From assembly GCA_019915015.1 (NCBI GenBank), contig JAHBBC010000006.1:310001-374000 (forward strand): a DNA stretch of 64,000 bases, read 5' to 3'. Position 1 is the first letter of the stretch, and every line of letters starts with the position of its first letter. The notes beneath the pieces were generated by a model, which saw nothing but the letters and a program-made list of their open reading frames with translations, did no database searches and was not told the DNA's origin. This DNA is from Auriscalpium vulgare. Its lineage: Eukaryota > Basidiomycota > Agaricomycetes > Russulales > Auriscalpiaceae. Positions 1 to 64,000 of the stretch are shown one piece after another. The position numbers and the translations under genes are program-made.

Positions 1-865
1 GCGTATAAGTAACGGCGAGCGGTTTGCCAGAAAGCGTGCGGTACTCTTCAAAGACCTGGTTGAAGGTCTGGGAGGAAGTTAGCGCGGTGGCGGTGGATGA
101 GTTTAGAGGGGACGCGCCTTGCGTTCGCCCTCCAGGCGGAAGGCGCGGTTCTGCAGCTGCGCGGCAGGCAGCCGGGGGAACGTGTACGCGATGAAGCGCG
201 CGACGTCGCGCCGCGTCGTCCAGCTGATGGGTGCGTTGCCGTCGCCCGCGACCGTCACCTTCCCGCTCGCGATATCCAGACCAAGGAACCTGCGCACGCT
301 CAGTTGCCATACATGGTCAGGGCAGCAAGGACGACGTACGAAATCCACACGAAGTCGGAGAGCGGGCCCGTGTAGAACAGCGCGTACGGGAGCCCGAGCT
401 CTTTCAAGAGCGCGACGGTCTCCGCCTTGACGGGCGCCGGGCCGTCTGGGGCCGAGTCGCTGGGGTCGCCAAACTCGGACGGCGCGAACAGCTGCACGCC
501 CGCCGCGTGGGCTGCCCGCGCGGCGAGGTTCTGCTGTGGGATGGCGCCGGCAGGCAGCGTCGAGATGACGACGTGGACACCAGTGAGTGCGGCGGTGAGC
601 GCAGCGCTGTCGGCGTAGTCGACGGGGACGATGGTGGCACCGGCGAGGGCGAGCTTCGTCGCGTCGGCCTTCTTTGCGGAATCCTGATGACATCGAAAGT
701 GGATGAGAGGGGTGTGTGCAGTGAGGAAAATTTATTACCCACCGGACGTGTGAAGATGAGGACGTCGTCGATCGTCCCGGCAGCTTTCTCTTTGAGTAGC
801 TCTTCAGCGACGAAGGTGCCTATGTTGCCTGCGCCGAGAACGACGAACTTTTTGAATCCTGACAT
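1..865 (-). CDS. NmrA-like NAD(P)-binding reductase, 3' end beyond window
   Basis: Four exons are visible: 865-743, 683-340, 289-118 and 67-1 (runs off the window). The protein opens with a Rossmann dinucleotide loop (VVLGAGNIG, residues 8-16). It continues with an NmrA/isoflavone-reductase-like core: VISTLPAGAIPQQNL, then LFAPSEFGDPS, then a 'GDG..ISWTTRRDVARF' stretch. Family members bind NAD(P)(H) and act as small-molecule reductases or redox-sensing regulators in the cytosol; the substrate cannot be told from sequence. The third intron (117-68) can only be spliced in frame as GC-AG; introns 1 and 2 are GT-AG. The start is the first ATG of the ORF, about 60 bp downstream of a TATA-like box. 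Family assignment is firm, exact function unknown. Confidence 0.85.
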
Positions 866-922
866 TGCGTGAAGTTGTTGATAGAGGGAGTGAGTGTTGG
901 TGCATATAGGAGACGTTGTCCC

Positions 923-930
923 TATTTATA
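923..930 (-). promoter_or_regulatory. TATA-like box of the NmrA-like gene
   Basis: TATAAATA on the minus strand, 58 bp upstream of the ATG at 865. Position and sequence fit a core promoter; no transcript evidence. Confidence 0.45.
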
Positions 931-1711
931 CGCACGAAGCTATAGGGCTCGGACATGGCATCGGGATGGCGGTCGGATGTGCAGTTGAACAGACCCAAAT
1001 GGCTGCCCGAGGGATCGCCGAGGTTGCCTCCTACGCGTCGCCGGTGCGCTAGTCATGCGACCTGTTGATTTGAATATTGACAATAGACAAATCTGCTTCA
1101 CCGATGGAGATGAAGCTGGGGCCGCAAAGTGTCGGGTTTGAGACATTGGCGACTATGCAGGCCGCGATATTCTATGATTAAAGGCGAAGCAGCCGTCGTG
1201 CTTGAAAACATAGGAGTGGACATCGCGTCCGGTTCGGGGGTCGATAGTAAGCACCCACCCATGAGCCTTCTGATTCGCGGTAGGCGACAAACGGCCAGAA
1301 AGAACGGATCCTGTATGTCAGCGCCTTCCCAAGCATTTTGCAGCGCAAGTGGGGCAAATCGGGGCAAACCGTCAGACTGCGCAAGACCAATCAAAGCCAA
1401 GACTGATATCGACGCAGTGAGAGACTACTCTAGCCCTGTCAGCTCCGGTTACCGTAGGCTGCCAGAGAGGCCGTCGATGATGGCGGATTTTCCGGCGCTA
1501 AGATATGCTCGCTAGTTCCAATGGTTCTGACTCCAGCGAGGTCGGCAAGGGTATATGGACGAGAACCGCGAGGGTGGGCTGCAGCCTTGCAGGCCTACCG
1601 CAGAGCGACTTCAAGGCAGCGAAGGATGAAGTTGAGAGCGAGGTCGCAATCGGCAGTAGCCGAGACGTTCTTTGCCGGGCTTGCCGACTCTTGACTTCGC
1701 CGCTCACCACC
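931..1711. other. Intergenic region between divergent genes
   Basis: Shared upstream region of the NmrA-like gene (minus) and the uS7m gene (plus). Short ORFs occur on both strands, but none has a recognisable domain or splice structure. The plus-strand frame of uS7m stays open back to about 1505, but that extension lacks targeting-peptide character and is treated as 5' UTR. Confidence 0.5.
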
Positions 1712-2384
1712 ATGCTGTCGCCAATACGACATGCTGCACGTCGCTCAATCCTCGCATTATCACGGCCAATGGCGACTGCGACGGCCTCCACTTCATCGGC
1801 CGCCCCCACGGGTGCCATAGAGACGATGCTACCTGGCTTCGCCTCTGCCCCGCCAAAGCCAACTCTGCTGCGTGCCGCCCCTGGCCAGCCCATCCTGCTC
1901 GACATCCCCCCCGTCGAGGACCCGCTCCTCCAATACCTCGCGAACAAAATCCAAAAGCACGGCAAGCGGAAGCAGGCCGCGCGCATCGTGTCGCGCACGC
2001 TGCTCTGGCTGCACACGCTCACGCGCGCGCCGCCGCTGCCTATCGTGCGCGAGGCCATCTTCGCTGCGTCGCCCGCGGTGCGCAGCTTGAATCACCGCCA
2101 CGGCGCGAAGACCGTGGCGCGGCCCATCGCGCTGGGGGAGAAGCAGCGCACGCGGTACGCCGTCGACTGGATTTTGAAAACGGTCAAGGAGAAGAAGAAC
2201 GGGCAGACCCTGGAGGAGCGGCTGGCGCGGGAGCTGATAGCGGTGTTGAACGGGGACAGCCGGGTGCTGCAGAAGAAGGAGGAGGCGCATAGGTTTGCGA
2301 TGGTGAACAGGTATGTCGCGCCAGCTGTCGATGTCCGGCTTGTCTGACAGCGCACGCAGAGGAAATGCAGAGGCGCGCACATAA
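1712..2384 (+). CDS. Mitochondrial small-subunit ribosomal protein uS7m
   Basis: Two exons (1712-2310, 2360-2384), 207 aa. The uS7 core is clear: HGKRKQAARIVSRTL, then PIVREAIFAASP, a GAKTVARPI segment, and the C-terminal KKEEAHRFAMVNR that contacts 16S-type rRNA and mS components in the 30S-like head. The first ~45 residues are Arg/Ser/Ala-rich (MLSPIRHAARRSILALSR), typical of a mitochondrial presequence. The start is the ATG in CACCACCATGC context; the in-frame upstream extension was rejected. A 49-bp GT-AG intron with a TCTGAC branch-like site splits an Arg codon and changes the last residues to RGNAEART. Unspliced, the frame would end at 2347 with a different tail. The intron is inferred, not proven. 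Confidence 0.88.
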
Positions 2385-2513
2385 TGAATGTGGCTAGCTG
2401 CAGATATCTACAGTCTCATTCAATGCATGACTCAGTCAACTCCATTATCCATCCTACGCCTCTAGGCTATGTACGCCACCTGCACCCGTAGTCAACCTGC
2501 GCTCGTCGTAATA

Positions 2514-4121
2514 TCAGTGACGTTTCCGTCTTTTACGACCTGCCTCGTTTCCCTCTGTCTGCTCGACTTCGCCACCATCTGCCAGTAGCGATACAGCCTT
2601 TGTGACGGCCTGCCTTCGCACCTTCTCAGGCACCTGCCCCCAATATATCTCTTCCTTCATGCCCTGCAGCAACTCCACCGTCATAGGCTTGTCTGAACGC
2701 GCACCCGTCGTGTCGAGCGCCTCAGATTGCGCTGTGGGATGACTTGCGAAATGTGATACCAGGTGCTGTGAGTGCGCAGGTGTCGCAAGACGCAAGTAGC
2801 ACTAGGAGCACGGTGTCAGCATATTACAAGGAATGTAGGCGTCTGACGTACTGTGTCGAGGCCCTTGGTGTAGTCCACGTAGTCGAGCCCGTCGGAAGCC
2901 GGACTAGCATGATTCCGAAAGGCGGCAGAAAACAGAGAACGGAGTGTGGTTTTGTTCGTCTCATGATGGACGTGGCGCACAAAGACGACGCAGTCGGGGG
3001 GATACGGCGCGGAGGCGGTCAGTGTTGACACTGTCGGGGGTTCCTGTCGCAAGCGCGATGGTTCAGGGATATGTACCGCCGCTGTAACTGATGGAGCCGC
3101 TCGAGACACGGGATGCGTCGACTCCGCCGCCTGAGCGAGGAGTTTCTGTCGATACGCGGCATACTCGTCCTGAAGCTGATCCCAGCGCGTCTTCGACAGT
3201 GTCCGCAGTCCCGACTTCGCGGCTTCTTGTGCCTCTTCCGAGGTGCTGATATTTTCGATGGTTGGAAGGTCCCATGGCCAGGCAGAGAGCAGCTGGTTGA
3301 CGTCGGTGACTTGGGAGAGCGTCACGAGAGCGAAGCCTTTGCACTTTGGAACATTGTTTGGCTCATCTTGAAAATGCGGAGGAAATAAGATGACCTGAAC
3401 GCGCCGCGAATCCGCGTGTCCGGTTGCACCATCTAGTAAGGTGCTAAGGAGGAGCGCGACGCCCGCTGTTGAGCGGTGCGACATCGGGATGTTCTCCTGG
3501 TCAATATAGTCAGCGACAGAACACGGATGAACAAGTCGTGACGCACAATATAAAGCATCCTCGACTGCCAGTACGCCCTTGTAAACCCCTCAAAGCGCTG
3601 GACGACTTCCTCCCAATCCCTGCGCCGGATCTCGTATCCACCTGCGCCACGGTCATGCCGACTCGGGCGCGCCACGTTGACAACAATTACGCGCACGTCG
3701 TACGCGTCGTTCGCATGAGGGCGAAGCGACTTTATCACGGCGGCCTCTGAGTAGTTTGTGCCTGCGAACGGTGCGGTACGCAGCAGCGCGCTGAGATGAA
3801 CAACTTGTATAACCATCAATCGAGTCCGAAAGGCGAGGAGTTGCGGCACTTACACCCTTCGCGGTTTGGATCGCGTAGACTGGGGTCGGTCCATAGCGCA
3901 TGTTCGGAGAGTGCGAGAGAGACGAGGAAGGCGGGGGCTTTGTCTGGGGTTGCATCCTGGCTGGATGTTTGGCGCGCGACGGAACTAGGAGGTGCAGGAT
4001 GAACAGCGTGTGGCCGCGAGCTACCCTCTGCTACCACCGTCGCGGGCACGGTTGGGCCTGCATTTCGCGAGCCGGTACTCTTTCCTTTCGCAACTGCTCG
4101 GGGAAGAAAGAATGTCGACAT
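2514..4121 (-). CDS. La-related protein 7-like RNA-binding protein (La module, RRM, xRRM)
   Basis: Four exons (4121-3854, 3803-3547, 3496-2852, 2801-2514), phases consistent, about 485 aa. Residues ~60-128 resemble a La motif (SEHALWTDPSLRDPN, then GFVHLSALL). RRM1 starts near 170 (RMLYIENIP), and a C-terminal RRM runs ~335-455 (CVVFVRHVH, LDYVDYTKGLDTCYLRL, YWGQVPEKVRRQAV), ending in a basic tail (GRKRRKRH). La, RRM and C-terminal xRRM in this order is the layout of LARP7/p65/Pof8 proteins, which bind U-tailed nuclear RNAs such as 7SK, telomerase RNA or U6. Nuclear location is expected from the basic tail. RNA partner inferred by family only. A fragment of this gene is found inside the mobile element at 32.1 kb. 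Confidence 0.82.
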
Positions 4122-4384
4122 TCCTGTGAGGACAGAGTCGCGTCGGTCCTCGGACTACCCGTTATAGCTTCCACCACGTGATTGCCAACACTCGGACCGC
4201 TCCCCCGGGCCAGAGAGTCGACCATCATGTTAGCAGCCGCCTGCTCGCGCAACACACCGCGCACCGGACAGGACGCGGCCAGTTGAACCCGTTCCACGTC
4301 GCCGTTCTCGTCTCACCGGCGCGTGTCGTGCTCAGCATATCCTCGTCTAAATCTAATCGTCAATACTTAGAAGCGCTATACTAG
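4122..4384. other. Intergenic, upstream of LARP7-like gene
   Basis: No gene or repeat recognised. Homology to the second copy of the segmental duplication begins near 4385. Confidence 0.4.
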
Positions 4385-4601
4385 CGCTGCCTTCAATGGC
4401 CTGCCTCATGTCCACCACGCCAACACAGACCGTCCTCGCCTTCCCTCCACTTCCATCTCCATTCGCGCCGTACGCGAGCCTGACCAACGAGTCGCGACGG
4501 CATGACTGCGGCTCCCGTTTGGCCAGAGAACGGACCTGGCACTAAGTATCTACAGGGGCGACGGCGACCCGTCGCCATCCCCCTTTCCGCGCCCCTATGG
4601 T

Positions 4602-6730
4602 ATGGTTTCGACGGTTTCTGGACGTCAGGAACGCGAGCTCGAGATCGCCCATGGCGAGCCGCCAGGGCATGTCCCCGGCAACTGGTTACCGGACGTCGGG
4701 CAGGCATATTCGAGCACATCCGCACACGAGCGTGACCTCCCCCCACTCCCAGAGCAGGATCTGGGCACAGATCCTCTCATCCTCATACTCGTTGCGCGCC
4801 AGATGCTTGAAGAGACACTGCGCCCTGACCCGTTCCGTTATTCCGCCGACCACGCTGCTATTCCCACATGAGGTCAAAGTGTGTCGCAGTCCGTGCGTAG
4901 CCCGGTAGCTGCTCTATATCCCGACTCGGAGCAGCAGCCAGGCCCACGCTGGATTCGGACGTCGCGCTGCCTTTGCAGGACCAAACGCAGTTACCGCACG
5001 AGGTCCAGGACTTCAATTTCGCATGCATGGAGCAGTTCATCGCAGAGGAGAAGGAGTGGCAACGGCAGTTCGAATTGAACAACCCCACGGACGCGCACCA
5101 GCTTCCCGCTATTCCTACTGTCCTGGACAGGCCGGCGCGCAATCCTCGACCCCTGGCCCCGCGCAGTCTGGGCGACGGCAGGAAGCCGCTATTCCAGGGC
5201 AGCGTATTGTGGCCATTCCGGAAGGCGCGTCTCCACGGCGCAGGGACACCGCTGAGCTCCGACGTGTTGCACGAGGACGTTACCGTAACGATAGGCACGA
5301 GCGAAGCCCGTATTCGACCTTACCGCTTCTCATTTTACTCGAGCGCACTCGCGGCGACGATCCACGCGCGGAGTCTCGCAGAGCTGACAGCAGAAGGGCA
5401 GTCCTTCCAGGACTTGTTTTCAGAACAAATCGCTCCGGGTTCAGGACCAGGGTCAGCCGCGCACGCGAGCGGGAACGGGGGAGTTGAGACGACGAGCACG
5501 GTCGACGGTGGGAGCACGGTCAGCGGTGGGAGCAAGGTCGGCGATGGGAGCAGAGTGTGGTGGCTCGATGTGCTCTCACCAACGGACGCGGAGATGCGGG
5601 TGCTGGGCCAGGTACGTCTGCGTGTTGTGGCTTGCAATCAACGCTGATATGCGCACGGGACAGGTGTTCGGCATACATCCGCTGACGTTGGAGGATATCC
5701 AGATGGAGGAGGCACACGAGAAGATTCAGCTATTCCAGACGTACTACCTGGTATGCTTCCGGGGCTTTGATCAGGACCCGTACAGCCCAACGTACCTCGA
5801 GCCGCTGAACATGTACTTCGTGTTCCGCGAGGGCATTCTCTCGGTGAGTGAGATCTTTACCTCACTCTGATTTTCTGCGCTGACGATGATCGGTCGCGCA
5901 ATTGCAGTTCCACTTCCGCCCCACGCCTCACCCGCAGAATGTGCGCCGTCGCATCGAACAACTGAAGAATTTTATCAGCGTAACCTCCGACTGGATATCG
6001 TATGCCCTCATAGACGACATCACAGATTCGTTTGTGCTGCTCTTCCGGAGCCTCGAATACGAAGTCGATCGCATCGATGAGCTTATCCTCATTTCGAAGA
6101 AGACAGAAAACGACATGCTGCGGAGGTGTGCCATACTGTTTTCTCCTGCGTGGCCAAGTTCATTGAGCTCCTCTGCATCGATCAGGATCGGCGTATGCTG
6201 GAAGAAGGTCATGGGTCTCATACGACTGATGAGAAACAAGGGCGATGTTGTCAAGAAACCTCGCGAAGAGGTGTAACGAAAATTTGAGTGTTGCACAGAC
6301 CTCCGACATCGTACGTCTCTTTCCTGCCGTAGGCTTCCGAGGACCACTTTGACGAGCCGTACGCCAGGGCTTGTACCTCGCCGACGTCGAGGACCATCTG
6401 ATCACGATGACGCAGAACCTGTCTCACTACGAGAAAGTTCTTTCGCGCGCTCACGCAAACTACCTCGCCAAGGTCGGCGTTGGGAAGAAGGGCGGGAAGA
6501 ACCAGGTCGGTGACGTGTTGCAGATGCCTGGCGACTCAGAATCGCTTCTGGCACTGGATGTCGACGGTCCGTCCTTGCGAACCCATGCGGCGCGAGGTAT
6601 GGGGAGTCAGCTGAGTGTCGTGTCAAATATGACCGAGCTCTCGTTAGTGAAGTTGATCAAATCCCAGTGGTCACGGAAATCTCGCAATAACTTCTCTATG
6701 ACCTCTCCTGGTGCTCCGAACCTGCGGTAG
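4602..6730 (+). pseudogene. CorA/ALR-like Mg2+ transporter-domain pseudogene
   Basis: Degenerate copy of the gene at 10461-12559. The N-terminal frame (4602-4871) hits a stop, and the reading then moves through other frames before rejoining the conserved frame near 4973. The core exons are recognisable with the same introns: to 5635, 5688-5844, 5908-onward, and later from 6370. Damage visible against the intact copy: loss of one codon in YFIVFREG (here YFVFREG) and a one-base insertion near 6250 (AAGAAACCT versus AAGGACCT) that stops the frame at GTG TAA. Like the intact copy it has no membrane segments. The very high identity in the middle suggests recent gene conversion. Confidence 0.85.
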
Positions 6731-6889
6731 GGACGTGATCTGTCTTCGCTTGCCCTGCTGACCGTAGTTGAGTTCATATATCTGCCTCAAGGTTCGATTG
6801 TATTTCATGCTTGAATTTGATGGACTGGCTACTGGCGCATGTTTCGAACGAACGGTAAATTTATATTCACCAAAGGCTAGAAAAGCAAA

Positions 6890-7054
6890 GGCGTAGCAGA
6901 AAGCGTGCTGATTAGGAACGTACAGTCCATGGCCTTCTGCGTGCAGGAGGAGGAGAGCGTGGCCTTCGACCTCGACATCGACCGCCTGTCGCGGTGCGAG
7001 CGGCCACGTTCGCCCCAACCAGGGAGCGGCCGTCTGTCCCACATCGCGATCGTG
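6890..7054 (-). pseudogene. Remnant of SAP18 3' end
   Basis: The minus strand reads a short Arg/Ser/Gly tail (NVAARTATGG, then SPPPARRR) matching the C-terminus of the complete SAP18 gene at 12750-13760. It marks the far end of the segmental duplication; the SAP18 core domain is absent. Confidence 0.75.
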
Positions 7055-7279
7055 ACACTTCTTCTTTATCATTGTTGGCTACTTTGGCGAGACTGACAGA
7101 CGAGGCCTGAGTGGCAGGCAAGTGAAAGGTAAGTACTGTAACACTCAGGCTGTATTCTACTCTTCAAGTCCGGCAATAATTTCCTCGACGACACATATAC
7201 CAGAATGGGATAAAGCATATCATCCCGCGGACATCCACCGCCTCCTTGAACATTTGGAAATCCCCTTCCATCACATGCT

Positions 7280-9662
7280 CTACTTGGAGTCGCTATATTC
7301 TGCATCGATGATGGACGCCACACGCTCGCCCACGATGTACACCGGAATCTGAGGGTGCGAGGAGAGGGCGTAGGGCTATGAGACAACCAATCAGATCCTT
7401 TCCCATAATTGAAAGCTTGCTTTGTCCTTACGAAGATGCTGGCGTCGGCGACGCGCAGGCTGCGGACGCCTTTGACCTTCAGGTCTGGGTCCACCACGCC
7501 GCCGGAGGCACCTTTCGCGGAGATGGCAGCCGTCGCTGAAACATACGGTCAGCCACGTCCACGGGAGATGGAAGGAAATAAATTACAGGTCGGATGCCAC
7601 GCACTCACTGAAAACGTCTGTCAGAGAAGATTCACACATGCGTCTCTGATAGACTCACTGGTACTCGAACGGATGTAGTCCTTTATCTCGTCATCCGTCT
7701 GCGCTTCAGCAAACGCACCCCACTCCTTAAACCCGTAGGGTTTGAAAGCCGGTGCCTGCACATATTCTCTAATCTTCTTTATTGCTGTTAGAAACGAGTC
7801 ATAGTCAGTGCTGGTCATCGAGAAACCCAAAGGGGCGTTACACACATTGAAACAGCACATGTCCATCAAATTCTTCAGCAATGTAGTTCGGGTCCACCGA
7901 CGGTGGCGTGAACGGGTCGTTCGACCTTAACGTGACCGTGCCGTGCGAAATCGGCGTCATGTTCACCGTCACGATGGTGAAGAAGTTGCCCGCGCCCGGA
8001 TCGGGAATCGCAGCGTCGACGAACCCGTCGCCAATGAGTAACTCGTAGTGAGGAGTCTGCGGACCTGCGGACGGGTCATTCACACTGCGCTCGGACAAGT
8101 CAGACTCTCGGACCCGGAAGAAGCCAGCCGCCAGCGCGAGAGGGTTCGTCAGAGGTCCCGTCTGCTTCGTGCCAAATTGCTCTTGCGCGGCAGCACCGGC
8201 AGCTGTGTCGCGACTGATCTGGTCTCTCGTCTCAATGGTATCGACCGTCCACTGCGCAGGTGACCGTCAGACGATCCGGAATGTGGCAGCCATAATCCGA
8301 CAAAAACGAACCTTGTTGAACAGTGCGGGATGATCTTGCAGATTCTTCCCGACTTCTGGGAGGTCCTTCACGACAGGTATACCGAGCGCGTCGAGGGAAG
8401 CGCTGTCTCCAATGCCGGACAGCAAGAGCAACTTCGCAGAACCGACGCTGCCCGACGACACGATGACCTCCTTGTCGGCTTTAACTTCGAATCTAGGTGC
8501 TAGAATAGGTCTCTATGTTGGTCACCTCGCGATAGATCTTGATGAAAGAGCTTACCATCTGGCGCTGCTGTGAACTCGACGCCGCTCACGCGCGGCTCGG
8601 CGCCATCAGCAGAGGGGGCGAAAAGCAACCTAGTGACATGCACTCCGGAGACGAGGGTGAAGTTCGGGCGTCCGACAGCGGCTCTGACGTAGTTTCTCGA
8701 GGCGTTCCGATAACCTCCACCGAACGTCGAGGGCAACCACCCTACACCCAAGGGAGACCCAGAATTGAGATCCTTGTTGTATTCGAATCCGTCCACTTCA
8801 TCGACAGCTGGACAAGATAGGCGTGTGTGAGCGAGGCTTACAATTCCGAGGATTAAAAAGTGGACCAACCTTCGAAAATCTTCTTGTTGAATGGGGTTAC
8901 GTAGTTCGGGAGCGAGACGAGGATAGGGCCACTTGCGCCATGCACCTCCGGCTCGTAGTGCCCCGTGGTGTCATGTCCGTCCGTAGGTGGGACCCAGGTT
9001 TCCAGCTATAGCACTGTATGTGAGATTTCCGCTTGCACAATACCAACGCCACCCGAGACGTACCTTCTTCGCGAACGGAAGCACGGATTTCCACGACCAG
9101 CCATCGTCGCCGGTGATGCTAGCGATGCGATCCCAGTCTTCCGCGGAGCCGCGCTGGGCAAAACCGAAATTCACCTACATACCGATGCGCAATGAGTGAC
9201 AGTGTCGCGTGTGGAGACCTGGAGCTGACGCACGACGGACGTGCCTCCCACGCTCTTCCCAGTGGGGAACGGGATCGTGCGCCCGCCAAGCCCTGCCTGC
9301 GGCTCGACGAGGTTTGGCCAGATGAGATCGAGGTTCTGCGCCGCGCGGGCCCCCAGCAAGGGCACAATGGTCTCGACGACGCCGTCGTTGCTGTGCGCAG
9401 CAAATGAACGGTGGTCAGCTCTTGCCGATGCGCTGGTGGACGGGAAGCATATTTACCCCTGGCCAGCTTCAAGAACAAGGACCTTGAAGGCAGGATTCTC
9501 CGAAAGGCGGCTGGCTACTGTGGCGCCAGCGGTTCCAGCTGGGATAAGTCGGCATCAGGATCTGCTTCATGATGGGAAGAAAGAAAGGAGGAAATGCGCA
9601 CCTCCTACGATGATGAAGTCGTATGCTGTCTGCGCGATTGCTTCAAGATTGGGCGAAGTCAT
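7280..9662 (-). CDS. GMC-family FAD oxidoreductase with altered C-terminal active site
   Basis: Twelve exons in consistent phase: 9662-9602, 9538-9457, 9390-9234, 9174-9064, 9005-8870, 8807-8556, 8499-8312, 8251-7846, 7784-7659, 7607-7587, 7535-7432, 7348-7280. About 570 aa. FAD-binding loop VGAGTAG (residues 19-25, usually GGGTAG). Family motifs follow: [20 protein letters not shown], a TDGHDTTG loop, [17 protein letters not shown], and [19 protein letters not shown] enzymes of this group oxidise alcohols such as aryl alcohols, producing H2O2. The first catalytic His is kept (WHPTS, H511), but the usual HPVGTA is HPTSTA. The segment carrying the second catalytic His/Asn (HTQ) is missing: DASIF joins straight to IPVYIVGER. 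Exon 10 is only 21 bp. No signal peptide is seen. Probably expressed but catalytically doubtful. Confidence 0.85.
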
Positions 9663-10141
9663 GATTTAGGTGGGGTGTTCTTCTATCAACATCTCAGCTT
9701 TTATTGAGGGACCTAGATCAAAAAAGCAACGTCTCAGTTTCATGGGATAGGTCCTGACTGAGTGCTGAGACGGCTACATACTAGATCCGAGATGACCATG
9801 GCTGTCTCAGTCAGGAGGACCTCGTCTCTGTAACGAGCCAGCACTGGTGAGTCCGAGTCCGTTCACACCCACACCGAGTCAATCCGAGACTCAGACAAGT
9901 CTCTCAGTTCTGCTGATTCGGAGATGACAGAAACAAAGGGTGTGCTCCGAGCCAAGCGCATCCTCATAGTTTGCTCATAGTAGCAGCTGCGCAGCTGAGA
10001 GGGCAGGCTGTGACCAAGAACGATCGCAGTGTAGTCAGCGCCAGGCTCCTACAAGCGGGGATTGGGAAAAGTGATGACATGATGAGCTTTACACCAGACT
10101 CTTTTCTTTTCCAGCGCAATTAGATTTGGCACGCCGCGTTC
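9663..10141. other. Intergenic
   Basis: Upstream of the GMC gene. Contains loosely repeated GAGTCCGAG/CTCAGTC-type words (9750-9925) but no gene, tRNA or ordered repeat that I can support. Confidence 0.4.
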
Positions 10142-12931
10142 CAGCGAATTGTCAATCCTGCCTCATGTCCACCGTAATGCCACAGACGGTCCTCGTCTTT
10201 CCTCCGCTTTCATCACCCATTCGTGGTGGACACGAGCCAGCTGCAGACCAGCGACCGTAACTGCGGTACGCGCTTCGCAACAGCAGTGCTAGTAAGTACG
10301 AACCCGGCTCTGTCTTTCCAACCCTACGGCAACGGCGAGCCATCCGCGCCAGTGGTCACCATCCCCTTGGGCTTTGCCCTCATCGAGCGCGGCTCACTCG
10401 CGTCGTCACCCGCGAATACATTTCCGCAACCCATCCGTCTTCTCTCCGCGCCCCGTTGGCATGATTTCGACGGTTTCTGGGCGGCAGGAACGCGAGCTCG
10501 AGATGGCGCATGGCGAGCCAGGGCATGTCCCCGATAACTCGTTACCCGACGTCGGACAGCCATACTCGACACATGAGCATGAGCTTACCCTGCACCCGGA
10601 GCAGGATCAGGACACAGATCCACTCATCCTCCAGACGCTCGAGCCGATACCGAGCCCCGACGCGTTCAAAAATTCCGCCGGGATTGCGGCCAGGTCGGCT
10701 CCTGAGAGCGTGTCGCAGTCCGACTCCACCGTGGGCAATCAGATCCCTGCGCTATATCCCGACATGGAGCAGCAGCATTCCCCCGCGTTGAATTCGGACG
10801 CCGCGTTGCAGGACCAGATGCAGTCACCGCACGAGGTCCAGGAGTTCAATTTCGCATGCATGGAGGAATTTGTCGCAGAGGAGAAGCAGCAACTCGAAAT
10901 AAACAACCCCACGGACGCGCACCAGCTTCCCGCTATGCGCCCTGTCCTGGACAGGCCGGCGCCCAATCCTCGACCCCTGGCCCCGCGCAGTCTGGGCGAC
11001 GGCAGGAAGCCGCTATTCCAGGGCAGCGTATTGTGGCCATTCCGGAAGGCGCGTCTCCGCGGCGCAGGGATACCGCTGAGCTCCGACGTGTTGCACGAGG
11101 ACGTTACCGCAACGATAGGCACGAGCGAAGCCCGTATTCGACCTTACCGCTTCTCATTTTACTCGAGCGCACTCGCGGCGACGATCCACGCGCGGAGTCT
11201 CGCAGAGCTGACAGCAGAAGGGCAGTCCTTCCAGGACTTGTTTTCAGAACAAATCGCTCCGGGTTCAGGACCAGGGTCAGCCGCGCACGCGAGCGGGAAC
11301 GGGGGAGTTGAGACGACGAGCACGGTCGACGGTGGGAGCACGGTCAGCGGTGGGAGCAAGGTCGGCGATGGGAGCAGAGTGTGGTGGCTCGATGTGCTCT
11401 CACCAACGGACGCGGAGATGCGGGTGCTGGGCCAGGTACGTCTGCGTGTTGTGGCTTGCAATCAACGCTGATATGCGCACGGGACAGGTGTTCGGCATAC
11501 ATCCGCTGACGTTGGAGGATATTCAGATGGAGGAGGCACGCGAGAAGATTCAGCTATTCCAGACGTACTACCTGGTATGCTTCCGGAGCTTTGATCAGGA
11601 CCCGTACAGCCCAACGTACCTCGAGCCGCTGAACATGTACTTCATCGTGTTCCGCGAGGGCATTCTCTCGGTGAGTGAGATCTTTACCTCACTCTGCTTT
11701 TCTGCGCTGACGATTATCGGTCCTGCGATTGCAGTTCCACTTCCGCCCCACGCCTCACCCGCAGAATGTGCGCCGTCGCATCAAACAGCTGAAGAATTTC
11801 ATCAGCGTAACCTCCGACTGGATATCGTATGCCCTCATAGACGACATCACAGATTCGTTTGGGCCGCTCGTCCAGAGCCTCGAATACGAGGTCGATAGTA
11901 TCGATGAGCTTATCCTCATCTTGAAGAAGACAGAAATGAGAGACATGCTGCGGAGGTGTGCCGTACTGTCATCTCCTTATGCGTGGCCAAGTTCATTGAG
12001 CTCCTCTGCATCGATCAGGATTGGCGTATGCTGGAGGAAGGTTATGGGTCTCATACGACTGATGAGAAACAAGGGCGATGTCGTCAAGGACCTCGCGAAG
12101 AGGTGTAACGAAAGCTTGAGTGGTGTACAGACCTCCGACATCGTAAGTCTCTGTCCTGCCGTTGCCTTCCGAGGACCACTTTGACGAGCCGTATACCAGG
12201 GCTTGTACCTCGCCGACGTCGAGGACCATCTGATCACGATGACGCAGAACCTGTCTCACTACGAGAAGGTTCTCTCGCGCGCTCACGCGAACTACCTCGC
12301 CAAGGTCGGCGTCGGGAAGAAGGGCGTGAAGAACCAGGTCGATGACGTGTTGCAGATGCCTGGCGACTCGGACTCGCTTCTGTCACTGGATGTCGACCCC
12401 GCCATGCGAGCCCATGCGGCGCGAGGTCTGGGGAGTCAGCTGAGTGTCGTGTCAAATATGACCGAGATTTCGTTAGTAAAGTCGATTAAATCCCAGTGGT
12501 CACGGAAATCTCGCTATAATTTCTCGATGGCCTCTCCTAGTACTCCGAACCTGCGGTAGGGACCGTGGTATGTATTTGCTTGCCCCTGACCGTAATTCAG
12601 TCCGTATAATATATGCGTCATCGTGCTTGTATTCGATGGACTGGCAACTGGCGCACGCTTCGAACGAACGGTAAATTTATATTCACCAACGTGAAAAGCT
12701 AGAAAAAGCAAAGGCGTAGCAGAGAGCGCCCTGGTTAGGAACGTACAGTTCATCGCCTCCGACGTGCAGGAGGAGGAGAGCGTGTCCTCGACCTCGACCT
12801 CGACCGCCTGTCGCGGTGCGAGCGGCCACGGTCGCCCCAACCACCTGATCTCGGAGGAGGCGACTCGCCTCGCCTCGGCGGGGGCGGCCGTCTGTCCCTA
12901 TCATCCCTCGGCCTATCCACATCGCGATCGC
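10142..12931. repeat. Segmental duplication, copy B (intact)
   Basis: Counterpart of 4385-7054. Because it holds an intact CorA-domain gene and runs into a complete SAP18, this is the likely parental locus. The copies are separated by ~3 kb containing the GMC gene. Confidence 0.9.
10461..12559 (+). CDS. CorA/ALR-like Mg2+ transporter soluble domain, lacking membrane segments
   Basis: Five exons (10461-11435, 11488-11670, 11735-11955, 12019-12142, 12200-12559), 620 aa. The cytosolic ALR1/MNR2-type CorA core is clear: WWLDVLSPTDAEM, FGIHPLTLEDI, YYLVCFRSFD, FHFRPTPHPQNVRRR, WISYALIDDITDSF, and YLADVEDHLITMTQNL with HANYLAKV. In the family this last helix leads into two transmembrane helices with the GMN pore motif. 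Here the protein passes directly to NQVDDVLQMPGDS and a Ser/Lys-rich tail (KSIKSQWSRK), which itself resembles an ALR cytoplasmic tail. There is no room for missing exons, since SAP18 ends at 12750. Upstream residues 1-140 are disordered. It could act as a soluble regulator or be a dead derivative. Start is the first ATG; an upstream exon is possible. Confidence 0.8.
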
Positions 12932-13760
12932 GACCTCCAATATCCCCACCGCGTCCTCCCCGCCCACGAACGGAACTCGTCGGCGCGTTCGACTCCCCAC
13001 GCCAATGCCCGCCACCGCGGCCCACCCCTGGACCCGGGCCGGCGCCCAACCCTCCCCTGCCCACACCGCTTGCGCCCGCAGTCTTCCACCCGTTGACGGC
13101 GGCAGCGGCGCCGCTGCCTTTTATCGTGAGCTCGCCGGCCGGCGCGTTCGTGAGGGGCACGTTCTTCGGCAGGAGGACCGAGACGCAGAGGTAGTCGCCC
13201 GGGACGAAGCGCAGCTCGTCGAGCGTGCGCGCGTCTTTTTGGCGCTCGGAGAGCGTGCCGTGCTCGCCATCGGCGTCCTCGAGGAGGCGCGGGGCCGTGG
13301 ACTCGAGGGTGCCCGGCTCGCCGAGGATGTCGCGCGAGTACACGGTGCCGAGGTCCTTCTGGGCGTACATGCCTCGGTTGGCGGAGTCGGCGTAGACGGC
13401 GCGGAAGGCGTAGCGGGCGAGAGGGTGGCGGAAGTCGGGTGTTTGGGGCCCGCCGAGGCGGAGGGTGGTGAGCACCTCGAGCAACGTCGCATCCTTCCTA
13501 GAGGGCGGTGAGTATGCAACAACGGGGTAATGACGCGTGGCGCACCATGTGAAGATTTGCTGCTCGTCTCCTACTGGAATAGGCCCATCTTGGAACTGGG
13601 CAAGGCGGTGAAAGGACCCTACTTTGACGAATGTACGGATGAGAAACGGGGCAGTCTGCGCGGAAGACGGTCAATGTTGGATTCTAACATTGGAGAGAGT
13701 AGCTCTGCTCACCTTCTCGCGGTCCACAATGGGCTGACCAGATGGTGTCTTGGGCTCCAT
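12750..13760 (-). CDS. SAP18, Sin3/ASAP-complex component with RGG/RS tail
   Basis: Three exons (13760-13713, 13655-13546, 13497-12750), 301 aa. The ubiquitin-like SAP18 fold is recognised by TAPFLIRTFVKVG near residue 17, IFTWKDATLLEVLTTL, YAFRAVYADSANRG, and FVPGDYLCVSVLLP. SAP18 works in the Sin3 histone deacetylase complex and in the ASAP/PSAP exon-junction complex, in the nucleus. The C-terminal ~130 residues are Gly/Arg-rich then RS-rich, ending SPPPARRRR, as in many fungal SAP18 proteins. The gene is tail-to-tail with the CorA-domain gene, 190 bp between stops. Its last ~160 bp were copied with that gene to 6890-7054. Confidence 0.9.
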
Positions 13761-15004
13761 GATAAGGGTTACAGGCGCGAAAGACCGGATAGTGTTCGTG
13801 CAAGTTGAGAGCGACAAGTCTCGGACGCATACACAGCCGTGGGAACCAGGACCCCGCGCCGCCAGGCGCCGCTGTCCTTCCGCTCAGACAAGTGTCGTCT
13901 GCTATCCAGCTTTAGCGTCGATAGGTAACCCCTCTTTATCTTGTTCAAGACACTGGGATACGAGGAGCACGAAGGCTCATTGGGATTCGGAGGCGCCTTG
14001 CCATTCGGCAGGGTGGGCATTGTGTATCTGGTAGTCTTCACTCTTGCCTTATGCCTGCGTGAGTGCTGGTCAACGGGCTGAAGAGTTGCGGTGCAGAGGT
14101 GATTTAGACGGACGTCGCGTGTCCAGCAGTTTTTGATGCGGTGGGTTTGCAGTGCCTTCTCCCCGTCCGACGCCGGCTCACTACTTGTTCTGTAGACACC
14201 TCATGTGCTGTTGACAATGGTTGTGCAGCACCTGTGTTTGACGCAGGTGGGGTTTTCTGCTCCCCTTTCTTGGGCGATCAGGTCGCATGTGCTCGCCCGG
14301 TCGGGTCATGTTTTGACAATGGTCATCGCTGTCCTCGTCGGACCCTTCCTGGCAGCTATTTGTTATCAAACCGTGACTTGCATGTCCATTGGAGGTCAAT
14401 GTCATAGACTGTCGGCTTGACGTTCGCACGGCGTCCTGTACTATCCTTGGTCCTTGGTGCCACTAGTACTGTGTTGGTGCGCCGCCCACCCAACTCCATG
14501 CTCACGTCCCTTTGGCTTCACGAAAATCTCGAACGCCCATGTTCTCGTGCTGCGAAGCAAGTCTCTTTACTCTGCACCCTGGCATGTTCATAAATGATAG
14601 GGGATTTTGATGATTTTCTCGCCATCTTCGAATCGAAATGTGTGCGAAAAACTCTGCTTGTTTGGCCTGTGTACGCGAAGATCCTCCACAGTGCTATACA
14701 TCCTTCAACCAATTCCTCCAACATGAAATGCTTCAGTTGAATACGGTTGGTCTGGCGTTGGAAGAGGCAAAGAGGCGGGCGAACTGCGCTCGGCTCGCGT
14801 CCGGCAAGTTTTGATCAGACGCGCGCGCGTGACTTGGGAAAATGAACACGAGGCGCGATGGTTCAAGTCGAGTTCCCGCTCGCCCTCCTCGCTGCGGGCC
14901 TCCCGCTTCCCCTCCCATCTATCTTTTCCTTTCTTTCCGTTAATCCATTCTATACTTTCCGGTGATACCTCCATTCAAACCTAGATCTTCATTTCTACTC
15001 TCCC
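13761..15004. other. Intergenic region
   Basis: About 1.2 kb upstream of both SAP18 and the NADAR gene. Several ORFs of 60-95 codons are open on both strands but show no domain, intron pattern or homology I recognise. Nothing further seen. Confidence 0.4.
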
Positions 15005-17173
15005 ATGGGCAACTCGCCCTCCCGATACGATGGCGCATATCCTCCTTTCCACCCGGGCTACCTTCCAGCGGTTCCCGCAAACGGGCCGTACAAACCCTCG
15101 CGCAGCTGGAACCCATTCAAAAGAAGGAGAAGGGAGCAAGAGATGAGGGATTACTGGTATTCAACGCCTATGCTTTGGCAGTACCCGGGCACTTCCGCGG
15201 CCCCCTTCCCATGTGCGTGTGCATTTCGATCTTGTCAATCGATGTGCAGCTTACGGTGATTTCGACAGACGGCCAGCCAGGGCAACCGCAGGCGCAGACC
15301 GCTGTGCCCGCCAACGCGGCGGCAGCTGCCACCACACAGATGCCGCAGCCCATGCCCGCCCAAGCTCCCATCGGCTCGCTCTCGAACCCGCTCGCCTACC
15401 CCTCCTTCGCCGAGCAGTCCATGCACATGCCGCCCTCCTTTCCGCATCGATCGCGCCGCCATCGCCGCCGCCGTTCGCGCAGCTCCGACGGGTCAGATTC
15501 CAGCGGGTCCGACTCATCCTCCACCGACCCGTCCTCGTACGAGTCGTACCGCCCACGCCACCGTCGACACCACTCGTCATACTCGCGCTCACGCGGGAAC
15601 CCGCTTCCGCGCCCGCCGAAGGACGTCCTCGCAAGCACCCCGTACCGCGCTATCCTAAACGAGCTCCCGAGCGTGCAACACGAGTCCTTCCGCTCGCGCC
15701 TTCCCGACGCGTTCACCGACCGCGATCGTGACCGCGACCGCGATCGTAAGCACAGCTCGCGGCGGCACAAGTACAGCGACGGCATCTTCCGTCCGCTGCG
15801 CCGCCGCGACCGCTACGAGCCTGGGTTCGGCGGCGGTGCGGCATCCCTCGCGCAGCCGTTCATGGGCATCGCGATGCCGCAGCAGCAGCAGCAACCGATC
15901 ACGAACGCACCTGTCGTGCCCATGCCGGAGCCCGACACGAGCGCTGCCGCAGGAGGCGGGATGTCCATGCCTATGCCTGGCGGGGGGACGCCCATGCCTG
16001 TCGGCGGGATGTACATTCCACGAGGCCCGACGCCCATGCCGGGTGGTGGGATGCCGATGCGTAGCGGGTCGCCCATGCCAGGTGGGATGCCCATGCCAGG
16101 GAGCGGGATGCCCATGCCAGGGAGCGGGATGCCGAGTGGCGGGATGTCGATGCCTATGCCGGGTGACGGGATGGGTGGGATGCCCATGCCAGGCGGTGGA
16201 ATGCCCACACCTCGCGGCGGCGGCGGAATGTCCATGCCCATGCCAGGCGGCGGCGGAATGGACACACTGATGCAAATGCCGCGCGGCCCATCGCCCATGC
16301 CCGGCCGCTCGAGCATCGTCCCGCCCGTCATGCCCATGCCAAGCCCCGGCCGCAGCCCATTCATTGGTCTTGCGACTGCGCCGTCCATCACGCCGAACGT
16401 CGTCCCGGGCCAGGGCACGCCTATGCCCGGCTCGATGCGCATGCCCACGCCCGGCGGCAGCTTGAACATGGGAGTTCCCCCGCCCGGCAGCACAATGCCC
16501 ATGCCCACACCCGGAGGCATGAGCATGGGAGTGCCCCCGCCCGGCAGCACAATATCCATGCCCACGCCCGGTGGCGGTCTGAACATGGGCGTACCCCCGC
16601 CTGGCAACATGATGCCCATGCCGTCGCCGCGCTTAGGAACCGGAGCGCTCGGACTCGCGCCCGCCGTGCGCTTTAGCGGATACGGCCGCTTCGCGGGCTT
16701 CCTGCACCACTCAGAGCACAAGGTTCTGCACGAGGAGGAGCTGTACCCGACTGCGTTGCATCTCTACGAGGCGCTCAAATTCTTGTCGCACCGGCCAGAC
16801 ATCGCGAAGCGCATCAGGCACTGCGAGCGGCCCGAAGAGGTGTACGCCATCAGCTCGTCGGAGGCGGAGTCGACACGACCGGACTGGCACATCGTCGCCA
16901 TCCAGATGGTGAGTATCTCACCGATCATTCACTCGTGTGGTGTGTGCTAAACGTTGTAATGACTAGATGGACACTGTGCTTCATCAAAAGTTCCGCCAGC
17001 ATGGCGATCTGCGCGCGCTCCTCCTGGACACACACCCTTCGGACCTGATCTACGCAGAACGCGACGACCCGTTCTGGGGCGAAGGCCCCGAGGGCGTGGG
17101 CTCCAACGAACTTGGAAAGGCGCTCATGCGCGTGCGCAACAAGCTACGAGCAGAGGCTGGACTCGCTCCTTGA
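15005..17173 (+). CDS. NADAR/YbiA-like domain protein with RS-like and Met-Pro-Gly-rich regions
   Basis: Three exons (15005-15212, 15269-16908, 16967-17173), 684 aa. The C-terminal ~150 residues (from ~534) match the NADAR (DUF1768/YbiA) fold: FSGYGRFAGFLHH, LYPTALHLYEALKFL, DWHIVAIQM, VLHQKFRQH, LLLDTHPSDLIYAERDDPFW, GSNELGKALMRVRNKL. Known NADAR enzymes hydrolyse N-glycosidic bonds in riboflavin-pathway intermediates or remove ADP-ribose from guanine. Residues ~155-300 are Arg/Ser-rich (RRHRRRRSRSS, DRDRDRDRDR). Residues ~315-540 are a low-complexity run of PMPGGGM-type repeats. The first intron (15213-15268) is inferred from phase and GTGCGT/CGACAG. Function of the disordered part unknown. 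Confidence 0.82.
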
Positions 17174-17726
17174 TTCACGATCTCCCCAGACTTTCACTCT
17201 TCTAACGCTACTACTCACGCTTACGATGCCACGTCCTGGCTGGCTTGGCCGTACTGATCACTTGTATCTCTATCTGCGTAGGGTTTTGGTTGCTCCTTCA
17301 TATGTGCATCTCTTGATCTGTTTGTCAGATATGTTCGTCGGGCAATTTTGTCGTCATCTATTGGCCGTCACTCATACGTACATGTATATTTCTGTCCTGG
17401 TTCCCGCACGCGATACCTCCACCTCCATCCCACTTCTTAGTAGTAATACTGCCGCCATGATGAAAGAAATACAATGCATATGCTTCACGTTGGTTGTGAG
17501 CGTGGCTACGCTAAATTTTACTACTACCATTACATTCTTGCCAACAGCATACAAGGAACTCAATTTGTCAACCCAAGTTCAGATCTGATTCAAGCTACAA
17601 GTACAGGACAAGTGCAATAACAGTCAATTTCAAGCCTACATCTTGCCTCTACATAATCCTTACACCATTCCTATAACAAGATAAGCTGATCATATTCTTG
17701 AAGACTACAGATCAAATACTCACATA
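17174..17726. other. Convergent intergenic region, including a shared donor-like motif
   Basis: 3' flanks of the NADAR gene and TPR-CHAT gene 1. On the minus strand a GTGAGTAT donor-like motif lies a few bases after the TPR-CHAT stop; the same motif follows the other two TPR-CHAT stops. AT-rich, no gene seen. Confidence 0.4.
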
Positions 17727-20700
17727 TTATGCACCAATGTGAACAAATGGAACCCAGCGGTGCAAAGGAACATTCCGCCTTCTCATTTCCTTTGTGACAG
17801 CTTTCAGCACCTTAGCTGCATCCTTGAAGTCAACTGGCTTATCTTTGGGATGGAGAATTCTCCTGTAGAATTCATGCGCCAACAGAGGTCCATCCTCATC
17901 AGCCATTGCCCACAAGGTTCCTAAAATGCCTCTGAATCCACAAAATTGCATGCCAGCTGCAAGACTGATTCCTTCATCTGGAGTATTGTCTTTGTCAACA
18001 GCTGCAGTGTGACAGGCAGACAAAACAGCAAGCTCTGCATTGGGCAAATTGGCTCTTACAACATCTCGTATGGTAAACCTAGCATTGTCATGCAGCTCAA
18101 ATGATGAATTGAAAGGTTGGTCGGTATCAATATGCCCATGTGAAGCAAAATGAATCCAAGGGTATCTTGAAAGTCCCTCTAGCATAGTGCCATGAGTGAC
18201 TTTCTCTCCCATAAGTTCTTCAGTTTTACATCCTACTGTTTGCATGACCTCAACCTCCTCATATACTCTGTCTAGAGAGCTGGTGGCAATGGCAAGTACA
18301 TCAGGAGCCATTCCATCTACTCTTGCAACAACATCTTCCCTAGCTCTCATCAGTGAGCCAAGTGTTGGAGTATAGGAGGGAATGAATTTCTGTGAGAGTT
18401 GCTGTTGGGCGTGGGTGGGCACTTCAAAAGGCTGTGCAGCATGCAGAGGGAGTGTGCATAGTTTGCCTGATGGGCACCACCATATTCTAGAGCCTTTGCC
18501 AAATCCCAGGTCATCCAATTTCTTGAGAACAGGAAATGCAATACATATCCACAATTGTCTCAGTATGTGTTCAATCACTGCATCCTTACTGTAATCATCG
18601 AGGACTACTTGTCGGCTTTGGTGAGAGTCATTTACAAGGTATCCAAGTTTCAAGCTTTCTGACAGCATATTGATTGTTTCAAACACAGTGACATGTTTCA
18701 CATCAGGCAAGGGAACACAAATAGGATCAGAATCAACACAGTGAAGAATCAAAGCATCTGAGCGATAGCTTGCAAGATTGACAAGAATAACAGGGCCATT
18801 TGAAGCAACTTTAGCAATGCTTGAAAATTGTGGAGCTTTCAAGAATGTATCAAACCCATTCATGCTCTGTATTTTCTTGACAAGGTCATTCCACTGATTA
18901 TTCAATGCTCTCTTTGCTGCCCACTGCTTTTCTTCTAGCCGGTTTGGCATCAAATCCAATTCGGAGTATTTTGTGGTGAATTGATCTAGCTGCATCTTGA
19001 GATTCTCAAATTGCTCTGCAAGAGCGGCATCTTGAGTTCTCAATTGTTTGATTGGGGATCTGTATTCTTTCATCTTAGACCATAAGATTCCTCGACCTTG
19101 TTCCCACATCTGGACTGCTTCTTTGAGCTCTTCAATGTCAACTGCCCATGAGACTGCATTTGAAGTCAATGTAGAGGTGCTCTGAACAGTCTGGAAGAAT
19201 TTGTGCTGCAGGTCTAATGTTGGACGAATGATTAGGCACTGCTCAAGCAATCCTAAGGCCTTTTCATTTGCAGTCTTGGTACTCTGATGTTTGTGTTCAT
19301 GAGCATTGGTAGCCCATTCTAATGTAAATTTGAGTCTAGTGGTAGTGTCTGCATAAATATAGTCACTAGCCTGTTCAAATATCTCCCACACATTGTCGGA
19401 CTTGAATCTAGGATTTCCCACTACTAGTAGTAATCTAGCAAGGCCACCAAAGCTGTATATCTTCATTGGATGCCCTAAACTGAAGGTGTTGCATGCCTCC
19501 TTATACAATAAAAGGGCCTCCTCTAAATCTACCAATTCCCCCATTAGGTCAAAATGGGTACTCAACACATTTCCAAGATTGGTAAGGCTCAATGAGCGAT
19601 CAGGATGTCCTACTGGTCTCAAGATCAGTCCCTCTCTGTACAGTATAATGGCCTCCTTCAGATCTGGCAATTCACCCAGTTGTTTATAACGGGTACTCAA
19701 GGTGTTTCCAAGATTGTTGAGGCTTGATGAGCGATCAGGATGGCCTACTGGCCTCAAGCTCAGTGCCTCTCTGTGCAGTGCAATGGCCTCAGCCAGATCT
19801 GCCAATTCACCTGCTTGCTCAAAATGTGTCATCAAGATGATTGCAAGATTGTTGAGGCTTGATGAGCGATCAGGATGACCTTTCAGCATCAAGCTCAATG
19901 CCTCTCTATACAGTGTGATGACCTCCTCCAGATCTGCCACTTCATTGAGCTGGATAAAATGGGCGCTTAAGACAATTGCAAGATTGCTTAGGCTTGATGA
20001 GCGTTTAGGATGGCCTAGTGGCCTCAAGCTCAGTGCCTCTCTGTGTAGTGCAATGGCCTCCTCCAGATTTGCCAATTCACCCTGTTGCTCAAAATAGGTC
20101 ATCAAGACAATTGCAAGATTGTTGAGGCTTGATGAGCGATCAGGATGGCCCAGCGGTCTCAAGCTCAATGCCTGTCTGTGCAGTGTCATAGCCTCCTCTA
20201 GATCTGGCAATCCACCTAGTTTATTAAAATGGGTCCACAAGGCAGTTGCAAGATTGTCTAGGCTTGATGAGTGACCAGGATGGCCAACTGGCATCAAGCT
20301 GGATGTCTCTCTGTGCAGAGCAATGGCCTCCTCCAAGTCTTGCAATTCACCCAGTTGGCCAAAATGGGTACTTAAGGCATTTGCAAGATTGTTGAGGCTC
20401 AATGTACGATTAGGATGACCTAGTGGTGTCTTATGCAGTGCCTCTCTGTACAGTATTATGGCCTTGTCCAGATCTCCTAATTTACCCAATTGGTCAAATT
20501 GGGTCCGCAATGCACGTGCCAGATTGTTGAGGCTCAATGAGCGTTTAGGATGGCCTAGTGGCATCAAGCTCAGTGCCTCTTTGAGCACTGTGATGGCTTC
20601 CTCCAGAACTGGTAATTCACCCAGCTGGTTGAAATGAGTACACAAGGCATTTGCAAGATTGTTTAGGCTCAATGACCGATCAGGATGGCCTACTGGTCTC

Positions 20701-21560
20701 AAGCTCAGTACCTCTCTGTATAGTGCAATGGCCTCCTCCAAATCTGCTAATCTACCCAGTTGGTCAAAACAAGTACTCCAGGCATTTGCAAGATTGATCA
20801 GGCTCAGTGAGCGATTGGAATGACCTACTGGCATCAATCTTAGTGCCTCTCTGAGCAATGTGATGGCCTCCTCTAGATTTGAAACATCACCCAGTTGGAC
20901 AAAGCGGCTCCTCAAGGCATCTGCAAGATTGTTGAGGCCCAATGAGTGATCAGGATGGCCTACTGATCTCAAGCTCAGTGCCTCTCTGTGTAGTGTGATG
21001 GCCTCTTCCAGATCTGCCAATTTACCCAGTTGGTTGAAATGGGTACTCAAGGCATTTGCGAGATTGTTGAGGCTCGATGGCCGACTAGGATGGCCCACTG
21101 GCATCAAGCTGGATGTCTCTCTGTGCAATGTGATGGCATCCTCCAAGTCTTGCAATTCACCCAATTGGTCAAAATGTATACTCAAGGCAGCTGCAAGATT
21201 GTTGAGGCTCGATGAGCGCTCAGGATGGCCGGCTGGCCTCAAGCTTAGTGCCTCTCTGAGCAGTGTGATGGCCTCCTCCAGATCTGCTAATTTACCCTGT
21301 TGGTTGAAACGAGGTATCAAGACAATTGCAAGATTGTTGAGGCTCGATGAGCGCTCAGGATGGCCTGATAGCCTCAAGCTTAGTGCCTCTCTGTGCAGCA
21401 TGATGGCCTCCTCCAGATATGCCAATTCACCCATTTGGTCAAAATGGGTCCTCAAGACATTTGCAAGATTGTTGAGGCTCGATGAGCGATCGGGATGCCC
21501 TGGGTGTGTCAAAAACAGTGCATGTCTCTGCAGTGCAAGATCCTCTGCGAGGTCCACCAT
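17727..21560 (-). CDS. TPR-CHAT protein 1 (intact caspase-like CHAT protease)
   Basis: Single-exon coding region, 1277 aa. Residues ~1-660 are about 15 tandem TPR-like units of ~44 aa with core SLNNLANAL.THF.QLG and DLEEAI.LHREALSLRP.GHPDRS. A helical linker (WEQGRGILWSKMKEYR) follows, then a C-terminal CHAT domain. The caspase-type dyad is visible: His1141 in HFASHGHID and Cys1183 in LSACHTA. The domain ends LHRWVPFVHIGA. CHAT (caspase HetF associated with TPRs) proteins are cysteine peptidases, often effectors in conflict or cell-death pathways. The substrate here is unknown. The coding DNA is AT-richer than its neighbours and intronless, although the 5' leader holds a splice donor. The repeat units are very alike at DNA level, suggesting internal homogenisation. 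Confidence 0.93.
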   Translation of the reverse strand: MVDLAEDLALQRHALFLTHPGHPDRSSSLNNLANVLRTHFDQMGELAYLEEAIMLHREALSLRLSGHPERSSSLNNLAIVLIPRFNQQGKLADLEEAITLLREALSLRPAGHPERSSSLNNLAAALSIHFDQLGELQDLEDAITLHRETSSLMPVGHPSRPSSLNNLANALSTHFNQLGKLADLEEAITLHREALSLRSVGHPDHSLGLNNLADALRSRFVQLGDVSNLEEAITLLREALRLMPVGHSNRSLSLINLANAWSTCFDQLGRLADLEEAIALYREVLSLRPVGHPDRSLSLNNLANALCTHFNQLGELPVLEEAITVLKEALSLMPLGHPKRSLSLNNLARALRTQFDQLGKLGDLDKAIILYREALHKTPLGHPNRTLSLNNLANALSTHFGQLGELQDLEEAIALHRETSSLMPVGHPGHSSSLDNLATALWTHFNKLGGLPDLEEAMTLHRQALSLRPLGHPDRSSSLNNLAIVLMTYFEQQGELANLEEAIALHREALSLRPLGHPKRSSSLSNLAIVLSAHFIQLNEVADLEEVITLYREALSLMLKGHPDRSSSLNNLAIILMTHFEQAGELADLAEAIALHREALSLRPVGHPDRSSSLNNLGNTLSTRYKQLGELPDLKEAIILYREGLILRPVGHPDRSLSLTNLGNVLSTHFDLMGELVDLEEALLLYKEACNTFSLGHPMKIYSFGGLARLLLVVGNPRFKSDNVWEIFEQASDYIYADTTTRLKFTLEWATNAHEHKHQSTKTANEKALGLLEQCLIIRPTLDLQHKFFQTVQSTSTLTSNAVSWAVDIEELKEAVQMWEQGRGILWSKMKEYRSPIKQLRTQDAALAEQFENLKMQLDQFTTKYSELDLMPNRLEEKQWAAKRALNNQWNDLVKKIQSMNGFDTFLKAPQFSSIAKVASNGPVILVNLASYRSDALILHCVDSDPICVPLPDVKHVTVFETINMLSESLKLGYLVNDSHQSRQVVLDDYSKDAVIEHILRQLWICIAFPVLKKLDDLGFGKGSRIWWCPSGKLCTLPLHAAQPFEVPTHAQQQLSQKFIPSYTPTLGSLMRAREDVVARVDGMAPDVLAIATSSLDRVYEEVEVMQTVGCKTEELMGEKVTHGTMLEGLSRYPWIHFASHGHIDTDQPFNSSFELHDNARFTIRDVVRANLPNAELAVLSACHTAAVDKDNTPDEGISLAAGMQFCGFRGILGTLWAMADEDGPLLAHEFYRRILHPKDKPVDFKDAAKVLKAVTKEMRRRNVPLHRWVPFVHIGA

Positions 21561-21765
21561 TTTGCTAGTTCAGTCGTGCTGGACCTGCGGGGTTTTGGTA
21601 AATTTCAATGTAGCCTGATACTGAATATCTTTCTCACTGCTCACTGCCACTATTGCTTCTTCTGTAGGAAATTTTGCTCGAGGACTCGGCTGGCACACAA
21701 GTACAAACAGCTGCTTCATTGCAGGTGTGAGCTGAAGGTGAACCAGACGATAGATGCGTGTAGCT

Positions 21766-21810
21766 GCTTACCTTCGCGATAGATGATGGTGGTTGAGTGG
21801 AAAGAGGCGA
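21766..21810 (-). promoter_or_regulatory. Conserved 5' leader and UTR intron donor of TPR-CHAT gene 1
   Basis: On the minus strand: CGCCTCTTT, then CAACCACCATCATCTA, then GCGAAGGTAAGC. The same arrangement precedes the two other TPR-CHAT loci (26231-26276, 47704-47751). GTAAGC at 21771-21766 is a likely donor for a 5' UTR intron, with an acceptor (CCCCGCAG) near 21587 before the ATG at 21560. Confidence 0.65.
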
Positions 21811-22110
21811 CGCGTGGCCCACTTTGATCCTGTTCGGGAACCATCCTGGGTGGCGCGCACTTCAGTGTCTCCTCAGCCATGTCGGCAGTACCCTGGATAT
21901 TTTTTCCGCGAGTGACTGCATTTCACGGGCATCCTCCAGGCCTGTCTTCACAGTTCCTCGGGGCCGACGTGACTTGCGTGAACACGGAGCTCGGAGTCGT
22001 AGTCCATTACAGCTCACGATGACGTCAGGGCATGCGTCGCCTCCTCCATAGTACAGTACAGTACTCATAACCACCAACCACAACACTCAACGTACTCAAC
22101 TTCAACCGGC

Positions 22111-22623
22111 ATGCTCTCTCTCCGCATCGCTCCCCGCGCCTCGCAGACTCTAACGCGGTTCTACCACCCGACCCGCGTCACCCTCGCCGACCGCCAGCGC
22201 GGAAAGGACCCCAACGTCTCCCAGGGGCACGTCTCCCAGCCCGCCACCAACGAACAAACCCAATCCGTCCAGTCCGAGTACGTTCGCGCGGGCGCCCAGG
22301 CGCGCGACTCGGAGCACCCGTACGACAGCGCGTCGGGCGGCGTGGCGAAGGCGCCGCGGGGCGCGCAGGAGAGCGGCAACCCGGAGCGTGTGGGCTTCGC
22401 AGACCAGGTCGGCGGGCAGAGCGCGCATGCGGACAGGCTGGAGCACGGCGGCGAAGCAGGAGGAACAAAAGGGGCGGAGCAGGAGGCGGCGGCGCCGGGG
22501 CTGTTCTCGAGGGTGAAGCAGGTGTTGGAGATGGGCACGTCGAACGGGGATGTGAAGCAGAACCGCGGGGCGGGCGGGGGTGTGACGGGCACCGGTACGT
22601 TCAGGTCGCAGGAGGGTCGTTGA
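22111..22623 (+). CDS. Small hydrophilic protein, possibly mitochondrial
   Basis: Uninterrupted 170-codon frame with high GC, starting at an ATG after ACTCAACTTCAACCGGC. The N-terminus (MLSLRIAPRASQTLTRF) is basic, hydroxylated and free of acidic residues, as in mitochondrial presequences. The rest is Gly/Gln/Glu/Ser-rich and lacks predicted structure; SRVKQVLEMG is the only hydrophobic patch. It resembles small hydrophilic stress-type proteins in composition only. No family recognised; coding status supported by composition and length. Confidence 0.55.
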   Translation: MLSLRIAPRASQTLTRFYHPTRVTLADRQRGKDPNVSQGHVSQPATNEQTQSVQSEYVRAGAQARDSEHPYDSASGGVAKAPRGAQESGNPERVGFADQVGGQSAHADRLEHGGEAGGTKGAEQEAAAPGLFSRVKQVLEMGTSNGDVKQNRGAGGGVTGTGTFRSQEGR

Positions 22624-22944
22624 GGCGATGGAGCATTCGAACAACACGCATACAGCCTGGAATTGTTATGGCAGGCTTGTCCGATCGACAAATGGATACT
22701 TGTTCAGACGCTTGAAGAACCGGATGTCTGTTCTCCGGAAGAACATCATGTCGCCGTCGGTAAGATAGCTTGAGAAGCGCTCGGCTGCTTGTGAGGTATC
22801 TGAAGGCGGTCAGCGTGCCAGCTTTGGGAGGCAGAGCACGACGCTCTGACCTTGAGCTCCGTCCTGCGCGATGAACCAATCCGACGAGCTTTCTCTGAAC
22901 AGCGTTTCGCAGCGTCGACTGAAAGCAAGAACGTCAACGGCGGA

Positions 22945-23946
22945 TTAGATATGCTCGAACTGCTGAGCGCACCATTCGAGCCATCCATTCGTGAGAGGTG
23001 AGCCTGTGCCCACGCTCCGGCAGCGAGGGCAGCACGCGCTATTCATCCAAGTGCGCACGATCATGCTCATTTCCACCGTCATCCCAGCACCGACGGCTGC
23101 CTTCCACTCGAATGGGAATATTTTCGTCTTGCCGCCGTCTCGAAAAATGTCGTAGGAGCCCTGTTCGACGATGCGTCGCCCGGCCTTGTCCAAGAAATGG
23201 ACCATGAGAGTCGAATGAAGTTTCTAAGAGGGTGACTATGAGCTCGTCGTACGGATGGTAGGCAAGTATGACGAACCTGCCAAGAATAGCACAGCTCGAG
23301 TGGCAGAGTGAGGGTTTTGCCCAGCCCGTCGATGAGCGTCACGGCGTTGGCAGACGAGTAGCCGATGCACGGCGGCGTTTCACGCAAGGCGCGGTTCATC
23401 TCATCGACTGTCGTGTTGATATGCCTCAGCCCCGAGACAGTATCTGCATTGTGCCCGCGCAGCAGTCTGAACGCGCCCGCTTCAGCCGCAGCGCGCAAAG
23501 TTGATAAGAACAGGCACACACCGCAGCGTTGTTACGGAAAGGTACATTGTCAGACTTTCGCGATGCGCCGACAATTGAGTCTTGAATTCCGCAGCGTCCT
23601 TCTTGCTACACAGCATCCAGAGGAGCTTCGCCAACAGCCGCCGCCAGGCTTGGCTTGAAGCCTTCGCGTTTGGTCCGAGTGTAGCGTGGTACTTGCTGAT
23701 GCTACAGTTGAATTCCTCGAGCAGGGCTCTGCACGCAGTGACTTCGCGCATGATATCTTGTAACATTGGGGCCGGCGCCGACGCGGGAAAGGCGGCGACG
23801 GCGTGTTCGAGGACGCGCAGGAGCGAATCGAGTTCGGCCCTCGTGGTGCGATACTGCTTTGTTGATCCTTGGGCGTCATCGAGGGCGGTGTAAATGGTGT
23901 AGATAAGCTTGCAGACGTCCTCGATGTCTCCTAGGGAAGGCAGCAT
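22945..23946 (-). CDS. Fungal ubiquitin-like (ULD) domain protein with helical N-domain
   Basis: Three exons (23946-23522, 23466-23277, 23223-22945), 297 aa. The N-terminal half (IEDVCKLIYTIYTALDDA, TTRAELDSLLRVLEHA, ALLEEFNCSISKYHATLG) has the helical pattern of the N-terminal domain found in many fungal STAND/NLR-like and ubiquitin-like proteins. The C-terminal half (VTLIDGLGKTLTLPLELCYSW, MVHFLDKAGRRIVEQGSYDIF, GMTVEMSMIV) matches the ubiquitin-like domain that usually follows it. A Cys pair (CCPRC) sits near the end. Role unknown; family members are often linked to intracellular recognition. The first intron's exact ends are inferred from phase. Confidence 0.7.
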
Positions 23947-24657
23947 TGGTGATGAGGACGATCTTCGGACACGATAAAAAGAAGGGGGGGTCAAGGATGC
24001 TCGGTGAGAGCAGGTAGCTGCGATGACGGCGGAGGGGGACGTGGGATGCGACTTGCCCGAATGTCGAGCCTTAGATGTACTCCTTCGTCGTGCATCGCCA
24101 CACGTGTCAAGGCGTCCAGTCAGAGGATATATATTCTGGGACGCTGTCAGATGGCATTAGCTCGGTTGCAGGTTAGATATTGATTGAGTACCTCACTGGC
24201 CCGGTATACAAAGAGCTCGAGTTGGGTCGAGGAGGAAGCGCCCCATCAGTGGCGCAACAGAGCCGCATGAGTTACCTAGCAGCTCTTAAGTAGCGGGCAG
24301 ACCTGTTGCAAGCAAAAGCCTTATGAAAAAGGCCGAATCAATCGTGTCAGGTCGCGTCGAACGTAGCCTGAACATCCATAAGGGCTTACTTGTAGTAGAG
24401 CTCAGCAGAGAGAAAACAAATCAAGTCGCACGCCCGTCTGTGAAGTATCCTTACGTATCGCAGCGCTGCCGACGGTCGCGCTGACTTCTCAGCCGCCCGC
24501 CTCTGCCCTCGCTGGCCTCCGAGTCAGTGCCTGGCGCATCGCGACCTTGTATGGCTGAGACAGGTCGTTGTCGGTTGCTGGTTATCAGATGACCGTGTAG
24601 CCTGCCACGGTCTGCACCTCTCTTCCCTCTCTACTTTGCTCCATCGCCGCGCTTGCC
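23947..24657. other. Divergent intergenic region
   Basis: Upstream of the ULD gene (minus) and the hydrolase gene (plus). A CT-rich run (CTCTCTTCCCTCTCTAC) lies just before the hydrolase ATG, a common fungal promoter feature. Nothing else seen. Confidence 0.4.
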
Positions 24658-25871
24658 ATGCCTCTTGCGCCTATCAGCAACGAGCTCTCCTTTTACTATG
24701 AAGACAGCGGCGCTTTGGACGGGCCGTACATGACGCTGGTCATGGTGCATGGGACGGGCTTCCACGCAGGTGCGCACAATCCGCTCCTGCTACGCAGCGA
24801 TCACTAACGGATCGGCAGGCATATTCCGGCGTATGCTGCCATTGGCGCCGCTCAACGGCGTCCGTATCGTCCTCCTGAATAGGCGCGACTACCCCGAGAC
24901 CACGCCGTTCTCGTCAGACGAGCTCGAGGCGCTGGGTAGCGCCGATCTCGTCATCCGCGCGAAGGCGCTCGGCCTGCAAGGGCTCGACGTCGGGCACTTC
25001 CTCGCGTGGTTTGTGCGTACGCAGGGCGTCCCGCCGGTCTCTGGGCAGTCCGGCGGGATCGCGCTTGTTGCGTGGTCGCTCGCGCACACGCCACTCGCTG
25101 GCTTGCTGGCATTCGCGGATCAGCTCCCGGAGGACGTGCGCTCAGTGCTTGGGACCCACTTGCGAGCTTATTGCATATATGGTAAGTAGCCATATCCTCG
25201 ATTTCGTCGGTAGACTTTGGTGATATAACGGCGTCCGCAGATGCGCCACATGGCGCGTTTGGCCTCCCAACCCTCAGCTCGTACCACCCGCTTACCGATC
25301 CCACTCATCCTGAGCCCGCACGCGTGCCGCGCTTCTTCTCATGGGTGTCAACGTACTACACCCATCCGCCCGCCGCGCTGGACACACATGATCCCCAGCT
25401 CCTCGACACGTCGCCGCTGGCATACCCACCCCTGCCCACTGACCGCCCCGCCACGCTGGACAACATGGCCCCCGCGGATATACAGGGCGTGTCGTGGCCC
25501 GGACCTATCGCGGGTTCGGAGGGGCACATCTACGGGATGCCGCTGGAGGTCACCTGGGAGCAAACGCGGCGGATGTTGTTCGACAAGGACGCGGGAAGCG
25601 TGCTGCCGGGATGCAAGGTCGTCGTTGCATGGGGCGAGAATACCCTGTGGGAGGCGGTGGGCGCGGCGTGGGCGGTTGAGAAGATCTACAAGGAGCGGAA
25701 GGAAGCAGGGGAGGCTGCACGGACGCTGAAGGTCGTGGAGATGATGGATGCGAACCACTTTGTGAGTGTCTGTCGGCGTAGTGTCTTCTGTATACTGACG
25801 ACGGCCCACTCTTACAGCCGCATTGGGATTGCCCTGAGATGATGATTCAGTTCCTGCGCTCGGTTGTGTGA
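24658..25871 (+). CDS. Alpha/beta-hydrolase fold protein
   Basis: Four exons (24658-24769, 24819-25181, 25241-25761, 25818-25871), 349 aa. The fold is indicated by an N-terminal strand with oxyanion motif (TLVMVHGTGF, residues ~26-35), RIVLLNRRDYPET, the nucleophile elbow VSGQSGGIAL (Ser in GQSGG), a late acid strand (KVVVAWGENTLWE), and a C-terminal His in MDANHFPHWDCPE. No secretion signal, so probably cytosolic. Substrate unknown; similar fungal proteins are annotated only as hydrolases. Splice sites all fit phase. CT-rich promoter directly upstream. Confidence 0.85.
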
Positions 25872-26230
25872 CATCTGTGTGGGCGACTCGAAGCTCAGAT
25901 GCGAGGTTTGCGGGTATACCTGTGGTCATTAAAGATTGTATAACATTCATGTACATATAGTGCAGTCGTCGCAGGGCTATGTGCGATGTCCTCATGGTCT
26001 ATCGCCATCCCCTTCAGAGCGAGCGACGATCGTACCTTGTGATCTGGCGCGTCGCCGGGTGGGCCAAGAGAGAGCTGGAGCATCTTCAGGTCGCACGTCC
26101 GACACCAATGAGTCATCTTAGAGAAGAGTACTCGTGCTGTCGTTGATGGACAAGCGGAGGACGTGGAGCCCTTCGGCGGGCCGGCCCCGTTGATGTTGAT
26201 GGCCGGTGTCTATCGCCTGCGCGTTGCCTC
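25872..26230. other. Intergenic
   Basis: 3' flank of the hydrolase and upstream region of TPR-CHAT locus 2. No gene recognised. Confidence 0.35.
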
Positions 26231-26276
26231 TTTGCCTCTTTGCTCGTAACCACCAACATCTACGGCGACGGTAAGC
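26231..26276 (+). promoter_or_regulatory. Conserved 5' leader and UTR intron donor of TPR-CHAT locus 2
   Basis: GCCTCTTTGCTCG, then AACCACCAACATCTACG, then GCGACGGTAAGC. Same order and spacing as the leaders at 21.8 kb and 47.7 kb. GTAAGC at 26271 is a plausible 5' UTR intron donor; candidate acceptors lie before the start codons at 26431/26452. Confidence 0.6.
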
Positions 26277-26430
26277 ACGCTCCGTCATTTGCTTGGGCTC
26301 CAGCTCAGACAACAACCCCCGGCAGACTCACTGTAGGCTCGCTCTCTCGACAACTTGGATCGTCGACAGCCTATCGACGCAGCAACGGTGAGCCGCACAG
26401 CCACCCAATGACAATCAACGTCGTTTAACC

Positions 26431-27222
26431 ATGCAATTAGCTGCATATATAATGGCACTTCTACAGGAAGATATTGCACTCAACAGGGAGACCCTCGACT
26501 TGACACCACCTGGGCATCCTGATCACTCAAAGAGCTTGCACAACCTCGCGCTTTCCTTGCAGACACGCTTCCTACAGACAGGCACACTGTCAGATCTGGA
26601 GGAAGCAATTGCACTGTATAGGGAGGCGCTTACCTGGACACTTTCTGGGCATCCTGATCGGTCAATGAGCCTGAACAATCTGGCATCTGCTCTGGTAGCT
26701 CACTTTGATCGGGTGTCCACAATGCCAGAGCTGGATGAAGCTATCACACTGCATAGGGAGGCACTCACCTTGAGACTATCTGGGCATCCCAACCGTTCAA
26801 TGAGTCTGATAAATCTTGCGGAAGCTTTGTGGATATATTTCAATCAGACAGGTACAATGTCAAATTTGGAGGAAGCTATCAAACTGTATAGGGAGGCAGT
26901 TGCCTTGACATCTTCAGACTATTCACAACACTTAAAGTGCCTGACAGACTTTGCAAATGCTTTGTGGATACACTTTGATCATATGAGCACAATGGAAGAT
27001 CTGGAGGAAATTATCAAGCTACATAGAGAGGCAGCTGCCTTGACAGATTCAGATCAATCAGCTCATTCAGAGAGCCTAACAGATCTTGCAAATGCTCTGT
27101 GGACGCGCTTTGAACATACAAATACAATCTCAGATCTAGAAGAAGCTATTACATTTCATAGGGAGGCACTAAGCTTAACACCATCTGGGCATCCTGATCA
27201 CCAGAGGGGCTTGGACAATCTT
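26431..27222 (+). pseudogene. TPR-CHAT locus 2, 5' part, interrupted by the CACTA-like element
   Basis: 264 in-frame codons of TPR-like units (LNNLASALVAHFDR, LDEAITLHREALTLRLSGHP). The sixth unit is cut after GGC TTG GAC AAT CTT, where the element begins at 27223. The frame reads only nine codons into the element before a stop at 27249. The other half resumes in the same frame at 37192. ATG 26431 or 26452 could start the protein. A truncated TPR-only product of ~273 aa is possible. Confidence 0.9.
27220..27222. repeat. Target-site duplication (left), CTT
   Basis: CTT at 27220-27222 is repeated at 37189-37191 on the other side of the element. Three-base duplications are typical of CACTA/EnSpm transposons. 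Removing the element and one CTT rejoins the TPR reading frame. Confidence 0.85.
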
Positions 27223-27889
27223 CACTGCCAGCATGGGCAACTTTCTTGAGCGGAAAATGTTGAAAACCGGGTTGATCGCTGTTTAAAACTGTATTTAACA
27301 TTTTTCTTTCGAAAATAGGTTGGATAATATGTTATTTAATGTTCAAATATTGCACCAAATTATGGGTTGTATTATGTGCTAAATCCAGATTTGATTAAAG
27401 GTGAAATTTATTCAACAATATGTTTAACAATATTTTCAACACTGTTCACAAGCTTTTTTTCGTAAAGATTGGGTTAATGAAGGTCTAAATTTCTTTACCA
27501 CATGCCCCAGAAATAAAGGTTGAATACCAGGTTGAAAACCATTCAAATTTGTAACCAAAGATAGCCTAAATACAGCTTAAACTTTCCTAGAGATATTATT
27601 TAAACCTTCTGGCTGAGATATTCTTTACCTTTCTTGGCAGGAGATTCTTCAACTTTGTGGACCAAAGCAAAGTCAAAAAGTCTTTGATAGAAAAGGTCAA
27701 ACTTTTTGCAGTGAGATTCTATAACTTCGTACACCAAAGTAAATTAAAAATGACTTTGATAGAAAAGTTAAACTTTCTGCAGCAGCAATAGGCAGTAGAA
27801 AGTTAAAACAGTGTTCAACCAATATATAAGTACCCTTAGTGGACCAATTGGTGACCCAGTCAAGCCTGTTGGATGTCACTGTGCAAGAC

Positions 27890-28125
27890 AAATGGTTTGA
27901 CAAGCAAGATCTGACTTGCGGATGGTTGGACAGCAGAATGGCAAATGGAATGACAAGCAGAATGTGAATGGCAGATGGTGTGACAAGCAGAATGCAAATG
28001 GCTGATGGTGTGACAAGTACAATATGAATGGCTGATGGTGTGACAAGTAAAATGCAAATGGTTTGACAAGCAGAATGTGAACGGCAGATGGTGTGACAAG
28101 CAGGATGTCGATGGCGAAAGGTTTG
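27890..28125. repeat. Subterminal repeats of the element (left arm)
   Basis: Several copies of a ~36-bp unit containing ATGGTGTGACAAG or ATGGTTTGACAAGCAGAAT. The mirror set is at about 36285-36525. Such subterminal arrays bind transposase in plant CACTA elements; binding here is inferred. Confidence 0.7.
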
Positions 28126-28601
28126 ACAGCCAAGTTCCACGGTCGACAGTCACGGTCGACGGCTACGGTCCACGGTCGACGCCCACGGTCGACGGTCACG
28201 GTCGACGCCCATGGTCGACGCCCACGGTCGTCGTCGACGCCCATGGTCGACGGTCACGGTCGACGCCCATGGTCGACGGTCACGGTCGACGCCCATGGTC
28301 GACGGTCACGGTCGACGCCCATGGTCGACGCCCACGGTCGACGCCCACGGTCGACGCCCACGGTCGACGGCCACTGCTCATGGTTGACACTCAACGGGTA
28401 ACGGTCAACGGCTCCCGGCCCGCCATCTGCCAGTCAACGGCTCATGGTCCGCCATCCACCGTTCACCTTCCACCTTCCACCATCCACCGTCAACCACTCA
28501 CGCAACCGCTCACGGCTCACAGTCAACGGTCAACGGTCAACGGCCGACGGTTGACAGCTCACAGTCATGCCGTCCGCTGGTCGACAGCTCAGGGTCCGCC
28601 G

Positions 28602-28858
28602 TCCACCGTCCACCGTCCACCGTCCCCCGTCCACCTTCCACCATCCACCGTCCACCGTCCACCGTCCACCGTCCACCGTCCACCGTCCACCGTCCACCGT
28701 CCACCGTCCACCGTCCACCGTCCACCGTCCACCGTCCACCGTCCACCGTCCACCGTCCACCGTCCACCGTCCACCGTCCACCGTCCACCGTCCACCGTCC
28801 CCCGTCCCCCGTCCCCCGTCCACCGTCCACCGTCCACCGTCCACCGTCCACCGTCCAC
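28602..28858. repeat. Heptamer satellite (CCACCGT)n, left
   Basis: Over 30 near-perfect tandem copies of a 7-bp unit. Because 7 is not a multiple of 3 and the unit lacks stops, all frames on both strands stay open, creating artificial ORFs. The mirror array (GGTGGAC)n lies at 35775-35936 with fewer copies. Confidence 0.95.
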
Positions 28859-29095
28859 GGCTCACGGCTCACGGTTGACGGTCAACGGTCCACAGTTTAC
28901 AGCCCACGCTCCACCGCTCACGGCTCAAGGTTGACGGTTGACGGTCAACGGTCAACGGTCAACGGTCAACGGCTCCGAGTCGTGGTCCGTGGTCCGCCGG
29001 TCGATAGCTCACGGTTGCCGTCCACCGGTAGACAGGTCATGGTTTGATGTCCACCAGTAGAACGCTCACGGTCTGCCGTCCGCCGGTCGACAGCT

Positions 29096-30954
29096 CACGG
29101 TCCGCCATCCGCCTTTTGCCTTCCACGTCGACGGCTCATGGTCCGCCATCCTCTGTCCATCGTCCTCTGTCTGACTTCCTCCGTACGCTGTCCTCTGTCG
29201 TCCATCCACCGTCTGCCATCCACTGTCTACCATCTGCCATCTGCCGTCCACCGTCCACCATCCACTATCCACCATCCATCCACCATCCACCATCCACCGT
29301 CCAAGGCTCACGGCTCACGGTTGACGGTCAACAGTGATGACCAAACTCGTCGGACAGGCGGTCAGATGACAAAACCAAACCCTGCTCGTCGAGTAGTACT
29401 GTTTTAGTTTGGGGGCGTGTCCCAGGTCTACCAGAGGGCTCGGAGAGTCGCAGCTGTCACTGGGGAAGTGTAGCAAGCGACGGGGGATGAGGGGGAGTGT
29501 CAGCGAAGGTGTGGGCGGCAATACAAGGCTTGGGGTGGTGTAGCGAGAGTCGGGGAGGTAGGCCGAAGGTCGGGGACGATAGGCGACGCTGGGCAACGAT
29601 GGGCGACGATAGGGCGAAGGTTCTCAATATGCAAGTGCGTAAACAATGCGCTGCGAAGGTGAATGCGATGTCGATGTCGATAAAAGGGCTAAATGATGCG
29701 CTGCGAAGGTGAAAGACAATAGTTCTCGAGGTTTGAGGTGCTGTCTCTGGGGGGAGAAGTTCCTATTGCATGCAGACACTGCTAGCTACACTTATACATG
29801 GGAAAATGTGTCGGAGTAGCTACATGAGTCATGCGATGCAGTCAGCGAAGCCGTGCGAAGCATCGGCGAATTATAGCGAATGAGAGAGAAGAGATATCAA
29901 AGGCCTAGACACAAAAGCGGAGATATCTCCAGCAAAGTCTCCGAGACGCTCGGGGCGCATCAGCGACGCATCAAAAGTGGTCGTTGATCCGGATCACTGA
30001 TGGCTCGGGCTTGGGCACTGTCTCCTGCGTTGCTGAGCGATATCTCGATGTTCAGCGAGTCACTGTATCGTTGGCGAGTTGCTGAGAGACCCTAGACGTG
30101 TATCTGAGCTCGCTGAACATAGGCAAACATCGGCGAACGGCTGGAACATGAGGGGACAGTATCGCAACGGTCTAGGCGCAACTATGATGCTATCTTCGGC
30201 GAAACCTCCGGGATGCTCGGGATGCGACAGCGATGCATCGGGAGTGGTTGATGATCCGGTCCGCTGATGTCTCGGGCTCGGGGATCGTCTCCGATGTCGC
30301 TGGGCAATAGCTCAATGGTCTGCAAGTCTGCGCTGCATCTCTGAGTCGCTGGGAGGTCGGGCATGTGCAGCTGTGTCCGCTGAGTACAGGCGAGCGCCGG
30401 CGAACGGCTGCGACGACGTGGACGGGGTCGCTATCTCATGGCTCTGGCTTCGGCGATGTGGGCTAATTGATGTGAGACATGGCCAAGATCCGACGGACTA
30501 TGCAGTTGATGGACTGCTCTAGATGCTCGGGCGAGTCAGGTGGCCTCGGCGATGACGTGGCTGGCTCAGGTGAACGGTGCAAACGTGTAGCGATGCTCGG
30601 GCGAAGCTGCGATGTCGAGTGCGAGTGTGCGCGAGCTATGTATGCACGCCTGAATGTATAGCGAGTCGGTGCGACCTTGGGAGAACATTGTCTGACTGCT
30701 GACGAGTGACTAGGGTGCAGGGAACGTGGTGTGACTTCGGCGACTGTAGTAGGATGATGTGCGAGTGAGAGCGAGCGTCGGCGAACTGCAGCGAACGATT
30801 ACGCGGACAGCTACAGAGCTAGCTGTTGTGCGAGTGTTTCGGCGAGAACGATAGAGTCGGGGATGCATGGCAACGGTCGGAGCCACTGTGCGAGTGCCAC
30901 AGTGCATCGAAAATGCGCAAACAGTAGCCACACACGTAGCAGGCGTATCAATGG
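29096..30954. other. Element interior, left: satellite remnants and GGCGA-rich DNA
   Basis: 29096-29340 repeats the block also seen at ~31480-31560 and, inverted, at ~33740-33800. 29400-30950 is rich in GGCGAA/GCGATG words with no long meaningful ORF. No gene recognised. Confidence 0.6.
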
Positions 30955-32118
30955 TCCACAGTTTACAGCTCACGCTCCACCGGACCGTTAACCATCAACC
31001 GTCAACCGTCAACCGTGGTCCGCCGGTCGATAGCTCACGGTCCGCCGTCCACCGGTAGACAGCTCATGGTCCGCCGTCCACCGGTAGAATGCTCACGGTC
31101 TGCCGTCCGCCGGTCGACAGCTCACGGTCCGCCATCCGCTGTTTGCCTTCCACCTTCCACCATCTGCTGTCAACCCCTCACACTGTCAATCCGCCGGTCA
31201 ACGGCTCACGGTCTGCCGCCCGTCGGTCAACAACTCACGGTCCGCCATCCGCCATCCGCCGTCCACCTTCCACCTTCCACCGTCCGCGGTCAACCGCTCA
31301 CCGCTCACAGTCTACGGTTGACGGTCCACAGTGTACGGCTCACGGTCTACCGCTCACGGCTCACGGTCTGTCAACGGTCAACGGCTCACGGTCAAAGGTC
31401 AACGGCTCACGGTCAACGGTCAACGGCTCCGAACGGTCAACGGTCAACGGCCGATGGCTCACGGTCACACCGTCTGCCGATCAACGGCTCATGGTCCGCC
31501 ATCCTCTGTCCACCGTCCTCTTATGACTTCCTTCGTATGCCGTCCTCTGTCGTCCATCCACCGTCTGCCGTCCACTGTCCACCATCTGCCGTCCACCATC
31601 CACCATCCACCATCCACCATCCACCGTCCACCATCTACCGATTGCCACCATCCACCATCATCCGTCCGCCGTCCGCCGTCCACTGCCTCACATCCACTGT
31701 CATCCATCCGCTGTCTGCCGTCCACCGCACCATCCACCGTTGTCCGTCCGCTGTCCGCTGTTGTGCATCCGGCGTCCTGCCGCTCACCGTCTGCCATCCA
31801 GCGTCGTCCATGCATCATCCCCCATCTACCGTCCGCTGTCCGCTATCCACCATCCACCTCCCACCGCCGTCCATCCAACGTCCACCGTCTACCGTCCACC
31901 GTCCACCTCCCACCGCCGTCTGACCACCGACCACCGTCCACCCGTCCACCGTCCACCATTCACTGTCCATCTGCGCCGTCCTCCCTCCACCGTCCTCCGT
32001 CCGCCATCCACTGTTCGCCGTCCACTGGCCTTCCACCGTCCACCTTCTGCCATCCTCTGTTCACCATCCACTGCACCGTCTGTCTGTCCACTGCACCGTC
32101 TGTCTGTCCACTGTCCTC
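30955..32118. repeat. Interior satellite block, CCACCGTC/GTCAACGG type
   Basis: Degenerate short repeats (CATCCACCGTCC, CTCACGGTCAACGG). The same material occurs inverted at 33065-34140, giving a second, inner inverted pair within the element. Confidence 0.8.
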
Positions 32119-32129
32119 ATGTACCCCAC

Positions 32130-32221
32130 ACGACCTGCCTCGTTTCCCTCTGTCTGCTCGACTTTGCCGCCATTAGCCAATAGCAATGCAGCCTTCGTGA
32201 TACCCGCTGTTGAGCGGTGCG
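32130..32221 (+). pseudogene. Captured fragment of the LARP7-like gene
   Basis: 32130-32200 aligns base for base, without gaps and with about eight to ten differences, to 2535-2605 (last exon of the LARP7-like gene). It is followed at once by CCCGCTGTTGAGCGGTGCG, an exact 19-base match to 3462-3480 in exon 3 of the same gene, with the ~850 bp between them missing. Two pieces of one host gene in order and orientation point to capture and internal deletion. Confidence 0.75.
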
Positions 32222-33064
32222 CAGCGCGAACGCACGGTCAGTATGCTTGTGTTCTAGACGAGCGCGAGACAGTCACTGACCTGCTTGGACAGCGAGATGT
32301 GTGCGTGGAGAAAGGCTGCCGCACCGGTGGCCAGTGCTCAGTGGAGAGGAGCCACGGGCCTGAAGACGACCGTACGCATGAGCAAGAAGCGTGGCGACGT
32401 CCTGAGCACGTCGTCAGGCTCTGCATCGGCGAGAGAAACATGGAGGAGGTCGACCGCGTCGTGTGTGGCGTCTGGAGAAATGGACCGTGTTAGCCCGCGA
32501 TGATGGAGAACGGGACGACGACCTACGAACATGGCGCGTCGGCATCAGCAAGTAGGAGGCGCGACGGCGCAAATTGTCAGGGCCACGAGCAAGAGGACCT
32601 GAGAAGAATGGTGAGCATTATTGTCAGTATCCGAACGCTCTCGAAAACTTACATGTGCCGTCATAGCTGACCTGTGAGCGCGGGACATGAACACGGCCCT
32701 CAGAAGTGATAGCAAGCAACATAGGGACGACTTACATGATCAACGACCCGCAAAGGCAGCGCGTCGCGAGATACAAGATCACTGACGTCGACGCCGTCAG
32801 CCAAGGCCCAAAACACAGCACCACAAACGACCCACCGACCGCCTCCAGTGAGTGGCACATCATCAGCTGGACTTGGCAGCGGCGGCGACGGCTGGGGAAG
32901 CGCTACCGCGGCGACGGTCTGAACAAGAGCACGGTCAGCGTGCAGACGCGCGACAGACTATGTCAGTTCGCGGCCGCGTTGCGTGAATCTGACGTTGATT
33001 CAGTGGGTGGGCACGAGAAGGAAGGGCGACGCACGACGGGGAGGACACGTTACATTGCCCCAGC
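32222..33064. other. Element interior, unique region
   Basis: Non-satellite, moderately GC-rich DNA with short ORFs on both strands, none recognised. It might hold other captured host fragments; I cannot identify a source within this window. Confidence 0.4.
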
Positions 33065-34140
33065 ATAGTCAGTGACGGTGGAAGGCACGGACAGTAGATG
33101 GTAGTGGTTGACGGTGGAAGGCACGGACAGTAAATGGTATTGGTGGGTGGCAGAGGGTAGACAGCCGATGATGCGCAATGGCAGACAGTGGACAGTTGAG
33201 CGCAATGGCAGACAGTGGACAGTTGACCATCGATAGAGGACAATCGACAGAATGATGGGTAAACAGTGAACGGCGGACAGTGAAGGGTGGACAGTGAAGG
33301 GTGGACGGTGGACAACGGCGGATGGTGGACGGCGGACGGTGGATGGTGGATGGTGGACGGCGGACGGTGGATGGTGGATGGCGGACGGTGGACGGTGGAC
33401 GGTGGACGGCGGACGGTGGACGGCGGACAGACGGCGGTGGGAGGTGGATGGTGGACGGCGGACAGCGGACAGCGGACGGTAGATGGGGGATAACGGTGGA
33501 CAGCAGATGAACAATGGTGGATGGTGGACGACGGCGGAAAGTGGACGACAGACGGCAGGACGGTGGACGGCAGACAGCGGATGGATGACAGCGGCGGATG
33601 GGAGGCAGTGGACGGCGGACGGCGGACGGATGATGGTGGACGGTGGTGATCGGTAGATGGTGGACGGTGGATGGATGGTGGATGGTGGACGGCAGATGGC
33701 AGATGGTAGACAGTGGATGGCAGACGGTGGATGGATGACAGAGGACAGCGTACGGAGGAAGTCAGACAGAGGACGGTGGACAGAGGATGGCGGACCATGA
33801 GCCGTCGACTGGCGGACCATGAGCTGTGGACCAGCGGACGGCGTGACCGTGAGCCATCGGCTGTTGACCGTTGACCGTGAGCCGTGAGCGGTAGACCGTG
33901 AGCCGTAAGCGGTAGACCGTGAGCCGTAAACTGTGGACCGTAGACCGTAGACTGTGAGCCGTGAGCGGTTGACAGCAGACGGTGGAAGGTGGACGGCGGA
34001 TGGCGGACCGTGAGCCGTTGACCAAAGGATGGCAGACCGTGAGCCGTCGATCGGCGGATTGACAGTGTGAGCGGTTGACGGCAGATGGTGGAAGGTGGAA
34101 GGCAAACGGCGGATGGTGGACCGTTGGTGGGTACCAGCCG
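33065..34140. repeat. Interior satellite block, GGTGGAC type (inverted relative to 30955-32118)
   Basis: Short repeats such as GGACGGTGGATGGTGG and CCGTGAGCCGTTGACC, the reverse complement of the block on the other side of 32.1-33.06 kb. Confidence 0.8.
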
Positions 34141-35504
34141 GTAGTAGGGCGGTAATGTCTTGTATACCTATCCCTAGAGCACAGTGCACGGTACCGTTGT
34201 GTGAGGGGCGAGTCGTCAGTGGTCCCGAAGTCTCCGGGAGCGTCTCCGAAGTGGGAATGGGGTGGCCGTAGCGTGATAGCAGTGAGTTCGGGAGTGATTC
34301 AAACTAGGAAGGACGAGGAAGTGTGGGGATGTTACGATCTGCGGGGTGTCGAGTGGTCGTGCAACGTAGGCAAAGTCGAAGTTGAATGCCGTGGTTCCGA
34401 AGTGCCGAGGTGATGGAGTCGAAGTGCCGAAGTGATGGAGCCGAAGTGCCGAAGTGATGGAGCCGAAGTGCCGAAGTGATTGGGTCGAGGATGGAGTCGA
34501 AGTCAAAGTTGAATGACAAAGGAGGGTACGAAAGGCGAATACGATACGTGCGTCAAAGGTGAAGTCGAAGTCGGAGTCGAGATCCGAAGTCGAAGTCAAA
34601 TACTATACGTGCGGCGTGCGGCGAAGGCGAAGTCGAAGTCGAAGTTGAAAGGTGCAAAGTCAGAAACGCTTTGACAATGCGAGAGGTCGAGGAGAGTCTC
34701 TAGCGTGAGTCTCACTATGAGGGGGAAGAAGGGGGCATATGATATGATGCAGAATATTGTACTGACAAGTCCTATATATACTACGAGTGAGTCCGAAGTA
34801 ATATACAACCGTGCGAACAAACAAGAGCATAAGTAGAACGAAACACGAAGCAAGTGGGTCAAGATCACAAGAAATGAGTAAGTCGCAAGCAAACGGTAAG
34901 TCGAACGCCATTGCTAGGAAGCCTGAGAAGAGTAGTCATGAAACCTAAGACAATGAAACATAAGGGACTCCACAGTGGGAATGTGCGCCTAACTTCGGAA
35001 CGTGTTCCGAAGTCGCTGCGGCTATCGTCCGAAGTTCCGAAGTATTGCGTTGCATAGCGGTTCAACGCAGCTAGAAATGCAGCGAACCACATCTGGAGGG
35101 CTCGAGGTAGGGTCGGAATGGAGGGGACAATACTGGGAACGAGGGGGCAATGTTCTGGAGTGGATATGGCCTAGATGCGGCATAGCCCAACAATCTGTGA
35201 GTGTTTCGACTCTGGATCACGTTTGGGGCGTGTCTGATGATGATGGGCTTGTGAAGTCTGGACCGAATCACGTGCGGGCGCTTCGGAAAGATCCGTGGAG
35301 GCTGTGCTAGCGGGCCGAGACCGGTGCGAGTTCGGAATCCGAAGTCACGTGACTTCGGAAAGTTCGGAAGTGACTGGGTTGAAACCTCGGAAACTGCTGG
35401 CCAAGTTCCAAAGTCAGGTGACTCCGAAGCGAAACTCTCGACTTGACGAAAGTTCGAAAATTGAAGTGAGATCTCCGCACACCGCAGAACCAGGCGTATC
35501 ACCG
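34141..35504. repeat. Element interior, GAAGTC-rich region
   Basis: 34370-34650 holds tandem GTCGAAGT/GTGCCGAAGTGATGG units. 34980-35460 has many TTCGGAA/CCGAAGT words. No gene seen; translated Asp/Phe-rich ORFs are artefacts of the repeat. Confidence 0.6.
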
Positions 35505-37188
35505 TGAGCTGTCGACCGGCGGACGGCAGACCGTGAGCGTTCTACCGGTGGACGGCGGACCATGAGCTGTCTACCGGTGGACAGCAACCGTGAGCTATCG
35601 ACCGGCGGACCACGGACCACGAGCCGTTGACCGTTGACCGTTGACCGTTGACCGTTGACCGTTGACCGTTGACCGTTGACCGTTGACCGTTGACCGTTGA
35701 CCTTGAGCCGTGAGCGGTGGAGCGTGGGCTGTAAACTGTGGACCGTTGACCGTCAACCGTGAGCCGTGAGCCGTGGACGGTGGACGGTGGACGGTGGACG
35801 GTGGACGGTGGACGGTGGACGGTGGACGGTGGACGGTGGACGGTGGACGGTGGACGGTGGACGGTGGACGGTGGACGGTGGACGGTGGACGGTGGACGGT
35901 GGACGGTGGACGGTGGACGGTGGACGGTGGACGGCGGACCCTGAGCTGTCGACCAGCGGACGGCATGACTGTGAGCCGTCAACCGTCGGCCGTTGACCGT
36001 TGACCGTTGACTGTGAGCCGTGAGCGGTTGCGTGAGTGGTTGACGGTGGATGGTGGAAGGTGGAAGGTGAACGGTGGATGGCGGACCATGAGCCGTTGAC
36101 TGGCAGATGGCGGGCCGGGAGCCGTTGACCGTTACCCGTTGAGTGTCAACCATGAGCAGTGGCCGTCGACCGTGGGCGTCGACCATGGGCGTCGACCATG
36201 GGCGTCGACCGTGACCGTCGACCATGGGCGTCGACCGTGGACCGTAGCCGTCGACCGTGACTGTCGACCGTGGAACTTGGCTGTCAAACCTTTCGCCATC
36301 GACATCCTGCTTGTCACACCATCTGCCGTTCACATTCTGCTTGTCAAACCATTTGCATTTTACTTGTCACACCATCAGCCATTCATATTGTACTTGTCAC
36401 ACCATCAGCCATTTGCATTCTGCTTGTCACACCATCTGCCATTCACATTCTGCTTGTCATTCCATTTGCCATTCTGCTGTCCAACCATCCGCAAGTCAGA
36501 TCTTGCTTGTCAAACCATTTGTCTTGCAAGGTGACATCCGACAGGCTTGATTGGGTCACCAATTGGTCCACTAAGGGTACATATATATTGGTTGAACACT
36601 GTTTTGACTTTCTACTGCCTATTGCTGCTGCAGAAAGTTTAACTTTTCTATCAAAGTCATTTTTAATTTACTTTGGTGTACGAAGTTATAGAATCTCACT
36701 GCAAAAAGTTTGACCTTTTCTATCAAAGACTTTTTGACTTTGCTTTGGTCCACAAAGTTGAAGAATCTCCTGCCAAGAAAGGTAAAGAATATCTCAGCCA
36801 GAAGGTTTAAATAATATCTCTAGGAAAGTTTAAGCTGTATTTAGACTATCTTTGGTTAGAAATTTAAATGGTTTTCAACCTGGTATTCAACCTTTATTTC
36901 TGGGGCATGTGGTAAAGAAATTTAGACCTTCATTAACCCAATTTTACGAAAAAAAAGCTTGTTAACAGTGTTGAAAATATTGTTAAACATATTGTTGAAT
37001 ACATTTCACCTTTAATCAAATCTGGATTTAGCACATAATACAACCCATAATTTGGTGCAATATTTGAACATTAAATAACATATCATCCAACCTATTTCCG
37101 AAAAAGAAAATGTTAAATACAGTTTTAAACAGCGATCAACCTGGTTTTCAACATTTTCCGCTCAAGAAAGTTGCCCATGCTGGCAGTG
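35505..37188. repeat. Right terminal inverted repeat
   Basis: Inverse of 27223-29095, including the shorter heptamer array (35775-35936), GTCGAC block (36160-36270), subterminal repeats and AT-rich outer part. Ends exactly at CAGTG before the CTT duplication. Confidence 0.85.
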
Positions 37189-37191
37189 CTT
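37189..37191. repeat. Target-site duplication (right), CTT
   Basis: Second copy of the CTT at 27220-27222. Confidence 0.85.
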
Positions 37192-40100
37192 GCAGAAGCT
37201 TTGAAAGCCCACTTTGATCAAATAGGCACACTTGCAAGTCTGGAGGAGGCAATTACACTGTATAGAGAGGCACTGGCCTCAGCATCACCAGGGCAAACTG
37301 ATCTGGCAGACATTATGAACAATCTTGCATGTGTTTTATTGGCTCACTTCAATCAGACAGGTACAAAAACAGACCTCGAAGAAGCTATTGCACTACACAG
37401 GAAGGCACTCATGTTGAGACCATCTGGGCATGCTGATCACCCAATGAGCCTGAGCAATCTTGCCAATGCTTTATCCGTCTCTTTCAACCAAAACAGCACA
37501 ATGCCAGATCTGGAGGAGGCAATCACACTACATAGAGAGGCACTAACATTGAGACCATCTGAACATCCTGATTACTCTATACATGTGAACAACCTTGCAA
37601 CTGTTTTGATAACCCACTTTAATCAGATGGGCACAATATCAGACTTAGAGGAAGCTATCAGATTGCACAGAATGGTACTTATCCTGAGACCATCTGGCCA
37701 TCCCAGCCGCTCAATAAGTGTAATAAATCTTGGAGGTGCTTTGATGGCACATTTCAATCAGATGGGCATCATCTCAGATCTGGAGGACGCAATTTCATTG
37801 TATAGGGAGACACTTGCCTTGATGTCATCTCAGAATGCCAATTACTCAATGGCCTTGAACAATCTTGCAAGCGCTTTGTGGATCCATTTTAATCAGAGAG
37901 GCACAATGTCACATTTGAAGGAAGCAATTACACTCCATAGGGAAGCACTCAGCTTGAGGCCTTTTGGGCATCCTTATCGTCCAATGAGTTTGACAAATCT
38001 TGCAAATGCCTTGTGGGGCCATTTCAATCAGATTGGTATAATGTCAGATCTGGAGGAGGCTCTCCTACTACATAGAGAGGCACTCAGCTTAACCCCGGCT
38101 GGACATTCACATTGCTCACAAACCCTGACCTATCTTGCAAACACTTTATGGACCTATTTTAATCAGATGCCAGACAGGACATCTGATTTAGAAGAAGCTA
38201 TTGAGCTATACAGAGAGGCCCTCACCTTGTCATTATCTGAACATCCTGATCGCCCAAAGAACTTGTCTAACCTTGCAGGTGCCTTGCAGACCCACTTTCT
38301 TCACATGGGAACAATGTCACATTTGGAGGAGTCAATCAAGTTATATCGAGAGGTGCTCACATATGTACCATCTGGGCATCCTGATCGCTCCATGAATCTG
38401 AATAATCTTGCATGTGCTTTGGTTGCTTACCATGAATGGATAAATACAATACGTAATCTGGAAGAAGCCGTTGCACTGCATAGAGAGGCACTCACCCTAA
38501 GACCATCTGGACACCATGAGCGTTCTATGAGTCTGACAAATCTTGCCAGGGCTCTAACAACACATGTTGAGCAGACAGGCACAGAAAAATATTTGATAGA
38601 GGCAATCTCGTTGTATATGGAGGCAAACAAGTTGTACAGCATGGGAAGCCCAGACAAAATAGAGTGCTTGTATAGCCTTGCAAAATCACTGATCATTCGA
38701 GACTCCAGATTTGGACATGGTACTATCTCTGATGAAGCATGGAAAGTATTTGAAGATGCTAGTGACTATAGCTTTGCAGATACACTGAAGAGATTGAATA
38801 TTACCTTGGAATGGGCAAGTATTGCTCGCCATCATAGAGACCCAACCACTATGACTGCTTATCAGAAAGCATTAGTGCTATTTGAACAGTGCTTGATTAT
38901 ACGCCCAACACCAGAACTGCAGCATCGCTTTCTTCAGACTATTGATGACAGAGCATTGATGTTACCTTCAGATGCTGTATCATGGGCCATTGAGGTTGAT
39001 CGTCTTAAAGAAGCAGCTCAGCTATGGGAACAGGGCAGAAGAATATTGTGGTCTAAGATGAAAGACTACAGATTCCCAATCACTCAATTGAAGTTTCTTG
39101 ACTCAGCTCTCGCTGAGCAGTTTGAAACAGTTACACAGCAATTAGATCAATTGACCACAAGATCTTTTGAATTCCAATCTGTTGGTACTTATGTAATGGA
39201 AAATCAATGGCCGATAAAGAGACAGCTGACTAGTAGGTGGAATGAGATAGTCAAAGAGATACAAGATATACCTGGGTTTGAGACATTTCTCAGTGCTCAA
39301 CCATATTCAAGTATCTCAAAAGCTTCAGCAGATGGCCCTGTCATTCTTGTCAATATTTCTGCCCAGCGCTCAGATGCATTGATACTTTACCAGGTGGATT
39401 CTTTGCCAATTCTTGTGTCCTTGTTAGACAGCCCTAACAAGACAGTGCATGACATAGTCAATGAATTGGCATATATATTGAGGCCTGAGAGTGTACACCA
39501 AGATTCTGCAAAGGAGCATCAACCATATGACAATACTATCCTGGATCAAAATATTGAGAAAGTTCTAACAAATTTGTGGAAGTATATAGTGCATCCTATT
39601 ATGAAAAGGATAGATGAGTTAGGTATATCCAAAGGTTCCAGAATATGGTGGTGCCCATTAGGAAAATTGTGCACCCTCCCTCTTCATGCTGCACAGCCGT
39701 TTGGCAAACATACAGATCCTGAGCAGCAACTCTCACAGAAATATATTCATTCATACACTCCATCCCTGCAATCACTTATAACAGCCAGAGAAAATATATC
39801 TTCAAGGGAGCTAGAGACTCCTCCCCAGATACTTGCACTTGCAACCAGCTCGCTCAAAAAGGTCTACAATGAGATTGATGAAATTGAGGCTGTCAGTGGT
39901 AATACTAAGAAACTGATTGGAGAGATGGTGACTTATCATACAATGATAGAGAACCTTCCAAAGTTTGACTGGATTCATTTTGCCTCTCATGGTCATATAG
40001 ATTCAAAAAAGCCATTTAACTCCTCATTTGAGCTACATAACAAGACAAAGTTCACTATACTAGACCTTCTTGCAACCAATTTGCCCAATGCTGAGCTGGC

Positions 40101-40401
40101 TGTGCTCTCTGCATGTCACACCGCAGCTGTTGACAAAGATAACACTCCTGATGAAGGCATCAGCCTTGCAGCTGGCATGCTGTTCTGTGGTTTCAGAGGT
40201 ATTGTTGGGACATTGTGGGCAATGGATGATGAGGATGGCCCTCTGTTGGCCAAAGAGTTTTATTCCAGAATTCTACATCCCAAAAATAAACCAGTTGACT
40301 TCAAGGATGCAGCCAAGGTCCTTAAAGCTGTAACAAAGGAGATGAGAAGGCAGGATGTTCCATTGCACCGCTGGGTTGCATTTGTTCATATTGGTGCATG
40401 A
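37192..40401 (+). pseudogene. TPR-CHAT locus 2, 3' part with complete CHAT domain
   Basis: 1,069 codons continuing the frame cut at 27222. About 12 more TPR-like units (AEALKAHFDQIGTLASLEEA, LSNLANALSVSFNQ) are followed by the linker (LWEQGRRILWSKMKDYRF) and an intact-looking CHAT domain: His codon 39988-39990 in HFASHGHID, Cys codon 40114-40116 in LSACHTA, ending LHRWVAFVHIGA. Without the insertion the protein would be about 1,333 aa. No stops or frameshifts outside the insertion were found, so loss of function looks recent. A GTGAGTAT donor-like motif follows the stop. Transcription from inside the element could in principle give a 5'-truncated CHAT protein. Confidence 0.9.
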
Positions 40402-40678
40402 TGCTCAGGGGCATAGGACGATGGTGAGTATATTTCTACTCCTTTGTAAACTAGTGACCTTATTCTGTTGTAGAAGCATTTCAAATCAAGGGGGAAGATG
40501 GTTTACTACTTAACAATTTTGAACCCAATACATACGGCAATTCTTAGTTATCCATTCCTTGTGTTTCTCAAAGCATTTCCTCAATATATATCTCTTTATA
40601 TGATATATTGAGATACTAATAATTTTACCACAGGCACTCTGTTTATTTAGGAACCAATGTCAAGACAGTACACATATA
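40402..40678. other. Convergent intergenic
   Basis: AT-rich 3' flanks of TPR-CHAT locus 2 and the P450 gene; contains ATGGTGAGTAT shortly after the CHAT stop. Nothing else seen. Confidence 0.4.
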
Positions 40679-42872
40679 TCAACCAGCAACATCTCGTAAT
40701 GTCATCTGCACCCACAGTGGCCCCTTCAAGAGCACATAGAAGTCCTCCAAGCTACTCTCCCAGTCTGACTCTGATATACTAGTATTTGCCCTTTTGAATT
40801 CAAACTTCTGCAAGAGCCAAGTAACAAGCATGCGCATCTCAAGCATGGCAAGGCTTTTCCCAGCACAGTTTGCAGGGCCATATGAGAATGGTATGAATGC
40901 TGCATGGTTATGCACCGCGATATGTGGCATATCAGTATACTTGGATGCATGAGAATTAGAAGAAAGCCAGCGCTGGGGCAGAAAAAGATCAGGTGATGAA
41001 AAGTTCCGCGGGTCATGCTGCACACTGTAAGTGTGGACGAACACTTGCGTGCCCTCTGGGATCAAGCTAACACACAGTGTGAGTAAAATTTATATAAAGA
41101 ATCATGGATGCCTTAAGACATACTGGGTGCCCACAGCATGTGCGGGAGCGCCTCGTGGTACTGAACGTGGACTGCCATCTGGGATAGGCGGTTGCAGTCG
41201 CAGGACCTCGTTTCTACAGGGAAGGTGTATCAGACCATGAAATGTGGCATGCGCAGAATACAACTTACATACAACTGTTCAGCCACTCCATCTGGCTGAG
41301 CTTCAGTGCATCGAGAGGTTCCTCTCGATTTGGGAAGGCAGCATCAATTTCCTCCTGGAGGAACTTGTATACCGTCGGGCTGTCGATGAGATGATGTAAC
41401 AGTGCTGTCAAAGTCGTGGATGTGGTATCTGAGCCCCCAACAATTGCGAGTGTGCCATCCGACACAATCACGGGGAGGGGAACACTTATAGTCCCTTTGT
41501 CATGTTCGCCACTCTGGGCCAGCGGTGAGCTCGCAGCGGCAAAAACGAGCCGAGGCAGTACACATACAAGGTAATAAAATAAGTCTTTCCGTGTTGCGCC
41601 GAGCTGGATCCGCTTCATGACGTTCGTCGCAGCGAATGTGCGCATCCGAGCCATGGCGTGATTCTTCCAGGGCAGACTGTTGACGATTTTGACGGCCCAC
41701 GGTGTTGAGGATGAGACCGCAGAGGCCCTGACAACGAGCGCTGGCATGTCAGCAATTTGACTCGGATATAATTTGGATAGCGAGCGATTACGCTCACCTG
41801 ATGCCTGACTCCATAAGGTGCCAGAATCCACCTACGTCCTCCCCATCCTTGACCAGTTCAAAACCGCCCCCGAACCTGGCGAAAGCGGTGTGACTACACT
41901 ATGAGCTCATAACAAATGTTGCTACATACGCCATGTCGCCCATGAGGTCTGTGCTACGCAGACGGAAGGCACGTCAACCATGGACACGCAACAGCGGACG
42001 CACGCACGCACGCAAAGTAGCCCAGCCACTTCCCGATATTTATTGCTCCGTCGTTGCTTGCATCGGCAGTCACGTTGACGAGCCGCGCAACCAGCTGCCG
42101 TGCCCTCTTCGCAACGATGACCTCGTACTCCTTGAGCGACGTGCTCGCAAAGGCCTGCGTCCACAGTCGGCGCCGACGCGCGTGTTCGACAGGGTCACGC
42201 AGGGCGACGAGAGCTGGAATTGCGGACCTGTAGTCCCAATCTAGTCGTGCATGTAAGCATGAGGTGAGATGGTCTGAGACAATTAATGCGCACAAGAACC
42301 CTTTGGGAGACCGTTTGACCCCATGAGAGACTGAATAGCTGCAACGTCCCTGAAGGACAGCTCATTCGGGCCTGCGACACGTAGTCAGCGCCGGAGAGGG
42401 AAGGTATGCGGGCTGGCGCTCACCTACGCGGATGACGTCTCCGTAGCGTTCATGCAGCCGCTGGTAGTAGAGGTGGGCCTTCCCGCGTGAGTAGATGAGC
42501 GACGTCCAAAGCTTCGAGACCTTGCCAATCGCTGGCCCGGGGTACTTCGCGAGCGGATGCCAAGGTGAGAGGCGGTAGACAATTGTGGCGAGCACTACCA
42601 AGGCACTGTGTGTGGCGATGTTGACAACCGCTGCAAGCAGCGTTGACTTGTAAAATGGAGACGTCACAACCGTCAGGCATCCGGGCACGACGAGGAGGAG
42701 TGCGATGAGCGGGGCGGCGTTGACTGGTTCGTAGAGCTTGAAGCAGGAATACGATATCTGTCCGGCTGTGAGCCCCGTCGACCTTAGTAGAACTGAGAGC
42801 AAGTCGGATACGCACGGAACTTGTGGCTAGGACCACAGCAGCAGCCTGGAGAGGAGAGAGGTCTGTCGACAT
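40679..42872 (-). CDS. Cytochrome P450 monooxygenase
   Basis: Ten exons: 42872-42812, 42765-42424, 42371-42300, 42240-42004, 41948-41930, 41875-41798, 41727-41568, 41513-41269, 41213-41124, 41066-40679; 563 aa. The N-terminus has two hydrophobic stretches (AAPLIALLLVVPGCLTVV, ALVVLATIVYRL) and then the proline hinge HPLAKYPGPAIGK, so it is ER-anchored. I-helix AIVGGSDTTSTTLT, ExxR at E407-R410 (NEVLR), and the heme loop FSYGPANCAGK with Cys502 are all present. It would use NADPH-P450 reductase; the substrate is unknown. Exon 5 is only 19 bp, and the exon 4 donor lies in a (GTGC)n run, so that junction is the weakest. Introns 1 and 4 are chosen by phase. All essential motifs are intact. Confidence 0.88.
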
Positions 42873-43187
42873 GGCGGTGGAAGGCATGTGCCGCAGTTGC
42901 GTTAGGCCGTGCGACAACGTTGCACGTAGAGGAACTGACTTCCCAAAAAAGGCTCGTCCATGCCGCCGAAGTCGAGTCGAGCTATTGCCGTTGAACCCGA
43001 CGTGCATATTGATGACGATGCTCTTGCGCGGTCGTGGTCTTATGATGATCTTGGAGTCATTTGTCAATGCCATCCGACCCGGAATGACCTGGCTTCATCG
43101 CGGTTCTGGTACCTCTATTGCACGACCACACCACAACGAGATAAAATATGTGGCATGTTTCGGGCGACGACATCAACCCTGTGTTAG

Positions 43188-43930
43188 ACCATCTTTCACG
43201 GCCTTGTCTTTTGCAGCTTGCACAAACTCCGCAAACATTCCACTCTTCGAACACATGTTCCGGAATATACTGTCCTCCTTCTGGATCATTCCATGGGGTA
43301 TCGAAATCGGCCACAGAGCCCTGGTCGACTACTATCAAGCGGTCGTAGTCGATGACTGTTTTCAACCGGCGCGCAACTGGCAGGAACGACAGTTAGTAAA
43401 GCGCGCAGCGAGACGGTTTGCCACGCACCAGTCAGGAGCCCCCAAACTCTTCGCGAATAGTCGTTTGGATCTTGGAGTCCGTCTCGAAATCTATACCGCT
43501 GGTGGCTTCGCCCAGGATGATGATCGAACTCAGCCGCAGGAGCGCACGGGCCATGGCGATGAGCTGGCGGTGACCCTGCGAGAAGTTGTCGCCGCCCGCA
43601 GACACCTTCGTATCAAGAGATATAGCTTCTGACGGCGCCACATACGTTACGGTATCAGGGGAAGGATCCGCCGCAGAAGGAGAGTTCCCAGAGGGAGACG
43701 AGAAGCAAGTCCCGGCGTGAGATACGTGGCGATGCCTCTGCCTCGGCGAGCGTCAGGTATGTTCGCAAAGACTCCGTGGCGGGGCGAGTGAATTTAAAGA
43801 GCCATGTCGGGAGCGGAAGTGACGTGACGCAGAGGATGAAGACGAATGCACCGGGGAGCAGAGTCGACCAAATAACCCGCGCGCACGCGCTCTCGAAGTC
43901 GTCGACGCGACCGTCTTGGCTGATGGCCAT
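43188..43930 (-). pseudogene. ABC multidrug transporter remnant (MRP-like)
   Basis: 43930-43655 reads an N-terminal membrane portion (VIWSTLLPGAFVFILCV, then [20 protein letters not shown]). It is followed within ~20 bp by the end of a second nucleotide-binding domain: [21 protein letters not shown] (signature) and [12 protein letters not shown] (Walker B, where Asp is replaced by Gly). Then comes an in-frame TGA where the family has a Leu-rich strand, and after a putative intron, KTVIDYDRLIVVDQGSVADFDTPW. Everything between TM0 and the signature motif is deleted. ABC exporters of this class are ~1,400-1,500 aa, so under a fifth survives. Clear pseudogene, lying head-side of the P450. Confidence 0.85.
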
Positions 43931-44568
43931 GGCAACAGGAGGAAGGAGGATTGGCTGCTAGAGTCATCACGCGTTCCTGACCACGCGTCGGCGTTTGATC
44001 ATGATCTATAGCGGCCTGTTATCGGGTCAGTGTAACGTGGGGCAGCACTCTCGACTGCTCACTCGCCATCTCGAAGCCCTTTGGCAAACATGTAAATGCA
44101 AACGTTCAGCTGGCACGCGACATGCTGGGACGAGCTTCTAGGACGAGTCCGACAGAGTCCGACGATGTCCGACGGCTGGCAAGAAGACTTTTATCGAAAC
44201 TCCGCATCATGCAGAGAGGTGGTGCGTCGCCTGCAAGAGCCCCGCGCTGAGGGTAGAGATGGTGGAAGAAGATAGACCGTGGCTAGTACTAGATACTATA
44301 GCACTTGAAGGCGCGGCGGAGCCGTGAGAAACGACGGAGGCCTTGCTCACTATGAGCGGCAGCGTTCAGCGTGCTACGTTCGCGATCATGGCGCATGATT
44401 CCATTGTACCACGTTCAGTCCCTGGCCATCCCTCGATATGAGTCAACTTAGATGATGCGTCCGACTTGGACGAGTCATCCACATCCCGAACACGCGCCTC
44501 GAGCCCGTTCAAATAAAGGACGCCGCGCTGGAAATTATGTACTACACCTTCGACAACAATCGCCCACC
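43931..44568. other. Intergenic
   Basis: Upstream of the ITP pyrophosphatase gene. No gene or repeat recognised. Confidence 0.35.
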
Positions 44569-45421
44569 ATGGTTCAAAAGCTCGGTGAGTCTCTTTCGAC
44601 CACGACAGAAGCACTTTCTCCGTTGCTTACTGGGCTTCCAAAATAGTATTTGTGACCGGCAATGCCAACAAGCTCAAGGAAGTGCGCCAGATCCTCGCGG
44701 ACGGGCAGCCGATAGAGCTCAATGCGATTGATTTGGATCGTGCGTCATCCCAGACCTCCCTTCGCTTCTCCGCTCACTGTATCTCCTTTGACCCAGTCCC
44801 CGAGATACAGGGCACCACGCAGGAGGTCGCCATCGAAAAGTGCAAGCGCGCCGCGGAAGTGGTGCGCCCCCGCTTCCCAGCACCTCTGCCCCCAAGCTAA
44901 TTCCAGTTTCTCATAGACCGGCGGGCCCTGCATCACGGAGGACACCGCGCTGTGTTTCGAGGCGCTGAACGGGCTGCCGGGCCCGTACATCAAGTTTTTC
45001 CTCAGAGAGCTCGGGCACGACGGTGCGTCCCAAATCATCCCTACCTGCGCCTCCTCCTCACCCACGATCTCGCAGGCCTGAACCGCATGCTCGCGGGCTT
45101 CCCATCCAAGGCGGCGTGGGCCCTGTGCACGTTCGCGTACTGCGCAGGGCCGGGCAGCGCGCCGGTGCTGTTCGAAGGGCGCACGGACGGGCGGATCGTG
45201 CCTGCGCGGGGGCAGGGGAAGTTTGGATGGGACCCGGTGTTCGAGGCGGAGGATACGGGGAAGACGTGCGTGCTTTCCGTTCGTGGTGAATTAGGTGGGG
45301 CAAAGCTGATGGTTTTTGCAGGTATGCGGAGATGGAGCCAGAGCAGAAGAACAAGCTCTCGCATCGGTATAGGGCGGTGGACAAGCTACGGACGTATCTG
45401 CTCTCGCTGGAGGGACATTGA
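44569..45421 (+). CDS. HAM1: Inosine triphosphate pyrophosphatase (HAM1/ITPA)
   Basis: Six exons (44569-44584, 44647-44739, 44797-44861, 44917-45022, 45076-45265, 45322-45421), 189 aa, the usual family length. Family signatures are complete: [23 protein letters not shown]-type loop ([12 protein letters not shown]), [54 protein letters not shown], and KTYAEM then [10 protein letters not shown]. The enzyme hydrolyses ITP, dITP and XTP to monophosphates plus pyrophosphate, cleaning nucleotide pools in the cytosol and nucleus with Mg2+. The first exon is only 16 bp, as in many fungal HAM1 genes with early introns. All phases agree. Confidence 0.95.
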
Positions 45422-45867
45422 CTGGGGTGGGTCTGAGGTTCATGGGTAGACTGATCAATGTAGCTCTAGATGATTTGCTGTATCTCATTATAGATGTCAG
45501 ACGGCGGTAGCTCGCCGTTGCATTATATAGAACCACGGCGCACTAGATGGTGTAAACCTGCAGGCTATAGCTATAGCCTTCCAAGCTATTCCAAGCTGAA
45601 TCCCGGGAGATTCGGTGCTTGTCGGACAAGCTCACCGAGACCGTCCGCACCTCGGGCGTCGGTGTCCTATGATCAGCAGGCGACCGTCAGGCGACCAATC
45701 GTTATAGATACGATTTCTCAGACGAAACGCGCAGTTCTGTCATCCGAGTCGGATGCAAGTACCGGTGCAGCGGAGATGGGCTTAAATAAATATACCTTGC
45801 GCCGACCAGTTGCTGCAGCACTACTCTAGTCCCCTCATCAGATCCTCTATCCAGTCAATTGAAAACC
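45422..45867. other. Intergenic
   Basis: Between ITPase and the HD-domain gene. AAATAAATATACC near 45785 could serve as a TATA element for the downstream gene. Nothing else seen. Confidence 0.35.
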
Positions 45868-46839
45868 ATGGCGTCGACCGACCCAGTTGCATTCTACGGC
45901 TTCACGGCGGTGCCGCGCGACCCCGAGGTGCTGTTCAAGGACCACCCCACCGCCAGCGGCCCGCATCCCAAGCAAGATGCGTTCACTGTGGTTGACTTCC
46001 CGTTCCCGGACTCGCACGTCGTCCGCGAGGTGAAGGCATTCGTCAAAGTGCGTTTCCCACCCCGCTCTCCTATGTCCTTCCCACTCACGCTCGCCGCAGA
46101 AAGAGCTGGACGAGCAGACATACAACCACTCGCACCGCGTGTATATCTACGGTGCGTTCCCCCGCCGTCTTGAGAATACGTAGTCTAACGCGGCGCAGGC
46201 ACTGCGCTCGTGAAGACGCACTTCCCGTCATGGGTGTACGACAACGAGACGTACTACCTCTCGTGCCTGCTGCATGACATCGGCACCGCGGAGCGCTTCC
46301 TCGCGACGACGAAGATGTCTTTCGAGTTCAAGGGCGCAATCGTCGCGCGCGACCTCATACTGTCGCTCGGCGGCGTGGAGGACCAGGCGGACAGCGTGTG
46401 CGACGCGATCGTGCGGCACCAGGACATCTTCGTCAAGGGGTGAGTGGCTGCGGCGTGCTCTTGCCGTGGGGAAGGAAATGCTGATGGTAGGATGTAGAGG
46501 CAACATCACGATGGTTGGGCAGATCCTGCAGCTCGCGACAATCCTGGATAACGTCGGCATGTGAGCCCCTGTCCTCCCCTTCTTTGCGACATCCGTCTGA
46601 CGATGACGTCTCGTACCAGCCGCGCGGACCTTATTTCGCCGGAGCTCATCAAGACGACTGTCGCTGCGCACCCGCGCAAGGGCTGGTCGGAGCACTTCGC
46701 GCGCGTTGTTGAAAAGGAGCTCGCGCTCAAGCCGTGGTGCCACACGTCGACGTTCGAGGTGCCCTCGTGGAAGGAGGGTGTGAAAAGTCAGTTCGCGACG
46801 GACGTGCGGGGGAACGACGTCATGCGTCCGTACGAATGA
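45868..46839 (+). CDS. HD-domain cyanamide hydratase-like protein
   Basis: Five exons (45868-46047, 46100-46151, 46199-46439, 46498-46560, 46620-46839), 251 aa. Metal ligands of the HD fold are visible: HSHRVYIYG (His72), then YLSCLLHDIG (His103-Asp104), then a VRHQDI helix and ATILDNVG. FEFKGAIVARDLI and VGQILQLATILD match fungal cyanamide hydratases (DDI2/3 type), Zn enzymes that hydrate cyanamide to urea. Closely related HD proteins act on other small nitriles or isonitriles, so substrate is by family only. Start ATG has AAAACCATGG context. Confidence 0.88.
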
Positions 46840-47700
46840 GCGACGGACAAAACGTGTTGATGAGGAAAGCGTGGGCAGAAAATTAGCTGTATATTGTAAA
46901 CCTATCACTATGTGTGATTGTAGTGTTGATTCTGCTGGACCGGCAGTCGAGTTGTGAAGTATGCGCATAACAAGGCGAGCTCATAATGAAAACTAAACGG
47001 AATACACCCCAAACTGGACCGTCTCGATAGTAGTCGAGGATACTCTTCACGGCGAGGAGGATTTGTCTGTGCGTCGGCCTCGCAGGTCCTCGATTCTGCC
47101 GCACTCCAATGTCCGGTACGTGGCGCACGATATGGCACAACGGCATCCATGGGCCAAGGAGTGTCAGTACACGCCTGCAGTCAAGCAAACAGGCCACGGA
47201 CCTCAAAACCCTCGACCAATCTCCCACTACACTGCTCGAACTCCAGCGATTCTCCGCCACTAGGATGCGCTCCGATTGCAAATTACGACCGTCACCCAGC
47301 CATAGTTGTCTCCGCGTCGCCGGGTTACAGGCCGCGCGAGCGGCCGTAAACGCGCGGGCGAGGTGCGGGACGGCTGTCTGGTATGTTGCTTGGTTTCGTC
47401 ATCGCGCGGACGGGTCGAAGGTTGTCGAAGGGCGAAGGAGCGCGAGTGGTTTCGAAGGGATTCCGAGTAGTAGTACTGTAGACCTGGTCTCTTTAGAGAG
47501 GGATACGCATCTGCCGTCAGTCTTTCGGGGCTGGTTCAAGTTTCTGAGGTACTTGATAGCATGTATGTCGTCAAGGTCAATCACGCGCCAGTGTAGAGCA
47601 AGAATGTGCAGATCGTATTTGAGTTGGTGTACCGTGTTGGTGACACTAAAGGGTGCGTGGGAGTGGCGCCAATGCCGATGAGATCGATAAGGGCGCGCGC
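46840..47700. other. Intergenic, upstream of TPR-CHAT locus 3
   Basis: ORFs of up to 190 codons on the plus strand have no domain or splice structure I recognise. Nothing supported. Confidence 0.4.
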
Positions 47701-47703
47701 TTC

Positions 47704-47751
47704 GCCTCTTTCTGCACAACTACCACCATCGACATCGACGCGACAGTAAGT
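47704..47751 (+). promoter_or_regulatory. Conserved 5' leader and UTR intron donor of TPR-CHAT locus 3
   Basis: GCCTCTTTCTGCACAACTA, then CCACCATCGACATCGAC, then GCGACAGTAAGTT. Third occurrence of the leader seen at 21.8 and 26.2 kb. Confidence 0.6.
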
Positions 47752-47906
47752 TAACAAATTGCTTTATTTGTTGCACTCCAACCTATATTTAAATTTGCTA
47801 CAGACACAATAAAACTACATCGGCTACTACCTTGCTGACAGTGAGTAACAGCAATTTGCTAGCACCTATCGGTTTTGTTGCTAAAACTTGCTGCTTATGA
47901 GGTAAG

Positions 47907-50900
47907 ATGGCAGACCAAGACAACTTGATCAGACTCTATCGAATGTCATTGAATGTCAGAGAAGAGTCAGACCATGACTATGCAGTGTTTGCAGAGAAAC
48001 TGATGATTGCTCTGATGATTCGGTCTGATCAAATGAATGATATAGATCTAAATGAGGCTATCACCCTTGGGAAGGCATTAGTAAGGTTAACACCATCAAA
48101 CAGTTGGACCCATCGTGTCAACCTTGCAACAACCCTGAGGTACTCTCAACTCTTAAAACTAAGCAACATATCAGAGCTGGAGGAGGCTATCTCACTGCTC
48201 AGAAGTGCTCTACATATCATGCCAAATGATGATCCTCGTTGGCTATATGTTGTGACTAGCCTTGCAGATGCTTCACAGACACGATTTCTTGCACTGGGCA
48301 CAATATCAGATCTGAATGATACAATTACACTGCTCAAAGAGGTATTTAAACAATATGGGAATCCAGGGCATTTGGACAACATGGATGGTCTTGCAATAGC
48401 TTTGAAGTATCGCTTTGAAAAAACTGGAGCACTGTTAGATTTAACAGAGGCCATATCAGTCCAGAGACAAGCTTTGAATTTGACATCAAAAGAGGATATC
48501 CATTATTCAAACAGGTTGCACAATGTTTCTGTCTTATTGTATGTCCAAGTTGAACAGCTAGGCAACATCTCAATTATTGAAGAGGCTATTTTACTCAATG
48601 AAGAGGATCTAAGGTTAAGACCTTTCAAAAATGATATTAACTCAAAAACTCAAGACAACCTTGCAAACATGCTGCTGATGTGCTTCGAAAATCAGGCACA
48701 ATGGCTAATCTAGAGAAAGCCATTCAACTACATCAAGAGGCTGTAGAGCTTACACCAATCGAACATCCTCTCTGTTCAACAAGGCGGCATAATCTTGCCG
48801 GTTCTTTGACTGCTCATTTCTATGAGCGAGGCAATATGTCTGATTTGGAGACAGCTATGTCCTTAACAAGAGATGCTATTAGGTTATCACCACAGGCATG
48901 GGAAGAAGAACCTACTAGTAGACGCTTTAAAATCAGTATCAAAAATCTTGCAAGTATATTGAGCATGCGTTTCCATGAGCTAGACACAATGTCAAATTTA
49001 GAGGAGGCAATCTCTCTATACAAGGGGCTATTGGACATGGACCCAGTAGAGAAACCTGACCATGTTATTCTGGGCAACCTGGCAGGTGACTTGCATACCC
49101 GATATCAACACAAAGGAGACCTGTCTGATCTGAATGAGGCAGTCTTACTTCAAAGACAAGCCCTCAGCTTAATAGTCCCAGGACACTTACATTACTTACA
49201 TTTTGAGAAACAGCTTGGTAATCTATTGAGATACAGATTCAAAGACTTAGGCAGAGAGTTAGATCTTGAAGAATCTATTTTGCATCTCACAAATGTAGCA
49301 AAAAGTACACCATCTAGTCATCCCCATTATAGCAAGAACCTGACTGACCTTGCAAAAGCATTGGATACTCGCTTAAAAACACTGAACACCAAACATGATT
49401 TAGTGCACATTATTGTATTACTTCAAGCAGCATGCAACTCTTTCAGTTTGGGGCATCCAGAGAAAATAAATAGCCTTTACCTTCTTGCAACATCACTGTA
49501 TCAATTTGAGCAAACCTTTCATCCTACAGGTATTTCTGATAACACATGGACTATATTTAAGTATATCAGTGTGTATGAATATGCCAGTCCAAGAGACAGA
49601 CTTGGGTACACAATAGACTGGGCGGTGGTGTCCCGTCTTTACAAGCATCAGTTTACTAGTTTTGCCTATCACAAAGCACTGAACTTACTGGAGAGGTGTC
49701 TGGTGATACGGCCAACACTAGAACTACAACACAGTTTTTTCCAGAGTCTTGGCACTTCTAGACATACCTTGGCCAGGGATAGTGTGTCATGGGCTATATG
49801 ATTGAAAATGGTAAATTAGATGAGGCAGTTGAATTGTGGGAACAAGGCAGAGGAATATTGTGGGCAAAAATGAAAGACTACAGACTTCCAATTGAGAAAC
49901 TCAAACTGCACAATGAGATTCTTGCTAAAGAATTTGAGATTACTACTCATCAGTTGAATCAAATGACCACTATTGAACCTCCATCAATTACTACACAATA
50001 TCAGCGAGAGAAACCATGGGAAATGAAGAGAAAGCTAATTGATAAGTGGAGCAAAAATATCAAAGAAATTCAAAGCCTAGAGGGCTTCAAAACATTTTTG
50101 AAACCTCTGCCATTCTCCACATTGTCCAAGGTTGCTCTCGAAGGTCCTGTAATTGTAGTGAATATCTCTGACTATCACTCTGACACACTCATATTACATC
50201 GCTGTGAATATAGTCCTGATCTTGTGCCTTTGCCAGATACAAATAAAGGCCAGACAGTGCATGACATGATTGATGAATTAGCAAAAATGTTAAAGTTTGG
50301 GGAACATATGCAGAGCTCTAACAAACAGCAGTCATATGATGGTGCCAGTATGGATGAGACTCTTATAAAGGTACTCAAACACTTATGGGAGTTTATTGTC
50401 TATCCTATCCTAAAGAAAGTAGAGGAGCTGGGATTTCCAAAGGGTTCTAGAATATGGTGGTGTCCATCAGGGCAATTATGCACCCTTCCTCTTCATGCAG
50501 CACAGCCATTTCAAGGGCCTACAGACCCCCAGCAACAGCTCTCACAGAAATTTGTTTCTTCTTATACTCCTACACTTAGCTCACTTATCAGAGCAAGAGA
50601 AGGTATTCTTATACGGAAGAAAGAAACCACACCCACAATTCTTGCCACTGCAGCTAGCACACTGCCAAGAGTCTATGATGAGATTGAAGTCATAGAAGCT
50701 GTTGGAGAAAATGTCAAGACACTTCTCGGAAGTGAGGTTACTCACAATGCCATGATGGAGAATCTTCCAAAATTTGATTGGATTCATTTTGCTTCACATG
50801 GCCATGTAGATTCAGAGAAGCCTTTCAACTCATCATTTGAACTGCATGATAATGTACAGTTGACTGTTCAAGACCTCCTCAAGGCTAATTTGCCTAATGC

Positions 50901-51210
50901 TGAGCTGGCTGTCCTCTCTGCCTGTCACACTGCAGCCGTGGACAAAGACAATACTCCTGATGAAGGGATCAGTCTTGCATCCGGCATGCAATTCTGTGGA
51001 TTCAGGGGTATTGTTGGCACCCTATGGGCAATGGCTGATGACGACGGCCCTTTGTTGGCCCAGGAATTCTACATAAGAATCCTTCAACCCAAAAACAAAC
51101 CAGTTGACTTCAAGGATGCAGCCAGGGTTCTGAAAGCTGTGACAAAGGAAATGAGGAAGCAGAATGTTCCACTGCACCGCTGGGTTCCTTTTGTTCATAT
51201 TGGTGCTTGA
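47907..51210 (+). pseudogene. TPR-CHAT locus 3, two frameshifts
   Basis: The first frame (47907-48713) encodes TPR-like units and stops at TAG. The homologous sequence continues one base out of frame from about 48680 (CFE... versus RKSGTMANLEKAI), so a single-base change lies in 48680-48692. The second frame ends at TGA 49799-49801, within SWAI. Comparison with loci 1 and 2 shows an apparent 4-base insertion there, and the third frame continues ENGKLDEAVELWEQGRGILW to the end. The CHAT domain keeps its His (codon 50797-50799, SHGHVD) and Cys (50923-50925, LSACHTA) and ends LHRWVPFVHIGA. Either sequence errors or true decay; two independent breaks favour decay. Start ATG 47907 follows a leader with a splice donor. 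Confidence 0.85.
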
Positions 51211-51531
51211 GTCAGTAAGCTGCAATGGGTGAGTATTATTCTGTGCTTTTTGAAAGTTAAGAAGCTAAAATTCTCATACAGTGATCATGTGAAAGGATGT
51301 GTTATATGCTTTGTACTGATATTTTCATTTCATTTTCAAATTGTCTGTTCATACCGTACTTGTGTGATATGTTCTGGCTGTCTGGTTTCTGATTTGTGTG
51401 ACCATATGCACCTTTGAAGACTTGATTCATAGTTTGTTTTATTCCAAAAAGTTACCCCTAGTACAGTACATGTATACAGCTTACCATCCGCATGTGTACT
51501 TCGAGAAAACAAATCGTCGTGCATCCATACT
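51211..51531. other. Convergent intergenic with donor-like motif
   Basis: GGGTGAGTATT lies ~20 bp after the CHAT stop, as at the other two loci. Otherwise AT-rich, no gene. Confidence 0.4.
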
Positions 51532-53924
51532 TCATGAGTTCTTATCGACACTGTGACTGCCCCTCTCCCCGCCCAAAACACCCTCCGCGCCGTACACCAC
51601 CTCGCGCCGCTCCTCAGCCCAGCGCACCGCCGCCCTCCGCCCGCTCGTCACGTCCACGCCGAACCAGATCACGATACTTGCGGAGACGCACAGCGCAAAG
51701 AGGAATGGGAAGCCCTTCCAGTTGTCCCCCGTGTTGTCGATGATGGCTTGGATGACGTTCGGCCCGATCATCGAGGAGGCGCGGTTGGACAAGCCGAAGA
51801 GGCCGAAGAACTGACATGGTCAGTATGCAGGCATGAAGTGGGTGGGGAGGGGCGCGCACCATGTTGTCGTAGCCCGGAGGAGTCAGCTCGGCCATCATTG
51901 TCTGCGAGAAAGCATAGTACGGCGCTTGGAACAGGCCGAACACGACGTTATACGCCCTGCGCTACCGTCAGCTTACATCGTCCCATCACCTAGACACACG
52001 CAACACGCACCAGAACTCCCATCGGTTGTGGAAGCTGCGTGTTGTCTGTCAGTCGAGATCGCTAGGTATACAGGTTGGTGGGACGCACCCGAGCTTGTTG
52101 GTCCAGATCCCTACCATGCCCCACAGAGGGATCATAATGGTGACGACGTTCGTCACGACAAACTACCAAGCGATGAGCACCAGCACGTCTGGACACACGA
52201 GCGCGTAGGCGTACCATCTTCTTCGTGCTTATCTTCCAGTACCTTTGAATGTACCAGAAACCCAGCGTGCTGCAGGCGCGTCAGCGCACGGATCAACAGA
52301 ACGAGAGTAGGCAGAGAGAGCCGACGCACCTCGCGGTTGATGTGAACGCCTGCGCGAGACCGAGGTACGTGTTCTGCAGGAACGAAAAGCTGAATTTGTC
52401 GTTCTGGCAGATCGACACGAGCGTGCCGGTGGTGTTTAGTCCCTGAGTTCGTCCATCAAAAGCATATCCAACCAGTAAGGAGAAGTGAAGGACATACATC
52501 GGCGAGGAGGAAGAATGCGACGAGATACGTGAACGTGTACGGGAGCTTCTTGTACTGCTTGAGCGCTACCCATATCTATGCGCACCAGAAGTGAGCAATG
52601 GTCGCTGAGGATGATATAGCAAACCTACTTGTTTCCAGCCAATGGTGAGATAGCTCTCGCCCTTGGGAAGCTTCGGTCCGGGTCGTGGCTGCTGGTAGAT
52701 GACTGCGAACGCGCCAATCAGCCTTTGTGTGCACAAGTCGAGCAAGCAACAAATACGCACACCACCAGATGCCCGTGAGCACCCAATAACCATTCGTCCT
52801 GCACGCGAGAGCCATAAGTATCGGACAAAACAAGGTATGAAAATAAAAGTACGCACAAAACGAGCACATAGTTGTTGACCTTCGGGTTATTGGCAAGCGG
52901 GAGCAGCAGCGACAAATTCAGCGCCAGCGTCATGATGTATCCAATATTACTGTGAGTCTATACAAGCTCAGATAAGCTCCCCGGAACGGCACGTCGCTGA
53001 GAGCGATCACGCACCGTGCTGATGTTACTGATGCGGTTCTTCTCCAGGCTCTCCTCCTGCTCGTACACCTCGGCAGATATCTCGCCCGCGTCGTAGCGCG
53101 CCTTGAGGTCGCGGGAGTGCTGCGTGTTGCGGGCGAGACGCGGGAAGAGGGCGGCGTAGAAGACGAGCGTCGCGCCGTACGAGACGAAGCCGACTATGTA
53201 AAGCCCCATAGCGAGGCCCCAGCGCGATGGTGCTGGAAGGACCGTCAGTAAAGCAACATGGACGCCCCGGGATAGACACTAACTTGTTAGGCTCATGCTG
53301 GCGAACTGCGCTGCCCAGCATATCACGGTGACGACGAGCAATAGCCAGCGCCCGAACGTGCCGTAGTCCGCCGCCGACCCGATCGTCGTGAAGATCGTCG
53401 TCATGACCTACGGGCAGCAATCAGCCACCTTCCCCAATCGTCAAACGTGCAGAGGAACGTACGGCGAAGCTCACGCCCGTCGCGACGAGCACCACGGACG
53501 ACACGGACTTGGTGCCGCCAGCCCACGGCACGACGCACCTGCCCGACGCGTCCGCGTCGAGGCACGACGACCCGGGCCCGCGCACGGGGTCGTAGCCTGC
53601 GGAGGTCGCAAGGGACTGGAAGAGCGTCATCGAGTAGCCCAGCGGGCCGACGCCCTGTCCAAGCACCGCCAATCAGCTGCGGCTCACATATTACTTACAA
53701 GACTTACGTTGTCGCCATTGTAGTACACTGAAATCGCTTCAGTCGTGTGGCAGAAACGTGAAGGCGGTAAACGCACAGTAGTAGCTCCATAGCTCGCGGC
53801 GTGTGACGACGGGCTCGTCAGGCCGCACGGGCGCCGTCACCGGGATCTCTCTCCCGCGCACGTCGACCTCCACATCGTCGCCCTTCTTGTCATCTTGCGG
53901 CGAGCTAGTGCGCGACATTGACAT
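51532..53924 (-). CDS. Atg22-like vacuolar/MFS transporter
   Basis: Fifteen exons with consistent phase: 53924-53777, 53727-53708, 53654-53463, 53407-53284, 53232-53015, 52957-52857, 52798-52761, 52702-52629, 52575-52498, 52442-52330, 52269-52215, 52162-52089, 52034-52011, 51956-51860, 51810-51532; 544 aa. Atg22-type MFS features: RRELWSYYLYYNGDNGVGPLG near the first helix, TTIGSAADYGTFGRWLLL, a charged cytosolic loop (EVYEQEESLEKNRISNIST), SNIGYIMTLALNLSLLLPL, and GYDNMFFGLFGLSNRASSMI late. About 11-12 membrane helices. Atg22 effluxes amino acids from the vacuole after autophagy. Exons 2 and 13 are 20 and 24 bp. Two in-frame starts (53924, 53918). Its 5' end is duplicated at 58.4 kb. Confidence 0.86.
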
Positions 53925-55277
53925 GGCGGATAAGAACGGAGAAAATGCTCGGCGCGCGAAACATGCCTGAAGTTCGAGATATACGAGGAATGAGAGGGGA
54001 ATGAAAGGACCCTGTGACTTCGCGGGCCGCATGGTGGTGCGGCTTCGAATCCAAGAAGCCACGCGCCAATGGGCCCAGTGAGGCTCAAACAGGGACCCAT
54101 CGACGCGGTAAAGGCGCAGGCGCGTTGCGATAAAGAGGCTGGATAGAGGGCCACGGCCTGCACCAGGTATCAGGCGTGCCAGGGATATCGCATTGCGCTG
54201 GCAGTGGCGACGTGCAGTGGGAAGGGCCGTACGTGCTACCACAGGCCGCGCAACAGGCTAAGAAACGACGCCTGGACGCAGCGAAGTACTGGATCCATGA
54301 CGGAAGGATGGGTTCGACTCCGTGTCTGAGTGCGCGATGGCGGAACGGCGGCAGGCCGGCGCTTAGGTCAGACGCTGGTTTGCTGCCGGCACCGCACGGT
54401 CCGGGTCCCGGCGGATCCCGCCGCTGCGTTACTGGGCGGCACGTCAGGCATGGACATCTCGCTCCCAAGTTCTTCCAGCTACTAACTTAGTGGCTCGTTC
54501 AAACTCGAGATGCCCATACCGGAAGGGCACGCATGCATTTGGCATGTGCGCATCACCAGGCAATCACCAGGTGCGCTCCGTGGCGACGCGTCGTATATCG
54601 TTACTCAGCCATCGGAATCCCACATCTCGACATATCGTCCGGTACGGGCTATCCAGGTCGCTATAGTCTAATGTGTGGTGATGTGGCGATTACCATTGCC
54701 GTAGCCCTACAGTACTGCAAGACCGCCTTCAAGTTGGTATCGCCGCCGCCGGCCTAGCGCAGCTCGCCGTACATTTTTCATCAGGCCGCTCGGTACGTCG
54801 TTGTGCACCTTGGCCGCAAGCTTTTGCGCTGACGATGCCGGCATGGCTGCCATCCCAGAATATGCAAACGGCTCCGCGCTGCGCCCTGGACCGTGGACGC
54901 GACATCATAACAAGGACCGTCGGTTACACATGGCTCGGAAACACAACTCTGGTGGTACACAACTCTGGTGGTATCTAGTTTCGTAGAGAAAAAACTTTGC
55001 ACCAAGACGTCGACCTCCTAGTTCCTACTACAGTTTCCCTTCACTATCAAACTCTATCCGTCTGAAAAGCTCAACGGTCGTCGTCTGTCAAATACTCGAG
55101 CGATGCATCATCTGTGTCTGCCTACATTCTCGGCAACCTGTGCCACCGCCCCATCTCTTCTTGCTCACTCGGATCGGACACCACTAGTACTCGCTTGAGC
55201 CGCTTCTGGACCCGTCCTGCGTGCGGACTGGTTCTGTTGTACACAGATCTCAGCATCTCCTGTCGGGGACATTACTG
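53925..55277. other. Intergenic, Atg22 upstream region
   Basis: 53925-54312 is shared with the duplicate at 58570-59043. No gene recognised in the rest. Confidence 0.4.
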
Positions 55278-55634
55278 CTAACTCACCTGACTGTCATTCG
55301 CGACCTCGCTCCTCGCGCCATCTGCTCTCGTTCCTTCATATGCGGCACCACTTCCCATCCCTGTCGCTGTCGGGTTCGCAGGCATCTGCCCAGCCGGGCG
55401 TATGAGACTTTCGAGAAGTTTTGCGCACTCCGCACAGATCGGCATCCCCCACCATCTATCGTCTTCCCAGTACTCCACGATCACGGCATCTGGAGAGTCT
55501 GCCGGGAAGGCATTGGCAATGCAATGCCCACACCTTGTCATGGTATGTTCAGATGTCATATACGTGACGTCGGGGCTGGGTTTGCTGAATTTGGTGAACA
55601 GCAGGCTATCGGTTTGTGCGACCAGGGTAGACAT
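55278..55634 (-). CDS. Small Cys-rich hypothetical protein
   Basis: 118 codons from the ATG at 55634. Two Cys pairs, TRCGHC and MPICAECAKLL, about 35 residues apart could bind one zinc ion. The paired-Cys layout resembles that of the protein at 56652-57548 (CSCC, then EPICASC). No named family recognised, no signal peptide. Coding status uncertain; the shared layout is the main support. Confidence 0.4.
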   Translation of the reverse strand: MSTLVAQTDSLLFTKFSKPSPDVTYMTSEHTMTRCGHCIANAFPADSPDAVIVEYWEDDRWWGMPICAECAKLLESLIRPAGQMPANPTATGMGSGAAYEGTRADGARSEVANDSQVS

Positions 55635-56651
55635 TGAGACAACGTTCGGTGATGGGGGAGACTGGCTGTTGGTCACAAGGGTTGGATGACCCAGCCAAGC
55701 AGGTACGCTTGCTCTTAAATACACGCGCTCTTCGTGAAAGGTTCGGTGGCGTGATTCTTGAGGCGCATACTGTGCCAACGCCGCGGTAGTTTGCCAAAGT
55801 GCTGCAGTGTCTGGTCAATTGTTTTTCATATCTCGGGAGGGGTATTTCCCTGGTGTTCGATATCCCTGGCGACGATGCTCATTGTGATGCGACTTGGCTG
55901 ACAGCCTCCAAACAATTACTTACACCGTGACTATCTGGACGTACGGCAGGGAAGACATCGCAGAAGATGCGGTGTGCTGCACCCTGTGACATCAATGTTG
56001 ATATCTTGGCGCAATTGGCCCCGTAATTTTGAGGAGGTGAAGACAATACAGCCGAGGATAGGAACAAAAGAAAACATAGGTGGATATGGTGTCGAGTCCT
56101 GCGATCTGAGATACTTATTTAGTCGGCAAGCAGGCGCGAGACTGATCGGCGCCCATCCGCATGCCTTGGTGCAGACCTTCTTATTGTATAACGGCTGCTC
56201 ATTGCAGTGCCAAGGCCGAAGACGTTGTAGGGGGTGACCATGGGGAAGAGTTGCGCTGTGTTCAGAGTGTATAGTAGGGTCTAGGGGCGAGGTACGACAA
56301 AAGGCGCGAGACAAAAGGCGCGAGATTTGTTACTATCCAAGTGACCTGAGACAATTACCACTTCACATTGCAAGGCGATGCGCCGGCTAGCAACGCGTGA
56401 TAAGATGCCCGATGAACGCGTGATAAGATGCCCGGTGAACGCGCTTCGCCACATGCTTCTTGCACGAACAAAAGCGCCACTGCATTGCGTCGAAACAACA
56501 ATTGGCACCCTAAGTGCCTAGTAGCGTGCTTGTCCTGTATATAACATGCAACATCGTGCATAAGTCCTTACTCTGCCATCTCACGACGACGCTGTTCTCC
56601 TTGAAGTGCGCACCTTCACAACTCAGCTTCTCAAATCAACAACATCCCAAT
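55635..56651. other. Intergenic
   Basis: Contains a short direct repeat at ~56380-56450 (GATGCCCGATGAACGCG / GATGCCCGGTGAACGCG). No gene recognised. Confidence 0.35.
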
Positions 56652-57548
56652 ATGCCAATCTATGTCCGTATCTGGAGAGGATTAACACACCACGACCTGC
56701 CTACAGAAAAACCCTACCAATGCTCGTGCTGCAACAAGGCAACCAGATTTGGTGGCAGACCCACTCTGTGGCTCTTAGCATGCCTCGGCTTTCGCGGCAT
56801 CCATGCACTTGAACCAATCTGTGCATCTTGCACGACCATCCTGGCGACTTTTGCCTCCCTTGAATTCAACCTCGAATACCGTTTGCGCGCTGAGAAGAGA
56901 AGGCTAATCTACTCAGGTCCGGAAGGCAGTGTAAGCAATGTTCCGCTGCACCATGGGTCAGAAGCTCACTCTTCTCCGCAGATCCCCCCCAGTTTCATGC
57001 CAACCGATGAGGCAATACGTCTGCTCCATATCCGCGACATAGTGCTATGTCGGCCCAGGATAAACGAAAGGAGGTTTCAATCTCAATTTCCGACAGTGCC
57101 CATATCACAAATTCCGAACAAGCTGTGTACATGGCCTGCGCACTCGGGCGGTGGCCTTGGCGCCATTCCCCACCCCTTGGCGGATATGAGGCAGCCCACG
57201 CCTACCATCCAACCCACGACTGCAGGCCAGGATGTGGTCGTCGAAGAAACGGCCCCTGTACCCCCACAGGGCTCAAATCCCGCTCCGAGTCCTGTGACTC
57301 CTGTCCAGGCGGCAGCGAATCCACAGTCTTTCATTCCGGCGAGTCCATTCACGGCGTGGGTCCAGGACTGGAGTAGGAAGGTGGAGGCGCAGAGAGACAA
57401 TTTCTCGGATATCTACAGCCCAAGGTTGTCAATGATGGTTCCTGGATATGCCGCGCTGGTCGACGAGAACGCGATTGTCGTCGACTCCGAATCTGAAGCG
57501 GAGCGCTATACCGCGACCGACGGCGGGACCGCCCCGATGGAATTGTAG
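56652..57548 (+). CDS. Hypothetical protein with CxxC pairs and proline-rich tail
   Basis: Single-exon frame of 298 codons. The start chosen is the ATG in CATCCCAATATGCC; the frame is open further upstream without an ATG. The N-terminal ~75 residues carry YQCSCC and PICASC pairs around a hydrophobic stretch (TLWLLACLGFRG), suggesting a small zinc-binding module. The middle is Pro/Thr/Gln-rich (VPPQGSNPAPSPVTPVQ) and the C-terminus acidic (VVDSESEAERYTATDGG). Similar in cysteine layout to the ORF at 55278-55634. No function assignable. Confidence 0.55.
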   Translation: MPIYVRIWRGLTHHDLPTEKPYQCSCCNKATRFGGRPTLWLLACLGFRGIHALEPICASCTTILATFASLEFNLEYRLRAEKRRLIYSGPEGSVSNVPLHHGSEAHSSPQIPPSFMPTDEAIRLLHIRDIVLCRPRINERRFQSQFPTVPISQIPNKLCTWPAHSGGGLGAIPHPLADMRQPTPTIQPTTAGQDVVVEETAPVPPQGSNPAPSPVTPVQAAANPQSFIPASPFTAWVQDWSRKVEAQRDNFSDIYSPRLSMMVPGYAALVDENAIVVDSESEAERYTATDGGTAPMEL

Positions 57549-58375
57549 AAGCTATCAGACTGTTATTTATGTAACTTACTGATGATGGAAGAAAGAGGGA
57601 CTCGCGATATCTACTACTGTACGCGTACGTTACTGATTTCAGCATAGCTTGGTCGCCACCACTTGTATGCGTTGCTGTCTGCATGAAAGTTCCGTGACTC
57701 TGAATCGATTGGCGAATGGTGAAAAGCCTGATGAGGGACCTTGGAGGGCCGCTTTGGGAACACTCGACGGTCGAGTCAGTAGTCCTGAGTCAGCCAAGAT
57801 GCCCACTGTGCTGTATCTCCAGCTTCCACAGCCGACGGGAATTGGTGGGTGTGGTTTGGTCGTCATGCGTATGTACATGTGCTGACTTTGCTAAAGGAAT
57901 CGGACAGGGGCGTAATCAATTCGAAGAGCTCCCGGTCGCTGTGCAATGCATCCTGGTCAGCATCACGATCTGAGCTAAAGAGTAAATGCGGGCGTAGACG
58001 GCGTCTTGGGCGTGCCATTCAGTGCTCGCACAGGCGGGTTGCGGGGTGAGATAGTCTGCGGTATGTGGATCAGCACCCTGCTGCGGCTTCGTATCTTCTC
58101 TTACCTTGGCCTCGGGCCTCGTGTCTCTCGTTTTGCCTATGCATAGATCAGTAGCACAGCATGCACCTTACAAGCCCGCCTCCAGTTCACTAGGTCTTCT
58201 GTTGTCGGCGCCGGTCTCCTGGTCAAAGACAGCTTTCAGAACTCGAAGTGAATTTGGGATGATCGTATGGATACATTATAGTCAGTCGGTGAGCCTATAG
58301 ATAAGAGCAGCGAGAGGGAACGCTCAATCCGCCTGCGCATGTCAGCTGTAGCTCACAAGTTCCCCACAAGACATA
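57549..58375. other. Intergenic with a short duplicated tract
   Basis: 58225-58290 (CAGCTTTCAGAACTCGAAGTG, then GATGATCGTATGGATACATT) resembles 61440-61505. No gene recognised. Confidence 0.4.
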
Positions 58376-59043
58376 CACTGGAATCGCGTCAGTCCGGTGA
58401 AAGATAGTATGTGGAGGCTCACTGGCCATAGCTCGCGGCGCGTGACGACGGGCTCGTCAGGCCGCACGGGCGCCGTCACCGGGATCTCTCTCCCGCGCAC
58501 GTCACCGACCTCGACATCGTCGCCCTTCTTGTCATCTTGCGGCGAGCTCGTGCGCGACATGGACGTGGTGGATAAGAATGAAGAAAATGCTCGGCGCGCG
58601 AAGCATACCTGGAGTTCGAGATATACGAGGAATGCGAGGGCCCTGTGACTTCGCGAAGACAGATCGACTATCATCTGTCAAAGTCAGCTACGGAGACTAA
58701 CTTCGCGGGCCGCATGGTGGCTTCGAATCCAAGAAGCCTCGCGCCAAATGGGACCAGTGAGGCTTAAACAGGGACCCATCGACACGATAAAGGCACAGGC
58801 GCGGGGGTGCCGGTGGCGGTGAAGACTCAGAAGAGGCTAGATTGAGGGCGATGGCCTGCACTAGGTGCGTATCAAGCGTGCCACCCGGGATATCGCATTG
58901 CCACGCTGGCAGTGGCAACGTGGGATATGGAACGCCATATGTTCTGACACAGGCCGCGCAGCACTCTACGAGATACGAAGTCTGGACACATAACTAGTAC
59001 TTATCCGAGTCGATAGAGAAAGGACCATGATGGAAGGATGGAA
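58376..59043 (-). pseudogene. Duplicated 5' end of the Atg22-like gene
   Basis: Matches 53726-54312: upstream region, start (SRTSSPQDDKKGDDVEV), first exon with one extra codon (VGDVRGREIPV versus VDVRGREIPV), and the REL W segment. After that the frame degrades and no membrane-domain exons follow. It carries the promoter side, so a short transcript is possible, but no transporter can be made. Confidence 0.8.
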
Positions 59044-59234
59044 AGACTTTCGAGTCGGCGTGCCAATGCCATCCGAGCACCGGCCAGCATGAATCGGATG
59101 TCCGTATCATCATCCGCTGCAAGAGGGTGAAGCGGCCAATTGACAGTACTACGTTGTATTAACAAACAGAACAATGCATCGGAAAGAACAGAGCACATGT
59201 GAAAACATGGGTAGGCACTCGTGGGTATTCATGT

Positions 59235-61218
59235 CTAAGCAGGCCAGAGCACCTCAGACATAATAACAGAGAAGAACAGTAGTGGCACGCACCAGGTCGT
59301 GGAACTGGCTTGGCAAAAATTGTAAATGTTTACCATCTCCTTTTGCCCTGGACTGTCCACCACCATGGCCTCAACCGCAGCGGACAACGCCTCGGGGGTA
59401 GCTTTGTGTGCAATCGTGTTCCCAAAAAAACGCACGCTATACTCCCAGGTGGAATGGATCGTGCGGAGTTCTGTGCCGGAGAGGAACTCCTTGTCCTCGG
59501 TCGAGAGCTGTGCGTATAAGTCTGCAATCAGGCTTTCAAAGGGTTGGCTGTAGTTGACTGTGTACTTCCGCCGAAGCAGCTTTTTGGCCTTGTCAAGGAT
59601 AATGCGCCTGTGGATGGCCTGGAGATCGCCCAGGTGCTGTGCAGAGATTGAGCAGCTATAATGACTGCCTGGATCTCTACGTACCTTTTCATGATCTGTG
59701 GCTAGCGCGTCGTGCTGCCAGACAAATATCCATGGTCAACAGCAGCCCCGCAGTCAAAAGGCAGCGACCGACCTCCGTCTTGAGCACGTCGTGCTGCCAG
59801 ACAAATATCCATGGTCAACAGCAGCTCCGCAGTCAAAAGGCAGCGACCGACCTCCGTCTTGAGCACGTCGTGCTGCCAGATGGATATCCATAATCAATAG
59901 CAGCCCCGCAGTCAAAAGGCAGCGACCGACCTTGGCGTTGAGCGCGTCGTACTGCAAGAATGGATACATGGTCAACCGCAGTCACACATTCGAAAGGCAG
60001 ACAGACCTTGATGTTGAGCGCGTCGTGCTGCCAGACGAATATCCACGGTCAATAGCAGCTCCGCAGTCAAAAGGCAGCGACAGACCTCCGTCTTGAGCAC
60101 GTCGTGCTGCCAGACAAATATCCATGGTCAACAGCAGCCCCGCAGTCAAAAGGCAGCGACCGACCTCCGTCTTGAGCACGTCGTGCTGCCAGACAAATAT
60201 CCATGGTCAACAGCAGCTCCGCAGTCAAAAGGCAGCGACCGACCTCCGTCTTGAGCACGTCGTGCTGCCAGATGGATATCCATAATCAATAGCAGCTCCG
60301 CAGTCAAAAGGCAGCGACAGACCTCCGTCTTGAGCACGTCGTACTGCAAAAATGAATCCATGGTCAACCGCAGTCACACATTCGAAAGGCAGACAGACCT
60401 TGATGTTGACGGTAGATATCTTATCTTGCAGCTGGGGAAAGTGAGTAAACTGAAGCACGGTGAGCAGGAGATTGGGTCCTCACCTCATTCATCTGCTTGT
60501 AGATGTTTTCTATGCTACTTTCCTGCGGCGTGGATGATGGGCCAGGGGACGCGGACTCGAAGCGCTCGTTCTGCACGACGTCGCGCTGCGACACCTGAGT
60601 AAGGGGCGTCGTGGCGCCCGAGTCCAGGGTGACATCCCCGGGCCCTTTCTTGCCCTTCTTCTTCTTCGGCTTCTTGGACTTGGCTGTGGCAGCACTGCAT
60701 GAGCAAGGATTCACGATAACGGAGAGGCCACACACGCACTCGTGTTGGCAGCATCAGAACTGATCAGGGCATTGTAGGAGAGATTGCGAATGTTCTCCTT
60801 CTGCTGGCGAATGACCTCTTTGAACAGCGTTGATTGGTTGCCTGCGTTCATCTTGAAGACGACGAGGTAATCGAAAGGGTCGGTGGGCACAGCGAACGAC
60901 TCGCCGAACGTGGGAGTAGCTGACTCAGGGGCGCTGATTCGGAGAGGTTCAACGCCTGTGGTGCGCGGGCGGTGAGCACTGAACTACAACCTCTGCGGTA
61001 CACCTCAACGTACGCATGTAGTACCGCGGTTCACTGAAGTAGTCTCCAATGGCCCCGTCAGTGTCGCCGAGGACTGAGTCAATGTTGGCCACTTGAGCGA
61101 GCTGGCGGCGGATCGCCTTGCCAATGCGGATGCGGGCGTCTTCCGTACTGGTGTGGTCTGGGATGTCGATTGCGATCAGGCCCGAATCCTCTGGCAGGAT
61201 GGCGTTCACCAGTGGCAT
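59235..61218 (-). CDS. Unrecognised protein with a coiled coil built from tandem heptad micro-exons
   Basis: Fourteen exons, phases consistent, 422 aa: 61218-61014, 60955-60736, 60694-60484, 60431-60399, eight 21-bp exons between 60343 and 59773, 59714-59685, 59636-59235. The N-terminal part (MPLVNAILPEDSGLIAID, ARIRIGKAIRRQLAQV, DPFDYLVVFKMNAGNQSTLF) and the C-terminal helical part (HLGDLQAIHRRIILDKAKKLL, then RTIHSTWEYSVRFFGNTIAH) match no family I know. Between them are a Lys-rich stretch (KKPKKKKGKKG) and ENIYKQMNE leading into heptads. Each micro-exon is exactly seven codons (five are HDVLKTE), so splicing extends a putative coiled coil one turn-pair at a time. The C-terminal end (stop at 59235) may miss a last intron. 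Confidence 0.72.
59685..60343 (-). repeat. Tandem 79-bp exon-intron repeat array
   Basis: On the minus strand each unit is CTGGCAG acceptor, a 21-bp exon (CACGACGTGCTCAAGACGGAG type), then a GTCGGT/GTCTGT donor and a 58-bp intron with a TTGACC branch-like site. Exons: 60343-60323, 60264-60244, 60185-60165, 60106-60086, 60027-60007, 59951-59931, 59872-59852, 59793-59773, and a longer last one 59714-59685. One spacing is 76 bp (55-bp intron, also found before the first unit). 79 is not divisible by 3, so unspliced reading cannot continue across units. Confidence 0.85.
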
Positions 61219-61644
61219 GAGTGGGCAGAGTAGTGTATGGTCGGCTGCTTAAAGGATGGCAGCGCATGCCCGGTTTATATGGGTGTGGCGTACGCCCTCT
61301 GCCCTCTGCGCATCATCAGTCTCACGCACTCTGCCTTAAGAGACACCGAAACTATTATTCAAGTTTGCATTGAATAAGATACCGTTGCGTGAATATTACA
61401 ACCGTGTCAGGCTGTTGACAATCCACTCAGGCTGTCTTCGTGAACAGCTTCAAGAACTCGAGGTGAGTTTGTGATGGTCGTACATATGGATACATTGAGG
61501 TAGTCATAAAAAAAAATACCGATCAGCTCGACGAGCACAAGCGCTCACAGCAGTAGGAAAGGCCTGACCGAAGCATAATGGTGTCGGAATGAGGGGATAT
61601 TCTCCATGGAGTCTCGAGGAGATGGACACATAGTACTTGCCCTT
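61219..61644. other. Intergenic
   Basis: Upstream of the heptad-array gene and downstream of the zinc-finger-like gene; holds the short duplicated tract (61440-61505). Otherwise nothing seen. Confidence 0.35.
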
Positions 61645-62949
61645 TCACGACGGCGCCGCCGCCAACTTCCTCCTCTTCCGCTTCCCCTCCCCGTCCGTCC
61701 GCTCACGCTCATCCGCCGTCTCCGCCCCATGCCCCTCCCTCTCCCGGCGCGCACGCGACTTGCCCCGCGCCGACGCCGCACCGACGCTCTGGCTGCGCGT
61801 CTGCCGAATCACCACCTCCGCCCTGCCCTTCGTCGCACGCCCTCGCACCGGCGCCCGCCCGGCAGCGTCAGACATCGGGTGGTCGTCCTCCACGGTCAGC
61901 GCTGTGGTCGACTTCGCCAGCTTGGATCGGGGCGGCGCCCTGGGTGACGGGGCAGAGGGCTTGCGGCGGCGTGGCTTTGCGGCGGGGGACGTGGTGGGCG
62001 CGGGCGCGCTGCGCACGCTCGCCTCGACGCTGCTGTCCTCTGCGTCGCTCTGCGCGGGCGGCTTGCCCTTGCCCTTGCCCTTGCTCTTGGGCGGGGCCTT
62101 GCCTTTGCCTTTCGCGCGCCCGAGGTTGCTCACGCCCGCGGCGATCTCCGCCATGCCGCTGTCCTCGGTGCCCTCGCTCGCGTCGTCGTCCTCGGCGTCA
62201 GCGTCGGGAAGGGGGCGCGGGCGTTTGGATGCGCGGGTGGAGCGCGGGAGCGTGTCGCGTACGCCGTGGCAGTTGAGCCGCAGGCATGACTGCAGCCTGT
62301 CGTTAGTGAGCGTGGAGTCTGCGCGGAAGCGCGCGCGCTTCACGTCCGTCTGTAGACCATGCAAAATAATGAGTACATAGCGTAAATGGAAGTACACAAG
62401 ACGCACCGTGTGTTTCCCCTCGTAGCACCACCCGTCCGGCGGGCCCTGGTCACCGTCGCCCTCGACTGTGCGGCCACAGCACCCCCACAGCGTCTCGTAC
62501 TCCGCGCCCTCGCCCGCACGCCGCCCGACGCGCTCGACCTCCGCGCTCTCGTCGTCGTGCGCCACGCGGCACGCGCGGTCCCCGTTCTCCACGTCCACGA
62601 AGTCCGCGTGGCACCGCGCGCAGTGCAGGCGCGGCGGCGGCGTCAGCGTCGCGAAGAAGTCTGCGAGCGCCGCGAGCGTGGGCGGCGGTGCGCTGGGGAG
62701 GTGCGCGAGGGTGTAGGTGTGGAGCGTCTTCGGGGGCACGGCGGTGAGGAGCGAGTGCAGGGACTGCGGGTCAAGCGGGGTGGGCTGCGGGGAGAGGGAG
62801 GGCGCGGGCGAGGCGAGAAGGGCGGTTGCGGGGGTGCCGTCGGACGGCGAGGGCGTCCGGAGCTGCTGGACGTCCTTGGACGGCGAGGGCGGGTCGACGG
62901 CCATGGAGTCGTCCTGCGCTGCAGGTTTCCGAGCGAAAAACTTGAACAT
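61645..62949 (-). CDS. Basic nuclear-type protein with a Cys/His zinc-binding segment
   Basis: Two exons (62949-62407, 62349-61645), 415 aa. The N-terminus is MFKFFARKP followed by a Ser/Pro-rich region. Residues ~105-181 hold LHCARCHADF, ACRVAHDDES, LWGCCGRTVEG and WCYEGKHT, enough Cys/His to bind zinc. The second exon encodes an acidic patch (EDDDASEGTEDSG), then long Lys/Arg/Pro/Ala-rich disorder with several nuclear-localisation-like runs (KPRRRKPSA, KRKRRKLAA). The domain looks like an uncharacterised fungal zinc finger; I do not recognise a named family. Nuclear location is inferred. The intron is well defined (GTGCGT...CTACAG). Confidence 0.75.
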   Translation of the reverse strand: MFKFFARKPAAQDDSMAVDPPSPSKDVQQLRTPSPSDGTPATALLASPAPSLSPQPTPLDPQSLHSLLTAVPPKTLHTYTLAHLPSAPPPTLAALADFFATLTPPPRLHCARCHADFVDVENGDRACRVAHDDESAEVERVGRRAGEGAEYETLWGCCGRTVEGDGDQGPPDGWCYEGKHTVRLVYFHLRYVLIILHGLQTDVKRARFRADSTLTNDRLQSCLRLNCHGVRDTLPRSTRASKRPRPLPDADAEDDDASEGTEDSGMAEIAAGVSNLGRAKGKGKAPPKSKGKGKGKPPAQSDAEDSSVEASVRSAPAPTTSPAAKPRRRKPSAPSPRAPPRSKLAKSTTALTVEDDHPMSDAAGRAPVRGRATKGRAEVVIRQTRSQSVGAASARGKSRARREREGHGAETADERERTDGEGKRKRRKLAAAPS

Positions 62950-64000
62950 GGTGGGTATGCGCGTAAGGCGTATGTGTCGGCGACAAAGGAGGAGAAAGAG
63001 AGAAAGAATGCACGAGAGTAGGGCGCACAGCGCTTTGCGGGAGGTTATCTATTGCGGCGGCGCGTGCCCTCGACACCGTTCCCGCGTGTACGTCACATCG
63101 CGTCACATCGTTTGGCAGGCGCAGCACGTTCCAATGTCGAGGACAGCACGTCGACCAAGCGTGGCCATGGCCACCCTTGCATTCTCGCCCACAGACCAGC
63201 CGTCGTGACTCGGACTCAGCTTATCCACACACTTGTCGACGTCCCAACGCTCAGCAATCCAATGGAGGAGGCCGCAAAATCATTCATTCAAGCTACGACC
63301 GCGAGAAGGAAGTGCCTATGCGGGAATGGATGAAGGCAGAGGACAGACGAGTGCGTGACTCACTTGTGCGATCTCCTCGTACATCTTGCCCACTTCTCGC
63401 AGAAATGTCGTGTTTCTCGTCCTATCCCACTTCCGGTCGCCCACAGGCGAGTCAAGAACAGCTCCCGCTTAATGTCCCTCGTCCCCGCCCGCGCGTGCTG
63501 CACCCAGGAACAGGAGAACAGGAGCCAGCTCTCGACGCGCGATTCGCAAGCTACTCATGCTCGCGCACCAAATCAAAGAGATGAGCGCGGGAGATGATCT
63601 GCCGGTGACGGATGGTGGCAGGTGAGCACTGTTTTAATCGTTCGGCAGCATGTTCGTGGTGCATAAGGCGTCTCGTCTATTGGCCCCCGCCTCGCCTCAT
63701 GCATCCTTTTCGATGGATGGCTCATTGGTATCTTCTCCCAGGGTCGAACCTCTCGGGAAATGTGGGACTACTATTGCTATACGGCCCTACCCCGCCAAAT
63801 TTGACTGGCTAGACCTCCGCCCTGCCATCCCCAGCTGCCAACACTACATCGACACCTCGCTCCGCTACGTCACCCAGCCCGAAGTCGCATCCCACTGTTC
63901 CCGCTCGACTACAGTCCCTCCCAGATGAACCTGAACCCGGTGCTTTGACCCCCAATCCCTCTTAAACCATTGGCGAGGTCATGGCAGCGACCATGAGAAG
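62950..64000. other. Right-edge region, possible gene relic
   Basis: On the minus strand, 63520-63364 reads two adjoining charged segments (RDIKRELFLTRL, then GDRKWDRTRNTTFLREVGKM) in different frames, ending at a GTGAGT donor. This may be a broken exon of a gene continuing elsewhere. Plus-strand ORFs show nothing recognisable. Confidence 0.3.

Follow-up and report, generated by a model that had tools for sequence, protein, structure and literature searches.

Coiled-coil heptads encoded by an array of predicted 21-nt micro-exons in a gene of Auriscalpium vulgare

Introduction

Can a coding array gain or lose whole heptads of coiled coil when its repeat unit, at 79 bp, is not a multiple of three? 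This question is raised by a locus of the fungus Auriscalpium vulgare in a 64,000-nt stretch of contig JAHBBC010000006.1 (assembly GCA_019915015.1, positions 310,001 to 374,000), hereafter the window. An earlier note, made from the letters of this stretch, had proposed a row of 21-bp exons, each coding one heptad and each duplicated together with its intron. Here, we analysed the array within the window, its paralogues in the 51.6-Mb genome and its relatives among deposited proteins.

Results

A predicted gene of 14 coding exons

The gene was predicted on the minus strand, from an ATG at 61218 to a stop at or before 59235, with coding exons of 205, 216, 200, 33, eight times 21, 30 and approximately 340–400 nt separated by introns of 48–58 nt (Table 1). 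The spliced frame is open from this ATG into the last exon, with 417 codons up to the first stop. A possible donor (GTGCGT) after 59293 in the last exon would lead to an immediate stop if used, and otherwise the frame ends at 59235; this optional last intron is a by-eye reading against the paralogue L007. Read unspliced from the 33-nt through the 30-nt exon, the array contains 5, 7 and 9 stops in its three frames, which rules out the array as an unspliced coding repeat. The window probably contains a genuine fungal gene, rich in introns, in which predicted heptad micro-exons would encode the central coiled coil. Immediately 3' of the gene lies one copy (58426-58990) of a dispersed repeat, the other copy of which is at 53787-54280 (76.7% identity over 570 columns, 93% over 215 bp).

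Table 1. Predicted features of the gene, in window positions
Feature	Position	Strand	Description
Exon 1	61014..61218	-	205 nt, begins with ATG; N-terminal domain
Exon 2	60740..60955	-	216 nt, entered in phase 1
Exon 3	60484..60683	-	200 nt; basic and Ser/Pro-rich linker; exits in phase 0
33-nt exon	60399..60431	-	LQDKISTVNIK, 11 residues; coiled coil begins here
Array of eight 21-nt phase-0 heptad exons	59773..60343	-	introns of 58 nt and 55 nt
392-bp higher-order repeat, copy 1	60007..60398	-	55-nt intron, then five exons with the intervening introns
30-nt exon	59685..59714	-	HDALATDHEK; closes the array
Last coding exon	59235..59636	-	helical C-terminal domain with RxxGNxxAH motif

The repeated unit is an exon with its intron

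The first bases of the eight 21-nt exons are at 60343, 60264, 60185, 60106, 60027, 59951, 59872 and 59793, and the encoded heptads are, in order, YDVLKTE, HDVLKTE (three times), HDALNIK, YDALNAK and HDVLKTE (twice). Like the 33-nt and 30-nt exons on either side, all are in phase 0 with AG before and GT after the exon, and the coordinates and counts of the earlier note proved correct. The array introns measure 55, 58, 58, 58, 58, 55, 58, 58 and 58 nt, followed by one of 48 nt past the 30-nt exon, and Tandem Repeats Finder returned a period of 79 bp (8.8 copies, score 957), which bears out both the intron lengths and the unit that the note had described. Its claim that exon and intron are duplicated together, one heptad being gained in frame per unit, also held.

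A larger repeat of 392 bp, comprising five exons and five introns, is present in two copies with 92.5% identity across the first 320 bp, and exon variants and intron variants follow one another in largely the same order in both. Both 55-nt introns are preceded by an exon ending in ...NIK and followed by a Tyr exon. The Tyr-heptad pattern that had been noticed is thus present; what had been taken as the restart of a run of His heptads is better described as duplication of this five-exon block. Since a 392-bp block present twice would fit both the Tyr heptads and the mixture of 76- and 79-bp units, duplication seems to have acted at two scales. Neither 79 nor 392 is divisible by three; only the exon content is. 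In contrast to the 79-bp heptad unit, a 135-bp repeat (45 codons, 14.7 copies) at 19515-21501 of the window, TPR-like by eye only, has a period that is a multiple of three.

Nucleotide diversity within the array was higher in the exons (pi 0.126) than in the 58-nt introns (0.076), and every codon difference among the eight 21-nt exons changes the residue. Nothing within the array pointed to purifying selection. The excess variation of the exons may reflect exchange with the end of the 33-nt exon (both carry ...NIK), relaxed constraint or diversification. That the array exons are no more conserved than the introns also speaks for a different reading, in which the array is a minisatellite within one large intron or within a dying gene, the 21-nt exons are skipped relics and splicing would lead from the 33-nt exon (or exon 3) directly to the last exons. 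However, all eight exons have kept their length, phase, borders and register.

One heptad register runs through the array

A single heptad register runs from the 33-nt exon through all eight heptads into the 30-nt exon; position d is Leu in nine consecutive heptads (first 13 d positions: L V L L L L L L L L L H I), and the exons do encode a coiled-coil-like sequence, as had been claimed. Position a is mostly His or Tyr, which is unusual for a coiled coil, while e is mostly Lys or Asn and g mostly Glu or Lys. Over the first 90 residues, I, L, V, M or F occupied 15 of 26 a/d positions compared with 10 of 64 others, the best of the seven offsets. The Pfam family HALZ matched at 41.2 bits (cut-off 28.1), and the coiled-coil call is based on this match and the register count.

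The gene has paralogues with their own micro-exon arrays

Using the window C-terminal exon as query, we found the paralogue L007 on contig C2 (34% identity). The match between the two C-terminal domains covered 104 query residues (E 1.3e-12), or 109 query residues in a second search (E 1.9e-12); the N-terminal domain of the window protein matched that of the family weakly (37% over 38 residues, E 0.058). L007 shares the plan of the window gene and carries a separate row of 21-nt exons, among them IDELKTK and IDALKTK, and L038, about 41 kb away, is an inverted duplicate of it with approximately 99% identity. Common to the window gene and these two loci are a 205-nt exon 1, the successive phases 1, 1 and 0, a 33-nt exon and then 21-nt exons. 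Exon 2 of L007 measures 234 nt and has the same phase as in the window, and exon 3 of L007 and L038 measures 158 nt, entered in phase 1 and left in phase 0. The 33-nt exon is found at the equivalent place in L007, L038 and a further locus, L039.

L038 appeared by eye to lack the C-domain, and the search reported no C-domain match there; L039 appeared decayed by eye: its KK-rich exon contains a stop, and its array exons are irregular. Some family members therefore look like pseudogenes, and this decay again favours reading the 21-nt exons as skipped relics. Against that reading, the arrays of the paralogues hold to 21 nt while their intron lengths drift.

A related C-domain was also found in L048 on contig C13 (35% to L007, E 2.4e-7), where the coil is one uninterrupted exon containing a 21-bp in-exon duplication (L048 3694-3734). 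L048 and its deposited counterpart P0002 are tied to the window gene via L007; the window protein itself matched P0002 weakly (20%, E 0.055), and no match was reported on C13 with the window C-domain as genome query. Searching the genome for the heptad-exon pattern with at most 3 mismatches gave 42 matches, compared with 17 for the reversed control. These comprised 10 matches in L007, 9 in L038, 8 in the window, 2 in L039 and 13 elsewhere, the last being single matches with 3 mismatches (one with 2). One of the 13, L040 on C1, is an unrelated gene by eye, and L049 on C18 (C-domain E 0.17) showed by eye nothing of the family. By sequence similarity, the window gene is a member of a small predicted family of five.

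Paralogue arrays differ despite near-identical flanks

Both L007 and L038 have 19 exons from the 33-nt through a 51-nt exon; between these two lie 12 exons of 21 nt and 5 of 12 nt in L007, and 13 of 21 nt and 4 of 12 nt in L038, such that every array exon measures 12, 21, 33 or 51 nt. Of their introns, 35 of 36 are 51–87 nt long and fall into all three classes modulo three, whereas the exons fall into one class only. The single long intron, 504 nt in L007, has a 64-nt counterpart in L038. Each 87-nt intron resembles a fusion of two introns, as if the 12-nt exon between them had been lost. Some 21-nt exons of the paralogues are poor as heptads (SDRDRRA, IDGHKAK).

The upstream flank and 5' part of the gene are 99.04% identical between L007 and L038 over 2083 bp (17 mismatches), yet the two arrays differ in the number and order of their units. 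The recent change in unit number proposed in the earlier note is thus supported in the paralogues only. Over exons 1–3 (594 coding nt), L007 and L038 differ by one codon indel and 4 substitutions, all non-synonymous, numbers that do not suffice to test for selection. Exon-intron blocks recur in the L007 array too, with periods of 108, 146 and 254 bp. A module at L007 2101-2278 (NDALQTK/IDALEEK/SDRDRRA) recurs at 2988-3165 as IDELKTK/IDAVEEK/SDRDGRA with equal intron lengths of 64 and 51 nt, a second kind of multi-exon block duplication.

In an intron tree, the array introns of the window formed one cluster apart from those of L007 and L038 (local support 0.934), within which the 58-nt introns grouped together (support 0.956). 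When the nine 55- and 58-nt introns were compared with the L007 and L038 introns, 0 of 200 shuffles reached the score for seven of them and 2 of 200 for the other two. The intron after the 30-nt exon had no similarity to paralogue introns (196 of 200 shuffles were as good) and sits inside the window cluster on a long branch. Because the introns resemble those of the paralogues and yet cluster by paralogue, a common ancestry of the array introns is probable, with units multiplied or homogenised in each paralogue separately.

The near-identity of the window introns would also fit introner-like copies of one intron inserted at the same point of pre-existing heptad repeats, as would the uninterrupted coil of L048, with its 21-bp in-exon duplication and its seven-residue gap relative to P0002. 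This origin is very unlikely in our view, however, since exon and intron variants travel together in the window (in the context of the 55-nt introns and in the 392-bp block) and since the L007 array, too, repeats as exon-intron blocks. L048 and P0002 are 94% identical, with one gap of exactly seven residues inside the uninterrupted coil exon. Together with the differing arrays, this gap indicates that coil length shifts by whole heptads both with and without introns.

A deposited protein agrees with the predicted junctions of a paralogue

Deposited-protein matches were taken at E 0.001. At this threshold, the window protein had no fungal relative or orthologue among the deposited proteins searched, the sole match being a pipefish protein over 41% of the query. 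In searches with the coil masked with X, an alignment of three of the genes matched P0002 among the 7992 scored candidates sharing most words, and the L007 protein matched P0003 (FA95DRAFT_1610267). P0002 and P0003, the two deposited fungal relatives recovered, both belong to Auriscalpium vulgare (Russulales). The peptide of the 51-nt exon was left unmasked in the query that found P0003, and the 440-residue L007 model omits four of its five 12-nt exons (NAKE was kept), while the scoring of arrays against P0003 used all 19 exons. Because the coil was masked from the 33-nt to the last 21-nt exon, P0003 offers a fair test of that part.

Across four predicted junctions of L038, P0003 reads LEARFESFQAE-QGRK-INELETK-HGLE-INGLTAK with no gap. 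The results showed that 26 of these 33 residues equal the joined L038 exons of 33, 12, 21, 12 and 21 nt, QGRK and HGLE being peptides of 12-nt exons. The L038 array peptide scored 258 against the P0003 coil and 190 when the 12-nt exons were left out, and none of 500 random exon orders reached 258. For L007, the corresponding scores were 211 and 199, and 11 of 500 random orders scored as high. Apart from the end, the gaps in the alignment of L038 with P0003 measure 4, 7 and 7 residues. The stretch formed by SDRDGRA, NAKE and the 51-nt exon matched P0003 without gaps at only 9 of 28 residues. P0003 agrees with the predicted splicing across junctions in the paralogue L038, and we infer that the window gene is spliced as predicted. 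The P0003 coil contains the heptads and the 4-residue pieces expected of 12-nt exons, which counts further against skipped relics, and we regard an array lying unused in an intron or a dying gene as quite unlikely.

The AlphaFold2 model of P0003 contains long helices at residues 181-234 and 240-344, and the stretch equivalent to the micro-exons falls within them. Block pLDDT was 67-88 at residues 191-290, in a model that is poor as a whole (mean 51.8). We take an elongated coiled-coil oligomer to be the most likely form of the protein.

The C-terminal domain is possibly HEPN-like

Of five models of the C-domain, the best (pLDDT 69.9, pTM 0.70) showed five helices; pLDDT was 40-47 in the remaining ones. 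DUF4145 matched two of three C-domains (two of four in a second set) at 13.0 and 13.8 bits, below its cut-off of 23.1. The C-domain profile had no match at E 10 among PDB sequences, and Foldseek with the C-domain model returned no significant fold; several chains among the weak structure matches belong to HEPN proteins. RxxGNxxAH was present in all four aligned C-domains, with RRDGIKAAH in P0002 instead. The HEPN motif is Rx4-6H, from which the spacing of RxxGNxxAH differs. Since the DUF4145, motif and structure matches all fall below threshold, HEPN stays a lead, and the C-domain is possibly HEPN-like. Pfam yielded no assignment for the N-domain. Of the whole protein, the coil alone is clearly assigned. 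A crinkler-like or ubiquitin-like N-domain, suggested by the P0003 model, was rejected: Pfam gave it no support and the model is poor in this domain. On the best reading, the coil would be a length-variable spacer between the N-domain and the possibly HEPN-like C-domain.

Discussion

A frame- and register-neutral unit

We propose that unequal exchange or slippage may gain or lose 79-bp exon-intron units or 392-bp blocks. Because each micro-exon is in phase 0 and is one structural repeat, the length of the coil changes by whole heptads; frame and a/d register would be preserved, and the unit itself need not be a multiple of three. Such frame- and register-neutral gain and loss would let copy number drift or be selected. 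The arrays probably expanded or were homogenised separately in different paralogues and still changed after a recent gene duplication. The coil would be a rod, or a spacer, whose length can evolve and which could also oligomerise the end domains.

Coiled coils absorb steps of 4, 7 and 11 residues (stutter, heptad and hendecad), and from the 33-nt exon on the micro-exons of L007 and L038 encode 11, 7 and 4 residues. A 12-nt exon would add four residues as a stutter and, with a heptad, make an 11-residue step. The closing exons fall outside this rule, with 17 residues in L007 and L038 and 10 in the window. A bolder proposal, which we consider unlikely, is that exon sizes set a coiled-coil arithmetic in which gain, loss or skipping of units adjusts rod length in quanta, and that strain-variable rods might act as self/non-self or partner-length matching elements in this fungal family of rapid turnover, whose end domain may be HEPN-like.

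The arrays might alternatively serve alternative splicing, in which 12- and 21-nt exons are skipped or included to give a ladder of coil lengths within one cell. Any skipped subset would keep the frame, and multiples of 21 nt would keep the register as well. Retention of any of the nine introns between the 33-nt and 30-nt exons leads to a stop within 28–83 codons, and such stops would separate skipped from retained products. However, intron definition is compatible with constitutive splicing of micro-exons between short introns, and the short introns and micro-exons found here fit it. We therefore hold a splicing ladder to be possible and somewhat doubtful; the reading that we prefer is heritable gain and loss of whole units.

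Relation to known arrays of small exons

Fibrillar collagen genes provide a case in which exon length (54 bp) is a multiple of the structural repeat of the protein. Collagen arrays encode the Gly-X-Y triple helix and are ancient and fixed, whereas the fungal arrays are near-identical, recent and heptad-based. Tandemly repeated 81-base exons were reportedly described in S. mansoni transcripts by Davis et al. in 1988; this case is likewise a tandem array of small exons and differs in its 81-base unit.

The micro-exon genes (MEGs) of Schistosoma also have many tiny exons, mostly multiples of three, and are difficult for automatic annotation; their exons are mostly 15 bp and their introns 100 to almost 5000 bp long (PMC10526429). 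MEG proteins are secreted. Unlike MEGs, the fungal arrays have 21-nt exons of one heptad each and introns of 48–87 nt, with exon and intron repeated together; the comparison covers gene architecture only. The words 'coiled' and 'symmetric' are absent from the main text of that paper (PMC10526429). Aphid bicycle and megacycle genes likewise carry many micro-exons of one phase, almost all phase 2, and megacycle was enlarged through tandem duplications within the gene that have intron positions in common; the parts of the source that we drew on describe no rule of one structural repeat per exon (PMC9168663). Here, too, the comparison concerns architecture.

Micro-exon genes and tandemly repeated exons are thus already known, while the coding of each heptad by a separate exon seems to be new: heptad-per-exon arrays were not reported in the literature searched, which covered titles and the beginnings of abstracts among the matches listed, with subscription papers mostly outside it. 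An array with one exon per heptad is a clean natural case in which the unit of splicing, the unit of duplication and the unit of structure coincide. It makes testable how protein length can be gained without damage to the frame, whether exon boundaries guide the evolution of repeat proteins, how a short-intron spliceosome handles serial exons of 12–21 nt and whether coil length varies among strains. A further suggestion is that annotation may overlook genes of this kind or model them wrongly.

Other repeats in the window

Several further repeats were recorded in the window. A large inverted repeat (27223-28257 and 36159-37188) is 97.4% identical over about 1 kb and encloses, at 28.3-36.3 kb, inverted minisatellite blocks with 7-bp units such as GTGGACG/TCCACGG; the region resembles a palindromic, minisatellite-rich structure. 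Two direct repeats were also present, a duplication of about 2.1 kb at 4909-7021 and 10747-12843 (91.8% identity) and one of about 0.8 kb at 39574-40401 and 50383-51210 (77.8% identity).
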